Of a stretch of DNA of 64,000 nt, positions 1 to 64,000 are shown piece after piece. A program made the translations under genes and the position numbers. Within the stretch, counting starts at the first letter, position 1, and each line of letters opens with the position of its first letter. The notes under the pieces were generated by a model, which saw only the letters and a list, made by a program, of their open reading frames with translations, was not told where the DNA came from and ran no database searches. The DNA comes from Gracilaria domingensis (Eukaryota; Rhodophyta; Florideophyceae; Gracilariales; Gracilariaceae): contig VCMS01000001.1 in the NCBI GenBank assembly GCA_022539475.1, forward strand, positions 725,605 to 789,604, read 5' to 3'.

Positions 1-3000
1 GAGGTACCGCAACTGTTTGTACAACCAAGCTTCACTGAACTTCCTTCTTGCAAGCCTCCCGTTGGGTCCTAACCCGACGTTTCTAGTCTCCTTCTTTCGT
101 GACCCATCTTCAGAGTCAATCACCATCTCACATGTGTAGTATTTGCGAACCCATTCACGTGATCTGAGCGAAATGACGTTATGGAGCTGGTAAGACGGAA
201 AGCGCATCCTACACTTCGCGCATTGTAGACCGGAGCTCTTGACGTCACCAGACGACTTGAACTGTGCACCAAGGAATTCCGTCTCCACACCGCACGAAGC
301 GCATGCAATCATCAAAGGGTCGACATCGCTGAACTTCTCGGCCGCAGAATGTGGTCCAAGAGCAGAGTAATCATTGTAACCATCAAGCTCATCATCCCTC
401 TTCTCAAATCGTCTCCCATCCAATCCTAAGGAAACGGCTACACGACTCGCCTCGATGCCCTCAATCGGATCACACAATCTGAGAATCGGCGGGAGAACCT
501 GGCTTTCCAAGTAATACTTCACATCAATGATAAGCTTCCCTTCCGAGGCTTTCACTTCATCCGGGTGGTACGCTCTGGAGGCTACACCAGAGGCAAAAGT
601 AGCTCCATCTGCCGAAGTGCATATGACGTATTTAATGTACTCTCCAGGCCGAATGGTTCGTTTCTCTCTCTTGATCATTCTCATGGCAACCGCGACATGT
701 GGGGTACTATGTCCTTCGGGATAGTCCTGTGGCCTTTTGTTCAAAGCTCTTGTAATGACATACTTTGATAAAGATACCTCATTGTTCTTAACGCGGGTTG
801 CGAGATTGCCGAGGTACGAAAGGATGTTGCCAACTGAATCGTCGATGTTCGCGCTTTGATTGTGGAAGATCTGATCGAGAAAATGGTCGGAGGCCTCATG
901 CGATAAGTCACACCAATCGTGCCTCACAAGATCAATTCCCTTCACTTCGCGAACGGTTTTGTCGGGCTTAGTTGGATCAACAACTTTCAGGGCAGCGTAT
1001 TTCTTCTTCCTTAGCAGTAGCATTTTCTTGTAAATCGCATCGATCTCGATTTCCAAGGTTCTATACTTCTTGTTGACATCCCTCTTGAGCTCAGTGCCAA
1101 GTTTTCGAACTTGTTCAATGCTTTCCATCCCGGTGTAAACGAACAGTGAATCAGTGTCGCCGTATATAACCTTCGCATTGAACGTATCTCGTGCGAGGTC
1201 GACAGTTTTCTGGAGCGTATCGCGTCCTTGTCGAGTGACCATCTCGGCCAACGGTTGCGCGTAGAAGCGCCCCCCTTCGAAACCTAGGCAACCATACAAA
1301 GAATTGGCTGTCAACTTGATTGCCAATTGTCGGATATTCAACTGCTGAGCTCGCAGAGTCTCCTTCCCAGCACGTTGCCTTTCCTCCTTCAAAAGTTTCT
1401 TGACCTGCTTCCGCTGCTCCACTAATCTTCGGAGAACTCTTGGTAATATGCCTTCTGGAATGCTGGGATTCGGAAGAGGCAGCATACTGTTTAAACCATT
1501 CTGAGCTCCAGAAATGTCATTCCCGGGCGCCAGAGCCACATCTCCGTTTCGGACGGGCCCATCTTGATTACGCTTCTCATCGAGGTGCAGAGTTGTGAAA
1601 CAGATGTTGAATTCTTGGATAATCGAAGGATACAAGGAGTTGAAATCGAGCTGGAGCACATATCGATCGTAGAGACCCCGCACTGGTTCCAGCACCAGGC
1701 CACCAGCATACTGTGGCTTTCTTCTCGCGCTTTTACCCTTCCCGGACTGCTTGCGGTCGTTTCCATTAGGTTTCAACGGTGCTGCACCGATATGACCGTT
1801 CTCATTCGCTCCTGGACCTCCGAACCCGTGATCGTTGAGAGTAGAATCAGCCTCCTTCTTTCTCTGCATAGCTTGTTCCCTTTCACGCATCTGAAGTACT
1901 TTCTCTCGTTCACCACGATTAAGCTTGTCCGGAATTAACAACTTAGCTCTAACATCACCGGCTGTTGCCGCGTTTCCTCCAACCTTCGAACCAATCAGCT
2001 TGAACTCATGGCACAAAAGATACTCGATGCGCTCAGCTCTGGATCCGCGTAGAGAATGCGACCAAAGATTGCCACTGATGCAGGTCAGTTGCTTGGTCAA
2101 AGGCAAAATACTAAGATATGCGGCAAGGCGACCAGAAGTCCTGGCCTCCATAACGCATTCCGAGACGAGTTGGCACAAAGATCCGGTCTTCTCAAATGCC
2201 CTCGAAACCTGAGAGACATCGACGCTGCCGCGTAGTATACGGTTCGAGGCTGCGGGGTTTGAACTAGCAAGTACAGTTTGAGACAAGGTCACCAAGGAGT
2301 AGTCCTTCTCTTTCGGAAGTAAGTCTTTTGCGTGCATGTGGGTGTCAACCATTAGTCGCCCTGCAACAACATCGTTCTTAAACCAGGAAGATATCTCATT
2401 GTTGGGTCGAATGACATTCGATAGGTTGCGCCTCTGAACCAGGCGACCAAAACGACTCCACTCACGACAGTGTTTCGCGTTCATGCGGGTGAGTAACACA
2501 TCAAGCCCGAAGCCCATTAGCCTATGGCCGATGATTACATCTGGGTCAAGCCGTAGGAGGCGAGTAAGAAAGTTGTTTAGAAGAGCGGATTCGCTGGTTA
2601 ACACGTCAACTCCACCACCGCGAGCAAGCACAGATCTAGCATGATCAGAAAACCCGAATGGAAGGCTCATGCCATCCGGCGGTCGAACCAAGACAAAATC
2701 TCTTGTACCGTGAGCACCTCCTGGTTCCAGAGCAACATCATGTAGGGGCCCGTTCAGGGGGACGTCACGAACGAAAACACCAGAGATCATGACTACTTCG
2801 TGTGCTCCTGTCTTGCTGTTTAGAACCGTCTTCGTACTCACACACAACGCGGACATGGGGGGTGGATCGTTCGTTGACAACTCAATGGGAACGAGTAAAT
2901 CATCAGGGGAAAGAACAGTAAGAGTAAACTTCGCATGAGAAACCTTAGCCTGTGACGGAACCGCATTTTTAAGTCGGATCCAGCCAGGACCACGGAGTTT

Positions 3001-4461
3001 CCGCTTCAGGCACAAGGCCTCCGCAGAGGATGTACGGGTCCCATACACGCGGCTGAAAGTCGCTCCAGAGGAATCTGGAGAGAGACGGTTAAGATTCTCA
3101 TACGGTATCTTCACCTTAAGGTAATCAGTGGGTTCGCGAGGTGCATGAGAGTCACCGAAAGGGCAAGAACGGACCACTTTCTTTGCCTTGAACTCTGCTG
3201 GCAAATTGGAACCTAAACGAATGGCTGCAGCACCAAGTCTTGCGCTTTTCTGTGATGTGTCACCGAGTACAATGCTTGAGACTTCGCCATATACATCTGG
3301 TATCATCTTAACTGGTTCACCGGTGCTTTGTCCATTCGGCGCAAGTTTCGTTTGACGCGGCAACACATATAGCACACGCTCCATCCCCTTAACCTGAACG
3401 CATACGCTGGCGAATTGTTTCGAATGGATTGAACCCAAAGGCACCTTCCCAAACAAATACAGATGTTCACCACCACCGACACGCATTTCATGCGCATCAG
3501 TCCAGAACATAAGCACGCTACCGTCCGAATCGCGAGCCATTGGAAGGTTAGCCTGTAGATGATTGGCAGCGACGGGAGGGGGACCCATTCGAACGGGGGC
3601 CATTCGTGGCGGTAGAGTCACTGGGGCGGCTTTCGTTGGAACAGGAGCACTCTTAGGAACGTGACTTGCCAGAGCGTTATGCTGCTCGCGTTTCTGGACA
3701 GCAGAATCTGCGACAGCGATGAGCATGTCTCCATCGATCGAATCGTCCATGGTCAGATTGGGCGGCGGGTTGGAAGTACTTTTCTCCTTCGGCTGGATCG
3801 GAGGCTTGGCGGATGCAGGCATGGGAGGTGGTTCATCGTATCGGTCCTGAACCGGCTGTTCGGCCTCGAAGGGAATGACATCGGCCATCATGGGCTCATG
3901 GTCAGGCTGCGGTGCAGGGGCGTCGAAAAGAAGGTCACCCACAGATTGATTGAAGGCCCGTTTCTTCTTCCTAGCGGCGCGAGCCGACTTAAGATGCCTA
4001 TCGAAATCTGCGTCCAGCATCGAAGTGTCCAACACACGAGATTCGGCATGATTGTCCGGCTCCTCCTTCTTCGGTGCACTTGTCTGCAAGGTATTGAAGA
4101 AAGCGGTGGGAACTCGCTTGGTGGGTGCAGTGTTCGCGCGACGAACACGCGGGGCATTGGTTCGCTTCCGATGCTGATCTCGCTTCGATTGGACAAGAGA
4201 CATTTCATCCTCCATTTCGAACTCCTGTTCCATGACATAGTCATCATCATGATGACTATTGGATGCGATGAAGTCGCGAGCTTCCTTTCGTTTCTGAGCG
4301 GCAATTGCGGCATAGGTAGCTTCATCAACGGTCTCATAGATGTCGGCTTCTTCTCGGACTTGATAATCCGCGGTTCGCGTCTTTCCGCTGGCCTTGCGTG
4401 CAGCCAGATCAGCAATAGCCGATTGCACGCTATTGCTCAAGCCGCGCGTAGAGCGACGCAT
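1..4461 (-). CDS. POLA1: DNA polymerase alpha catalytic subunit (partial, C-terminus beyond window edge)
   Basis: This is an uninterrupted minus-strand frame of 1487 codons from ATG at 4461 to the window edge, with no stop. It is a family-B replicative polymerase, the subunit that works with primase to start Okazaki fragments in the nucleus. Motif A (DFNSLYPSIIQEFN) lies near residue 939, motif B (KLTANSLYGCLGF) near 1055 and motif C (YGDTDSLF) near 1102. The first C-terminal zinc module (CASC...CAKC) is at about 215-305 bp. The second zinc/iron-sulphur cysteine module should lie left of base 1, so roughly 100-150 residues are missing. The N-terminal 300 residues are charged and poorly conserved, as usual for the family. 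The exonuclease-like region lacks an obvious DIE motif, as expected for Pol alpha. No intron is visible, and no in-frame ATG lies upstream of 4461. The plus-strand frames here are shadows. Confidence 0.96.
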   Translation of the reverse strand, partial: MRRSTRGLSNSVQSAIADLAARKASGKTRTADYQVREEADIYETVDEATYAAIAAQKRKEARDFIASNSHHDDDYVMEQEFEMEDEMSLVQSKRDQHRKRTNAPRVRRANTAPTKRVPTAFFNTLQTSAPKKEEPDNHAESRVLDTSMLDADFDRHLKSARAARKKKRAFNQSVGDLLFDAPAPQPDHEPMMADVIPFEAEQPVQDRYDEPPPMPASAKPPIQPKEKSTSNPPPNLTMDDSIDGDMLIAVADSAVQKREQHNALASHVPKSAPVPTKAAPVTLPPRMAPVRMGPPPVAANHLQANLPMARDSDGSVLMFWTDAHEMRVGGGEHLYLFGKVPLGSIHSKQFASVCVQVKGMERVLYVLPRQTKLAPNGQSTGEPVKMIPDVYGEVSSIVLGDTSQKSARLGAAAIRLGSNLPAEFKAKKVVRSCPFGDSHAPREPTDYLKVKIPYENLNRLSPDSSGATFSRVYGTRTSSAEALCLKRKLRGPGWIRLKNAVPSQAKVSHAKFTLTVLSPDDLLVPIELSTNDPPPMSALCVSTKTVLNSKTGAHEVVMISGVFVRDVPLNGPLHDVALEPGGAHGTRDFVLVRPPDGMSLPFGFSDHARSVLARGGGVDVLTSESALLNNFLTRLLRLDPDVIIGHRLMGFGLDVLLTRMNAKHCREWSRFGRLVQRRNLSNVIRPNNEISSWFKNDVVAGRLMVDTHMHAKDLLPKEKDYSLVTLSQTVLASSNPAASNRILRGSVDVSQVSRAFEKTGSLCQLVSECVMEARTSGRLAAYLSILPLTKQLTCISGNLWSHSLRGSRAERIEYLLCHEFKLIGSKVGGNAATAGDVRAKLLIPDKLNRGEREKVLQMREREQAMQRKKEADSTLNDHGFGGPGANENGHIGAAPLKPNGNDRKQSGKGKSARRKPQYAGGLVLEPVRGLYDRYVLQLDFNSLYPSIIQEFNICFTTLHLDEKRNQDGPVRNGDVALAPGNDISGAQNGLNSMLPLPNPSIPEGILPRVLRRLVEQRKQVKKLLKEERQRAGKETLRAQQLNIRQLAIKLTANSLYGCLGFEGGRFYAQPLAEMVTRQGRDTLQKTVDLARDTFNAKVIYGDTDSLFVYTGMESIEQVRKLGTELKRDVNKKYRTLEIEIDAIYKKMLLLRKKKYAALKVVDPTKPDKTVREVKGIDLVRHDWCDLSHEASDHFLDQIFHNQSANIDDSVGNILSYLGNLATRVKNNEVSLSKYVITRALNKRPQDYPEGHSTPHVAVAMRMIKREKRTIRPGEYIKYVICTSADGATFASGVASRAYHPDEVKASEGKLIIDVKYYLESQVLPPILRLCDPIEGIEASRVAVSLGLDGRRFEKRDDELDGYNDYSALGPHSAAEKFSDVDPLMIACASCGVETEFLGAQFKSSGDVKSSGLQCAKCRMRFPSYQLHNVISLRSREWVRKYYTCEMVIDSEDGSRKKETRNVGLGPNGRLARRKFSEAWLYKQLRYL

Positions 4462-4660
4462 CGTGAGAGGATGAAGATGGCGAGCTCGATGGGTAAGTTG
4501 CAGAGGATCAGGGGCGATGAGGGAGGTGGAGAGAGGAGACAATTGACCCAGGGGCGCATTGGATGAGGAACAGAGGTGGTGAACGGTTGTGCAATACAAA
4601 AGGTCAAAAGCGCACCAATACAGGTTTGGCTCGACACACCGTTTCGGTTTCGGCGGTGGT

Positions 4661-4759
4661 GCGCCAAAAAGGCCTGACTTCGCTTGTACTCAATGCTTGC
4701 CTCGTGGTCCACGAGGCAGGCAAGCATTGAGTACAAGCGAAGTCAAGAATTTTTGGCGC
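4661..4759. repeat. long near-perfect palindrome (cruciform/hairpin)
   Basis: The left arm 4675-4707 pairs with the right arm 4709-4745. The right arm carries one extra copy of a 4-base unit (GGCA/TGCC). The pairing resumes further out at 4661-4670 with 4750-4759 (GCGCCAAAAA and its complement). It lies 200 bp upstream of the Pol alpha start and downstream of the bL31 gene. There is essentially no loop. It could be a foldback element, a recombination hotspot or a small-RNA precursor; no coding content is supported. Confidence 0.9.
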
Positions 4760-5037
4760 CAAATTCAAAAATTGAAAGACGCAACATGTGTTCGCGGTGC
4801 GATCCAGCGATGCTCGTAAGTCCTTTCCATCCGCCTGACATGTTTGTTCATGGAGGCCGAATAGTTTTGCAAGATACGTTCCAAAACGTTTTCAACGCAA
4901 GACAGAAACATTGTTTCAGCAACGACTGTGAGGCCAGCCCAATATCGTTTACATAAAGCATGCAGTTTACATGTTAGCGCACACTCTTCCTACCATACTT
5001 CCAAACAAAACGAGAGCAACAGCCGCGTGACCCGCGA

Positions 5038-5268
5038 CTACGAGTCACCAAACTTGTTTTCGAACGCGGCTCGACGACCAGCCTTCTTCTTGTTCTCGTT
5101 CTGCACACCGGTGAAGTTTTCGTGCGTCAGATAATCCAGTTCCAAGAACTTGGTAGTCATATCCAGAGTTGGGTATGGCCGTTGCCAAGGTTGTTGAGTA
5201 AGAACGCTAGCACCGTTTGTGAGCACAATACGCACCCGGTGCATCATGGGATGAATTCCAGGCTTCAT
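5038..5268 (-). CDS. Mitochondrial-type 50S ribosomal protein bL31 (zinc-free form)
   Basis: This is a 76-residue protein beginning MKPGIHP, the signature start of bL31. It goes on to a beta-strand segment (RVRIVLTNGAS), the HENFTG turn that corresponds to HPFWTG in bacterial L31, and a basic tail ending GRRAAFENKFG. The last part matches the conserved GR..KF.KKFG end of the family. There is no CxxC pair, so it is the zinc-independent type. Red algal plastids usually encode their own rpl31, so a nuclear copy resembling the alphaproteobacterial form most likely serves the mitochondrial ribosome (inference). No separate targeting extension is seen. It lies 577 bp upstream of Pol alpha on the same strand. 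Its short length leaves some uncertainty. Confidence 0.75.
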   Translation of the reverse strand: MKPGIHPMMHRVRIVLTNGASVLTQQPWQRPYPTLDMTTKFLELDYLTHENFTGVQNENKKKAGRRAAFENKFGDS

Positions 5269-5916
5269 GATCGCAAAAGCTCACTCCTAACAAAATTCAT
5301 CAAAACGAGTGACAATTGGTTAGTTGATTTGCAAATGGCCGAAGAGGTAATCAACATCCTGTGCAACGCTCGGGGGAAAGAAGATAAAAACAGCTTTTCT
5401 CGTCACGGGTTTGATCCGAGAGATTCCTACATGTAGCGGTTGAGATTTCGTCATCGCGGCACCTGGAAGACGTGGTAAACATGGGACGAACGTCTGAACT
5501 TACCTCAAAATGAATCGGCTTGTGAGTGTCGCGGGCACCGAGTTCGTCCCACGCTCAGATCCAACGGCGGCGGCTACGCCAACAGGAAAGTCATCTTTTC
5601 TGTCGGGGCCCCGACTTGGGGCCGAAGCAATCTGTGTAGTACAGTGTGTACGTGTACCGTTTTGCTGTACGCGTGTTCAACTTGGGTTTCAGAAGTCGAA
5701 GCCTGCATCTCTGATCTCGTTCGTCGTCAAACACTCTTTGTCTACGGAGGTAAAGATTCTCAAAGAGAACGACACAACTATCTATCTATAAAGGGTAGGA
5801 GGGATGCAGCACCCTGTTCCAACGCCATTCATGCAAAGATTCTGGAGAGATGACTTCCACCCGCGAGTCTGGCATTGACACTCTCAAGTGCGTTCCCTTT
5901 CGTCAGCACACGGTTC
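5269..5916. other. intergenic, no gene recognised
   Basis: This stretch separates the bL31 start from the DJ-1 stop. It has short open frames only, none with recognisable residues or paralogues in the window. No repeat or RNA gene was seen. Confidence 0.5.
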
Positions 5917-6579
5917 TCAATCGCGAGCAACCAGCATAGCGCCAGCTATCTTGTCTGCCTTCTCCTTGTCATACAACGCCTCGACAATCATGAGCGCCCA
6001 CTTAATAGCCGTCCCAGGTCCAGTTGCCGTTATATATTGCCCATTTTTGCCTACCACGACATCACCCTTTTCAGCTTTCTTCACCATTTGTCTGAACCCA
6101 TCAGCCGGATAACACGTAGCCTCCACTCCGTCTAGCAAGCCGTGAGAGCCAAGTACAACAGCCGGAGACGCGCACACAGCAGCAATGAAACCCCCACTGT
6201 CAGCAGCGTCCTTGAGCATTGTCTTGAGCTTGTCTGAGTCTCGCAATCGTTCAGCACCCGGCATACCACCTGGCAGTGCAATGCAGTCATAGGGAGGGGC
6301 TGCATTCTCGATAAGAATATCAGCTTCATACTTCATGCCGCGGGACATTTCAACAGTGAGCGAAGACTCCACAGACGCCAACGTCACATCGGCGTCTGCT
6401 CGGCGCAGAGTATCCACCACTGCCGCCGTTTCGATTTCTTCCGAACCGGTACCTATTGTCACCAGCACGCGACGGGGACCGGTGGTAGTCATTTGTGGTC
6501 GACCGTTTGTTCGGGGAACACGAGGGTGTCGGATCTTTATGGGGCTCGGTGCCAAGAATGCCGGCTCGCTGCTTGCCAT
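5917..6579 (-). CDS. DJ-1/PfpI family protein (PARK7-like)
   Basis: This is a 220-residue protein of the DJ-1/ThiJ/PfpI superfamily. These are small flavodoxin-fold proteins with roles in oxidative-stress response and glyoxal/protein deglycation. The conserved glutamate is in GSEEIE (E48). The nucleophile elbow is FIAAVCASPAVVL, with the redox-active cysteine at C136. The strand PYDCIALPGGMPGAE and the GPGTA helix start are also typical. Length and motif spacing match human DJ-1 once the N-terminal 30 residues are set aside. That extension (basic, Pro/Ser-rich) could be an organelle targeting peptide; alternatively translation may start at M30. The gene is intronless and complete. Confidence 0.93.
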   Translation of the reverse strand: MASSEPAFLAPSPIKIRHPRVPRTNGRPQMTTTGPRRVLVTIGTGSEEIETAAVVDTLRRADADVTLASVESSLTVEMSRGMKYEADILIENAAPPYDCIALPGGMPGAERLRDSDKLKTMLKDAADSGGFIAAVCASPAVVLGSHGLLDGVEATCYPADGFRQMVKKAEKGDVVVGKNGQYITATGPGTAIKWALMIVEALYDKEKADKIAGAMLVARD

Positions 6580-7543
6580 GATCGCTCCTGATGAGAAAAG
6601 ACCGACCGTACCCGGAAGAGTTTCTTTTGACGGATCACATGCAGTATGCGTCTTTTCTGCCGTGGAGCTTCAGGATGGTATGAATAGCCTCCAGGAGTCG
6701 AAGGATACCAGAGCACAAAAAGGCTACTAATTGCAGCTAACTACATGAAATCGGCGGCGCGCACTGTTGCCCAGTGGGCGCCAACCACTTCTCGGGCACC
6801 AGACCAAGATCATCTTGAGATGATCTCAAGTTGAGATTCTCAACATGCGATTCGTTCCAGCAACACTTGGCGATACGGACAGCAATTATTGCAGTGGGGA
6901 TCGGCCCGCTGTGGATTCCACAGTGTGGAACGACCCATAGCATCTCTGATCTGTTCGTTTTCTCTCTCGCAGGATGAACGAGTTTTTAATGAGTGGACTC
7001 TCGCTTATGTTGCGATCGCTGAAGATCGCATGAACATCACGTTCACGATCATCATCATGTTGATGTTCGTTTTGAACAAAGATTGCTCACTTCATCAGAT
7101 TCATTATCTAAATGCCTTCGCAGAGAAAGAGCTTCCCATCATGCGAATCTGAGTCGCTAAAGATCAAACCCTGGATCAATCCGTTCGGAGCTCACTTTCA
7201 TTTCCGACTTCCCCAGCCATTTTGCACTAGATACACCCCCTAAGCTGAGTGACAATAACACTGTTGGCTGCCATTTGATACCCGCGCTGATGCTCTCCAG
7301 AGTATCCTTTTCATAGTTACGGACGTCAGAGTTCCATGACTGACTCTGGAGTTTCACCTTCATGACAGTGGTCACTAATGCATTGTATATTGCAGGACAC
7401 GAAATGTCTCGCGGACTCCACGCAGCATATTGCAAGCTTCTTGTGAGGACTGCGGTCCATCGGCCATAGTTGAGGCTGTGATTCAAATTCGTGAGTACGA
7501 GTACGCGTGCGTATATTTCATATTATTCGGCACGGTACGAAGT

Positions 7544-7594
7544 AGAATAAATGGTTGCTCGGATCGTTGAACGATCCGAGCAACCATTTATTCT
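7544..7594. repeat. perfect 25-bp inverted repeat with 1-base loop
   Basis: Arms 7544-7568 and 7570-7594 are exact reverse complements with only base 7569 between them. The sequence is unique in the window. It lies in non-coding DNA with no adjacent gene end that would explain it as a terminator. Confidence 0.95.
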
Positions 7595-8729
7595 TTATTG
7601 GAGACAGAAGAGGTCATTGACGTATTGTTAACTGTTTGTAAAGGCGCATCAGTGCTCATACGAAGGTGCGAGAGATGCGTCAGATGCAAGAAAGATCATG
7701 AAGAGCTCGTGGTTTTTGAACGTAAATTTGTATCGATGCCCCCGAGTCACGGCTACGCATCAGCTACATGACTTTTTCATGAAGCCTTTTTCCCACGCCG
7801 TACGGAGTTTGCAAGCGACAACTGCAATATACAACGTTTCAAAATCGGAGTCTGCCAGAGTAGATATCTAGTAGTGGCACGTTAAATGGACTGTATTGTT
7901 ACGCAGGCAAAGCATTCCGTCTCTCAAGGTTTTTCAGTTTGCGTTAGGATTCCACAGCTGCCTTCTCAGACTCGACTCGAGTTTGTCATTGTCACAAGAT
8001 GAAACGATATATCATAACATCGCGTGAGTATGCCTACAAAAGTGAGACCAACGTTTTCCTTCTAGGAAGTGCCTTACCGTGTTTACATCCTCGGGGAAGA
8101 AGGGCATGAAGGTGATTTGTAGAAAGTAAAGGTTCAACTCTCAGTTTTTGGGGAGTGTTTATAAATGTTCCCAAAGTTATGCAACCTTCTGAAAGAGAAG
8201 AAGCCACAGACATCCTTTTGACTCGTACACTCCCCAAATCATTATGATTCCCACATCACACAATTCTCACGTCTGATGTGACTAGGTTCTTTTCTTTTCA
8301 GAACGTCACACACGAGATCATATCTTGCAAGACGAAAAATCCCTTCCTCGCGCTTGGTCTTGCTTGAAGACAGCCGCACGATATACATCTTGTTCGGTTC
8401 GTGTCATTGTCCGAAGGTAGAATATTGTTCCCTTCATACACGCGAGTCATTCTCCACTGTACACCTGTTTTCCATCATTCGAGATCAGAGAAGTATCATG
8501 CGTAGCTGTCAATATTGGACACATGTTCGGGTTCCTTTGTGCTGCCGTTTTTTGGCCCTATTCCTCTGGATCGGAATGTCAATCACTACTAGCTTTCTTT
8601 CTGTCCCTCGCAGATTATTACTGGTGCGCCGAAGAATGGCACAGAGAGAGAGAAGTCATTGTAACCCATCATCTCATGAGAAACACGTGAATTGTAGGTA
8701 CTTCAGATATCTTCTTTGTTTCGGATTAT

Positions 8730-8790
8730 AGGGTAGTTTAGCAATAAGAAACTACTCGTATCGAGTAGTTTCTTGTTGCTAAACTACCCT
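8730..8790. repeat. near-perfect 30-bp inverted repeat
   Basis: This is a 61-bp near-perfect palindrome, with arms of about 30 bp meeting at the centre and a single transition mismatch (T/C). It is unrelated in sequence to the hairpin at 7544. It lies 214 bp before the piggyBac-like element. Confidence 0.93.
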
Positions 8791-9007
8791 TGGTACCAGC
8801 CTTGTTGTAGTAACTACAAAGGTTATGCTTATATGATAGAAGTTATATCCTTGACGGGTGGATAAAGTAATTATTAGAGCAGAAATATCTTATCTCTTAG
8901 ACGTTAATATTATTCCGCTGCACACAATTCTGCAATGTTCATTGCAACAGAAACAAGGTCTGACATAAAATCTACGGGGTGTAAGCCATCAAAAGCGAGC
9001 TTTTTAT

Positions 9008-9145
9008 CCCCATGCCCGCTGCGTGATCGAAATTGCGCACGCAGGGCAGAGTGATTTTACGCCAAAATGCGTGAATCGCTCTAGGATGCGTGAGCAGCAC
9101 TCTACAGGAGCGTGAACTTCACGCTGCTGTAGAGTGAGCTCACGC
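9008..9145 (+). repeat. left terminal inverted repeat
   Basis: This 138-bp repeat is the reverse complement of 13368-13505 apart from about four mismatches, three of them clustered near its middle. The inner third is itself a near-palindrome (CACTCTACAGGAGCGTGAAC and its complement arm), so each end can fold into a hairpin. Such subterminal structure may hold transposase binding sites. Confidence 0.93.
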
Positions 9146-9273
9146 ACCTTCCTAGTTGCGCACGCACACTGTTTGCTGCCAAACGGAAAGCAGCCTGCCG
9201 TTATCTCTCGTCTCGAGACATAAGACACAAACCAGGACTCCACATCCTTCTTTGAGAGTCACTCGCAGTGTCG

Positions 9274-12200
9274 ATGCCTCCGAATCGTGCATCTCAACCG
9301 CCTTTGTGCGTCTTCACACCGTCGCCTGTCAAACCGAAACGGTTCGACTTTTTGGATGATGACACTTCCAACGGTGCCAAAGAAGCGCATCAACATATTC
9401 TTTCAGACACACCACCCACTTCTCCTCATTCAATGCCAATCTCTAATGACAAAAATGTGGTGGAAAACGCCGCAGAGCGTTGCAGTCAAGATCCAGCAAT
9501 AGATTTGGAGGAGGAAAGCAAACGAGCTGCAGTTGACGAGCATGGGCAGAGTGGTGGGCGGAGCCAGAGCGTTTCAGATCACACAAGCTCCGATTCATCG
9601 TTCGTCGTAGATAACCTTATAGATCTGCAGGATAACTCTCAAAGCGTAGACTCCTCTCTTTCCGCCAGTCAACAGATAGTGGAGGATATGGAAGTTGAAC
9701 AACTGCACAGCAGTGCTGCAGACTTGGGTCACTGTACTACGTCCTCAAGAGTGACTAATACTGCTGCAGCCAATCAGACTGCAGAGGAAGACTACTGGTC
9801 GTCTTTGTTTACGGATCCAACAGACGTTTTGGAGGAAGCAGTTAACGAGGACACGGACATTGACATTGTTGCTGAATCAGATTCCACGCAGCGCTCTGCT
9901 TCGCACCGAGTCGGTGGCTTACAAAGCTGGAAGTATTCAAACGCCTTTGAAGATGTATTGATTGAAATTGATAACGCGGATAAGTATCTCGCTTCTAGAT
10001 TCTCAACAGAGTGTAACATGGTTCTAACGAACGTGGCAAGGGAAGCACGCTCGAACGGAATAGAAACAAGGATGATGGACGAAGGTAGTTTGACTCGAAT
10101 GTCTATTTTTGACGTATTTCTGCCTGCATATGTACTTGAAAAGCTGAAGACCCACGTCAATAGAGTTTTGTCTTTACGGAAAAGAGAGGCAACATCAATT
10201 ATGGAGTTGAAGGGCGTTATAATAACGCATGTTCTCGCTGCGTCATATGGAACGTGTGTTGCAACCATGACATCTTCCGCCAACCGGGAATTCTATTTCC
10301 AGACAGGAATTTCTGGCGATCGCTACAACGACGTGTGGTCTGCGCTTTGCGGTACGGCGGAAAGAAGGCAAAGAGTTCAGGACTATGGAACAGGGTGGTC
10401 CAATAAACCCGTTGCGGGAAATCAACTGATTGCAGAGTTAGAGCAAGAGTTGGCAGCGATCAACCGGCGCCATCTTTTCGTGCCAGGTCAGACTATATTC
10501 AGTCTTGATGACGACCACCAGCGGCTGAGATCGAGAGCTGTTACAGAGATGACGATGCTTTCACAAATTAACAATCCCCAAAAAGCTTTGGGGCCTGTGA
10601 ATAATGCTCTTTGCTCATCTCTGACGTCTGCCTTCTTAGCCTCACACTACTCCAGGCCCCGTGAAAAAGTAATTCACGTTTGGGAGCGCTTGGTTCAGTT
10701 AGTGCAAGGTGCGGCAACGCCAGGGTCTCTGAACCCAATGACGGATGCAATGTTTATGGCCGACAGAGGCTATAACGGAAAGGAGCCGATAGATTTCATC
10801 AACGATCGGCTTGGAGCTATTGGGATGGGCACGCACAAGCGGAGTCTAGATTATCCCTTTGTCTTTGGTGATGGTGCTATCAGGAAAAGACACAAAGGAA
10901 TGGTTATCAAGGAGAAAGGATGCAGGGCCGTTTACAGCGCAGTGAGAGCTCCGAGCGACAAGTGCGGTAGAGAAGTGGAAGCTATCGTTTACAGAGAGAG
11001 CTATTCCGGTAGAATAGCATCACTTTATCATAACCACAAGACCATGTTTGGTGCGAACAAATTTACACTCATACCCAAGGCAGAATTTCGTTCACGATAT
11101 GGAGAGTCGGGTGGGGTCAAAGGACATCAAGAAGTGTACAGCGCTTTCGAGAATAATTGCTGCGACAGCAGTAGAGATATTCCGACGGATGTTTCTCATA
11201 TGAAACTTGCGCTGACGATGAGTAACATTGACCAGTACACTCTTCTTCAATCCGAAGACCCAGGGTGGTTTCTGGCTAGATCGTTTCAATTTACCTCGAG
11301 AACCACTAATGGCTTTTTAAAAGCCTTTGCCGCAGACTTCGACAAACACTTGCTAAGCAGCGCAGAAATCTTAAGTGGGAAAACTGTTGTGGCTGGATCG
11401 CAACCACTTCCAACTGATACGAACAACACGGAGACACTGCTACGCGGAAACTGGATGTCAATACTAATAGCATTAGGAATGAAACACAGATCATCTGCAA
11501 CGGAAGAGCAAGTGAACGCAGCAGTAAGCACAATCACTACTGCAACTGCGTCATCACTCATGGCGATGCGAAAAAATGATCTGATCGCTCTTTTGACGAG
11601 CGTAGGCCGCAAACCAACCAATCAACCAAATAAAGCACAACTCAAGGATGTGATTCTTCAACTTCAAAAAGACCTGGATGAAGGAACAACAACCATTGCT
11701 GAAATGAACAGCGAGAGCCCCACAACCGAAGAGTTGAGTGCTGCACTTCGCAAGAGGTTGTATGAAGCGTCATTGGATGCCTGGTTTATGAAGCCTCTTG
11801 TAGCGACCGCTGGAATGAAAGAGGGGTCATTCAATGAAGGCCAAGTGCTGCAACGTTTGCCAGAGTTTCTCCGCAATAATACAGTTACAAATGCCACTGC
11901 CTTTCAAACAGCATCGCATCGATGGGGCGAGTACGAGGATCAGATTGTAATAGAAAGAATATGGACCGTTGGACTGGTGGCATCAAAAACTGCTAGGCTA
12001 CTGGCAGGGAGCCCAGATGGACTGGCTGTTATTACAGACAGCAGGGATCAAAGGAACGTTGCGGCAATAGAAGTGAAGACCATGACGTCGTTGCAAACAA
12101 TCAAATCGGCAGAAAGGATTCGAGACAAGTATAGAAAGGTTATAAGAATAACTAACATTAGACAGTCAGACTACTCGACAAACATGTTTCATTCGGTAGT

Positions 12201-13293
12201 TCATACTACAGAATACAGGCTGCAGTGCCTTCACCATGCAGCTGTAGTGGCGAAACCAACTGTTCTGTTCGTCGTTGCGAAGGGTAGCAGCCACGGTATT
12301 GGAGGTATCATATATGCTGTAATTCTTGAATTTAACCAAGCCTTTATAGCTACGTATATAATGTGCCTTTCCTGCATTCGGGAAATTGCATTCCAGTGGA
12401 TTGGAAAGGATGCATCCCACATACCAAAAGCGTATGATACTTTGTTAACAGACTCTTACGCTGCAGATTTATATTCTTTTGGATCGTTTTATAACTTGAG
12501 CAAGGCGTACAAAACTCTTTGTGAGCAAAACGGCCCTCTGCCTCCTGCAAGAATGATAAGGCCATCTTGTCTGGTATTCTGGAACTTGTTGAAAGGAGGT
12601 GTCGACGAATTCAGCAGAAACATGAAAAGCCTTTGCTACACAAACTCTTCGGAGAACCCCATTGTGAGCATTATTGGACGATTACTTTGTGCTCAAGTCA
12701 ATAATATTGGTGTCGTGTTTCGTCTTTCCTTGGCAAAAAGAGTTGGATGTTTGCCTCAAATCAGCAAAACATCTGCATTGAAGCGGGAAAGCTATCAGCA
12801 AAGCAGGCATAATGTTTCTCGGAGACTAACGTTTTCAGCTTTTGCAAAACATCTTGCCAAAGATTTTGCAACTACCTACAGAAATCATATGAATATGATG
12901 AGCTCTATGGGAACAGTTTCTTCTAGGCTGTCTGAGAACATTTTAGTTAAGCAGTTATATGTCAAAAGCGTGGTGGAAAAGTACAACAGGGATGCAGACG
13001 CGAAGCGTAGAATGACCGCTCTTAATCGTCATATACTTGTGAGGGGAAAACCGGCCTATTGTTCTTTATGTGCTTACAACTACACGTTAAAGATGAGAGG
13101 AAAAGTTTTTAAGAAAAAGGGCGGCGCAAGAGTTAGGCAATGGTGTGTCGTTTGCCGCCAAGCTATTTGTCCAAAGTGTTGGAGACGTTGGCACACAGAA
13201 AGAATTTTAGTGCGTGGTGCAATTTCGGACGAAGAGATAGAACAACTGCGTAGCAAAGCGGAGAAGGAAGTAGAATGCGCGAATGAGTCATAA
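9274..13293 (+). CDS. piggyBac-like transposase fused to a YqaJ-type PD-(D/E)XK nuclease
   Basis: The protein has 1339 residues from ATG at 9274; the frame opens two codons earlier at a GTG. The order below uses numbering from that GTG. An acidic Ser-rich N-terminus is followed by a piggyBac-like N-domain (ELKGVIIT...GISGDRYNDVWSAL). Candidate catalytic aspartates lie in FSLDDD (414-416), MADRGYNG (D499) and MSNIDQY (D655), the last resembling the piggyBac GVDxxDQ block. A SAP-like helix pair follows (about 765-800), then a YqaJ-like nuclease: WGEYED (886-891), AGSPDG (D917) and AIEVK (E935, K937). A cysteine-rich domain ends the protein (C1265, C1268, C1293, C1296, C1301, C1304, H1309), as in piggyBac transposases. 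About 600 residues thus separate the third Asp from the zinc domain, far more than usual. The DDD assignment is by pattern only; the nuclease and zinc motifs are clear. Confidence 0.82.
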   Translation: MPPNRASQPPLCVFTPSPVKPKRFDFLDDDTSNGAKEAHQHILSDTPPTSPHSMPISNDKNVVENAAERCSQDPAIDLEEESKRAAVDEHGQSGGRSQSVSDHTSSDSSFVVDNLIDLQDNSQSVDSSLSASQQIVEDMEVEQLHSSAADLGHCTTSSRVTNTAAANQTAEEDYWSSLFTDPTDVLEEAVNEDTDIDIVAESDSTQRSASHRVGGLQSWKYSNAFEDVLIEIDNADKYLASRFSTECNMVLTNVAREARSNGIETRMMDEGSLTRMSIFDVFLPAYVLEKLKTHVNRVLSLRKREATSIMELKGVIITHVLAASYGTCVATMTSSANREFYFQTGISGDRYNDVWSALCGTAERRQRVQDYGTGWSNKPVAGNQLIAELEQELAAINRRHLFVPGQTIFSLDDDHQRLRSRAVTEMTMLSQINNPQKALGPVNNALCSSLTSAFLASHYSRPREKVIHVWERLVQLVQGAATPGSLNPMTDAMFMADRGYNGKEPIDFINDRLGAIGMGTHKRSLDYPFVFGDGAIRKRHKGMVIKEKGCRAVYSAVRAPSDKCGREVEAIVYRESYSGRIASLYHNHKTMFGANKFTLIPKAEFRSRYGESGGVKGHQEVYSAFENNCCDSSRDIPTDVSHMKLALTMSNIDQYTLLQSEDPGWFLARSFQFTSRTTNGFLKAFAADFDKHLLSSAEILSGKTVVAGSQPLPTDTNNTETLLRGNWMSILIALGMKHRSSATEEQVNAAVSTITTATASSLMAMRKNDLIALLTSVGRKPTNQPNKAQLKDVILQLQKDLDEGTTTIAEMNSESPTTEELSAALRKRLYEASLDAWFMKPLVATAGMKEGSFNEGQVLQRLPEFLRNNTVTNATAFQTASHRWGEYEDQIVIERIWTVGLVASKTARLLAGSPDGLAVITDSRDQRNVAAIEVKTMTSLQTIKSAERIRDKYRKVIRITNIRQSDYSTNMFHSVVHTTEYRLQCLHHAAVVAKPTVLFVVAKGSSHGIGGIIYAVILEFNQAFIATYIMCLSCIREIAFQWIGKDASHIPKAYDTLLTDSYAADLYSFGSFYNLSKAYKTLCEQNGPLPPARMIRPSCLVFWNLLKGGVDEFSRNMKSLCYTNSSENPIVSIIGRLLCAQVNNIGVVFRLSLAKRVGCLPQISKTSALKRESYQQSRHNVSRRLTFSAFAKHLAKDFATTYRNHMNMMSSMGTVSSRLSENILVKQLYVKSVVEKYNRDADAKRRMTALNRHILVRGKPAYCSLCAYNYTLKMRGKVFKKKGGARVRQWCVVCRQAICPKCWRRWHTERILVRGAISDEEIEQLRSKAEKEVECANES

Positions 13294-13367
13294 AGATATC
13301 ATTTTTGACCATGGTTTGGTCTTGAAGATCAGTTTGTTACTGGATGTGCGTGATGATCTTGATCAAT

Positions 13368-13505
13368 GCGTGAGCTCACTCTACAGCAGCGTGAAGTTCA
13401 CGCTCCTGTAGAGTGCTGCTCACGTATTTTAGAGCGATTCACGCATTTTGGCGTAAAATCACTCTGCTCTGCGTGCGCAATTTCGATCACGCAGCGGGCA
13501 TGGGG
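13368..13505 (-). repeat. right terminal inverted repeat
   Basis: This is the partner of 9008-9145, followed directly by the TTAT duplication. It lies 75 bp beyond the transposase stop, so the 3' untranslated region is very short and the poly(A) signal may lie in the repeat. Confidence 0.93.
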
Positions 13506-13509
13506 TTAT

Positions 13510-15008
13510 GAAAACATCCAAGCTTAAAAACTTGCTAAACTCTCACATTGTGGCCACAAGCTTTTTCATAGGAATTTTCTATTAAAGAAATTTGAGATCA
13601 TACTTCTAGCTAGGCTTGCACGGTGAATTTCGAATGCTTAAAGACAACCTTGAGTAGGTGTATTAAACCTACTCTGTCTCCTTGCTCCGACGGCAGTCGC
13701 GGTGGGCGTTAACTATTACAACATAGCCTGTGCATTCCTGAAGGTCGTCACTCCAGCTGTTCTCCTTCTGTGCGGCGATCGACAGCTGTTTGCGTACATG
13801 TGGAGCTAAGCCGCTTTCAATTATTGCAGAGTGATTGAAGCTTGCGTTACATACGCCGATGTCTATGGCAGGCTTGTGTTAATAATAGTGTTCCACCAAA
13901 CCTAATGCTTCAATGGTGCCAGGCTCTTTACGCAATTGTAACATGCACCGACGCTCCAGTGAAAGCTCATTTCAAGAACCAGAAGTTACGAAGCAACACC
14001 AAGGGTTTAAGCAAACATAGCATGGTCATCACCATCATCACTGATGAACTCTCAAACAACGCCGTTTTACTGTACAGAGCCGCGACCTCTACCGTTGGTA
14101 CCTTCCATTGTGTTCTCTGCAAATGTGAAGTATCAAAGGAGTTCACGTGTGGTTCTCGATGGGACAACAACTTCTTATCCTTACACGGTATCAATTTTGA
14201 ACAATTTACACTATGTTTCAAATCAAACATTGCGCCCTTCACGTATCCTACGACCATTTTTTGCTGAGTTATGCATTCATAATCGTATTTGACTCTTTTT
14301 ATATATAACTTGAATTTCGGAGAAGACTAATGCATTTTGGTCATTCATTTCTTCCTCCAAAATGAGAGCAAATATTGTAATGTCATTTGTTAAGAAGCCA
14401 TTCTCCTCGAGCAGGCGTGTCACAGAACGCTCCTGGACGTTCGTCTAGGTATGGTACAAAAATTATTTTTCGCATTTTGTCAGAGATAGGGGTGACGCTT
14501 TTCATGCCAATAGCGAAAATTCTAAGACCATTAACACAACTCTGATCCTTTTCTCAAGGTCGTTGTCAATTAACAATGACAGCGACATCTACCCCCGCAT
14601 TTACAACCATAATTTTGTTTTGGACTTTTTTTTGTTATATTTTGAATCTGAATTTGAAAAATATTCACCCAAATTTATACGAATGTACTTGGAAAGCTGC
14701 TTTTCAACCAATGGTACCTTTCAAAAAAGGCCAATTCTGGAAACAGTTTAATTCTGGACACATTCGTTGTTCTTTAAATAACTTTAGTCAGACTCCACCT
14801 TTCACAAATCTGTTGCGATAGGAAAGATCTCCTTCGAAAGACGAAGAGATCGATACCCAAAATGGCGCCATATTCAAAACCAATCGGCAGCAATGCGCCC
14901 ATTTTCTTGCTCCTCATCAATAAAATGAACACTTTCTCCGAAGGTCTCATGACCGCTGCCGCCATACGCCTGACTTCTATTGTCTGAGACGCGCACAAAA
15001 GACTCGTC
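13510..15008. other. AT-rich intergenic, probable 5' part of the pogo-like element
   Basis: No convincing gene is present. Short frames of 60-140 codons lack recognisable composition. The segment around 14.68-14.75 kb resembles, in inverted orientation, a segment downstream of the pogo-like transposase. Confidence 0.5.
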
Positions 15009-17280
15009 ATGGCGTTGTCAATACGTCGGCAGGCACTACGAATTCGAAAAAGGCGCATCACGGCCTCCGAGCGGTGCCAACAAAAACAGAAAGCAGTAGC
15101 AATGATGCGGGAATTCCCTCAACTGCCATTGAGAACGGTAGCAACGCACTCAGGTTTGAGCAAATCCACCATTTTTGAACTGAAAGGTATGCTCAACAGC
15201 AAAAACAAAGCAGCTATACACCGTCAAACACAAGATGCATCCACTTCCTGTGCGGGTAGACGGCCAGTTCTAACAAAGGACGAAGAACTTTTAATTTTGC
15301 AACGGGTCATGGAAGCTGCGGAACGTGGTTTTGCAGTCGATAACGATACTCTGCGACATGTAATGGCCTCAGTGGCATCAGACGGCAGAGCAGGTTGGAA
15401 GAGTGGTATCCCATCTGACGATGCTATACGATCATTTCGGAGTCGTCACAGCAAAACATTATGCTTTCGCAAGTTTTATCCAAAAGAGAACGCAAAGTTA
15501 AAGGGTGAAAACTACGACCATGTCAAGAAGTTCTTTGACATAGCGAAGGCACTTGGCGAGGAGCATGAGGGTTTGCTGCTTGACGCAGATAGGATTTGGA
15601 ACATGGATGAGACGGCGGTAGACGCAACGTGGGGAAAAGCAAAAAAGGCCTATGGGCCAACGACGTCCAAACATGGTGGGTGCCGTGTGCAGCAGAACAC
15701 AAATGGGATTAACAAGCACGTCACTGCAGTCATCGTCTGCTCGGCTTCAGGTCTGAAAGCACCACCTTTTTACATTGTCGCAGGAAAAACAGCAATGTCC
15801 GGATGGCTTGCGCCTTTATCAAAAGTCTACCGAAGAAGTTCCAGTGTCTGCCAACAGTACTGCAAACCGGATTGGATGCCAGAAGGTTCCGTTATCAAAT
15901 GTACAGAGAATGGATCTATGGACAGAGAAACTCTGCATGCGTTCATAAAACATGTCAATCTCTTTGTCCGCAAGCATGTTCCTCCGTCGACGTCGTACTT
16001 ATTAACATTGGATGGACATTCCTCTCGAAAAGGAATTGAATGGGTGGAGGAATGTGAAAAAGAAAAGTGTTTAGCTCTTGTCAGTTCGGCAAACACTTCC
16101 CACTTTTTGCAGCCCTGTGACCGCCGCATTAACAAGACATTTAAGCAATCCATGAGATTCTTACGAGATGAATTCCACAAAGCCGTTATTCCAGACACTC
16201 GTACTCCACAGTTTAATCTCGTTTGCGCTGCTTATGCCCACCGTTCCATTACGGTCGCGAACATTAGGAACTCTTTTCGCGACACTGGCTTGTATCCGTT
16301 TGACCCAAGCTTTGCGGAACAATTCAAGAAATTGGAAGATAAAGAATGCCTTGTAAAGGTGAAGGATTCTCTGACCATTGCCTCGAGGCTGACTTCTGTG
16401 CGCTTGCGAGAAACAGATGACCAGGTTGTGCGCAAGGCAGTTCGAATTCTGGAGAGCAGCCATGGCTCTTCCATCAAAGTGAAGCAATTATCAATGCTCA
16501 TAGAGAATGCTACAACGGCGTACAGTATTATTCACAAGGCTATCGCACCCGTCCAGACGGCGAAGGAGCTTCTCAAGAGCGAAGGTCAAGAAGAGGTTGT
16601 TCCGTCCGCACCGTTAGATTGCGGTGCACCTGCGGAGCATAAGACCGTTTCGAAAATGCTGGAAGAACGCGAACAGAAACGAAGACAGAAGTTGGCCAAG
16701 CATTTGGAGGTTAAAGCAGCGGCTGCTGCCAAACAGCAGCAGAAAGCCGCGAAGGAGCACGAGCGTGCAAAGCATGCAAAAGAAAAGGCAGTTGAACGCG
16801 AGATTGCGCGGAAAGTGAAGGAGAGACAGGCGCTCCGCGGTCGTATTGCCAAGATATGTGAACGAAAGCAGCCCTTGGTGACAAAGAAAGCGCGTAGAAA
16901 GATGGACAAAGAGTCACGGACTCGGTACGACTCTATTGTGAGCAGTATGGGCGAGCTTGTGGGCGGCGTAGTCTGTGATGCTGTCGGTTTGATTGTTGTC
17001 CATAATTAGCCGGGAATACCCATGTTCTGGTTTATTGGCTTCAGGTGGGAATTATCCGGTTGGTCCTGGAGTACCACAGCGAACTAGACGGCGTTGTCCT
17101 CTACTAGATGGAAGAGACCGTGCTGAATCGATTGCGCGCATTTTCATGGACCAGAATTGAATGGTTCAGGAGTTATTAAAACTATTGCGAAATGTTGTCC
17201 AAAATTGACCTTTTATGGACGGTACCAAAGATGGCACCAAAGATGGCCTTCTACAGTACATGCACCAAATTGCTGCTGTA
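14683..17280 (+). mobile_element. old pogo/jerky-type (Tc1/mariner superfamily) transposon, ends tentative
   Basis: A region near 14683-14746 and the reverse complement of about 17193-17275 share an interrupted series of identities, including ATGTACT, GGTACC, AAAAGG and CAATT-TGGA. They look like strongly diverged terminal or subterminal inverted repeats on either side of the transposase. Exact ends and the expected TA duplications could not be fixed, so the limits are approximate. Confidence 0.45.
15009..17009 (+). CDS. pogo/jerky-like DDE_1 transposase (CENP-B/Tigger family)
   Basis: This is an intact 666-residue protein. A basic N-terminal helix-turn-helix region (about 20-70, including ATHSGLSKSTIFELKG) is followed by a second DNA-binding-like segment with RSFRSRHSKTLCFR. 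The DDE_1 catalytic core comes next, with IWNMDETAVD (D200), LLTLDGHSS (D335) and FLQPCDRRINK (D371). The last two are 35 residues apart, the DD35D arrangement of pogo/Fot1 types. NIRNSFRDTGLYPFDP is the typical post-catalytic block. The C-terminus (about 540-650) is a Lys/Arg/Ala/Glu-rich helix, probably a coiled coil. The reading frame is intact although the flanking repeats look old, so a domesticated function is possible. The start at ATG 15009 is the first in frame. Confidence 0.9.
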   Translation: MALSIRRQALRIRKRRITASERCQQKQKAVAMMREFPQLPLRTVATHSGLSKSTIFELKGMLNSKNKAAIHRQTQDASTSCAGRRPVLTKDEELLILQRVMEAAERGFAVDNDTLRHVMASVASDGRAGWKSGIPSDDAIRSFRSRHSKTLCFRKFYPKENAKLKGENYDHVKKFFDIAKALGEEHEGLLLDADRIWNMDETAVDATWGKAKKAYGPTTSKHGGCRVQQNTNGINKHVTAVIVCSASGLKAPPFYIVAGKTAMSGWLAPLSKVYRRSSSVCQQYCKPDWMPEGSVIKCTENGSMDRETLHAFIKHVNLFVRKHVPPSTSYLLTLDGHSSRKGIEWVEECEKEKCLALVSSANTSHFLQPCDRRINKTFKQSMRFLRDEFHKAVIPDTRTPQFNLVCAAYAHRSITVANIRNSFRDTGLYPFDPSFAEQFKKLEDKECLVKVKDSLTIASRLTSVRLRETDDQVVRKAVRILESSHGSSIKVKQLSMLIENATTAYSIIHKAIAPVQTAKELLKSEGQEEVVPSAPLDCGAPAEHKTVSKMLEEREQKRRQKLAKHLEVKAAAAAKQQQKAAKEHERAKHAKEKAVEREIARKVKERQALRGRIAKICERKQPLVTKKARRKMDKESRTRYDSIVSSMGELVGGVVCDAVGLIVVHN

Positions 17281-18112
17281 GCAAATTTTGTAGAAAATTT
17301 TTTTAGTTTAAAAGCATTGATTCCGAACTGATACTAGTTAATAAGTTCATTAACTGATAGCTTAAAAAGGGTATTTAGGACGGAAAAGAGTTCCTCGGAC
17401 GATGCGGTCCGCCAGGCGACAATCCTGCTGTTTAGATATTTTCTCGTCGCCGGAGGCGATTCGCCTCACCATCTCTGTACGAAGGCTAGCCTTTCCTACG
17501 GTCAGTTCCAGTCACAGAAAACCAGTATTGTGTCTGTTTCTTCTGGAGTGCAGACCACGAGATTGTTCCAACGCGTACAATATTCATAATTCATCAACCT
17601 TCCCACAAACTTACACGATTGTCATAGATAAGCTGTATGAGCATTTGGAAAAACGTATGTGGTACCAATATGAACCGAGTAACACACAATGCTTTCTGCT
17701 CACAATCATAACGCACAGAAGACCCCATGGACCTGCCATGTCAGCAAGCTGTTCCCGAGACCGCCCCTTCAAACATGGCACCTTCTCTGTGCGATCATGA
17801 GCATGAGTATCTATTGTACCTTTTTGTTTCGTTTCGTTTCAAGATCATTCAAGTGATGCAACCTCAGTTCCACCCAACATCATGCCTAGTACAGCCTACT
17901 CCCCCGCCCACCCGAGAAGAAGAACCCTACGCAGGTAGAGCACAAAAGAAGTGTAACCTCTTTGTCAAAGCATAATCACGCCGAAAATGAATCCACTGCG
18001 CTCTTCTTCACCTACAGTATGAGACACCATAGAAAAGGGGTTGCTCACTCTCATATATTCTAAAGTTATGTATCGTTCAACATGCAACAAAACGTGCAAA
18101 AAAATATGCGCA
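17010..18112. other. intergenic, no gene recognised
   Basis: This holds the 3' part of the pogo-like element followed by DNA without supported features. It ends at the tail of the convergent Sel1-repeat gene. Confidence 0.5.
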
Positions 18113-19837
18113 CTACCATTGCGATTCCCGCAGATTGACTTCCTCTCTCAGCTCGGCCGCGCGGCTCAAGTCCTTCTCAACGCCCGGAGCGCCTCTTTCC
18201 AACAGATCGGCCAGTAACGAGAACGCCTCATCATCACCACAATCAGCCGAACTCTCATAAAGACGCAGTGCTCTCTCCGCGTTCTGCGGCACGCCCTCAG
18301 CGCCCTCTTCGAGTAGCAGTCCCAGTTTATTCGCCGCACCAGTGTCACCAAATTCCACAGCCTCCTCATACAATTCGAGAGCACGTAAGGGATCTTTTTC
18401 CACACCATAAAGTCCCTTTTCAAACAAGTCACCCAGTCGGATCATAGCCTGCGTCGAACCCCTATCTACAGCTTGCTCCAGCAGCTCAATGGCGTGTTCA
18501 GGATCCTGTGGCACCCCATGAGCGCCCTTCAACACAATCACAGCCAGTCTCATGAGCGCACCCGGAAACCCTCGATCCGCGGCGGCGCGGAAAAGCATCA
18601 AAGCTTTCTGAGGGTCGGCGTCAATCTCTTCAGTTCCTCTCTCCAGAACATTTGCATGACTGAGCATTGCAGCTGAGCTACCCATGTCAGCAGCGCGTTC
18701 ATAAAGCTCCAGAGCACGCTTGTGGTCCTTCTCCACGCCTGGGGCGCCGTACAGTAAGATGTACGCCAAACGGTCCATCGCAAACACGTCGCCAATCTCG
18801 GCGGCCTGCTCATAAAGCTGCATCGCTCTGCAACAATCCTCTGGAAGATCGTCGCCACGTCCCTCTTCCAGCAACGAGGCAAGAAAGAAGTAAGCATCGG
18901 ACTCACCCAACTCAATGGCGCGTTCATAGAGCGCGACGGCGCGTAACACATCTGGCTGAAAGTCGTCCGCGCCGTCCTGCATGATGGCAGCGAGCGGGCA
19001 GAGGGCATTTTTATGGCCACTATTAATAGCCATCTCATACAGAGAAACGGCAGCGGCAGTGCTGATCGGGAATCCCTCGCGTCCGTCACGAAACATGCGA
19101 GCGAGATTGCACATGGCTCCAGTATGCCCCTCATCAATGGCGCGTTCATACAGTTCACGCGCGCGCATAGGATCGGGTTCAACGTCGCCATCATCGGCAC
19201 CATCTTCCAACAACTGAGCCAAATCATTCATGGCATTGCTACTGCCGTACTCAATAGCACGCTCGTACAGCTGGATGGCGGCCTTGGCATCTTTCTCAAT
19301 GCCTTCCACGCCGTAACGAAGCAATCGTGCCAGGCTATGAATGGCGTCCAAACTACCGGCTTCCACGGCAGCGTGGTGTAACGCGAGCGCGCGTTGGGGA
19401 TCCGGAGGCACGCTATCCTCGCCAGCATCCTCGCTGCCTTCCTCAAGTAGTAAGGCCAAGCCGTGCATAGCCTGTGCACTGCCGTCGGCAATGGCTTGCT
19501 CATACAATCGCACGGCCTTCTGCGGGTTGTGCGGAACGTTATGAGCGCCGTCCTCATACAAGCAAGCGAGTAAATAAAGTGCTTCGAGATTTCCAGCGCC
19601 GGCGGCGCGCTCATAAAGACGCACGGCGCGCTGCGAATCGTGCTGTACGACGGAGGACTCGTTGAGAAGAAGCGAGGCAAGATGAACCATGGCCTGCAGA
19701 TTGCCATTAGCGGCGGCAGACTCCAAGTTGTGGACGTGATGGTGAAGCTCAGTTTCGGAGGCAGCGCGCCTCAAGGCCAGTTGATGCGCATGGGTCGCAG
19801 AAGACGCCGGCGGCGTGGAAGTCCTAGCAAGCGCCAT
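18113..19837 (-). CDS. Sel1-like repeat (SEL1L/TPR-type) protein
   Basis: This protein of 574 residues from ATG at 19837 is built almost wholly of about thirteen Sel1-like repeats of 36-42 residues. They have the pattern AA..G...A...LA.LLE.G...V..D...A..LYE.A. Sel1 repeats form alpha-solenoids that act as protein-binding scaffolds, for example in ERAD adaptors and signalling complexes. The frame stays open upstream to 20185, but that extension is Arg/Ala/Pro-rich, starts at GTG and lies in an extreme CpG block, so it is more likely promoter. The ATG at 19837 has a good context (CCATGG overlaps it). There is no signal peptide or membrane segment, so a cytosolic scaffold is more likely than a true SEL1L. 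The repeats are regular and the gene is intronless. Confidence 0.9.
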   Translation of the reverse strand: MALARTSTPPASSATHAHQLALRRAASETELHHHVHNLESAAANGNLQAMVHLASLLLNESSVVQHDSQRAVRLYERAAGAGNLEALYLLACLYEDGAHNVPHNPQKAVRLYEQAIADGSAQAMHGLALLLEEGSEDAGEDSVPPDPQRALALHHAAVEAGSLDAIHSLARLLRYGVEGIEKDAKAAIQLYERAIEYGSSNAMNDLAQLLEDGADDGDVEPDPMRARELYERAIDEGHTGAMCNLARMFRDGREGFPISTAAAVSLYEMAINSGHKNALCPLAAIMQDGADDFQPDVLRAVALYERAIELGESDAYFFLASLLEEGRGDDLPEDCCRAMQLYEQAAEIGDVFAMDRLAYILLYGAPGVEKDHKRALELYERAADMGSSAAMLSHANVLERGTEEIDADPQKALMLFRAAADRGFPGALMRLAVIVLKGAHGVPQDPEHAIELLEQAVDRGSTQAMIRLGDLFEKGLYGVEKDPLRALELYEEAVEFGDTGAANKLGLLLEEGAEGVPQNAERALRLYESSADCGDDEAFSLLADLLERGAPGVEKDLSRAAELREEVNLRESQW

Positions 19838-20815
19838 GGAGGGCGGGGAGCGGGGAGCGGGGAGCGGGGCGAGTGAGCGGGGGCGGGGCGAGGCGGGGGA
19901 AGGAAGGGCGGAGGGGGGTGTGCGCGCGGGGTGGAGGGTGTTGAACGCGTGCGCGCCGTTGAACGCGCGGCGGTACAAAGCAGGGCGGGCGGCGTCTGCA
20001 CTGGCCCTTTGTGGCGCTGCGCTGGTGGCGCAAGAGCACGTGCTAGCGCTCCGTCTCAAACGCGGCGCGGCGGGCGCGCCGCCAACCGCCGCATTGCACC
20101 ATTCAGCGCACGCGCGCCGCGCGCGTCGCGCACGCGCGCGTGGCGCGCCATGAAGGTACACACGCGGCGCGCACGCGGCGGCCACGCGCGCGCCGTGCGC
20201 GCGCGCGCCGCGCCACCTGGGCGCGCTCGCCCATCGTGGCTGCTTTTTCCATGTCGTGAGTCATGAGTGCGCCTGCACACAAGCAATCCTACAGCCGTAG
20301 CGCAATCTCACGACCGCCTCTTCGACGCACCGCCGTGCCATGAGCGCGGGCGCGTGGAACTGCGCCGCCCCCCGCTCGCGCGGACCTCAGGGCGCCGCCC
20401 TTGGCGCCGCGCCGCACCAGCGCCCCAGCAGTGCCGCGCATTGCACACCCAACAACTAGATACCTTTGGGACCCGCTAACTTCACGGGAGCCAACCCCAC
20501 GGTCCGTTTGATCAAGCCGCGCACGCCGTTCGGAGTCCGTTCCGCAACACACGTGACCACGTACGTTACGTGTACAACGCACACACGTTTCGTGTTCTAA
20601 GACCACGTGCTTCACGTGTTCATGTTCGCACGAGCACTGTCCAGCGAAAAACTCTACCGTAGCATACCAGGGGTATCATGCATGTGTTGTGCAGTGCTGC
20701 TGAACGCCACTGCTGCTGCAGCTGCGCCGCCTTCAACACGCCGCGGTGTCGCGATTGCGCATCGTGAGAGCGCAGCTCGTCGCCAGTGGCGTGTCCATCC
20801 CACCGTCGTCGGCAG
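19838..20815. promoter_or_regulatory. CpG-dense bidirectional promoter region
   Basis: This 978-bp region lies between the divergent Sel1-repeat gene (minus) and RINT1/TIP20 gene (plus). About 20.06-20.23 kb is almost pure alternating GC/CG with short runs prone to Z-DNA. The frames on both strands here are low-complexity Arg/Ala products and are not genes. Confidence 0.6.
20548..20620. promoter_or_regulatory. cluster of ACGT-core / G-box-like sites
   Basis: Several ACGT cores occur within about 70 bp, including two perfect CACGTG palindromes (in ACCACGTGCT and TTCACGTGTT) and ACACGTGA, CCACGTAC and TTACGTGT. They sit about 200-270 bp upstream of the RINT1/TIP20 start. ACGT cores are classic bZIP/bHLH targets; a regulatory role here is inferred. 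Confidence 0.5.
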
Positions 20816-23275
20816 ATGGTTCTCTCCGCATCCCAACACGATCTCGGCTCGCTCGTTCTGGAAGCCGGCGGCGTACGATCGTACCTCAGTCGCACAATCA
20901 CAGACTCCACCACCTTGAGACACGTTCCGCAAATCGCCGCATTATGCGACCAGCAGCGGACAAACGTCACGCGTTCACCGGACGCCGTCAAGGCCGATTT
21001 AGCCCTGCGTTCCAACGCGGAGCACTCTCTTTCAGACGCGCGCCTTACTTTGGAGGACATTCGCGATAAGGCTACCAATCTGTTGTTTGAGCATCACCAA
21101 CGAAAGCAGCAGCTTGAAGCGCTTCTTGACAGCTTTCAACAACTTTCCCACGCCCGCCGTCAATATCTCGCCGTTGCAAAATGTCGGCAGATAGCAAACG
21201 CGTATATTCGAGCTCTTCGTCCGCTTGCATTGCATCAACAGCATGGATCAAGCGCCGACATGCATACCGTTGCGGCCAACATCGATGTGCTCATTGATAA
21301 GGTTGACGCTGTCAGACGCAAAGGATCCAAATATCTCTTCGCCGATGACTTTCACACCAACCAGCGAATCGTTACCTCAATTGAGAACCGCGCCGTGGAT
21401 GCTGTCGTCAAGGCGCGTGCCGCCTTTGTCAACGTGCTCGACAACGAATTTCGTCACTTTGGCTGGCCTATGAAAGTCCCACTTCCTTCCACAGACTCCC
21501 ACATCATATCGTCTATCAACTTTTACGTCAACCAACTCAGTCAACTGCAACGCGTCGCCAATCAAGGCGACTATATTCCGGAGCGAACCAAATGGCATCG
21601 CGCTTTGTCTGACTCGTGGGCCATTGCCGCCATTCTCCGCGCCCCTCTTGCACGCTTTCGATACCACTTTCTGGAGAACTTTGACCAACAACCTTCTCAG
21701 TCATCCTCCGCCAAACCACCACGACAACGCACCACTTCCCGTTTCGATCGTCCTGAATGGGCTGCCGACTTTGCCCTAGACCGCATCAGAGAGGCCACCC
21801 CATTCCTGAGTCAGGTTGATATTGATGGTCCGCAGGGAGCAGACGTAAAATTTGCGGAGGGCTTTTGCCGCGTCTTTGCCGAGAAGATTGCCTACGACTG
21901 CGAGTTGGCGCTGAGGACATCCACGAATGACGCCGATGCAGACTCTCTCATTGCGCATGCGTCGGAAACTGCCAAGCAATTTGACGCCAAGTTGAGATCA
22001 GGTGTCATTCATATCCACACCCAACCTGATGCACCTTCGTCTTCGCCGGCGTTTTTGTCCTCGTTGCATGTGCTTAGTATGAATGAATCGTTCCTGACAT
22101 CTTGGGCGAGCTCTGAACTCAGAATAGCGGACGCTCAGGTTAACCTTTTGCTTGATCAGGCCTTAGAGGCGACTGGTGAACAAACAGACGATTTGGCAAT
22201 GTCACAGGAAACTGTCGCCGTGACGCGCGAGCAGCTTGAATATCTGTGCCAGGAGATTGTGAATCATGTTGGAAGTGCCAGTCAGAAAGCGAGGGCGCTC
22301 GAGTCCGAGGAGCGTATTGCGACGTTTCTAAAGCTCACAGAACTCCCACTTCTGCAGGCCATCCGCTCGCGATTAAAGGAACAAGTGGAGGAAACCGACT
22401 ACGAAAATCTATCAGTGGAGCGAATTCAACGGAGCACTCGAGCTTCGTTCCTGGCACATCTCATCGCGGACGGCCTGGAAGATCGAAGTGTGGACGCGTT
22501 TTACATTGCACAGGAGCATCGAACCGACAAGTGCTTTTACGAGGACGAGATTTCGCGGCTGAGAGCACTTCACTCATCTAACAGTACCATAACTACGGAT
22601 GCTATTGCGAGCACATTTATTGAAGCCGTTCGCGCTGACTATGCCGATCGAACTCGCTTTGGAGAAATTCCGGCTCCCGATGCGGCCATCGTGCTAACTC
22701 ATGATTTATCAGAATCCCTTGTTAACCCTTTAATTTCGTTGGAGAGCATGCTGGGCGCTGTGAACAAAGGCATTCCCTGCCGAAAGTCCGCCTCGGCAAT
22801 CTGGCGTGCCGTTGCGACTAAGCTAGACGCGTTCTTCTTTTATGATATTGTGCTGCAGTGTTTCGCAGGCGGCAGTCGCAATGCGATGGCTGTTGCAGCT
22901 GAGATTAATGGCTTTCTCAGCCCGACCCATATGGCACGCATGGCGAGACAAGTGGCGCATGACACTTTGATGCTTGTGTCTACCTTCACCGCCGTGTCGC
23001 GAAACCCGTCAAAGTTCCTTCCGTCGTGTTCTGAGTGTAGCGTCGTATTGCAGATGGCTGCCAACAGGGTTCTGCGTCCGAATGCTTCGTTACGGAAGGA
23101 GCATGAGCAAGTCCTTGAAGCACTTGAGCGCATTGCGACTTCGGATGAAGACAAGGCGGTGCTGACCACGAAACAAGCTTTGGAAACTGCAATCAAGGTG
23201 GTGCACATTACCCCGCGTGAAGCTTTGGAACTGTGTGCCATCACTGGACTCAGATTCGCTATAAGGCTAATGTAA
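20816..23275 (+). CDS. RINT1/TIP20/MAG2 family vesicle-tethering subunit
   Basis: This protein of 819 residues from ATG at 20816 belongs to the RINT-1/TIP20 family. The family forms the Dsl1/NRZ complex that tethers Golgi-derived vesicles at the ER. The frame opens earlier at a GTG, which is not used as start here. The N-terminal 200 residues are helical and heptad-like (EDIRDKATNLLFEHHQRKQQ). The family core contains HFGWPMKVP, then the typical ILRAPLARFRYHFLEN block followed by RPEWAADFALDRI, which corresponds to FRYHF...KPEW in RINT1. The C-terminal part (SAIWRAVATKLDAFFFYDIV, then helices ending LRPNASL) matches the last helical bundle. Length is close to the animal and plant relatives (about 790 residues). 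It is intronless and converges with the NT-C2 gene, leaving only 58 bp between stops. Confidence 0.88.
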   Translation: MVLSASQHDLGSLVLEAGGVRSYLSRTITDSTTLRHVPQIAALCDQQRTNVTRSPDAVKADLALRSNAEHSLSDARLTLEDIRDKATNLLFEHHQRKQQLEALLDSFQQLSHARRQYLAVAKCRQIANAYIRALRPLALHQQHGSSADMHTVAANIDVLIDKVDAVRRKGSKYLFADDFHTNQRIVTSIENRAVDAVVKARAAFVNVLDNEFRHFGWPMKVPLPSTDSHIISSINFYVNQLSQLQRVANQGDYIPERTKWHRALSDSWAIAAILRAPLARFRYHFLENFDQQPSQSSSAKPPRQRTTSRFDRPEWAADFALDRIREATPFLSQVDIDGPQGADVKFAEGFCRVFAEKIAYDCELALRTSTNDADADSLIAHASETAKQFDAKLRSGVIHIHTQPDAPSSSPAFLSSLHVLSMNESFLTSWASSELRIADAQVNLLLDQALEATGEQTDDLAMSQETVAVTREQLEYLCQEIVNHVGSASQKARALESEERIATFLKLTELPLLQAIRSRLKEQVEETDYENLSVERIQRSTRASFLAHLIADGLEDRSVDAFYIAQEHRTDKCFYEDEISRLRALHSSNSTITTDAIASTFIEAVRADYADRTRFGEIPAPDAAIVLTHDLSESLVNPLISLESMLGAVNKGIPCRKSASAIWRAVATKLDAFFFYDIVLQCFAGGSRNAMAVAAEINGFLSPTHMARMARQVAHDTLMLVSTFTAVSRNPSKFLPSCSECSVVLQMAANRVLRPNASLRKEHEQVLEALERIATSDEDKAVLTTKQALETAIKVVHITPREALELCAITGLRFAIRLM

Positions 23276-23333
23276 CATAGGTAAGGGGCTGTGACTAAAC
23301 AACAGTTTATCGTTCGCGTTCTCGTGATAGGCA

Positions 23334-24925
23334 CTACTCGGTGATGAGTCCAAGTTTGTGCTGCATAGCCTGCATTTGAAACAAGGCTTGTTCCTTTTCC
23401 ATGTTCGCCAACGCTAGAGATACTTTTGTCACCTTCAACTCGTTCACGACATCCAAGAAGCGAGGTTCTCTTTTGAGGGCTATCTCAAGCTCTTCAATTT
23501 TTTTCTTGAGGTCCCTGATTTGGTTATTGCTCACGTTCTGCGACTGGGTGGATTCAACCTGCTGCTCGTGATTCTCCTCGAGTTCCTCCAACAGGCTTTC
23601 GTTCTGCGCTTCAAGTTCTGCTATTCTTCTGTCCTTTTCTTTGATTGTATTGGAGAGCTCCGGTGCAGCGGGGGAGCCAGGAACTTTTTGCGTCCTGACT
23701 GACTTGTTCTTTTCGTCTTCCAGATCTAGTTCTCGGGCCTGCAAGTCAGCCTTGAGTGCAGCAATCTCTTCGTGCGCATTCTTACTGGACGTCTTTTCAA
23801 CTTGCTGTTTTCCTTTTTCAGCGCATGGATTTGGGCCTTGAGTTCCTTCAACTCAGAGACTAATTCTGGCGGGACGACAACTTTTTCTTTCTCACGCTTC
23901 GCACCTGTGGCCGCGGAACTTCTGCTTGATGGAATGCCTCTTGATTTTGTTTCTTCCGCCTTGTCTTCTCTGGTTTTTTTCGTTCCTTTTCGATCCTTTA
24001 ACTTGGTCTTTAGCTTGTCTCTGAGAGACGGACTCTCCTTCATACCATCCTTTCCATTTGCACGTTTTGCACACTCGGCGGACAACTCGGGCGATGACTC
24101 GAGGCTATGAACCGAATCGGTAGTGAGGGACTGCTGTCTGGTTGGGACATTGCCACTAAACGTGGCTGCCTTGCTTACGGAAGTTAATCTCCTCGGCGAG
24201 TCGGAAGCCGTGATACTGGACGAAGGACTCATGGCTGCATCGGAATGGAACGTTGCACTCATATCGTTTGATGACCTGGTGATGTGCTCAAGATCACCAA
24301 GATCTGGACTGACACCATCTCCGAAAATGGAATCATCATCCCTGTACACGTCTGTAATCTCAGACAGGGTATCCGAGCCGGCACGGGAGCCATTCTTTGA
24401 CTTCTTTCCAATGTGCAGCATTGTGGCCTGAATCTTGGTGATGACAATAGAACCATTGGACAGAGTGAGGTCGGCAAACACGGTACTGGTGGTCCCCTTG
24501 ATGTATTTTGCAAAGTCAACTGATATCTTTCCCATGGCCTTTCCATCAACGGCTCCTTTTCTCAAGACAATCTTTGCCAATTTCTCGTCAAAATGAAGCT
24601 CAGAAGAGTCATTGGCATGGGGAGAAGACGCTGCGGCGTTCTTTGAATTCTTTGGACTCTTTCGAAATAAGGTGCATTCCACAGTGATGGTATGTCCTAT
24701 CTCAGCGTGTCCATTGAGCACGTTTATGAGAGGGGTTGCGTGACGATTTCCTCTTCGTTCGCAAGTTACACAGACTTGAGCGGCATTTTGAATCCTCTCC
24801 ACGCGCGACACAAAGATATCGATTCGAAAACGATACGGGGTTGTTCCAATGTGTTTGACAGAACCCTGCGGAGCGGCAATCTTTGAGCCAGAACGTTTTA
24901 TGAGGTCTTTCACTCGTTGAGCCAT
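23334..24925 (-). CDS. NT-C2 (EEIG1/EHBP1-type) domain plus coiled-coil protein, frame changes near 23790
   Basis: From ATG at 24925 the first ~160 residues form an N-terminal C2 domain of the EEIG1/EHBP1 class. Landmarks are FRIDIFVSRVERIQNAA, TPLINVLNGHAEIGHTI, a basic KNSK stretch, a conserved KMG-like KAMGKISVDFAKYI block and SIVITKIQATML. Such domains bind membranes or actin-linked partners. A Ser-rich linker and a Lys-rich region follow, then a coiled coil beginning ELKELKAQIHALKKENSKLK. This frame ends at 23726. The coiled coil continues in another frame (SSKNAHEEIAALKADLQARE) to a stop at 23334. Either a 1-2 base indel or a tiny 47-nt GTAAGA...TTGCAG intron could restore continuity. 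Residues before the shift keep heptad character in the second frame, favouring an indel. Confidence 0.78.
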
Positions 24926-25574
24926 GGTGTTTTTGTTTTTGTGAGTACAGTTACGTATGTGATGTGAGGCTGTTGTTTAAAGGCATGGTACTTTGAAGTG
25001 CGGGTTTTGTGACTGTGTTGGGAGGGGAAATGGGGACAATGTGTAGAAGAAGTTTTTGGACAGTTCATAGCTGGTTGGGTTTACAAATGGGTTTTTACCA
25101 GAGCAGTGAATGCTCTCGTAAAGGCTTTTAAGATTTTCTAGGGTGCGGATTTCAAAGCGAGGAGTGGGTTTGCGAGGTCGACGTGAGATAAAATTTGAGT
25201 TGAAAGAGAGTGGGCGAGCACATGGGAGACAAGAGCAAACGGTTTAAAACGAGCATAAAGAAGTTAGGTTGATGCAGCTGAGTTTCAAGTAAGTTGCGCG
25301 TCGACGACAGGAGCAGCGGGATACGGGCACGAGAGCGCGGGGGTGACAGGACGACAGCGTGCCATCTGTGGTGTACGCAGGTGTCAGAATGACGTCTGTG
25401 GTGCTCCGTGTCACAAGGACGCGCGGTGCAAGTCATGGCAAGCAAAGCGCTGGTGCTACTACCGTCGGTACATCTATCTATAGAGTTGTGTACGCTTGGC
25501 TCGAAGATACCGAAGCCATCGTACAAGCGGTGGAACGCAATCTCGAAAGGAAGCGCAGCGTAACTTGTACAACA
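24926..25574. other. divergent promoter region
   Basis: This lies between the NT-C2 gene (minus) and TRAPPC2L (plus). It is GT-rich near the NT-C2 start. Nothing coding is supported; the long minus-strand frame crossing 25152-26321 is antisense to TRAPPC2L. Confidence 0.5.
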
Positions 25575-26228
25575 ATGGAGACGACGTACAACGGAAGCGG
25601 CGTTCAGACGGCGGCGCCGCGGGACGAGCGCCGCAGACGCGGCGCCAGAAAGCGCGCTCAAATCGTGTGCATCGCGATCATCGCGCCCAATGTAAGTGCC
25701 TCTCCAGCGCAGCGCCCTCTCCAGCGCAGCGCCCTCTCCAGCGCAGCGCGCAACGCGCCCAGAAAGGTTGGCTAACCGCCGCGAAACGCACAGAACGCGC
25801 TCATGTACATGCGGGTGTTCAACGCGCCGGCCGACAAGACAGACGAGACCAACTGGATGCAGCTGCAAGAGGTGGTGTACAACTCGCTGGACGTGGTGGA
25901 GGAGCGGCTGTGGTCCGGCACCGCGCGCGGCGGCGGCGCCGCGCGCGAGACCGACGGCTTCCTCGGCTGCCTGGCCGTGGTGGGGCGGACGTGCGTGTTC
26001 GGCAGCGTGAGCAAGTCGGCGCACAAGGCGCTGGTGGTGATGCGCGACGGGCACGACGTCTCCGACGCCGCGGTGCGCGCCGCGCTGACGCACGTGATGG
26101 AGGCGATGGTGCGCGCGCTGCTCAACTGTCTGGTGGCGCCGAATCAGCTGGCGCTGCGCTCGCAGCGCTTCGACGCGCGCATGGCCGCCGTGGCGCACGA
26201 GTTCAACGCCGCTAACAGTGAACGGTAA
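25575..26228 (+). CDS. TRAPPC2L: TRAPP complex subunit TRAPPC2L, two exons
   Basis: Exon 1 runs 25575-25691, from an ATG through a basic leader to VCIAIIAPN. Exon 2 is 25794-26228, beginning NALMYMRVF. Joined, they give the longin-fold start of TRAPPC2L, in which VCIAVIA..N is followed by LYIR. Further matches are VVYNSLDVVEERL, GFLGCLAVVGRTCVFGSVS, FKxVMVVxD-like ALVVMRDG and the end SQRFDARMAAVAHEF. TRAPPC2L is a small adaptor subunit of the TRAPP Rab-GEF complexes in ER-Golgi traffic. The intron has a perfect GTAAGT donor and a GCACAG acceptor. The leader of about 30 residues before the longin start is unusually long, so an alternative start is possible. The stop lies inside another donor-like CGGTAAGT, so a further 3' exon cannot be excluded. 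Confidence 0.85.
25692..25793 (+). other. 102-bp spliceosomal intron with internal tandem repeat
   Basis: The intron starts GTAAGT and ends CACAG. Its first half holds three consecutive copies of a roughly 17-bp unit (CCCTCTCCAGCGCAGCG, the first copy slightly shorter). It is the only intron in the conventional genes that I could place with confidence. Confidence 0.85.
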
Positions 26229-26647
26229 GTCGCGCCTGCTGCTTGCCGCACGCGCGCGCGCGCGCGCGCGCGCGGCGATGCGATGCGGCGCGCCCGCCGC
26301 GGCCGCGTCGCGCCGGGGCAAGATGCGCTGTCAGCGCGGTCGCCGAGATTCGGTGCGCAGCCTGCGCCGCGACGGCGCGCCGCCGCGCGCCCGCTGACAG
26401 CTGCTACGCTGCGCGCGCGCGCCGCGCCGGTCGCGGCTGTGGCTGTGTGAGCGCGCGCGCACTGTCAGCGCGCGGCGTGCGTTCGCACGCCGCTCGTTGG
26501 CGCGCGCTTATATAACAAATTGGCGGTGCCACCACATCGCTCCCACTCCGCTTTCCTTGACGCGCTCGCTTCCTCCCGAGTCGCACCTCAACGCAGCCCC
26601 GCCCCCGCCGTCGTCCGACCCTCGTCTCCCGCACCCCACCCCACCCA
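26229..26647. promoter_or_regulatory. GMPPB promoter region with (CG)n tract and TATA box
   Basis: A (CG)12 dinucleotide run occupies 26251-26274, followed by extremely CpG-rich DNA to about 26490. A perfect TTATATAA box lies at 26508-26515, 133 bp before the GMPPB ATG. A C-rich, CT-rich leader precedes the ATG. The alternating CG run could adopt Z-DNA. Confidence 0.65.
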
Positions 26648-27724
26648 ATGAAGGCCTTAATTCTCGTCGGCGGCTTCGGCACCAGGCTGCGCCCTCTCAC
26701 GCTGTCCGTGCCCAAGCCGCTCGTGCACTTCTGCAACAAGCCCATGATTCTGCACCAGATCGAGGCGCTGGTGGCCGTCGGCGTCACCGAGGTGGTGCTG
26801 GCCGTCAACTATCAGCCCGAGAAGATGCAGGCCTTCCTCAAGGAGCAGGCGCACAAGCTGGGCATCAAGATCACCACGTCGCTGGAGACGGAGCCGCTGG
26901 GCACCGCCGGCCCCATCAAGCTGGCTGAGCCGTTCCTCAACGACGGCGAGCCCTTCTTCGTGCTCAACTCGGACGTGTCGTGCGAGTACCCGTTCGAGGA
27001 GATGATAGCCTTCCAGAAGAAGACCAACGCTGCCGGCGTGCTCATGGCCACGCCCGTGGAGGACCCGTCCAAGTTTGGCGTCATTCTGTACGACGACGCC
27101 GGTCGCATCAAGGACTTTGTGGAGAAGCCCAAGGAGTTCATCTCGCGCTTCATCAACGCCGGCATCTACTATCTCACGCCGGAAGTGTTTGACCGCATTG
27201 AGCTGCGACCCACCTCGATTGAGAAGGAGGTGTTCCCTCCTATGGCTGCCGAAGGCTTGCTGTACGTCATGGAGCTGCGCGGCTTCTGGGCTGACGTCGG
27301 CCAGCCAAAGGACTACCTCATTGGGCAGACTCTCAAGCTCAACGCGCTGTCGAAGCACGACCCGGAGGCGCTCGTGGCCGGCGAGAGGTACACCGGCAAT
27401 GTGATGGTGCACCCCACCGCCAAGATTGGGCAGGGCTGCTCCATTGGCCCGGACGTGGTCATCGGCGCCAACTGTGTGATTGGCGATGGCGCAAGAGTCA
27501 AGTCGTCGGCTATCTTGCCGGGCACGAAGATTGGCATGCATTCGTACGTTGACAAGAGCATTATTGGCTGGCAGTCACGCATTGGCAACTGGGTTCGTAT
27601 CGAGGAGAACTCTGTCCTTGGAGAAGACGTGACTGTCAAGGATGAGTTTCACTTGCATTCGTCTATTGTTCTGCCTCACAAGGGTGTCAAGAGCAGCTTG
27701 AAACCGGGGACGATTGTATTGTGA
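26648..27724 (+). CDS. GMPPB: Mannose-1-phosphate guanylyltransferase (GDP-mannose pyrophosphorylase)
   Basis: This 358-residue enzyme makes GDP-mannose from mannose-1-phosphate and GTP in the cytosol. GDP-mannose feeds N-glycosylation, GPI anchors and, in algae, cell-wall and low-molecular-weight carbohydrates. The nucleotidyltransferase domain starts at once with MKALILVGGFGTRLRPLT and has KPLVHFCNKPMI, FFVLNSDVSCEYPF (metal-binding Asp) and a VEKP motif (FVEKPKEFIS). The C-terminal third is a left-handed beta-helix of hexapeptide repeats (IGQGCSIGPDVVIGANCVIG and on), ending GTIVL. Length equals that of yeast and human GMPPB. The gene is strongly GC-biased relative to its neighbours, especially at third positions, which suggests high expression. 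Confidence 0.97.
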   Translation: MKALILVGGFGTRLRPLTLSVPKPLVHFCNKPMILHQIEALVAVGVTEVVLAVNYQPEKMQAFLKEQAHKLGIKITTSLETEPLGTAGPIKLAEPFLNDGEPFFVLNSDVSCEYPFEEMIAFQKKTNAAGVLMATPVEDPSKFGVILYDDAGRIKDFVEKPKEFISRFINAGIYYLTPEVFDRIELRPTSIEKEVFPPMAAEGLLYVMELRGFWADVGQPKDYLIGQTLKLNALSKHDPEALVAGERYTGNVMVHPTAKIGQGCSIGPDVVIGANCVIGDGARVKSSAILPGTKIGMHSYVDKSIIGWQSRIGNWVRIEENSVLGEDVTVKDEFHLHSSIVLPHKGVKSSLKPGTIVL

Positions 27725-28803
27725 CGCTGTTCGTGGCCGCTTTGCTCGCCGATGGCTAATGGTCATGGCTGAGCGTTTTGAATGACTGAGATACGATGGC
27801 GGTTGTGGTGGTGATCATGGTGATGACTCTGGTGAGGGTGGTGGTGAAGGTGGAGGTGGAGAGGGTGAGGTGGAGGTACGAATGGATTTCCGAATGTAAA
27901 TTGCTGTGTGGCTCTTGTGTGCGGCTGCCGCGGACGGGGGTTGGTATATCATACTTGTATCTGACGAATCCTTTTTTCGCTATTTTCGGGCGAGCGCTTG
28001 AGCCATATGCTGACGTGTCAGACGTCATGCGCCAGCGTAAATCGCGTCCAGCGCGCTCTCTCGATCCATGCCACTCGCGATGCGCAGTCGGACATGCTTC
28101 CGCTTCCGTTTCCGTTACAATTGAATCCAACATTTGCCCCGTGTGATACCAACTGATCACGGACGTGGAACTGTGACCCGAATCTTAACGGGCCGTCATG
28201 CCAGCTTACTCATCTATGTCCCATAACCGATTCTTTCTGCGCGCCACCAAACTCAAAACAAATGGCGGCGTCTTGACATGTTGTGGCTCGAAATTCTTCG
28301 CACCTGTGCCATATCAACTATGGAGATAAGTTTTTCGTTCATACGAACTTCATCCTATGATGGCAACACAGTCAAGAATGCGCTCATCATCAAACCGCCT
28401 CCAACTGCGGCAGAACTTCTCACTGCCTGGTATCCGCCGCGCCGGCCTCAACATGCGACAGCTCTGTTCATTACAATCGCGACCCGGTCCCTCGAACTGG
28501 CTCACAGGCCAATGCTGCGGCCCGAGTGTCGCGTATCAGCTCTCATCCGTACTATTTACAGGGCGCTTCAAATCGTCATCCAGAATGCTACGGAAGTGCC
28601 TTCCTTACACACAGATTCAGTTGAAAAGCCGCTCTCGTATTGTGTAACGTCTGCAACGCCCGAACAGTGTCGAAACCATCCAAGTCCCGGGTGGTATCTA
28701 TGTAACCAGATTGGAAACAAATTCCGTACGCTGCTCGTCCGGTAGAGATGAGCCACCACACGAAAGAAAGGCCCGTGTTCGCACTGTTCCGGTGTAGTAG
28801 TCT
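27725..28803. other. intergenic, G-rich purine tract near GMPPB end
   Basis: There is no gene. On the plus strand 27831-27878 is a run of GGTG/GGAGG repeats that could form a G-quadruplex just after the GMPPB stop. The rest holds only short unsupported frames. Confidence 0.5.
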
Positions 28804-29706
28804 TCATGGCCCGCAACTAATCTGTTGATTGCCGCATTTCGCACACAGTCCGCCATTCTTCTCTGAGAACGTCTCCAGACAGCTTTGATTTGTGCAAACG
28901 AGAACCCTTGATCTGCAGTAGCTGCACCGCACATTATTCGAGTAGTCATCCCATTCACAGGAGCATACTAAACAACGACCAACAATACTTGGAATACTCG
29001 TCGGTTGTACCATTCTCGTGTCGAACACCAAGTTTTTGCCTTCAAACACGTCACCGCCATCAGGAAAACGGTTCAAGAAACGGTCGATTCCGCCGCGCAA
29101 TTGTGCTACGGACTCCGCTAATCCACTGTTAGATAGAAACGCTGACGCTCGTTCACATCGAATACCACCCGTGCAGTACATCAACACTCGTTTCCCATCG
29201 AACAAATGCTTGTTTTCAAGAACGTATCGGGGAAAGTCAGAAAACTGACGTATAGGAGGTAGTACCGCTCCTCTGAATCGACCAATTGCAGACTCATACT
29301 GGTTACGAACATCCATCACGACCACGTTCTTTGCCTGTTGAAGAAGCTCATCCCGGAACTGATCGGGTGCAAGATGCGGCGCCGCGTGTTTCCATGACGC
29401 CTTCGAGGATGGGATCCCCATCGTCACCAGTTCTTTGCATACACGAACCTTCCATCCTTCAGGAAAATTCTTGGAGCTGCCATTCGAAACCTTGAAATCG
29501 ATATCAGCGTCGTTTAGCAGTCTTGAAATGAGCTCGTGAAAGGCTTGCACATCGGCTTCGGTACCTCCAAATGTGCCGTTGATACCCTCCGAGCTAATAC
29601 GGATTCTGCCGGCTACGTTGTGTTGATTGCCGAACGATATCACGTCCCGGGCAATGCATGACATATCATCGATGTCCGTGTAGTGATAGAAGAGGGAAAC
29701 CGGCAT
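28804..29706 (-). CDS. TrhO/TSTD2-like rhodanese (tRNA uridine 5-hydroxylase family)
   Basis: This is a complete 300-residue protein. The N-terminal UPF0176-type acylphosphatase-like domain (1-90) contains LFYHYTDIDD and GRIRISSEGINGTFGG. The rhodanese domain follows, with VVVMDVRNQYES and the active loop YCTGGIRCERASAF (nucleophile C178). The C-terminus has a cysteine-rich module (about 245-298, with RCLVC, CSYC, CTNQSC, CAKC) typical of the family. Bacterial TrhO (YceA) hydroxylates U34 of tRNAs; eukaryotic TSTD2 is homologous. There is no organelle signal. The gene is intact, but truncated copies of it lie at 39.2, 45.9 and 55.0 kb, so it has repeatedly been carried along in local duplications. 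Confidence 0.93.
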   Translation of the reverse strand: MPVSLFYHYTDIDDMSCIARDVISFGNQHNVAGRIRISSEGINGTFGGTEADVQAFHELISRLLNDADIDFKVSNGSSKNFPEGWKVRVCKELVTMGIPSSKASWKHAAPHLAPDQFRDELLQQAKNVVVMDVRNQYESAIGRFRGAVLPPIRQFSDFPRYVLENKHLFDGKRVLMYCTGGIRCERASAFLSNSGLAESVAQLRGGIDRFLNRFPDGGDVFEGKNLVFDTRMVQPTSIPSIVGRCLVCSCEWDDYSNNVRCSYCRSRVLVCTNQSCLETFSEKNGGLCAKCGNQQISCGP

Positions 29707-30057
29707 CTTGCTCTTAGCGAACTGCCTCTACCCTTGGCACGAGCGAACATAATCATTCCATCGCACCGTGCGAATAATGCGCACCCGATCCAAGATCATC
29801 TTCAAACATAAATTCAGAAGAGTACAGGGGTAGAACTTCTACGGTAGAAGGCTACCAAATCTTTGCCGGTACATGGTACAAAGGTAGCCTTATATCCTTT
29901 ACAGTAGTTCACCAAAAGAACCAATGACGTTTTGCATCCATTCGGTGCTGTAGTACATACTCTGTACGACGTTATACGTACAAGGGTAGTGGCCGCCGCC
30001 ATCGTCAACTTGGAACCTCCAAGTTGGAAGGCTCGCCAATAGCACCTACGTTCTGAG
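29707..30057. other. TrhO upstream region
   Basis: The first ~110 bp are also present, diverged, behind the TrhO fragments at 39.45-39.56 and 55.21-55.32 kb, so the duplicated block included this promoter. No other feature was seen. Confidence 0.5.
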
Positions 30058-31690
30058 TCAGAACCTCTCACCAAGAAAGAGCGCGTCCACAGTCGCCCGC
30101 CACTTCGCATCGTTCGTCGTCAGCACAAAGCTCTCTCCGCTTACGTCCCACAGCCTTCCCACTCCGTGTACTTCGGATGAAACAAATGTGCGATCAGACC
30201 GGATCCACCGCGAGGAGACCCTCTGCGAGTTTGTTAAAGAGAGCAATCCAAACATCTTCAACACTGTGCTCGTCTCCCGTACGCACAATTTTCTCGTCCG
30301 ACCCCTAGACAATGTTGTGATCGTCTGCAATCACAATGCCGCATGTCACCACATCAGTGCGTCTAACGAACGGCTGTCTTAGTGTCTGCCGGTTATGAGC
30401 ATCCCATACGCGTACCATTCTGTCGTCTGACCCATCACAATGATGTTATCCTTACCGTCTGCGCTCATAGTGAGGCATCTAACTCAGTCCTTGCGAGCTA
30501 CTAGCAGTTTTCTAAGTTTTTCTTTGCTGCGGGCGTCCCACACAATCATTTTCCGTCGTCTGACCGAGGTACTAAACGCTTGCCGTTTACACTCACAGAG
30601 ACACACGTAACCCAAGCAATATGTCCAAAGTTCGTGTGTTTGAGCGTTTCCCCGTTTGTAGGCGTTATACACACGCACTGTCTTATCTCAGGAACCCATA
30701 CCAATGATCTTGTCGTCTTCGCCCATACTGACGCGCCTAACTCAGCCATCGATTATCGTAATCTTTCCTGCCTTTCTACTCCTTACCACAATTTGCGATT
30801 CTTATGAGCAGTCAGAGCGCTATTTCGATCTCGAAAGAAAGCACAACAAGTGAAACCAACTATTCAGTACTGCTTCTTATACCCAAAGCGCTGAGGCGTG
30901 CATGCTCTAGTCACACTTTTATATAAACTAACGCAATTTTATGTCGTCTGATCATTCTTTGCCCCAAACAAACACACTGTCATCTTCGTTCACGCTCACG
31001 CCCATTACTTTCCTCAAAAAGTTAAAGCCAGCATAAAGCCACACGTGGGAGCAGAAAACCAGTTCCACCGGTTTTATAAACACAACAAAAACTCTGGACA
31101 ATCTCGATACCGGCTCCTATCTAACAGTTCTAAGACGCTCTTGCCCATGGCCGTGGCGTACCTTCGGTACATTCCTGAATTCTTTAGGAAAACCTTTTCA
31201 TCAGCTTGTGTTTGATAGCGTGCCACAACATCCATCTGTGCAATTGGAATCACACTTTGTTCGGAATGTTCGTGACTATTGTGCGGGCCTGCTGTTGGGT
31301 AGCTCATGCACGCAGCTTCCTTCACGGTTTGCATATGTTTCTTGCGATTCAAGTGCCCTACCGCTCTATCGTCTTCTATTTTTCCCAAAATGTCACGTCG
31401 TACTCTGCAGCGTAGACCTCACCTTCCATCAGGCGCTTTCCCATCCACTACTTCTTTCACAACAGCCAAAAAAAGTTCTCGAACTTGTTCCGCACCGCGT
31501 AGAATTATACATTAGTAGCCATGAATGTAAAATTGAACCATGCAGCCCAATATACACTAGTTCTCCTTTTTGGCACAAGCACAACATCAGCTAACGATTC
31601 TATCACAATTCTGGTTCACTAAAGTGTATCCAAGTCCCACAACTTGTCCACCATCTACATAGGCACGTATTGCTGCTTTCAAACAACATA
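30058..31690 (-). pseudogene. decayed WD40-half of the TIR-NB-ARC-WD40 family, minus strand
   Basis: Reading on the minus strand, 31690-31400 resembles the linker region before the WD40 repeats, as in the copy at 36.73-36.99 kb on the plus strand. Pieces with WD40 character follow (HIAWVTCVSVSVNGKRLV with SDDGK, and MIVWDARS, at 30.48-30.75 kb). At 30058-30330 is the counterpart of the post-repeat region (VSGESFVLTTNDAKWRATVDAL, compared with the EAWQPAIEALQLSW region of the good copy). Stops and frameshifts are numerous. It lies 350 bp behind TrhO and on the same strand. Confidence 0.75.
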
Positions 31691-32085
31691 GAGCACGAAA
31701 CTATTACCTAAACTTTCCGTGTCCACTCTCGTTGTCAAGAACTTGAAGAGAGATGTCGAAAATCCTAGCAACGAAAAGATGCGGCAGAAAAAGCTGACAA
31801 GGTTGGATCGGGGGTCACCGTAATGTCATTCTTTCTTCTTTCTGTGACACTTTCACTGTGAGCGTTCTACGCTCATTCTACTAAGGTGTTCATGTATAAA
31901 CTGCACAAACTGCATCTCAAGAAGCAGTCAATGGTTTCATAGGGTTTCTCTAGCGTACTCGCTCTTATATCTTTCATCATTGTCGCATTGTTTTAATTGT
32001 GTTGCTGTGCGGTAGGCTCGGCAAACAGAAAGGTTCTCAAAAGTTCTTTTTATCGTTAACTAATTACAATGTACCATCCCGCATT

Positions 32086-32622
32086 CTAAACTGGAGACAG
32101 CCAAATCCCATCTAACTCTAAAGGTTTTTTCACCTCCGCATAAACCCTCTCGCAGTCTTCGGGACTCGCGAACGATACCTCAGCTGAAGGCACGTCGCTA
32201 GCTTCGCGGCGCCCCATCATCGACATGCGGACCACAGGGGCTGGTGGCATTACCTTCACCATGTCCAAAATCTCGGACCGTGAGAACCTGTGGCTGGGGA
32301 TGCGTTGAAGCCGAAGCTTCTGAAATCCTTTTTTGACACCACCACTAACTCCGAGTTCCTTTTGTGCCCTTCTCTTCGGCGAACCCCGTGGGGAAGGGCT
32401 CTGCCTCTGTATCTTTACCGCCCTCAGATCTGCACTGGCTTGCGATGGAGACGCGTTGGAAACGTCCTGCGAAGGATCGTTCCGTCTCAGCCACTGGGCG
32501 TATCTTACGCCGGTATATCCCTTGCTTCCAGCTAACGCAAATATAATTTGAAGAGTCATAAATATATCCGGCATGAAGATATCGCCGCATTCGTCAACGA
32601 AAACGAAATCATCGGGCGTCAT
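32086..32622 (-). CDS. unknown protein A', paralogue of 43575-44108
   Basis: This is a protein of 178 residues of unknown family. The start MTPDDFVFVDECGD was chosen because the paralogue begins alike and similarity in frame stops there, although this frame is open up to 32787. Residues 15-30 contain a short hydrophobic stretch (FMTLQIIFALAG) that could be a membrane-associated helix. A Ser/Arg/Pro-rich middle follows (SPSPRGSPKRR), then a C-terminal segment with PSHRFSRSEILDMVKVM and DCERVYAEVK. The C-terminal ~70 codons are almost identical in DNA to the paralogue while the first half is diverged. It is divergently arranged with the small membrane protein B' at 33200. Maintenance of the frame in both copies argues for a real gene. 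Confidence 0.62.
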   Translation of the reverse strand: MTPDDFVFVDECGDIFMPDIFMTLQIIFALAGSKGYTGVRYAQWLRRNDPSQDVSNASPSQASADLRAVKIQRQSPSPRGSPKRRAQKELGVSGGVKKGFQKLRLQRIPSHRFSRSEILDMVKVMPPAPVVRMSMMGRREASDVPSAEVSFASPEDCERVYAEVKKPLELDGIWLSPV

Positions 32623-33199
32623 TTCGGCAGTGCTTAGCGTGCGGTTGAAGTGTGGGGCTTTAGGTAATGGAATGGGGCTGGGTGAGGTTGTGGGGGTGGG
32701 GTTGAGCTGTGAGGCGTGGCGAGTTGGGGGTGGGGAGGGTCGGGTGAAACGGATGAGCGGAGTTGGATGAAGCCAATTCTGGAGCACTTGGGATCGTTCT
32801 TAGCAATGCGGGTGGTGGGGAAGAGAAAGAGACTGAGAGTGAAGAAGCAAGAACTGGTGGACTTAAGTAGTGCTGATTTTCGAGTTGAAGAGAACTGACA
32901 ATCAATCTGGAAAGAGACTACCCTTTCCTCTCCTACCAAGATTTTCGGTCATCTCCAATTCAAAGCGGAAACGAATTTCAAAGCCAGAGTGACACCACGG
33001 AACTGTGTGACGACATTCTCGATTAGAACTTGATCGGAACTTCTGGTGCGTATTAGATACAGTATTCTTGCGAAGGATGACATGCAAACGCAGAGAGTAT
33101 GATTCGAGCAGTAAGCAACAACAATCTCCGACAAGGTAAAAATAGATGCAAAAGGAGGTTGAAAGTGAAGGTGAAGGAGTAAATTAGATAGCGGGGAGC
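32623..33199. promoter_or_regulatory. intergenic between divergent genes A' and B'
   Basis: This is the shared upstream region of the divergent pair. It has an inverted, diverged counterpart at 42987-43574. Confidence 0.5.
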
Positions 33200-33442
33200 A
33201 TGGACAAGGGGGATGACGACGTGCTGTTTGCTGCATTGGAGGCGATATCTCAGTACCATTGTCAGTCAATTCGAGTGCGTGTAGAAAGGCTGATGATCGC
33301 ATTAGCTTTCGTGACGACTGTGGTGATTCTAGTTGCATTATGTATCTCTGCCGGGTCATGGACGAGGAAATGGGACGTGACACGTCCAAGAAGCGAGCTT
33401 GGAGTTCTTGAAGCAGACAGAACGGTGCAAATTGGAGATTAA
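33200..33442 (+). CDS. unknown small single-pass membrane protein B', paralogue of 42771-42986
   Basis: This 80-residue protein is MDKGDDDVLFAALEAISQYHC, a basic segment, then one strong transmembrane helix (LMIALAFVTTVVILVALCI) and a charged tail with TRKWDVTRPRSEL. The copy at 42.77-42.99 kb has the same plan (ISWYHC, IAFVTIWLILIAFC, EVTRLRSDL). Conservation of the hydrophobic helix and of YHC in a diverged copy supports coding. The positive-inside pattern is ambiguous. Function unknown. Confidence 0.5.
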   Translation: MDKGDDDVLFAALEAISQYHCQSIRVRVERLMIALAFVTTVVILVALCISAGSWTRKWDVTRPRSELGVLEADRTVQIGD

Positions 33443-33699
33443 CAATTTGAAAACGTATGGTATTGCGAGGGAAGTGCCAGAGGATGGAGAGGGATCAAGG
33501 ATTGCGCCGTTGCGAGCTAAAGAGCTCGCTATGTTATGCTGGGAATGTGGCTCAGAATGTGTCTAGGTTTGTCCGGGAATCTGTCTATGTTTAGCACGTG
33601 CTTTCCCGGATCAAAATGTGATTCCACGTAATTCCGTACTTTCAGCGACAGCGCTGGGCCTTTGATTCAATGCTGACGTGTCAGTCGTTTCGCGCTAAC

Positions 33700-34400
33700 G
33701 CAAATCGCGTCCAGGGCGTACACACTGTGTACTACACAGCAACCATCAACAACCACTACACCGCGTTGCATTACGCCGCTGATGTACGCCAAACTTTCCT
33801 CGCCACTTTTCAGAGCACGGCGGTACTACAAGCCCATTAGGCATGTTATTGCTAACCAGCGGCGTCCACACTTAAGTTGCATTCCGCCTCTGATGCACGC
33901 CAGCCTTCTGCCGCAACTTTTGATAGAGCACGACATGGAGAATGATTCTTGCATATCACGAGCGCGTTACTGGCGCGAGATGCTCACTTTTTCGAACTCG
34001 ACACGTTAGAACACACGCGTGTGCTGCGCGTCGTAAACCACGACTATTTTCTCGCACAGCTTTTGCAGTGTGGGGCCCCGCTTTCGATTCTTAAAGCGTA
34101 GCAGCAGAACACACGTGCGGCAACGCAGGCCCGACGGGCACATCATTTCCCACCAGCGTCGCCCGCGTACAGTTCCGGCGCAGTACGTGGCGCTCGTTTG
34201 TACCTTTCAGTCAACGTGCTCGCGTACTGCGCGACAACGCTTACTGAAAGCTGAAGCGTCTGCAGTGATTCAGAACACCGGCACCAAGCCGCGTGGCCAG
34301 CAACCTGTCCGTGGCGGCTGGCATGCTAACAAGCACTTCACCGCAGAAGAATAGTATGAAGCACGCCTCCGCTTGCGTCTCGTGACGCGGAGCACATCCG
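33700..34400 (+). pseudogene. ankyrin-type gene remnant
   Basis: This region aligns along its length with 41.99-42.45 kb on the same strand, where two ankyrin repeats can be read. Here ALHYAADARQTF is still visible near 33.76 kb. Frameshifts and stops break all frames. It adjoins gene B' just as the other remnant adjoins gene B. Confidence 0.55.
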
Positions 34401-36270
34401 TCAGGCACGCACGCGGTAATCAGCGGCTCAGGATTGACTCATATGCCTGCAGCAGCACAGTGCTCTTCCGCTGCGAGGGGTCCAAAAAGCGCCCCACCAT
34501 CGTCTTCTCCTGCTCCATACGCCCTGCGATTATAGCACGGCGGGCGGGCGGCTGGAGCTGGACAATGCACAGCAACACAAATGGCACACCCACATCGTCC
34601 ACCTCCGTGCCCGTGGAGGCTGCCGACGTCGGTGATCAGTGGTCAGTGATGATCGAAAAACCAGACAACGTAGAACTGCTCCCGATGATCGTAAGTGAGC
34701 GGTAACCGTCATCTATGCGATAGAACGAGTCCACAACTCTTTGGCGAGCACGACAATTTCACATTACCACGAAAAGTTGTGAGATAATGCGAACTGTTGA
34801 ACGTGAAAGCTGAAAGCTGAACACATTCAAAGTTAACACCTTAAATTCTTACAAACTCGATCAACCTGGAGTGAACGTAAACTTCAACTTGATCAAGTTG
34901 TAGTTTACATTTACTCCAAGTTGACCGAGGTTGTAAGCTTTCAAGTTGTTAAGATTGAGGCTTGAAGATTGTTGGTTGGTTGATTAAGGCCCAGATCTAA
35001 AGATTCCAAGTTGTTTTGGTGCAGGTTTCATATTTCCAATAGTTAATATTGACACTTGAAGATTGTTTTTTTGTGTTTGTATGTTGTTTTGTTTTTTTTG
35101 TTTGTTTGTTGATGTAAGCCCAGATTTAAAGCCGCCAAGTTTCCAAAGTATCCAAGTTTCCAAAATATCCAAGGTTCCTAAGCGTCGACGTTTCTAAAGT
35201 ATCCAAGTTTTCCAAGCTTCGATGTTTCCAAAGTATCCAAGTTTAAGCCCGAAGAAAATTAAGACGCAAAGAGCGCAAGCTCCCAAGAGTAAGATCCATA
35301 GAGAGAGCTGAAGTCAAAGAAGCAACTGCCAAAGAATTCCATTGAGAAACAGCCAGAAATATATCAGTCAGAAGTAAAGAGAGCCACAAGTTAAGCGAGC
35401 AAGAGAAATCCATAGAGCGAGATCTGGAGGGCAAGATCCGAAAAGTACGAGCCGTGAAGCGAAAGCGTCATAGCCAAACCGTAGGGTCCAAGAACCATTC
35501 TTTAAATACGCGAGGGAAACAGCGAAGCCAAATGAGTATGTCCCGCACTAGAAAAGCCAGGTCATACTTCGATTTCATGATGGCAGTGTGATAGAAAAGA
35601 AAAGAAACTGTGCAGAAAAACGTCCAAAAGAGACAGAGATGGGTGTCTGATGAACAAGAGTGTGGAAGAAAGTCGAAGAGTGACAAAATTCCACAGAAGA
35701 TGCGATTTCCAAAGGTTTCCGGGGAGACGGGGGGGACGGAGGGTGAGGTGATTGTTGGGCGCGTGTTGTGTTTCAAGAGAGAGGAAGAGAAACAACAACG
35801 TTGGGAGTTGAGACGGTGCAAACCAGGGGTGAGAGATGTGGCTTGGTGACAGAGCAGCGATGTAGAGGCTTCTGGCTCCATGGTGGGACAAATATATAGA
35901 GTTTGAGCTGTTGCAGGAGAGAAGAAGATGGGCGGTTCATTGAATTAGAAGTTTGTGTGGCATAAAATGAAAAGCAGTGATGTACATTGACTCATCAAAG
36001 CATGGCACAAAAGAAGAAGAAAGCACAGATTGGGAAACAAGATTGGGAGTATGTTTCAATTTGAACGTCGTAGTTCTCTAGTGCAAATCGTTCGGAAACT
36101 TTCCTTTGCGTTCACTCTGCGAGGATAGAGATGTCGTAATTTGTAATTTAACGCTGGTCTTGAAAGGAGAACGATAGTTCTGCGTACACAGAATTATCCT
36201 TATCTAAGATTTTGGCTCGCGGAATGTGACCACCAAACTGTGTCGTAAAGGATCGGATTGTTTAGAATCG
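34401..36270. other. non-coding, low-complexity intergenic
   Basis: No gene is supported. The stretch holds the palindrome at 34861-34924, a degenerate array of a TTTCCAAAGTATCCAAG-like unit at about 35130-35250, and purine-rich DNA at 35.25-35.7 kb. Open frames of up to 137 codons at 35.47-35.89 kb have no paralogue in the window and biased composition. Confidence 0.5.
34861..34924. repeat. 64-bp palindrome with 32-bp arms
   Basis: The arms meet at the centre of a GATC, with no loop and about five mismatches. The sequence is unrelated to the other palindromes in the window. Confidence 0.88.
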
Positions 36271-36740
36271 CTCGTATGTATTCGCTGTTAAGCCACAATG
36301 CCTCTGCTCTTGGACTCGGCGCATATGGTATTTGAACCTTACAACGGTGCAACCTGTAGGCAATGAGCGCCTTGAGGATGTCATTCTGTTACTGATGATG
36401 TCCGAAACGCATTTGGGAAAGGTTAGACAAGAGTGAAACGCCCTAATGTGTCACTGCGTCAATGTCATCAGGTTTGCGTCCTAGATGCTATCGTGCGATT
36501 ATTAATCGAGGTTGAACATCTATATTCCTTCAATCGTGACAACCGGTCTTAACAATATCAACAAGATCATGTGGATCAGAGAATCTAAGACAACTTAGAA
36601 CGCAACTGTAGGCTGTACAGAAGAATGCCGTCGTGGCTCACTGATACCTGCAATGCTGTCGACAGGCTTGATGCATCTCAAGGATGCAGTTATTGTCGCG
36701 CTGAACGCATTTGCGCACTCGAGATCAAAGTATCATGGAG
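36270..36740. repeat. dispersed duplicate segment, copy 1
   Basis: This aligns over about 470 bp with 41175-41755 in the same orientation. Landmarks such as CATGGTATTTGAA, GACAACC-GGTCTTAACAA and GATGCATC are shared. No coding capacity is evident. The other copy has an extra ~100-bp insertion. Confidence 0.8.
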
Positions 36741-37121
36741 AATTGCACAAGCTGTGGAACTTGGATACACTTGAGAAAACCAGACTTGTGATGGAATCGT
36801 TAGCTGATGTTTTAGTTGTACCAAAAAGGGAACTAGTATATGTTGGGCTGCAGGATTCAGTTCTACGTTCATTACAACTTATGTAGAATTCTGCGCGGTC
36901 CCGGACAAGTTGACGAGCTTCTGTGGCTGTTGTCAAAACCACAGTGGATAGCAAAGCGCTTGGTAGAAGTTAAAATCTACGCTGTAGAGAACGACCTGCG
37001 CGACGTCGCAGAGGACGGCTCTGAGATTGTTCTGGGACTTTGCGAACGCGCGTTGGGCAACTTTCACGGTGGTGATGTGTACTTTACAAAAGATTTCCAG
37101 CCGTGCCGTTTTGTGCGCTGA
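36640..37121 (+). pseudogene. WD40-family remnant lacking all WD40 repeats
   Basis: The 3' open frame (36840-37121) reads CRILR...LLWLLSKPQWIAKRLVE, matching the linker of the good gene (LLWLLSQPQWIVERLIE). It then passes directly into SEIVLGLCERALGNFHGGDV and YFT.DF...FVR, the last 33 residues of the good gene. The ~400 residues between these blocks, that is the whole propeller, are absent. The 5' part (36.65-36.84 kb) is in another frame. Confidence 0.8.
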
Positions 37122-37730
37122 CGCCAGAAAGAGCCATCGCTTCTGATTGCCACGCGCGACAGCAATTGGCGTCAACCACCTGCCTCACGTCGTCTTGCCG
37201 GTGAAAACATCTCTCTTGTCCCCCGGTCTGGATTTCATAGCTTTGGGCAAATGTTAGTGCTGTGCGTTCACTGCGATCTGCCTTTCACGCTGCGTGCTGG
37301 GGTCGTGATCGATATGACCGTTGCCTGGGCAAGGATGGCACTCTCCTCGAGCATGAGTAAATGCTTGCCGTGTACACGGGATGACGCCGAAGTCGATGTA
37401 CTGTAGACGGTGTGCGACTTAATTGCGACAACGTGGAATCGGCTGCGAATATTGTGTGAACATTCTGCGTGGGGACGGCGTTCTGTTCGCCAAGGTTCAT
37501 CACTTGCGAGCACAGAGCTTTTCGTTGCGGTGTGCAATGTCGAAGAAAACAGCTCGGAGATTCACATCTCGGGCACTTGCGAGTGAGGCGTGGCAAACAT
37601 AGTCAGCCACGACGTGCATTTGCCAGAACTAAGGAGGATGAGCTATGTCATGCTGCCGCAGCGTTGTTTGCCGAAACTGAGCTTGGAATGACTGGCTTGA
37701 GCGTCGTGGCACGATGTAGCGCTGTTGTTT
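37122..37730. other. intergenic between repeat remnants
   Basis: No recognised gene. A short stretch near 37.28 and 37.47 kb resembles DNA at 47.70-47.89 kb (CGCTGCGTGCT and GTTCTGTTCGC blocks), suggesting another old duplication. Confidence 0.4.
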
Positions 37731-38157
37731 CATCTGGAAGACCACAACTTTGTACGACGATATCATCCCCACATTGTGGAGTCCGCAACAACTGCACAGC
37801 ATTGATCACCGTTGCGACAAGCGTTATCTGCCGTTGTGTGACGTCATCATCACTTTTTGCTTGTCTTACACATGAAGCTAAAGGGTTACCCAGGGATAGA
37901 AGACTACCTTTTGGTAAGTGTAAGACATGCTACAGAACTGGTTCTGCACTACGTGTAGTAGAGAGAGGTTTTTGAGATCGCGCATATTTTGAACTGCCCT
38001 CACATGCACCAAGTCATCGAGCTCGGAACTGCATTCGTGCAGTTCTCCCCGCCAAATCGTTGCGGGGCGGTTTAACATCGAAACGCTTGAGCATTCGCGG
38101 TTTGAGCACTCATGATTGACATCACGGTCACGGCTAGGGATGCACGAAGACTCTGAC

Positions 38158-38277
38158 GACGGCTCCGAGATTGTGCTTGGCCGTTGTGAGCTCGTTGGCC
38201 AACTTCCTCGGTGGTGATGCGTGCCGTCGGTACTTCACAGGAGAATTTCGATCGCGCCGTGTTGTGCGATTCTAACA
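38158..38277 (+). pseudogene. C-terminal tail fragment of the WD40 protein
   Basis: It reads GSEIVLGRCE, then after a frameshift GGDACRRYFTGEFRSRRVVR. It corresponds to the last ~33 codons of the intact gene. A 3'-end relic. Confidence 0.8.
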
Positions 38278-38559
38278 AAGACCATCTCGAGGCCTGGCCG
38301 TGAAAGAGTTTAGCAAGGGTAATCAGCGAGGAGAAGCATAGAAAGACACCAAACCGCGCGCAATACGCTTTCATCATGAGAGAATTCTCGAGCGTCACAA
38401 TGCGCGCATTTTTCTATTCCGGGTGCTGCCTTGCCGGCCACGACGGCTGTGTGCTCAATTTTGCGGCTGGCTCATCATGCTTTGCTTCTCACGTTGCCTA
38501 GTGCGGGACGTGATGCGCCTGATCGCTGTTTGAAAGACCTTAGAACGCCGCTCTATTTT

Positions 38560-38700
38560 CTGGAAGCCCAGCGACAGCGTGGAACTGAGCGAGCGGATAT
38601 TTCGAAACGGATAAGCCACGCAAGCAAAGTCGGTTTTACAATGGGCGAGCGATAGTTTCCTTGTCTTCACCGGCATGGCTGAGAAAGATTCGACACCGTG
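38560..38700 (-). pseudogene. TIR-domain start, inverted relic
   Basis: On the minus strand the DNA reads FLSHAGEDKETIARPL, a stop, then NRLCLRGLSV, closely matching the intact TIR start at 48.56 kb. It is head-to-head with the plus-strand TIR relic 200 bp away. Confidence 0.78.
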
Positions 38701-38879
38701 GTGTCTGCGCAGAATGCGCGACTTGTGACATAAGGGAAAGAGATGCTGTTAGCTTTGGCCATGTAACGGATGTTTTGCTGGACATTCATCTCCTGCAACG
38801 ATACTATGCGTTGAGTTTTGTGCTAGTTGGCTGGTAGGAGCTAGCAGCTCATATTTCTCCCATGCCGCAAAACAATTTT

Positions 38880-39107
38880 CCCTCCGAACACCACAGTTTC
38901 GGGTATTTCTGAGCCATGCCGGCGAAGAAAAGGACACTCTTGCCCGACCATTATATAAAAGTCTTCGAAACCATGACCTATCAGTTTTTATCGACAACGA
39001 GTCCTTTTGTCTCGGTGACGATTTCCCTCACGTCATGAAACATACCGTGGAAACTGCCCCCGTCGGCGTCTTTAGTATGAGAGTCGACTTTGTGGCCATT
39101 GCGTGAA
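38880..39107 (+). pseudogene. TIR-domain fragment, truncated
   Basis: One frame reads FRVFLSHAGEEKDTLARPLY through SVFIDNESFCLGDDFPHVM and APVGVFSM, then a stop at VAIA. This is TIR box 1 to box 2 of the family. The NB-ARC region is missing; TrhO-like DNA follows on the other strand. Confidence 0.82.
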
Positions 39108-39199
39108 CTTCTAACATTCGTTCGCCGCTTAAATTGCGCTCTGGCTTCCAAAGGGGCACCTCTATTTTTGCTTATTCCTATTTCTACCGCTTTGGCACA

Positions 39200-39454
39200 C
39201 TCCAATGCCGTGATCCGACCCTTTTGAAAGATATCATTCAGCAGTCTTGAAATAAGCCCGTGAAAGGCTTGAGCATCGGCTTCGATAGCGCCAAATGTGC
39301 GGTTGATGCGCTCCGAGCTAGTACGGGTTCTTTCGGCCACGCTTTGTTGATTGCCGAGCAATGTCGCATCCCGGACAGCGCATGGTAAATCATTGATTTC
39401 AGTGTACTGGTAGAAGAGGGAAACAGTATCTTGCTCCTGGCGCTCTAGCTCCAC
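39200..39454 (-). pseudogene. TrhO 5' fragment
   Basis: It reads VSLFYQYTEINDLPC...RDATLLGNQ...TSSERINRTFGAIEADAQ and on to ISRLLND. It matches residues 4-66 of the intact TrhO at 28.8 kb. Similarity stops before the rhodanese domain. Confidence 0.85.
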
Positions 39455-39563
39455 CCTTATCGCGAGCGAATATACTCTAACATCATTCCCTGCGCATCGT
39501 GCGAATCATACGCATCAAGACCAGAAGATCCAAGATGATCTTCGAACAGAAAGTAACGAGAGC

Positions 39564-40811
39564 CATCATCATTGATTTACGGTCGCATGGGGTCCATGGC
39601 GCGCCAGTAGATACGGCGCGCCAGTAGATACGGCCAGCCCGATGAATGAGGAGCCCGTAATTAGCAGTAGTGAAATTTACTGTGCATCAGCGAAATGTAC
39701 AGTGTTGCTGTAGAAGATGCATTGTGTCTCTCTCTCCTCCTCCTTTATGGAACGGTGAAGCTAATTACGCTTCTACCAGTGGGTTTGCTAAAGACCCAAC
39801 GACCTATAATACCTCTACACCGCAGCCACTAACTACTAACCAGTAGCTGCACTACACTTGCTGGACTACGATGAGATAGTATTAGATATCTTAGGTGTTT
39901 CCGACCGCGGGCGTTTTGCTACCGACGCTTATCGCCATCTTTCTCCCTTTCATCTCTTCATTCATCCTCTAGAGACCGTCGGCAGAGGGGCACACCACGA
40001 CAAGGCGCTCCGCATGTACCACGTTGGCCACTCAAGAAACCATGAGCGACGTTCTTTTCACCCAATCCTCATATCATCGGCGAAACCAGGTGCAAGAACC
40101 AGTCCGTAGCCTCTCACCGTCGTCCAACCCTAGTGCAGTCCGTCCGGGAAAACCCTGGAAAAAACCCCCGTCCAGTGGCTCCGTTGGAGCACTTCCTTCA
40201 GAGGGAAAAATTCCGGGAAACGGCGGTAGGATCTTTCTCCGATGCCCTGCTCGTGACCTACTGCGAACGTGCAGCTAGACGGGGGCATTTTAGCGACTTA
40301 CCACCCAGGTCCATGAGAGCGACCAGCAAGCTGACCGATCGCTCGGACGAGTTTAACGACCTCCCGGGTCGCGCATTGTGTCTACACAAGTATCATCATG
40401 ATGAATCATTGATGATGCTGGATGATGATCCAGATGATACACAACCCCGTGCGTGGCAGCTTCACACAAGAGTCTTAGCACAGCGGTTTACATTCGGAAG
40501 TCCGTTCGAGCCCCTGCGACTGTGATGGACGTACACCGCACAACGCCACCATATCATCTTCCTCGTTGTGCTGCTTGCCGCCCTTCTTTTCGGCACCCTC
40601 GCCAGCACTGCCTTCGCAATTGCTCCAATCTCCGTCGGCTGCCTCGTCTTTCTCTGCCCCTCCCACACCCGATGAATTGAAACGGAAAGAGGCCCTCAAT
40701 GTCTCCCAGCCCCCGCCTTGCCACCCCCGAGTCCAACATCACTCGCCGTATCTCTCTGTATCAAAGGCGCTCGATGCGTAGAAGGTCCAAAAGGCGCTGA
40801 ATGTTTTCCGA
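39564..40811. other. unassigned region with open frames of unknown nature
   Basis: A 17-bp tandem pair containing GGCGCGCC lies at 39598-39631. Frames at 39.86-40.11, 40.02-40.28 and 40.13-40.53 kb overlap and have no recognised motifs. At 40.55-40.68 kb one frame encodes a strongly hydrophobic segment (FLVVLLAALLFGTLASTAFA) but lacks a start codon. A decayed or multi-exon gene is possible. Confidence 0.35.
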
Positions 40812-41191
40812 TTACCTGACCCCTACCAACTGATCAACAACCACCGTCCGATCGTTCGACGCTCAACTGCTCCGACGACGAGATCTGCATCGAGACCCCA
40901 GGTGGCCTGGAATGCACATTCGACACTGGCTGCGTCGCCGTCACCTGTCCGGTTGCCCATCTCCGAATGCAAATCTACGATCTCGTGTGCTGCTGCCTCA
41001 GAAATGGCGACGTGATGTCTGTTGGAAATAGCTGTGAATGTACGGGATGTAGCTCTGGGAATCTGGTTGTTGCACCTAGTCCTTGTGCATCGTCTTCGTA
41101 TGCGTTAGTGGATTGTGCACCGGGCTTCAAGGTTGAGAGAATGGTGCGGAGAATGGATGGTTTGGAGGCTATCTTATATATTCGCTGTTGA
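40812..41191 (+). pseudogene. cysteine-rich extracellular-type ORF, start not found
   Basis: From an in-frame stop near 40820 the frame is open to 41191 and encodes a Cys-rich sequence. It includes NCSDDEICIE, LECTFDTGCVAVTCPV, VCCCLRNGDV and CECTGCSSGN, with paired cysteines as in secreted proteins. The only internal ATG (40967) falls within the Cys-rich block. A hydrophobic, signal-peptide-like segment occurs 150-250 bp upstream in another frame, so this may be the last exon of a secreted-protein gene or a relic. Confidence 0.4.
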
Positions 41192-41755
41192 GCTACCGTG
41201 CCTGTGCTCTTGAACTTTGCGCACATGGTATTTGAAACTCAGAACGACGCAAACTGTTAGCAATGAATGCTTTAAGGACGTCATTCTGTTAATAATGACG
41301 TGCGAAATGCACTGGGGAAAGCTTAGACATGAATAAAACGCCATGATCTGTCATTACGTCGATGTAATCAAGTTTGCCTCCCAGGATCTATCTTGTGTTC
41401 AATAATCGAAGTTGAACAGCTCTTTAGCTTCAAGAGTGACAACCTGGTCTTAACAACATCAACAAGATCATCTGGATCGGATAATCTAAGACACCTTAGA
41501 ACGCAACCGTACGCTGGACTCATGCGATCCCCGTTCACGTGGTGACTTTGTCTTCCTTCGGGAACAAAACGGATCTGTGGTCGGGTCTCCAATGGAGGCC
41601 GGCATTTTTTCAACTGTACGCTGTACAGAAAAACGCTGTCGTGTCTCACCGATAATGCTGTCGACACGCTTGATGCATCGCAAGGATTCCTTTATTGTCG
41701 CGATGAACGCATTTGAACACTCGCGATTGAGATGTCATGCAGAATAATCACGTTA
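41175..41755. repeat. dispersed duplicate segment, copy 2, with ~100-bp insertion
   Basis: This matches 36270-36740 except for 41517-41615. That insertion is bounded by GTACGCTG on each side (41509-41516 and 41616-41623), where copy 1 has a single GTAGGCTG. Confidence 0.82.
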
Positions 41756-41929
41756 CTCCGTATCATACGTGGAGTTTTTACCTTCAGTACCTTTGGTACA
41801 ACCATGTACGTGCAGATGCCCTTGGCGCATCTGCGCGTACATGGTTTTGTAAGCGAATCAATTTTGAAATTCAAAGCCTGTCTGTTCAAAGTTTGATCGG
41901 GCATGCAGCAGCGTACCAGAGACACTTGG

Positions 41930-42450
41930 AGACGAAGCGAGATGGAAATTGCAATCGTTCAGACGAAGATGACAGCAGTGCTTTGCACATGGTCGCAGCG
42001 GAAGGACATATTTCTACCGAGCAAGCACAGCTTGCGAGGCGCTGACATGGACTGTGGGGATCATTTTGGCCACACGGCGTTGCATTGCGCCGCTGATGCA
42101 CGCCAGACTTACCCCGCAACTTTTTGATAGAGCAGGGCGGTGCGACAGGCTCGATGGGCATATTACTGCTAAACAGTGTCGCCCGTGTAGAGGTTTGGCG
42201 CAGCTCGTAGTGCTGGATTGTAGCTTTCATTCAACGTGCTTGCGCACTGCGCGACGACATTTTACTGAAAGCTGAAGAGTTTGCAGTGATACCGCAGAAT
42301 AGTACCAAGCCTCACGGGCATCAACCCCTCCGATTTGGCTGGCACGCAGACAAGCAGACCACTGCAGAGGAAAACCACCAAGTTCGCCTTCGCTTGCGCC
42401 TTGTGACGCGAAGCAGATGCGTCATACATGATCGCGGTGCAGGGTGATGA
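41930..42450 (+). pseudogene. ankyrin-repeat gene remnant
   Basis: Two ankyrin repeats are readable across a frameshift: DEDDSSALHMVAAEGHI, then GADMDCGDHFGHTALHCAAD, the canonical GAD...G.TALH.AA pattern. Downstream it aligns with 34.08-34.40 kb. No long frame remains. Confidence 0.68.
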
Positions 42451-42770
42451 GCAACTTGTGAACGCCATCACGACGTTCAGCGCTGATCTCATCGTGGCTG
42501 CGCGCCGTGGCCCGTGGGGCAACAACCGACACCGAAGACGGCGTTGTGCGCAAGAATACTACGTGGAATCTCACTTTGGTCCCGAGACGTGTGGGAAAGC
42601 ACATGCTAAACATAGGATACCGAGACAAGCCCAAGTACCAAAGGTAGACGCCCCCAACCCAACCTTCCTCTCTTTCCGAGTGCACACAGCGAGCTCTTGA
42701 GCACGCAACGATGACGCAATCTTTGATCCCTCGCCATCCTCTGGCATTTTCATCACCACGTCGTAGATTT

Positions 42771-42986
42771 TTAGGAGGTCATTCCCAATTTGTGAGCAAG
42801 TGCAAGATCGCTTCTTAGACGTGTCACTTCTTTCCATAACCAAATGAAGTAACAGAATGCAATTAGAATCAGCCAAATTGTCACGAAAGCTATTCCCACC
42901 ATCAACCCGCTCACATGCCGTCCACTTGAATGACAATGGTACCAAGATATGCCCCGCAAAGGAGCATACAGTATGCCGTCATCCAA
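42771..42986 (-). CDS. unknown small single-pass membrane protein B
   Basis: This 71-residue protein is MDDGILYAPLRGISWYHC, a short polar segment, a transmembrane helix (LMVGIAFVTIWLILIAFCYF), then a basic tail with EVTRLRSDLALAHKL. It is the paralogue of 33200-33442 in inverted orientation. It is divergent to gene A with about 590 bp between. No family recognised. Confidence 0.5.
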   Translation of the reverse strand: MDDGILYAPLRGISWYHCHSSGRHVSGLMVGIAFVTIWLILIAFCYFIWLWKEVTRLRSDLALAHKLGMTS

Positions 42987-43574
42987 TTGTTCATGCTCTC
43001 CGCTACTAAGTTCTCTTTCTCTTTATTACATTCAACCCCTTATTGCACCTTTCCTACTCTGCCGAAGACTGTTGTTGCTTCGCTTCTCATGAAATCATAC
43101 TCTCTAGTATAACATGCTACCTTCCGCGGTAACATTGTCTGGAATAACCTCCAAATGTTCAGATAATATTCGGATCTATAATGTCGTCACATGGTTGCGT
43201 GGTCACACTATACTTTTGCAATTCGTTTCTCTTCGCTTCGAATTGGAGATGACTGACAATCTTTGCGGGAGAAGCAATGGTAGTTGCTCTCTGGGATGAT
43301 TCTCAGCCCTCTCCAACTCAAACATCAGCACTACTTAAGCCCACCAGCTCCAGCCTCTTCGCTCTCAATCGCATTCTCTTCCTCACCACCCGCATAGCTA
43401 ACAAACAACCCACACGCTTCATCTTGCTCCGTTCATCCGCTTCATCCGTCTCTATCCAACCTCAACGTTCCCTAACACACCGCCCCAACCCCACCCCACC
43501 CTCCCTGCCCCCCACCGGAACCCATCCCGCCATCTCATCTCAAACGCTTGAACCCCACGCCAAGCACCGACAAA

Positions 43575-44108
43575 ATGAACCCCGACGACTTCATCTTCGT
43601 TGACAAATGCGGCGATGTGTTCATGCCCGATATATTGATGGCGTTTCAAATCATCTACGCGTTGGCCGGCTCCATGGGCTATACCGGCATACGATACGCC
43701 GACTGGTTGAGAAGAAACGATTCTTCGCAGGACGCTTCTCCATTGCCGGCCAGCGTTAACTTGAGGGTGGCGACGAGACCACTCCACAGGCGAAGCCTTT
43801 CCCCACGGGGCTCGCCGAAGAGAAGGTCACATGGGGAACTAGGAGTAAGCGGTGGTGTCATGAAGAGGTTTGAGAAGCTTCGGCTTCAACGCATCCCCAG
43901 CCACAGGTTCTCACGGTCCGAGATTTTGGACATGGTGAAGGTAATGCCACCAGCCCCTGTGGTCCGCATGTCGATGATGGGGCGCCGAGAAGCCAGCGAC
44001 GTGCCTTCAGCTGAGGTATCGTTCGCGAGTCCCGAAGACTGCGAGAGGGTTTATGCGGAGGTGAAGAGGCCGTTAGAGCTAGATGGGATTTGCGTGTCCC
44101 CAGTTTAG
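43575..44108 (+). CDS. unknown protein A, paralogue of 32086-32622
   Basis: This 177-residue protein starts MNPDDFIFVDKCGD; the ATG at 43575 is chosen because both paralogues align from here. A hydrophobic stretch (ILMAFQIIYALAGS) and GYTGIRYADWLRRND follow, then a Ser/Arg-rich linker and a conserved C-terminal region (SHRFSRSEILDMVKV, DCERVYAEVK). The 3' ~200 bp is almost identical to the inverted copy while the 5' part differs considerably. The frame is intact in both copies. Function unknown; the C-terminal part could be a small interaction domain. Confidence 0.62.
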   Translation: MNPDDFIFVDKCGDVFMPDILMAFQIIYALAGSMGYTGIRYADWLRRNDSSQDASPLPASVNLRVATRPLHRRSLSPRGSPKRRSHGELGVSGGVMKRFEKLRLQRIPSHRFSRSEILDMVKVMPPAPVVRMSMMGRREASDVPSAEVSFASPEDCERVYAEVKRPLELDGICVSPV

Positions 44109-44599
44109 AATGCGGGATGGTACATTGTAGTTGGTTTAAAGATAAAAAGAACTTTTTGAAAACCTTCCTGTTTGCCGAGCCTACCACACAGCAACACGAT
44201 TCAGGAATGCGGAAATGCTGAAAGACTTAAACAGCAAGTCCGCTGTAGAACCCAATAAAACCATTGACTGTTTCTTAAGTTATAGCTTGTGAAGGTTATA
44301 GAAGAGAACCGAAGTAGAATGAGCGTAGGCACCCACAATAAAAGAAGAAAGAAGAAAGAACAACATTACGGTTATCACAGACTTAGCTTTCATTGCGTTG
44401 CGTTTTCGTTTCCAGTAGACTTGGACACGATTGCAGAAGCGAAACCATTTTGCATGGTTAAATCCTAGCAACATGAGACCGACAAAATGAGAGCCGCAGA
44501 AAAAGGAGGTGAGAAAGCCTCGAGGACCTTGCCATGCTATTACTTCAGTCATACTTTTATCGAACTGATGCCGTTCTCGAGACAATCATGGAGAAGTTC

Positions 44600-45640
44600 T
44601 GAAACCCTGGAAGCGAGGAAAATTTATGCTCTTGAAGAAAGAGTGGCTTCCGTTTGCAATTCAGTCCTGCGGACGATGGCAAGAATTGTGTCCTACTGAT
44701 TTGGTGAAACGGAGAATGGATGAACGTACGATTTTCAGAATCGACAACGAGCACACTGTTCAGTTTGAGGTACCTTATCCAGAGAATCGTCAGCCGTCTT
44801 CAATGAGGCCAAGAAACCTCGATTACCCTGATAGTGTAGATACGTGGTTTAATGACCAGCACACAATCTATTGTACTTTTGGAGAGACGTAGAGCCGATG
44901 GCATTCAACAGAGCTACCTCGGTGCACTGTCAAGAATGGCACAACGAAAGTCGCTCTGACATCATGTATCTTGAGCGGAAGGGGATGCGGAGAGGAAGTG
45001 AAAAGCCGAGAAGTAGCATTAAAGACTTGTTTTATGGGTGAACTGTTTCGGGATTACATATGCGACTCCTTGCCCAGCAAAGGTTGATCGCGACAAAGAG
45101 TTCGAAACTCGATTACCCTGCATAAGCAATGCCTTCGACAGAACGGTGCGTGTTTGGGACGCTCACAGCGGGCAGGATGCTCAAGAACCTACTTGTCGCT
45201 CACACGGATTCGGTTACCTGTGTTACGCTAAGCGTAGTCGGTAACTGCGTTGTGTTGCGTTCGGACGACAAAATCGTGATTGTTCAGGATGCTCACAGTG
45301 GACAGGCACTCACAATCACCTTCGTTGGTCACACTGCTTCGGCGACATCTGCTGCTATTAGTGAAGACGGAGAGCACATAGTATCAGGTTCAGAAGACAA
45401 AGCAGTGCGTGTGTAGGACGTGCGCAGCGGTGAAGATGTTAGAATTGCACTCGTGCAGGACTACACGGTGGGTCCTGTTTTGCGGATCCGTTTTGTTCGC
45501 AATTTGTGTCCTTCGAAATATGCAGAGTGGGAAGGCTGTGACGAGTCGCGATACGGAGTGGCAGGCGACCGTGGACGCGCTCTCTCTTTCTTGGTCAGGA
45601 CGTAGATGTTACTGGTCAGCTTTCTTCAGGGAAGTTGTTG
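44600..45640 (+). pseudogene. decayed WD40 portion of the NLR-like family
   Basis: Pieces with WD40 character occur in two frames: NAFDRTVRVWDAHSGQ, HTDSVTCVTLSVVGNCVV, HTASATSAAISEDGEHIVSG and SEDKAVRV followed by a stop. The post-repeat segment SRDTEWQATVDALSLSW follows. The order is the same as in the intact gene. The DNA at 45.55-45.66 kb is the reverse complement counterpart of 29.99-30.11 kb. A TrhO fragment follows on the opposite strand. Confidence 0.8.
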
Positions 45641-45901
45641 ACTGTGGCGGCCACAACACCCGCTCGGCAAAGATTCTCGCCACGAGCGATGAGCGGGTGT
45701 GTAACGTCATTGCTACCGTCGCGTTCTTCTCTCAAGATTTGATAAGAGCTGTCAGATTTTGCGGTAGTGCGGCATCGTCACGAAAAGGTCGATTGTGTTT
45801 CCCCGAAGAGAACGTAGGGTGTCAACCATTTCCCCGTCATGTCGAAACAGCATGAGATCAAACGAAATAGGAACCAAGAAAGAAGGAGGCGGAAAATCGT
45901 T

Positions 45902-46215
45902 TTAAAGGCGGAGCCTTCCAACGTATCGAGGAAAGTCAGAAAACTGACGTACCACCGGTATGGGAGGTAGTACCGCTCCTCTGAGTCGACAAATTCCAAA
46001 CTCATACTGGTTACGAACATCCATCACGACCGCATTCATTGACTGTTCAAGAAGTACATCCCGGAATTGATCGGGTGCAAGATGCGGCAACGACTGTTTC
46101 CATGAGGCCCTTGTAGGTGGGATCCCCATCGTCACCGGCATTTTCCGTTTCTGACCGTCCATCTATCCGGAAAATTTTTGGGAGCTGCCGCTGGAAACCG
46201 TGAGACCGATATTAT
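45902..46215 (-). pseudogene. TrhO middle fragment
   Basis: It contains MGIPPTRASWKQSLPHLAPD, VVMDVRNQYEFGICRLRGAV and QFSDFPRYV, matching residues ~75-161 of the intact TrhO, with a small insertion before RQFSDF. It stops before the catalytic cysteine loop. Confidence 0.85.
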
Positions 46216-47070
46216 AGCTTCGACAATCACGCATTCATAGGGTGTGTGCCAAAGCGTTATGGCGACAAGGCCAATTGCCTGGAGAGCTGCTGACCTACCG
46301 TCCCCCTCTTGGATACTGGTTCAATGACAGGTATCAGCACGGCTGGAATGTCTACTACTGGCGGCACCAGCATAAGCATGTGCGCGGCCTCCTTGATTGA
46401 CATCCATAGTCATTGGCATCAATGTGCACGAACCAAGGCCTTAACTCACAACACCTTGCTCCAGAGTATTAAAGACTGCACCAAGAGGCAATGCCGAGAG
46501 ATCTGGAAGGAACAGAGCTGGCCGTATGCATACAAACGAAAACCATAAGAGCTTCGTCCTCAGTCATTGTACTCCAGTTTCTGGCTCTTCTACATGACAA
46601 GGATTGTGAAAATGTCTGAGAGATTGCGCTGTCCGCACGTTAGCGTCGTCGAACTAAGCTGAACAACGTCGCATCTCGGACGCTACGGAGTACACAGCAG
46701 TGCACAACCCGTTATCTCTCGGGCTATCAGCTGCTACGGAGAAAGGGAAAGCCGACGAGAAGTGATCTGTGGTCACTACCAGTGACCAATGAACGCATCT
46801 CATTCTTGTCACCTCACATCTCTCTTTTCTGCGGAGGTCACCGATCGGTGGTCAACTGTTCAACTTCAAGACGCGGGGCTCACACTCCTTGCCACTCCGC
46901 CCTTCGTACCGCTGGCTGGAGGACACTACTATGAATTGGGCACCGCTCAGAATTTCACTGCGTCCGTCCTCCGTCCCTGCATTTTTGGCGAACACCAGTC
47001 TTCTGCAACGCAACCATAGACACACTGCTACATCTATCGTCTAACCGAACCTAGCAGGCCATTCTATGAT
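46216..47070. other. intergenic, nothing recognised
   Basis: Only short frames without paralogues or motifs. Confidence 0.4.
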
Positions 47071-47074
47071 TCAG

Positions 47075-47270
47075 AACGCATCCTCCTGAGCTATGCTGGA
47101 GAAGACAAAAAACTACAGCACGCCCGTTGCATGAGAGCCTCACAAGACATGGCCTCCCCGTTTTTCTTGACAACGAGTTCTTTCGTCTCGGCGATCATTC
47201 CCCAAAATGTCATAGAACAAGCCATGCAAACCGTTCTTGTTGGCGTTGACTTAACTTTGCGACACTCCGC
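47075..47270 (+). pseudogene. TIR-domain fragment, frameshifted
   Basis: RILLSYAGEDKK is TIR box 1. After a frameshift HGLPVFLDNEFFRLGDHSP matches box 2, and AMQTVLVGV corresponds to AIQTAPVGV of the intact gene. It is about 1.2 kb upstream of the intact gene. Confidence 0.75.
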
Positions 47271-48517
47271 AGGCGGCGGTAACTATAGGCCTTAATGAAG
47301 TTCGCATTGCAGACGTGGCATGCTACGGATCTTTCCATGCGCGTGCATGGTTCCAGTCGTTCCTTGCCGTACCTGATGGGACCGGCATAAGTTTCAGGAC
47401 GAAGCTCAGTGCTTAAACTGCCTCCGTGAGCGTGCAGTTGCTGTAACACAGAAGGACACTACTTGAACTGTGCGTTACGTATGATCTGCGATACCGCTGT
47501 ATTCAGTACGGGTTCTGCGCGTATCAAGCAAATGAAGGCACACAAGTCGCATACGCGTCGTGCCGTTTTCTGCGATGACTACGGAGACGCCTCTTCTTTT
47601 GCGCGTCGTTTTAAGAATGCTTCACCGCTGTTGCAAAGCACGCGTGCGTGCACGGCTGCCGCTGCCTGGTTGAACTCGACTGTATTGGGATTTCGCTTCT
47701 GACGCTGCGTGCTCTAAGTTGTGATTGGCATGACCGATCTTGCCAGTGAGTGCAGGGCTAGTCAAGTTGCTAATCTCTAGACGGTCCGTGGTGCGCCCTC
47801 GTGCCGAGCTGTACACGCGTGCGATCGACGGCGACGACTTTGTGAACGTTGCGCATGGCGATCATCGCCAGGATCGCGTTCTGTTCGCATGCTGTGTCCG
47901 TTTTGAAACCGGTTCTGGACGCGGAGCTGTTGGTCGGTGCTGAACTGCCCACGTGGGAGACTGGGGCGGAGAAGGAGCTTCACGGAACACGGAAGTGGTC
48001 TCCTGCGCGCGGGTTGCGCTTCGCACGTACCGTCGTAGATGTTGTGTACGACGGTATTGCACGCGCAAGTTGACACACTATTGTTTTGTTTGGTTACACG
48101 TATGTTCACTCATGCACGTCTTTGTTGTATGGAATGACCCTCCCTTGGCGAATAGCTCAGACATAATCACGGGGGGCCCTTCTCTGTTTCATTGTTGAGC
48201 AGGATACTTTAACTCGCTCTCTCCAACATTGTTTCATCTCCATGAGCGCGGACATATTTGAGAACAAACAACTCGTATTGTCGTGGAATCCGAGCGCAAT
48301 CACAGCTGGCTCCACCGTCAGTTCGTCTCGGACGTAACGAAGCCCAACGCAACTCTGCTAGTCTGTCTGTTATCATTGTGGTCCGCTCACAATCACGGAA
48401 ACTGCGGTAACGAGGCCACCGAACCAACTCTCAGTCAAGCTTCTTCTCAGAGTCTCCGTTGTCTCAAGAGTGCGACGCCAATTTGCTAGCCAAAAAGCAG
48501 CAGCTCATCATTCCTCC
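47271..48517. other. upstream region of the TIR-NB-ARC gene
   Basis: No gene recognised. A block at 47.70-47.89 kb resembles 37.28-37.50 kb. Confidence 0.4.
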
Positions 48518-50137
48518 ATGGTAGAAGGCGCTTCCCCTTCCGGTGCACCACCGGCTCAAATCTTTCTCAGCCATGCCGGTGAAGACAAGGAGACAATCGC
48601 CAGGCCGTTGTACAAGCGCCTTTGCAAGCGTGGGATCTCCGTCTTTCTGGACAACGAGTCATTTCGTGTCGGTGAAGATTGCCCTGAAGTCATGGAGCAT
48701 GCCATACAAACCGCGCCTGTGGGAGTGTTCATCATGAGTCCCGAGTTTGTGGCAAAGCAATGGCCCATGCGTGAACTTTTGGCATTTGTGAAGCGATACG
48801 ACGATGCAATTGCTGCCAAAGACACCCCACCGTTACTAATTCCAGTGTTCTACCGCTTTTCCACTCGCCAGTGCTGCGATCCGACCATTTTCGATACGTA
48901 CAGTGAGCTCTTTTCTCGACACGGCCTTTTTAATCGTGCCCTGGAGGATGTTATATCATTTAAACAGGTCAAACATGCATTGCATACGGCCAAAAAGTTG
49001 TGGAGCGTGGAGAACAACTGTGGTGCATCCAATTCGGATAGTCCTAACATGTTGGAAACTAGAGAGAAGTTTATCGAAACTATTGAGAACATCATTTTGA
49101 AACGTCTTGGAATTGAGAGATCTCGTTTGAAAGACAGCAGTTATCGAGTAGTTAGCAAACCACTTATGCAACAAGATGTATACACTTCATGCAGCATGGT
49201 GCTCCCTAACCCACCGCGATTAACTTTGGACTATAATTCGCTAACCACATGCGAGGGAAGGTTGAAGGCAGCAGTTTTAGAAAAAAGTGAGAGCCGAATT
49301 GTCGCTGTTGTGGCTAATGGAAAAGGGGGAGTTGGTAAGACGTGCGCTTTGAGAGGACTTGCGGAAGACCGTGGAGTCAAAAATGTATTTGATGGGGGTA
49401 TTCTATACATGCAACTTGGAAATGATGCTACGGTATCGACCGTCATTGAAGGAATCGCAAATGCTGTTGAGTGCACAGGGGGCTCAAAGCTTTCAAGTAT
49501 CGTAAGGACATGCAAATCTATTCCAAAGGCATCGCAAAAAGCTGCGCAATGGTTTAGACCACATTCATGCTTGATTCTTGTGGATGATATATGGCATTCG
49601 AATGGAATAGATTGTGATGTGTTGACAGTACTCGGACTTATGCTGAACCCAAAGAGCCGATTAGTATACACAACAAGAGACAGCCATTTTCTTGTAAGAG
49701 CGAATGAAGTGATTGAGTTCAAGGAGAAGGAGGTGCATGGGGAGTTATCGCGTCGAATGTTGATGACACATGCGGGTTTTGAGCGACACACTGTGCTTGA
49801 TCGGAAGAACGAGAAGGCGTTCAATTATTTTCTGACATTGTGTCAGGGACTACCGCTTGGGTTTGGTATCGTGGGGGGGTCCGTAAGACGTTATTCATTT
49901 TCGAGCTGGCCGAAAGAGAACGCATGGTCAGACTTTTACGAGGACGTTTGTGCGGAAGAAACAGACTTAATGCAAGCTGAAGCTGAGACATATGGGGCAC
50001 TACCAAAGATTGTGGATATATCTCTTGAGGTGCTTGAGAGAGAGAGTGGAGATGGGAAGTTTGGGAACTGGTTTCGTGCTCTGTGTGTAATTCAAAAACA
50101 GCAATCTGTGCCTGTACGGATGTTACAAAAGCTGTAG
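48518..50137 (+). CDS. TIR-NB-ARC half of an NLR-like receptor, ending at an internal TAG
   Basis: The protein has 539 residues from ATG 48518 (an upstream GTG at 48470 is not preferred). The TIR domain (about 15-150) has box 1 IFLSHAGEDKETIARPLY, box 2 SVFLDNESFRVGEDCPEVM, and SPEFVAKQWPMREL whose Glu86 sits at the position of the catalytic glutamate of NADase TIRs. NB-ARC (about 240-530) has a P-loop GKGGVGKT (268-275), Walker B CLILVDDIW (351-359), RLVYTTRD (sensor) and QGLPLGFGIVGG (GLPL). The frame then reaches TAG at 50135-50137 and continues open in the same frame into a WD40 protein. TIR-NB-ARC proteins are intracellular immune or STAND switches in plants, fungi and bacteria. The TAG follows MLQKL, where a tryptophan is common in NB-ARC proteins, so TGG to TAG is plausible. 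Confidence 0.9.
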   Translation: MVEGASPSGAPPAQIFLSHAGEDKETIARPLYKRLCKRGISVFLDNESFRVGEDCPEVMEHAIQTAPVGVFIMSPEFVAKQWPMRELLAFVKRYDDAIAAKDTPPLLIPVFYRFSTRQCCDPTIFDTYSELFSRHGLFNRALEDVISFKQVKHALHTAKKLWSVENNCGASNSDSPNMLETREKFIETIENIILKRLGIERSRLKDSSYRVVSKPLMQQDVYTSCSMVLPNPPRLTLDYNSLTTCEGRLKAAVLEKSESRIVAVVANGKGGVGKTCALRGLAEDRGVKNVFDGGILYMQLGNDATVSTVIEGIANAVECTGGSKLSSIVRTCKSIPKASQKAAQWFRPHSCLILVDDIWHSNGIDCDVLTVLGLMLNPKSRLVYTTRDSHFLVRANEVIEFKEKEVHGELSRRMLMTHAGFERHTVLDRKNEKAFNYFLTLCQGLPLGFGIVGGSVRRYSFSSWPKENAWSDFYEDVCAEETDLMQAEAETYGALPKIVDISLEVLERESGDGKFGNWFRALCVIQKQQSVPVRMLQKL

Positions 50138-50140
50138 GGC

Positions 50141-52501
50141 TTGAATACACTGCAAGAAACAAAAGGTGTGGTGAAGTCTTTTGCTTACGTTTCAATTTTG
50201 CAAAGGACGAGAGTTCATGGTGTGGTGTACGTGCAGCTGCATGACTTGATTCTAGACATTGCCTATCGCAGAGCCAAGGAAGGCGGTGAGACGGAGGCTT
50301 TCTTCAAAACACTTGTTAGAAACTACCTGCGATATGAGCAAAGGATTGAGGGAGATGGACCAGTTGGATCTAGAGAAAGGTTTTTGGAGGGTTGCGCAGA
50401 ACCTGATGATACAGTGTATAATGTAGCGAGTGGCAAACGGCGGCAAGAAGAAAGAATCAGGGAGCCGCATCAAACTCCCAAGCGCTTTCGACGCAGAGAA
50501 AGTGGAGGAAATAATTCATTAATTGGACAGCAACATGCGGAAATTAGCAAGAAAGATGTAGAGCATGCTCTAGAACGACAATTAGAATCTCTGAGAAAGG
50601 TTGGAGAAGAGGTGGAGGCGAAGGCGAACTCGCAATGTGTTACAAGTTTAGAGCTGTGCCACCAGTGGTGGAATGCTGAAGATGATGGTTACGTACAGAA
50701 CAACGTTTGCAGGATTCTTCGACTCGCAGGATATGGAGAGCAGCTCCTGTGGCTGTTGTCGCAACCGCAGTGGATTGTGGAGCGACTTATTGAAAGCGGA
50801 ATTCTTTCAGTAGAACAGGACTTGGGTCATGGACAAGCAATATGCAGCGATCGATCTCCGCAACTTGAAATCCACAAGGAGCATTTGCAAATGATTGGCA
50901 GAGCTGCTCGGAGGGGGGCATTTTTCGTAAGAGAGAACCAGCGAGTGGAGGAAGGTTGGTTTCAGCTGCACGGGCGGTTGCTCTGGCACGCAACGCAGAA
51001 CGAGTTGACGAGGGATTTCGTGGAGAGGATGGAAAGGCGTGCCCCGAAGCCATGGCTGAAAGCGTCTGAAGGGTTGTTACAACAAGCGGGTGATGTTGTA
51101 CTTCAAGTTGTCAACGTTCATGGTAGAGTTGAGTGCACCCGTATAGAGCCTAAAGCTGTGTGGATTTTGTCCGTTGGCGTGGCGGACGATGTTATGCGTG
51201 TGGGAAGGTACGACACATCGAACGAATACTACAATGAAAACACGCTCGAAAAGCCCGGACAGTTAATTGGACGAATGGAGTGTTCTTCGTTCTTTCCAGA
51301 TCAACGAAGGGTTGTCACAGTGTACCAAGCTGGACGAATTTATATATGGAACAGAGAGACAGGAGTTCTCGAGAACGTTATAGCCCACGAGTGTGCTAAT
51401 CACGTACAGTTTGTTGGTTTTTGCGCAAATGGGACTCTGCTTGCGTGCGAGACAGAATATCATATCCTTCAGATTTGGGATACACTAAGTGGGAAAACCG
51501 TCGGGCAGTCGTTCAAAGGACACACAGACTGGGTGACGTGCGTGACGGTTAACGCAGACGGCACTCGCATCGTGTCAGGGTCGTCGGATGGAACAGTGCG
51601 TGTGTGGGACGCTAAGAGCGGCAACGCCATCGGGCAACCTCTCAGAGGTCACACATACGAGGTGACGTGCGTAGCTGTGAGTACGGACGGGCTTCGCGTC
51701 GTGTCTGGGTCTTTGGACAAGACGGTGCGTGTGTGGAACGCTAAAAGCGGCAACGCCATCGGACAGCCGCTCGAAGGCCACAGACTCCGGGTGACGTGCG
51801 TGTCTGTAAACACAAACGGAACCCGCATTTTTTCAGGCTCAGGAGACAATACAGTTCGTGTGTGGGACGCTGATAGCGGCAACTCCGTCTGCCAGCTTCT
51901 CGAAGGGCACACAGACGAGGTGACGTGCGTGGTTGTAGACACGAAAGGCACTCGCATCGTGTCTGGCTCAGATGACAAGACAGTGCGTGTTTGGGATGCA
52001 GAAAGCGGTATTGCCCTCAACTTGAAAGAGCCGCTCACAGGACACACAGGCAAAGTAACGTGCGTGGTGCGAAGTGCGGATGGCACTCGCATCGTTTCAG
52101 GCTCGTACGACGGGACAGTGCGTGTGTGGGACGCCAAAAGCGGCTACGCCGTCGGGGAGCCGCTCCGAAGTCACAACGAATTGGTGTTTCGTGTCGCGGT
52201 GAGCGCGGATGGCAGCTATGTTGTGTCGCAGGACACAGGAGCACAACGGCTGTGGGCGTTAAACGATAATGGCGGTGAGTTCATTCTCAACTCATATGAC
52301 GAAGCGTGGCAGCCTGCCATCGAGGCGCTGCAGCTGTCGTGGTCTGTGCCATGGTGGGTGCCATCGCAGCGGGAGGTGCGCACCATCTCAAGAGACCGCT
52401 CTGAGATTGTGCTGGGCACCTGCGAACACGCGTTAGGCAACGTCCACGGTGGTGATGTATACTTCACAGGAGACTTCCGATCATGCCATATTGTGCGCTG
52501 A
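50141..52501 (+). CDS. WD40 half of the same NLR-like receptor, in frame after TAG
   Basis: This is 787 codons open from the TAG to the stop at 52501, in the same frame as the TIR-NB-ARC part. No ATG marks an obvious independent start. The first ~100 residues (LHDLILDIAYRRAKE) look like the winged-helix end of an NB-ARC region. A charged helical linker follows, with LLWLLSQPQWIVERLIESG. WD40 repeats come next: two diverged (about 375-455) and six regular ones (about 455-705) of the type GHT..VTCV.V...GTRIVSGS.D.TVRVWDA.SGNAIGQ.L. A conserved tail (SEIVLGTCEHALGNVHGGDV, then FTGDF...IVR) ends it. The regular repeats are unusually alike, suggesting recent expansion, as in fungal HET-type NLRs. 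Translation requires TAG readthrough, RNA change or a separate start; otherwise this is a recent pseudogene. Confidence 0.9.
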   Translation: MNTLQETKGVVKSFAYVSILQRTRVHGVVYVQLHDLILDIAYRRAKEGGETEAFFKTLVRNYLRYEQRIEGDGPVGSRERFLEGCAEPDDTVYNVASGKRRQEERIREPHQTPKRFRRRESGGNNSLIGQQHAEISKKDVEHALERQLESLRKVGEEVEAKANSQCVTSLELCHQWWNAEDDGYVQNNVCRILRLAGYGEQLLWLLSQPQWIVERLIESGILSVEQDLGHGQAICSDRSPQLEIHKEHLQMIGRAARRGAFFVRENQRVEEGWFQLHGRLLWHATQNELTRDFVERMERRAPKPWLKASEGLLQQAGDVVLQVVNVHGRVECTRIEPKAVWILSVGVADDVMRVGRYDTSNEYYNENTLEKPGQLIGRMECSSFFPDQRRVVTVYQAGRIYIWNRETGVLENVIAHECANHVQFVGFCANGTLLACETEYHILQIWDTLSGKTVGQSFKGHTDWVTCVTVNADGTRIVSGSSDGTVRVWDAKSGNAIGQPLRGHTYEVTCVAVSTDGLRVVSGSLDKTVRVWNAKSGNAIGQPLEGHRLRVTCVSVNTNGTRIFSGSGDNTVRVWDADSGNSVCQLLEGHTDEVTCVVVDTKGTRIVSGSDDKTVRVWDAESGIALNLKEPLTGHTGKVTCVVRSADGTRIVSGSYDGTVRVWDAKSGYAVGEPLRSHNELVFRVAVSADGSYVVSQDTGAQRLWALNDNGGEFILNSYDEAWQPAIEALQLSWSVPWWVPSQREVRTISRDRSEIVLGTCEHALGNVHGGDVYFTGDFRSCHIVR

Positions 52502-53030
52502 GTTTTCAGGCGGTCATATCTTCCCGATTTCCTGGGTTCAGACAGAACACGTACCTATTCGCTTCACGCATGTCACGCATGAAACGACGCGGCGTAGTTG
52601 GTGAGGTGGCGTCGCATGGTGTGATCAGGACGCGAAACTGCGTTTGCCACGACGGGACGTTTGAAGCCGCACAGCTGTCGCAAGAGATCACAAATGGCAG
52701 CGACAGTGAAATATCAAACTCGGTTTTCCCCGAGAGCACATGTTAAGATTGGAGCTTTTCGATGGCGCCGACAGGCGCGGAAGACGAACGGGATGGAGAA
52801 CTGCAGGTTAAGCGTCAGAGAATGGTTACATTATGCAAGATGTTGGCCATTCAATGCCAGTACGGCAAGAAAGCCTTCGAGCAGATCAACTTTTTCTTGC
52901 GGGCGCGCCTGTTCCTCGCATTTCGCTCAACTCAGATCGCCTGCATCTCGGCCTTTCACGCAGTGATACATCCTTTGCTTGTCAGGAGCTAGACGCACAT
53001 CAGCTTTCTACGTCTCAAAACACTTCTTTT
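52502..53030. other. intergenic, nothing recognised
   Basis: Open frames here are short and without motifs. Confidence 0.4.
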
Positions 53031-53034
53031 GCCC

Positions 53035-53420
53035 AGAACCCGTCGTTTCGGATCTTCATCAGCCATGCTAATGATGATGAACGCAATTTATTCTATAGGT
53101 TCACACGGGTCAAAAAAGACCGGTGACTCCGGTAGGAGCACAAGAAAACTATACCCTTTCCGTTGTGGAAGCGCTTTCGCAAGCATGGTATTTCCGCTTT
53201 TCTCGAAAACGACTCCTTCCGTTTTTGGCGACGATTGCGCTCAAGTCAAGGCGCATCCCATGAACACCATCCCCGTGGGCACCTTCGTCGAGAGTCCCGA
53301 GTTTGTGGCCAGGCGTGGTCAATTCGTGAGCTTCTAGAATGTTCGAGCGTCCATCCTTCACTCGTTACGACCGGGCCCTGGCAGCTAATGAGATGTTGCT
53401 GCTGTTATCCTTAAGGATAG
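53035..53420 (+). pseudogene. TIR-domain fragment with several frameshifts
   Basis: FRIFISHANDDE (box 1), LWKRFRKHGISAFLENDSFRF and WSIRELLECS are in different frames. The order matches the intact TIR domain. It ends before NB-ARC. Confidence 0.78.
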
Positions 53421-53917
53421 CTCCTGTCATTTTACCGCTTTTCTGTCCATCAGTGCCGTGAAGAAGGGGCCATCTCCGATGGTCAGCAGTGCCTAAACTG
53501 AAGAAATCGTCAAGCCTCAGCTTCGAATATGGAACATGTATGTTTACTTTGGGAGAGCCGGGCTTGCATCAGACCGCCATGTTCTGTCTCATTCAACACG
53601 AAATCCAAAAGCAATTGCCCTCCTGTCTCACCGTTTGCAAGCACTTGAATTGATTGGTTCAGAACCAACGGTTCAAGTTGAATTGTATCATTTCGAAGAC
53701 CACAGCTTTGTACCACGATATCATCTCCACAATAACTGCATTGCAGCATAGATCCCGTTGCTTACATGCACTCTATCGATCTCGGACCCGCGCTTGTTCA
53801 GAATTCCTCGCTACATCGTTGCGTGGCGGTGTAACACCGAAACGCTGGAGCATATACGGTTTAAGCACTCATGATGGGCATCGCGGTCACGGCTAGAGAT
53901 GCCCGACGACACTGACG

Positions 53918-54033
53918 ACGGCTCCGAGATTGTGCTTGGCAGTTGTGAGATCGATGGCAAAGTTCCTCGGTGGTGATGCGTACCGTCGGTACTCCACGGG
54001 AGAATTTCGATCGCGCCGTGTTGTGCGATTCTA
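53918..54033 (+). pseudogene. C-terminal tail fragment of the WD40 protein
   Basis: GSEIVLGSCE, then in a second frame GGDAYRRYSTGEFRSRRVVR. Counterpart of 38158-38277. Confidence 0.8.
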
Positions 54034-54319
54034 ACAAAGGCCATCTCGCGGCCTGGCCGTGAAAGAGTTTAGCAAGGGTAATCACCGAGGAGAAGCATAG
54101 AAAGGCACCGAACCACGCGCAATACGCTTCCATCATAAGAGACTCCTCGGCCGTCACGATGCGCGCATTTTTCTATTCTGGGCGCTGCCTTGCCGGGCAC
54201 GACGGCTGTGTGCTCAATTTTGCGGCTGGATCATCATGCTTTGCTTCTCACGTTGCCTAGTGCGGGACGTGATGCGCCTGATCGCTGTTTGAAAGACCTT
54301 AGAACGCCGCTCTATTTTC

Positions 54320-54460
54320 TGGAAGCCCAGCGACAGCGTGGAACTGAGCAAGCGGATATTTCGAAACGGATAAGCCACACAAGCAAAGTCGGTTTTACAA
54401 TGGGCGAGCGATAGTTTCCTTGTCTTCACCGGCATGGCTGAGAAAGATTCGACACCGTGG
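54320..54460 (-). pseudogene. TIR-domain start, inverted relic
   Basis: The minus strand reads FLSHAGEDKETIARPL, a stop, then NRLCLCGLSV, as at 38560-38700. Confidence 0.78.
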
Positions 54461-54620
54461 TGTCTGCGAAGAATGCGCGACTTGTGATATGAGGGAGAGA
54501 GATGCTGTTAGCTTTGGCTATGTAACGGATGTTTTGCTGGACATTCATCTCCTTCAACGATACTATGCACTGAGTCCTGTGTAAGTTGGCTAGTAGGAGC
54601 TAGCAGCTCATCTTGCTCCC

Positions 54621-54860
54621 ATGTCGCAAAACAATTTTTTCTCCGAACACCAGTTTCGGGTATTTCTGAGCCATGCCGGCGAAGACAAGGAACCTCTTGC
54701 TCGGCCATTTTATAAAAGTCTTCGAAACCATGGCCTATCAGATTTTATCGACGAGTCCTTTTGTCTCGGTGACGATTGCCCTCACGTCATGGAACATGCC
54801 ATGGAATCTGCCCCAGTCGGCGTCTTTATTATGAATGTCGAATTTGTGGCCGATGCGTGA
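54621..54860 (+). pseudogene. TIR-domain fragment, truncated but open
   Basis: This 79-codon frame starts with ATG: MSQNNFFSEHQFRVFLSHAG, EDKEPLARPFYKSLRNHGLS, then FCLGDDCPHVMEHAM and APVGVFIMNVEFVADA, stop. It covers TIR box 1 to just before the catalytic-Glu segment, so it cannot be an active NADase. It may be transcribed as a short TIR-like peptide, but the homologous copy at 38.9 kb argues for a relic. Confidence 0.75.
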
Positions 54861-54959
54861 ACTTCTGACATTCGTTCGCTGCTATAACCGCGCTCTGGCT
54901 TCCAAAGAGGCACCTCTATCGCTTATTCCTATTTCTACCGCTTTGGCACGCTCCAATGC

Positions 54960-55210
54960 CGTGATCCAACCCTTTTCAAAGATCTCATTCAGCAGTCTTG
55001 AAATAAGCCCGTGAAAGGCCTACGCATCGGCTTCGATAGCTCCAAACGTGCGGTTGATGCGCTCCGAGCTAGTACGGGTTCTTTCGGCCACGTTGTGTTG
55101 ATTGCCGAGCGATGATGTGATCACATCCAGGGCAACGCATGGCAAAATCATCGATGTCAGTATACTGGTAGAAGCGGGAAACCAGTATCTTGCTCCTGGC
55201 GCTCTAGCTC
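54960..55210 (-). pseudogene. TrhO 5' fragment
   Basis: Counterpart of 39200-39454 with extra indels. It covers the N-terminal domain only. Confidence 0.8.
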
Positions 55211-55322
55211 CACCCTTATCGCGAGCGAATATACTCTAACATCATTCCCTGCGCAACGTGCGAATCATACGCATCAAGACTAGAAGATCCAAGATGATCT
55301 TGGAACAGAAAGTAGCGAAAGC

Positions 55323-56296
55323 TGTGGGGCAAACTCGGAAGAGTGAAACCCACCAGACTGTCCGAAGGTCCGCTCTCGTGAGAGATGGCAGACCAGTGAC
55401 AGAGCCCTCTGTACCACCGTAACTCGGTTGTAAGGCCGAAGTGGCAACTGGCTATACCTACAGAGGTGATAGGCCACGTGGTGAGGAAACGATGAGAAAC
55501 TCCAGAGATGGGGTGGTATCGGCAACGATGAAACACGACCAACGACAGGTGTAGCCCCGAGAGGGAAAGCAACAGAAAACAACAACCAAACAACACCCAC
55601 ACGCGACGGGTAGGGCCTCCTCGGCACTGTGCCCGGAGCGGGGCGAGATCCTCCAACGGTAATGCATGGGTTTCCGTAAACACGGCAAAACTCTATACAG
55701 AGTCGGATCACTTCGTAATCTAGTCCTATACCTCCTCGGTACGACCCTCAGGTCCCGACATCAACGACAGATGTTCCTCAAAGGTACCGAGAGGGTAGGA
55801 CCACCGTAACCAGACGTGGCTATACTCGCGAGAGTGATAACCCACGTAGGCGGTTGGCGCCAGAGCCTCACTCGTGTAGAGTCCACTCGGGAGAGCGCTA
55901 CTCGACAAAGAGTTCACTTAGAAGTGCTCGGGTTGACTTTACAAAGGTGCTCGCGACGACGAGGTCGAGCTCACCTAAGTAGGTCTAAACTAACTATGTA
56001 CACGTGGTGCACACCCGCAGGGGTCCGTACACGTGGCTAGCCCAGTGTCAGGCACCTCAGGTGCACTACCTATTGTCCCGTAATATGCACACACACGGTG
56101 GTGTAGTACACGCGTCCACCTAGCGGTATTGGCCAGCAATGGCAACCCTGATTACAGGTAACTGTGGGAAAGCCATTCCAAAAGTAACCGCCAAAATTGG
56201 GTCCAACTCATAACTCTTCGAGTGCATCCTCGTATCACTCCCCTGAGTATATGAGGCGCATCATCCTGATAACCACGCAAAATGCGTTGCTCTACA
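55323..56296 (-). repeat. 3' LTR of the Ty3/gypsy element
   Basis: Plus-strand limits are TGTGGGGC and CTCTACA, so on the element's own strand it runs TGTAGAG...CCCCACA, with the canonical TG...CA ends. The inner side adjoins the polypurine tract at 56298. The outer side abuts a broken segmental duplication. Length is 974 bp. The matching 5' LTR should lie beyond 64000, so LTR identity could not be checked. Confidence 0.75.
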
Positions 56297-56297
56297 T

Positions 56298-56311
56298 CTC
56301 CCCCTCCTTAG
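56298..56311 (-). promoter_or_regulatory. 3' polypurine tract
   Basis: The minus strand reads CTAAGGAGGGGGAG, two bases from the LTR. It is the expected primer for plus-strand synthesis. Exact copies occur at 59870-59883 and 63001-63014. Confidence 0.75.
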
Positions 56312-56375
56312 AGCCGAGGACGACTTCGAGGCTGAAGTTTTGTGCGAAACGCAAGTACGTAAATACGTCACAATC

Positions 56376-58229
56376 ATGAGCGGTACCAACTCCTCGGTTT
56401 CTATACCTCGCAAGCGCGATACACACTCAAGCGAACAGAGTATTCAAGTATCCGAACTCGATCACAGTACATCATCTGTCGTTCCGATGAACCCGAATCA
56501 GTTTCCTCATCACCCGACGGGTCAGGCGAGCGCGTCGAACTACCCTCAGCCGGGTTCTGCGACGGCTCCACTGCCTCAGTCTCAACCGATGGTCCCGGTG
56601 AACGTTCCGTTATGGAATTCAGCGCAAGCGATGCCGCTGATGGCGAACCAAGCTGGCTGGATATCGAAGGAATCTCTCGCAGTACGCGATCCACTCCGTG
56701 ATGGGTTTGCGTTCAGCCGTGCACCGTGGTTTCATCCGGTAGCTGTTAACGATGACACTCTCCTGGAGTCGTATGCCGAAAACGGCTTCCTACCGGGCGG
56801 TCTGCCGTTAGCGGTAGTGCAATCCCCAGAATGGAAAGTTCGTATAGCGATCGACCCGATGCTCCTCCGGTACGATACCCGCGAGGGTGAGAATCTGAAC
56901 ACCGCGCGCGCGGAACACGCGAAGTTGGCGTACAAGAGACTCAGTCGAGTGCACCTCGAGCACCTGGTTCCACCGTCATATGGGTTCGATACTCCGTTCT
57001 ACCGTACTTTCGGTGAAGTCCGATATGGAGACAACTTGGCGACGTTCGACCATGCGCGGTACGCTGGCGATGGCCCGACCACATCGAGGTTGATGTTGTG
57101 CTGGAATCGGCCCATACTCCGAGCGGAGTTCCGTTATCTTCGCAAGAACGCTTCCCAGGGTGGGTTCGTCAACCGCATTCGGTTTGAGCGGAAAGCTCGT
57201 TCCCGTCATGGGTATCTGATTCCGTACCCGAATATCGAGACCGAGAGGTACAGACCGCAGGCCTTTGTTGGACGGTTCCCTCCTCTACCAGATTGGTGGC
57301 GTGATGTGGAGGTACCCAAAGGGTGTTTTGCAGAACTGCCTCCGTGCTTGAGTTACATCGGCTCCCGATTGATCAGCGATCCGCGTTCAGGATGGTGGGG
57401 TCTGGTAGCCGGCGAGTGGGCGGCACGCGTAGCAGCGTTTCTCCTCTGGGAGGCTTACGACAACTACCGTGTTTGGTATATTCCGCCGATGCTTCGCAAC
57501 ATTATCCGCTCGCTGGATTTGCACACTCCCTTGGGGTCCGAAGAGAACGTGGATGAGATCCATTACATCTTGGATGTTATCGATGGAGTCGATTGGGAAA
57601 CGGTGCCCCGTTCGCAGCGTGGGAAAGGTCCTCGTCGTCACTACTACCGCTCACCCGGTAGGAGACATCCCACCGCAGGAGATTTCGTGTATTACGACCC
57701 ATGGGAGGGTACGATGACGACTAGCGCGTATGCCGAGTGGGCAGCGAACCAGCCACGGTCGATTCCAGACAGTCACCCCGTTGGGTTCATGTTCAGTGAC
57801 AACTGGGTCGCCCCAGTAGATCTGGATGATCCGAACATGGATACCGGTGGAGAGGCGGCGGGAGCACTCGTCGAGATGGACCAGGAGTTGGTGAACGACC
57901 TACCGGCGGCGAATCAGGTGTTGCACGCCAGCGGCGGGGTACCCCAGGCTCCTGTGGGTTGGAATGTTCCGACTCAAGCGAGTGTTCCGGTGGTGGGTCC
58001 GGCCCCTGTAGCGGCTACCGTTCCTTCGGTCCTTCCGGCCCCGACAGCTCCGGTCGCTCCGGGAGATTCTCCGGCGAACATCGCGATGTTGCGCGCCAGT
58101 CTCCAGAACGCTGGAATTATCGTGCCCGATCATCTCACCACTATGGCAGGGATACTGGCTTACGCCGTTCCGCACCCTTCGCAGGGTCCCTCCGGTAGCG
58201 GCGGTGCCGGTCCCTCATCGGGGGTGTAA
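56376..58229 (+). CDS. antisense ORF of unknown function inside the LTR element
   Basis: This protein has 617 residues from ATG 56376, on the strand opposite to pol. The N-terminal ~100 residues are Ser/Pro/Gln-rich and disordered. A globular middle (about 100-480) is rich in Trp, Tyr and Arg, with SRAPWFHPVAVND, PPSYGFDTPFYRTFGE, GLVAGEWAARVAAFLLWEAY and YRVWYIPPMLRNIIRSLDL. The C-terminus is Ala/Pro/Val-rich and ends GSGGAGPSSGV. There is no zinc knuckle, protease or transmembrane segment, and I do not recognise the family. It resembles a Gag in general build, but its strand and position before the 3' LTR fit the additional antisense ORFs known in some plant Ty3 elements. Its length and the absence of stops argue that it is selected. 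Confidence 0.7.
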   Translation: MSGTNSSVSIPRKRDTHSSEQSIQVSELDHSTSSVVPMNPNQFPHHPTGQASASNYPQPGSATAPLPQSQPMVPVNVPLWNSAQAMPLMANQAGWISKESLAVRDPLRDGFAFSRAPWFHPVAVNDDTLLESYAENGFLPGGLPLAVVQSPEWKVRIAIDPMLLRYDTREGENLNTARAEHAKLAYKRLSRVHLEHLVPPSYGFDTPFYRTFGEVRYGDNLATFDHARYAGDGPTTSRLMLCWNRPILRAEFRYLRKNASQGGFVNRIRFERKARSRHGYLIPYPNIETERYRPQAFVGRFPPLPDWWRDVEVPKGCFAELPPCLSYIGSRLISDPRSGWWGLVAGEWAARVAAFLLWEAYDNYRVWYIPPMLRNIIRSLDLHTPLGSEENVDEIHYILDVIDGVDWETVPRSQRGKGPRRHYYRSPGRRHPTAGDFVYYDPWEGTMTTSAYAEWAANQPRSIPDSHPVGFMFSDNWVAPVDLDDPNMDTGGEAAGALVEMDQELVNDLPAANQVLHASGGVPQAPVGWNVPTQASVPVVGPAPVAATVPSVLPAPTAPVAPGDSPANIAMLRASLQNAGIIVPDHLTTMAGILAYAVPHPSQGPSGSGGAGPSSGV

Positions 58230-58597
58230 GATGACCAGCAGGGCTGGAGGACTTGGTCCTTAGTATAAGATAGAAACAGTAAAACCATCTAGTGGTAACT
58301 TTCCCTTCACCCTTTTGCCTGTTCTCCACGAACTTGATCGATCTTCGATTACTTCTTCACTCACACTGTGTTCAAGTGTACTTCACTTCTTTGGTGCTTC
58401 TTCTACTCTAACCGTTTTAAATCGGTACAACCGGCATTTCGGTATGCTCTTCTTTCTTTCTTCTCACTTCCTCTAGTTAAGTCTTCACCGCTTCGTTGGT
58501 CTTCTTCCTTCCTTCATCCCCACACAGAAGGGGTCAACTCTCCATTCTGAGTCTTCCGCATCGCGGTATAGTTGAAGCTCCTCACCGGGAACGGTTC
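58230..58597. other. non-coding spacer in the LTR element
   Basis: This lies between the convergent antisense ORF and the chromodomain frame. It is T/C-rich on the plus strand. Nothing recognised. Confidence 0.4.
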
Positions 58598-58840
58598 TTA
58601 TCCCACCTGGGCTTGGTCCAGGTTGGACGGCAAGGCTGACCGAGTGCGACGGTGGTATGAAACGATCTTCGACCTAGGTAGGTGCTCGACCGGCTCCATG
58701 GTGTCCTCCTCGGCGGAGTAGCCATACCATCGCACTTGGTACAGTACCGTCCCATCGGGGTCTACAACATGACGTACGATACGTTCGATCACGTATTCCT
58801 GCGGGTACACCTCGGTGTTTGACTGCTCTCCTTCACCCAT
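58598..58840 (-). CDS. chromodomain ORF of the retroelement
   Basis: Reading from ATG 58840 gives 80 residues; the frame is open back to 58951 from a TTG. EYVIERIVRHVVDPDG, YQVRWYGYSAEEDTMEPVEH and a final KIVSYHRR form a complete chromodomain, including the aromatic cage positions Y, W and Y/W. In chromoviruses it normally forms the C-terminus of integrase and guides insertion into methylated-histone chromatin. Here it is about 700 bp after the integrase stop in another frame. A splice acceptor-like TTGTCGTGCAG at its 5' side could join it to an upstream exon. Confidence 0.82.
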   Translation of the reverse strand: MGEGEQSNTEVYPQEYVIERIVRHVVDPDGTVLYQVRWYGYSAEEDTMEPVEHLPRSKIVSYHRRTRSALPSNLDQAQVG

Positions 58841-59533
58841 TGTGGTTCCGTACCTTCGAGGGTGGCGAGGTGGTGGCCGGCTAACCTCTAGAGGGGTTCC
58901 TCTTGGACTTAACCAGTCACGACTCACTAGGAGTTCCTCGCTGCACGACAACTACAACTTACGCCAGGAGCGTCCAATCTTCAACCTGAAAGGTTCTTCT
59001 TGAAATACTCTCCTTCTTGAGTCTGACGAGCTTCGGCTCGTTTTGGTTGAGCTTCCGACCGTCTAACGGTAGCTTCGGGATTCTGAGCTCCCTCTTGCTA
59101 TCCAGAAGGATCGTCCGTGCGACGGAGAACGGGCAGGGTTTCGCTCGTGCGCCATGGAGGCGGATTGACCAATCACGGTGCATATCGCGGCCTTCTGGTT
59201 GGCCAGGCGGTGGCACGTGTGAGCCACGCGTTACCCTAACAGGTGTCCGTTCGCCTACGGTTGGCGACCGTACATCGCGCACCGTGCACGTGTGGTACTC
59301 GCGCACGCGACTTACTGTCAGCAGTTCCCCGCGTCGGCGGTGCTCTCCGTACGTCACCACGTCACACAACGTGTTACTCTCCACTTGGGTGTGTCATGAG
59401 TCTTCTGCCACGCGGCGTGGGTGCACCATCGACGGTTTCCAAACTCGTACTTCGTACTTCACCTTTCCAAGGTTGTTTTCCCAAATAATACGCGGGTAAG
59501 TACGACTTCTCGTTTCCTCAAACCACGGCGTGG
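58841..59533 (-). other. spacer between integrase and chromodomain frames
   Basis: A 141-codon minus frame (58959-59384) is open, with basic composition and no recognised motif. It might be an exon or an accessory frame of the element, but evidence is weak. Confidence 0.35.
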
Positions 59534-61900
59534 TTAACACCGGTCGGTAACATTGAGCTGATCTACCGCTTGCGGCTCTGCGTTCTCCGGGAAGCCCGGG
59601 TCTACAGATACTGTCTTCTCCGCTCTGCGGGTGGTGACCTCACTCAGTTGTGGTGTTCCCGACGGGGTTACGTTATCCACAGCGGTGTGTACCCCTTGGG
59701 TGGGTCGTGTCGTTTCCAGCGCATTGCTCAACGAACTCGACGGAGTATCACCACGAGGTACAGCGCCTCGGCGCACCACAACGCTATCGGTAGAGACCGC
59801 GAGATTGGTGGCGGTACCTTGCGACACAGTGTGACCGTGCGACGCCGGTGTAACGGGTTCCGTACTTTCCTCCCCCTCCTTAGGCGGTGGCACGGGAGCC
59901 ACGACGTCCGGTGGGGGGTCAACTCTAGTTGAGTTTTCCTCTTCGTCTCCCGCAACGGGTTGTGCTACCCGCGTGGGTGATTCTGACTTCGGTAGATCCG
60001 ATAAGCCGCGATCAGGGCGGAGAGTCGCAGGGCGCGAAGATACGACCTGTTCGTCCCCTGTAGCTTCACCCAGTTGGGTGTTAACGTGAACGTAGGGTGG
60101 TGGTGCCAGCGCGACACGGTCTAACGAGATCCGTTCGTGGAGATTATTGATATCCAATACTACGGTATCGTCCGTGACGGAAATAACCTTGTAGGGTCCT
60201 TCCGCGATAGGCGAGAGCTTGTGGCGGCGTTCCTTCTCCGGATTATAGTATTCTTTGCGGAGAAATACCATATCGTCTGGTTTGACCTTTGGTAATGGGG
60301 TCTTAACCTTCGCATCGAAGTTGCGCTTATAAGCGGCCTGCGCCTTATCCATCGCTGTGCGAGCGACCGGTACCATTTTGGTTAACCAATCCTTCCAAGC
60401 GTTCCTGTATAACCCAACAGACGGGTACGTAGAAAGCGTTTCTTGAGCCTCGATTGCAACCGGTGGCGGTACTCTTGACAATACCAACTCAAAAGGTGCT
60501 AGCTTCGTTACCCGGTGGACTTGGGTGTTGTACGCATACGTAATAGCGTCCGTATACAAATCCCAATCCTTAGGATGATCTGCCACATAAGATCTTAATG
60601 CATTCAGCATGGTACGGTTAAATCGTTCTACCTGACCATTTGTTTGGGGGTGGTAGGTGGTCGTAAATAGATTCTTGACACTCAAGATCCGACAGACGTC
60701 CTGGAAAAACTTCGACGTGAACTGTGAACCGTTATCTGATAATAGATGAACCGGTGGACCGTACACAAAGACCCAGTGGGTGACAAAAGCTTGTGCAACC
60801 ACGGTGGCCGTAATCCGTTTCAGCGGGACTGTCCGTACCAACTTAGAGAACCGATCGGTGATAACCAGAAGGTATCGATTACCTCTTGCGGTTCTGATCA
60901 ATTCACCTAAGATATCGATAGCGATAAACTCCAAAGGAGACCGTGCTGGGAACAGCGTTAACTTCTTCGAGTACTTACGAAGTTTCACGTTATTCTTAGC
61001 GCACTCGGTGCAAGAGCGTCGTACTGCGTAGCAGTCCAATGCCATTGACGGCCAGTAAAAATCCCTACGCAGGGTCAAGTATAGTTTTCGACCTCCTGGG
61101 TGGGCTCCTACCTTCACATAGTGTGTCATTACCAACACACGGTTTTGCAGCGAGTATGGGACCACAATTTGGGTATACGCTTCGACCAACCTAACCAGGT
61201 ACCCCTGATCGTTAACCTGAAAAGGTATACGATCTCCTCCATTGAGACGAGCGCGAATTCGCGTACAAAACTCATCCGTTTGCTGTTCTCGGATCATCTC
61301 CTCGAGAGTGATGGGTACAAAAGATCCGGTCAAGGGATCCAACTTCTCAGAAGTGAGCAGGATGTCGTCACAGATGTCATCCGACAAAGATTCGACCCAA
61401 CCTGCTTGTTCTTCCACCATAAAGCATGGTATGTCCAGATCGTCAACTGGTGCCGCTTCTGCATCTGTCCCCAAGCGGGAGAGTGCATCTGCCTGCAGAT
61501 TCAACGTTCCTTTTTTGTACGTAACTGTGAAATCGAACTCCGATAACCTCAAGCGCCAACGCATCAAGCGTCCTGATGGTTCCGAGATTTCCATGAGCCA
61601 TCGGAGAGATGAGTGGTCCGTATGTACCGTAAAATGGTTGCCCATAAGATATGGTCTCAGTGTAGTTAGAGCCCATACAACGGCTAAGCACTCTTTCTCC
61701 GAAACTGAGTAGTTACGTTCGTGTACGTTCAAGGATCGCGACCAGTATCCAATTGGATGTCTCACGCCGTCTTCCGTGACCTGAAACAGGGCGCAACCAA
61801 CCTGGTGTGCACTGGCGTCAGTGTCTACTTCGAATGGAAGTCCTAGCTTAGGCAAAGCCAAGATTGGCGGTGACGTTACTGCGTCAATTAATGCCGAAAA
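59534..61900 (-). CDS. retroelement pol, RNase H and integrase part
   Basis: The frame starts within the RT-RNaseH junction; 61861 is only its first Met. RNase H has FEVDTDASAHQVGCALFQ, SEKECLAVVWAL and VHTDHSSLRWL. Integrase has an HHCC zinc domain (THYVKVGAHPGG...CTECAKNN), a DDE core with FIAIDILGE, LLSDNGSQF and YHPQTNGQVERFNRTM, and a GPY/F-like end (EGPYKVISV). A long Pro/Ser/Thr-rich tail follows. The upstream RT frame ends at 61888 in another frame; the two join by a -1 shift at a TTTT run. Confidence 0.93.
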   Translation of the reverse strand, partial: FSALIDAVTSPPILALPKLGLPFEVDTDASAHQVGCALFQVTEDGVRHPIGYWSRSLNVHERNYSVSEKECLAVVWALTTLRPYLMGNHFTVHTDHSSLRWLMEISEPSGRLMRWRLRLSEFDFTVTYKKGTLNLQADALSRLGTDAEAAPVDDLDIPCFMVEEQAGWVESLSDDICDDILLTSEKLDPLTGSFVPITLEEMIREQQTDEFCTRIRARLNGGDRIPFQVNDQGYLVRLVEAYTQIVVPYSLQNRVLVMTHYVKVGAHPGGRKLYLTLRRDFYWPSMALDCYAVRRSCTECAKNNVKLRKYSKKLTLFPARSPLEFIAIDILGELIRTARGNRYLLVITDRFSKLVRTVPLKRITATVVAQAFVTHWVFVYGPPVHLLSDNGSQFTSKFFQDVCRILSVKNLFTTTYHPQTNGQVERFNRTMLNALRSYVADHPKDWDLYTDAITYAYNTQVHRVTKLAPFELVLSRVPPPVAIEAQETLSTYPSVGLYRNAWKDWLTKMVPVARTAMDKAQAAYKRNFDAKVKTPLPKVKPDDMVFLRKEYYNPEKERRHKLSPIAEGPYKVISVTDDTVVLDINNLHERISLDRVALAPPPYVHVNTQLGEATGDEQVVSSRPATLRPDRGLSDLPKSESPTRVAQPVAGDEEENSTRVDPPPDVVAPVPPPKEGEESTEPVTPASHGHTVSQGTATNLAVSTDSVVVRRGAVPRGDTPSSSLSNALETTRPTQGVHTAVDNVTPSGTPQLSEVTTRRAEKTVSVDPGFPENAEPQAVDQLNVTDRC

Positions 61901-63565
61901 GCAGACGCTTCCGCGTCGCCTAGGGGTTCCAGTTGAACTGGTTGACCTTTTCTCAAAAGGTGGTTAAGGGGGGTCGCAATATCTGCGAAGTTCGGGACAA
62001 AACGCCGATATACATTACAAAGACCCAGAAAACTGCGGAGTTCCGTTTGTGTCGTAGGGTGTTTCGCTTCCTTCAGCGACTTCACGCGAACTGCGTCAAC
62101 TGAGAGCTGTCCAGGTCGAATGATATGCCCTAGGTATTTGACAGAATCTGTGAAGAACTCGCACTTCTTGAGTTTCAGCGTAATGCCCGCGTCCCTGAGG
62201 ACTCTCATGACGTCCCGGACGTGTGTTAAGTGGTCATCAAGGTTATCGGAGAACACGATGATATCGTCAAGATACACCAAGCAGGTCTTCCACTTGAATC
62301 GAGCCAAGAGGATATCGATAGCACGTTGAAACGTAGCCGGCGCGTTGGTTAATCCGAACGGCATTCGTTTAAACCGGTACAAACCTTGGTGGCACACAAA
62401 AGCAGTTTTGTCCTTATCCTTTTCACGGATCGGAACTTGCCAGTATCCCCAATTGGCATCCAAGGCGGTGAACACTGTAGCACTCCCAAGCGAGTCAATG
62501 TATTCGTCCATCCTGGGTATGGGATAAACGTCTTTGACGGTGACCGAATTTAGACGACGGTAATCAATACAGAATCGCCACGATCCGTCCGCTTTTGGAA
62601 CTAGCACCACGGGTGAGGCCCAAGCGGATTGAGCCGCCTCTATGACGCCAGCGCGTAACATCTTCTCAACCTGAGATTGCTCTTCTTCCCTAGCTTTGGG
62701 ACCAGCCCGGTATGGGTGTTGGGAAATGGGGCTAGTACCTGGAAGTAGGTCAATACGGTGTTCCGTGATTCCAATTGTCCCGAGGGATCCATCCCACATG
62801 GGTGTGAACTCCCTCAACATTTCTCTTAGCTTACCTCTATGAGATTCAGGTACATGATTAAAATTCAACTGTTCCAGTTCCTTGACAGGGTCTGTATCTT
62901 CCGTTCCTGGTGGCAACGCTTTACCCTCGGTGGGTGCCAGCGATTCGGTAACTTCGCTCGCCGGGGTAACCGATGCGGTAAACGCGGTTTCCGCTGATCC
63001 CTCCCCCTCCTTAGCATCGGTTATACCGAGAACATCCGCAACGGGTATCTTCGTCGGTACGATAGCAGCAGGGTGTGGAAGAGTGGTACCAAGGATTTGG
63101 TTTTTAGCTAACCACTGTCGGGTTGTGCCAAAGTTGGCGACCAAAACTCTGAATGGTTTGTCGGGTTCCACCGAGATTACTCCGTTCGCCAAAGCGAGTT
63201 GCTTCTGATCATACAATGATGGCAATGGTTGTACCACACGTAGGCCAGACTGCTTAGTAGTTATGGTGACCCAAACTTGGGATTGCGCAGGGATTGCGAT
63301 GGCATGAGCCACATGGAGCTTAGATGATACCGGGTCGACGGTTGGAACTTCCTGTGCAGCAGGGAGCGGGACGCGCTTGCGTGTAGCTCTCTTTAGCGGT
63401 TTCCTTACAATCGGTATTTCGGAACCATCATCCATGGTAACAACTCGAGCTCGAGGTCGAATCGCTTCAACAAAACGATCACAAAAGTCACAACCGAGTA
63501 TCACCGGTGCGGCAATGCTTTTGCAAACCATGAAATCCACTTTAACCATACAGGTTCTAATCGTA
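61888..63565 (-). CDS. retroelement pol, end of protease and reverse transcriptase
   Basis: The frame begins with the second half of the protease (APVILGCDF, the ILG flap-base motif) and a 200-residue linker. RT follows, with SPVVLVPKADGSWRFCIDYR, FTALDANWGYWQ, MPFGLTNAPATFQR and the catalytic YLDDIIVFS. It ends in LRSFLGLCNVYRRFVPNF, typical of Ty3/gypsy. It stops one base out of frame with RNase H. Confidence 0.93.
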
Positions 63566-63785
63566 CCATGAGAGGTATGTACCCAAGAGTACGCAACGGG
63601 TTATTGTTGGCATCCGCGATATCCAAACCTGGACCATGACGAATTTCATCCCGTAGCGCGGGTGGCACCAACTCAAGGTGAATCAGGTTCGGTGCAGCTC
63701 CTGTATCCAACACAGACAACTGTCGAACCATGAACTGGTTAGACAAGCCAAGATCGGCATAAACTTTGTAGTTTCTCTTGGCCAT
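63545..63785 (-). CDS. retroelement protease, first half
   Basis: From ATG 63785 the frame holds VRQLSVLDTGAAPNLI, with the catalytic D-T/S-G in DTGAA, followed by LGYIPLMV. The second half of the protease continues in a different frame from about 63565, so the domain is split by a single-base change. An in-frame stop upstream shows that pol is a separate frame from gag. Confidence 0.85.
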
Positions 63786-64000
63786 CACAAGAACTCTTTC
63801 CGGAATACGGGATTACGGGACCGTATCCACGGACGACGTAGAACCGAAAGGTGTTCTGAGCTCACGTCAGTTTTAGCCGCTATCCTTGAAAGGATTCTAA
63901 CAGCTGGGGAGCGAAGCTGTGACGCCTCGGGCGCCTTTCAACTTCGGCTCGGAAGGCGCCCCTCCCGTAGGGAAAACTCCCGAAGTCAGTTTTTTCTGAA
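63786..64000 (-). other. pol leader with GC-rich hairpin
   Basis: Between the pol ATG and the window edge, 63929-63962 can fold into a stem (GGGCGCCTTTC with GAAGGCGCCC). It might act at the gag-pol junction; function not shown. No coding frame resembling Gag is visible here. Confidence 0.4.

Follow-up and report, generated by a model that had tools for sequence, protein, structure and literature searches.

A TIR-NB-ARC-WD40 receptor gene of the red alga Gracilaria domingensis, probably inactivated by a recent nonsense change

Introduction

Genes joining a TIR domain to an NB-ARC and to WD40 repeats are already documented for a red alga, Chondrus crispus, so the architecture studied here is not new. 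In the published account of that alga, NB-WD40 genes represent 58 of the 61 NB genes and a TIR is found on 23 of these 58 (PMC7145615), while a second report mentions TIR-NB-ARC-WD40 in Chondrus and also describes plant TNP/XTNX as TIR-NBARC-TPR (PMC9806590), the gene examined here having WD40 in place of the TPR C-terminus. Plant TIR-NLRs such as RPP1 share the TIR-NB-ARC portion, the sensor being LRR in plants and WD40 here. APAF1, which carries a CARD, is alike in associating NB-ARC with WD40 and differs in that a TIR is present here instead of the CARD. For the fungal HNWD proteins (HET-D/E/R), the unit positions described as diversifying are 10, 11, 12, 14, 30, 32 and 39.

We analyzed a gene located in a 64-kb stretch of Gracilaria domingensis DNA (contig VCMS01000001.1; hereafter the window). 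By published description, its TIR, NB-ARC, WD40 order, detected with Pfam and present in 13 open paralogues, is that of the Chondrus crispus genes, and Chondrus is likewise a multicellular red alga with a large family carrying TIR on a minority of members. The initial annotation expected this combination to be unusual in an alga, which is not supported in view of the Chondrus counts and of the 88 NB-ARC matches found in the present genome. Unlike an intact frame of a red-algal TIR-NB-ARC-WD40 receptor, that of the window member carries a TAG at 50135.

Results

The gene spans 48518-52501 on the + strand and was delimited by its open frame, Pfam and the family alignment. As initially annotated, a single frame of 3984 bp (1328 codons) is uninterrupted save for the TAG at 50135-50137, and it terminates in TGA; an open frame of this kind is far beyond chance, the corresponding frame being open in 13 paralogues as well. 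The product begins with a TIR and an NB-ARC, followed by a helical spacer and then by WD40 repeats. Pfam matches to TIR_2 (1e-16) and NB-ARC (8.9e-13) lie upstream of the TAG and those to WD40 (8.9e-60) downstream, and the designation as a TIR-NB-ARC-WD40 receptor gene is correct. NCBIfam returned three TIR-type matches for the first half, all below cut-off, and none for the second half.

The TIR domain (residues 15-123; 48560-48886, +) was identified by Pfam TIR_2 and by PDB sequence matches, which include NAD+ hydrolases. Its E86 (48773-48775, +) is invariant in 14 family sequences and aligns with the WxxxEL glutamate of the NAD+ hydrolase AbTIR, a residue with a known role in TIR NADases, confirming that the annotated Glu is present. 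NAD+ hydrolysis is the predicted function of the TIR of intact members. The NB-ARC match (residues 248-464; 49259-49909, +) contains, from sequence and family alignment, the P-loop GKGGVGKT (49319-49342, +), the Walker B motif LILVDDIW (49571-49594, +) and the GLPL motif (49847-49858, +), all three present as had been proposed. Downstream lie an LHD (MHD-like) motif read from the sequence (50237-50245, +), six HMM matches to WD40 repeats (residues 999-1237; 51512-52228, +) and a C-terminal box conserved in the family alignment (residues 1250-1327; 52265-52498, +). Among the 25 of 43 Pfam matches listed, we found WD40 families and no LRR-named family corresponding to the sensor of plant TNLs.

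Structure models built from 14-sequence alignments were modest, with a mean pLDDT of 72.0 for residues 1-539 and 59.1 for the second model. The top Foldseek match of the 539-residue TIR-NB-ARC model was RPP1, with TM-scores of only about 0.3, and APAF1 was also among the matches; given the quality of the models and the depth of the alignments, these fold matches support domain identity only.

The initial annotation had put the TAG precisely at the junction of the NB-ARC with the remainder of the protein. The family alignment instead runs across it: the stop falls within the winged helix, and 34 codons further 3' comes the LHD motif, a component of the NB-ARC/winged-helix module in NLRs. In the alignment of 47 rows including the window gene, the TAG column (50135-50137, +) is Trp, encoded by TGG, in each of the 46 rows contributed by the genome's other family loci. 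In the fold model of residues 1-539, pLDDT drops below 50 over residues 481-539, which could reflect half a domain, or alternatively a thin alignment. Counting against a null allele, TAG terminates none of 14 family genes (11 end in TGA and three in TAA), though it closes 3 of 12 open reading frames in the window.

Programmed readthrough of the TAG would yield some full-length receptor and would be in line with a downstream frame that is open and fairly constrained, but the invariant Trp, a 101-nt segment from the TAG that folds no better than shuffled sequences (z = -0.31) and the position of the family's other stops elsewhere, with common sites confined to one tandem array, give this initial proposal no positive support and make it very improbable. 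Removal of the TAG by an intron, for which the TAG itself could act as splice acceptor, would also take out adjacent residues that are coding and conserved in the paralogues, and its probability is close to negligible. The suggestion of a split into two polypeptides is improbable, no evident start being found downstream of the TAG: the first in-frame ATG lies 756 nt 3' of it, behind 16 out-of-frame ATGs.

We then read 28 TIR-class genes of the genome. The search for full-length paralogues that had been advised recovered 13 open genes, the remaining 15 being broken, which indicates birth-and-death turnover; on the tree, the broken state requires nine changes. Stops in sister genes occupy differing sites, a common site occurring only inside one tandem array. 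Six other sister genes show a lone stop in an otherwise continuous frame, in some cases inherited by array copies, and single-stop alleles are therefore common in the family. At least eight decayed family relics occur elsewhere in the window. Close to the gene, sequence matches revealed decayed TIR relics at 53013-53462 (+, same family), 54365-54490 (-, inverted) and 54597-54984 (+), and a DNA match revealed a fragment of the C-terminal box at 53917-53948 (+), 81% identical to 52394-52425. A protein neighboring the receptor gene is 93% identical to its Gracilaria firma counterpart.

Selection on the window branch was estimated with a codon model. Upstream of the TAG omega was 0.31 and omega = 1 was rejected (p = 4e-6); downstream, over the part outside the WD40 repeats, omega was 0.60 and omega = 1 was again rejected (p = 0.01). 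Neutrality was not rejected for residues 541-800 (omega 0.73, p = 0.32) or for the C-terminal box (omega 0.86, p = 0.73), so that these downstream parts may already be decaying or may be under weak constraint. Neutral evolution along a branch of t = 0.2 would be expected to introduce about 33.7 stops, whereas a single stop and no frameshift were found; together with purifying selection on the gene's lineage, this points to a young TAG. Of the three options initially put forward, the best supported is accordingly that of a recent null allele.

That the TAG is an error of assembly or consensus, the gene being intact in the alga, is unlikely: the six sister genes with a single stop, some of them transmitted to array copies, argue against it, even though the TAG is the sole disabling change in 3984 bp, selection looks normal, and the assembly holds one copy of the gene (next best DNA match 83%), so that nothing internal confirms the stop. 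Less plausible still is a useful truncated TIR-NB-ARC protein comparable to the plant TIR-NB proteins, which work with full NLRs. Simple counts leaned toward use of the truncated half, with 34 nonsynonymous and 11 synonymous changes over residues 541-800 in the window lineage versus 27 and 26 in the intact sister gene L009, as did the lower omega upstream of the TAG. However, the codon model gave no significant difference between the window branch and the paralogues on either side of the TAG (p = 0.22 and 0.37) or over residues 541-800 (p = 0.12), and the product would stop inside a domain. The four array copies L023-L026 retain an 808-residue N-terminal part ahead of one common TAG, and two of them have lost the frame or end downstream of it, but pN/pS of 0.50-0.99 in this part reveals weak constraint at best.

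Five hypervariable positions of the WD40 unit, columns 6, 7, 9, 25 and 27, coincide with positions of high dN/dS in fungal HET-D/HET-E, and of 43 shifts three sets agreed on the one giving the best fit to the HNWD pattern. Diversifying selection at the five positions appears likely from these sequences, dN/dS exceeding 2 with the unit-wide synonymous rate, but the local ratio is 1.01 in the TIR class. Within-gene concerted evolution of the units is weak: 7 of 44 units had their nearest DNA neighbor within their own gene, versus a shuffled mean of 3.3 and a maximum of 10 in 1000.

Discussion

We conclude that the window gene belongs to a large family of intracellular receptors with rapid turnover and that it very probably underwent a recent nonsense change, which would make it a null allele or a pseudogene of very recent origin. 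Judging from fold and motifs, an intact member would operate as a STAND/NLR switch in which the WD40 propeller is the ligand sensor and the NB-ARC the part that exchanges nucleotide and assembles, while the TIRs, brought into a cluster, hydrolyze NAD+ and trigger defence or cell death. In the window copy, the nonsense change at the invariant winged-helix Trp would leave a product limited to the TIR and most of the NB-ARC, devoid of LHD motif, spacer and sensor. Single-stop losses recur at other positions in sister genes. Such losses are ordinary for these families, and on its own the gene is an unremarkable loss in the course of NLR turnover. The family is of greater weight: it displays receptor birth and death at the sequence level in multicellular organisms only distantly related to land plants, and the likely location of the ligand surface is suggested by its WD40 units.

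In Gracilariopsis chorda, proteins P0004-P0006, P0008, P0016 and P0020 are titled "Vegetative incompatibility protein HET-E-1" or NB-ARC protein; they carry WD40 repeats, their NB-ARC half is 43-52% identical to L009, and for the matches listed coverage of the query region is only 61-68%. P0004 and P0008 differ at the N-terminus and lack a TIR. Mean amino acid identity among WD40 units reaches 0.81 and 0.84 in two G. chorda proteins. HNWD units are described as more than 80% identical within a gene, whereas identity is lower in the present family (0.52-0.73 in six of its own genes with at least four full units; 0.66 in the window gene). HNWD proteins (HET-D/E/R) are further described with a HET effector and a NACHT, unlike the TIR_2 and NB-ARC detected here by Pfam. 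Algae of the Gracilaria type undergo thallus coalescence and host cell-fusing parasites. We tentatively propose, as a reading whose chances fall somewhat short of even, that the NLR repertoire of such algae, with its 88 NB-ARC matches in TIR and non-TIR classes, would serve pathogen detection or foreign-cell recognition, its WD40 blades being alike save for the five putative surface-type diversifying positions; the window gene would then be one discarded specificity. Should the coincidence with HNWD positions hold in population data, two lineages would diversify a propeller sensor alike, and direct tests of allorecognition, or of pathogen recognition, would become possible in red seaweeds. As in HET-D/HET-E, the receptor is of the STAND type with a WD40 sensor whose hypervariable unit positions coincide, which may represent one way of diversifying a sensor, reached in two lineages, with a TIR output here.

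Location of the stop codon

Frame 1 of the window gene (48518-52501, forward strand) comprises 1328 codons, carries a single internal TAG at 50135-50137 and terminates in TGA, bearing out the initial annotation of a frame open except for one TAG; no frameshift was seen along it. Pfam TIR_2 and NB-ARC matches were obtained with the 539 residues upstream of the TAG, and WD40 and many propeller models with the 786 downstream residues. The start Met could be aligned with that of the nearest paralogue, both proteins beginning with MVEGA. At the TAG site, the codon is TGG (Trp) in 46/46 rows from 45 other family loci of the source genome (L004-L048, with two genes from L028; L001-L003 yielded no row), and by-eye reading also places W there in three proteins from other sources (P0001 and the Gracilariopsis chorda P0004 and P0008). 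An LHD motif at 50237-50245, 34 codons past the TAG, follows the stretch FRALCV.QKQQSVP..MLQKLW, and we take the two together to be the winged helix. The stop thus cuts the NB-ARC module itself and not, as initially annotated, the exact border between NB-ARC and the rest. The predicted structure of residues 1-539 (mean pLDDT 72.0) falls below 50 over 481-539, which may reflect half a domain or else the 14-sequence alignment used.

Selection and alternative readings of the TAG

A three-branch codon model (window gene and paralogues L009 and L010) was fitted separately to the parts upstream and downstream of the TAG, WD40 repeats being excluded from the latter. On the window branch omega was 0.31 and 0.60, respectively; both values depart from omega = 1 (p = 4e-6 and p = 0.01), and neither departs significantly from the paralogues (p = 0.22 and p = 0.37). 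The downstream pieces were uneven: 0.73 for residues 541-800, where neutrality was not rejected (p = 0.32), 0.36 for 801-975 (p = 0.002) and 0.86 for the C-terminal box (p = 0.73). One stop was observed on this branch versus 33.7 expected under neutrality at t ~0.2. In 541-620, dS is 0.36 to L010 versus 0.76 to L009; pieces may have been exchanged between paralogues, which weakens any date for the TAG.

Production of two separate polypeptides, one from each side of the TAG, would have to contend with a first in-frame ATG at 50891 that is preceded by 16 out-of-frame ATGs. Readthrough is highly improbable, the 101 nt from the TAG folding no better than shuffles (z = -0.31). If the TAG were read as a sense codon, its absence from the ends of family genes (0/14; 11 TGA, 3 TAA) would be accommodated, but 3 of the 12 window ORFs checked do end in TAG, these being mechanical ORF ends. 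An assembly base error is unlikely, yet less so than readthrough, since the assembly has a single copy of the locus and the next match reaches 83%.

Size and proposed turnover of the receptor family

The searched genome (77.9 Mb, 680 contigs) contains 88 NB-ARC and 42 TIR_2 matches. Counting the window, 24 of 80 scored rows span the TIR-NB-ARC half from residue ≤9 to 538/539 at 52-100% identity, and one further row does so at 31%; the closest paralogue of this half is L009 (85%). The full-length paralogues whose search the initial annotation had proposed do exist: in a TIR-class census of 28 genes (window gene, L009-L033 with two in L028, and L044), 13 have a single uninterrupted frame running from Met to C-terminal box, with no need for introns, and 15 are broken. 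The latter represent fewer independent events, because L032 and L033 are apparently parts of a single gene split over two contigs and L023-L026 and L044 form one tandem array. This array (G000:C28, ~270-300 kb) holds five copies ~6 kb apart; in L023-L026 a common 808-aa TIR-NB-ARC-spacer frame ends at a shared TAG and the WD40 parts are partly decayed.

One stop in an otherwise continuous frame was found in 7/28 genes (window, L013, L019, L020, L022, L025 and L026). L023-L026 have their common TAG at the spacer/WD40 border (L044 lying outside that test); elsewhere stop sites differ between genes, and in several genes (window, L020, L023, L027 and L030) a stop replaces a Trp codon. On the N-half tree (31 rows), the broken label requires 9 changes, of which well-supported branches force 6 or more, and it does not cluster beyond shuffles (94/500 as low). 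We read this pattern as birth-and-death turnover.

The initial annotation considered the architecture unusual in an alga; however, passages of PMC9806590 and PMC7145615 already describe TIR-NBARC-WD40 in Chondrus crispus and, according to part of PMC6928737, NB-ARC-WD40 genes of Pyropia respond to infection. Neither the receptor architecture nor the nonsense allele is therefore out of the ordinary.

Other features of the window

The host is taken, on sequence grounds, as a Gracilaria-type red alga. The window holds one nearly whole receptor gene among a graveyard of relics of the same family: decayed pieces at 30073-31772 (reverse strand), 36743-37118, 38152-38269, 45122-45741 and 46989-47247 (all forward), facing TIR pieces at 38606-39232 (both strands), and further pieces at 53.0-53.9 kb and 54.4-55.0 kb, the last including a facing TIR pair that the one at 38.6-39.2 kb resembles, as if duplicated. 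Next to the receptor locus lie pieces of retrotransposon pol with reverse transcriptase, RNase H and integrase domains (59534-63549, reverse). Also present are a 1341-aa open frame with no Pfam match (9268-13293, forward), a frame with a DDE_1 transposase domain (15009-17009, forward), a 690-aa frame with Sel1 repeats (18113-20185, reverse) and a mannose-1-phosphate guanylyltransferase (26648-27724) 93% identical to that of Gracilaria firma, the next red-alga-named match among the best 120 of 2537 hits being Chondrus crispus (75%).

Probable working of an intact member

The best PDB sequence match of the TIR is the NAD+ hydrolase AbTIR, the helix Glu being retained as E86. Foldseek with the TIR-NB-ARC model ranked plant RPP1 at the top, followed by NRC3 and APAF1, at TM-scores near 0.3, and the predicted structure of the L009 C-part (mean pLDDT 59.1) is an extended series of propeller blades. 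An intact member would bind a ligand through its WD40 propeller and would undergo nucleotide exchange, oligomerisation and NAD+ cleavage. Two EukProt proteins, P0001 and P0002, carry TIR_2, NB-ARC and WD40 and are 62% and 61% identical to the full first 560 residues of L009; their TRINITY names suggest assembled transcripts, so that a relative probably transcribes the family.

Variability of the putative WD40 sensor

Columns 6, 7, 9, 25 and 27 of the WD40 unit were selected in one set of 44 gap-free 43-aa units (13 TIR-class genes) and recovered in a second set of 46 units (8 non-TIR genes). Using the unit-wide synonymous rate, their dN/dS is 2.16 (gene bootstrap 1.68-3.37) versus 0.28 for the other 38 columns in the TIR class, and 2.40 (1.55-3.80) versus 0.27 elsewhere in the non-TIR class; with the local synonymous rate the ratios become 1.01 and 1.65, respectively. 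Relative to four-fold third positions, divergence at codon positions one and two is still higher in these five columns (0.647 vs 0.395; 0.539 vs 0.251). Diversifying selection is therefore likely, not proven. Searches of an open-licence literature library for WD40 diversification in red algae turned up only fungal work.

For comparison with the fungal receptors HET-D/HET-E we used unit positions 10, 11, 12, 14, 30, 32 and 39, as listed in part of PMC12222747. These fit best at one of 43 shifts, identical for both classes, and the same shift was best in the 5 proteins with at least 4 full units out of 27 found. In these 5, high variability extends to column 18 (0.79, the second-highest value), which is not among the fungal positions. 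The five hypervariable positions of L009-L043 and the window gene coincide with fungal ones. The two systems differ in repeat identity, which exceeds 80% within a gene in the fungal receptors and is lower, 0.52-0.73, in the source genome's own genes.
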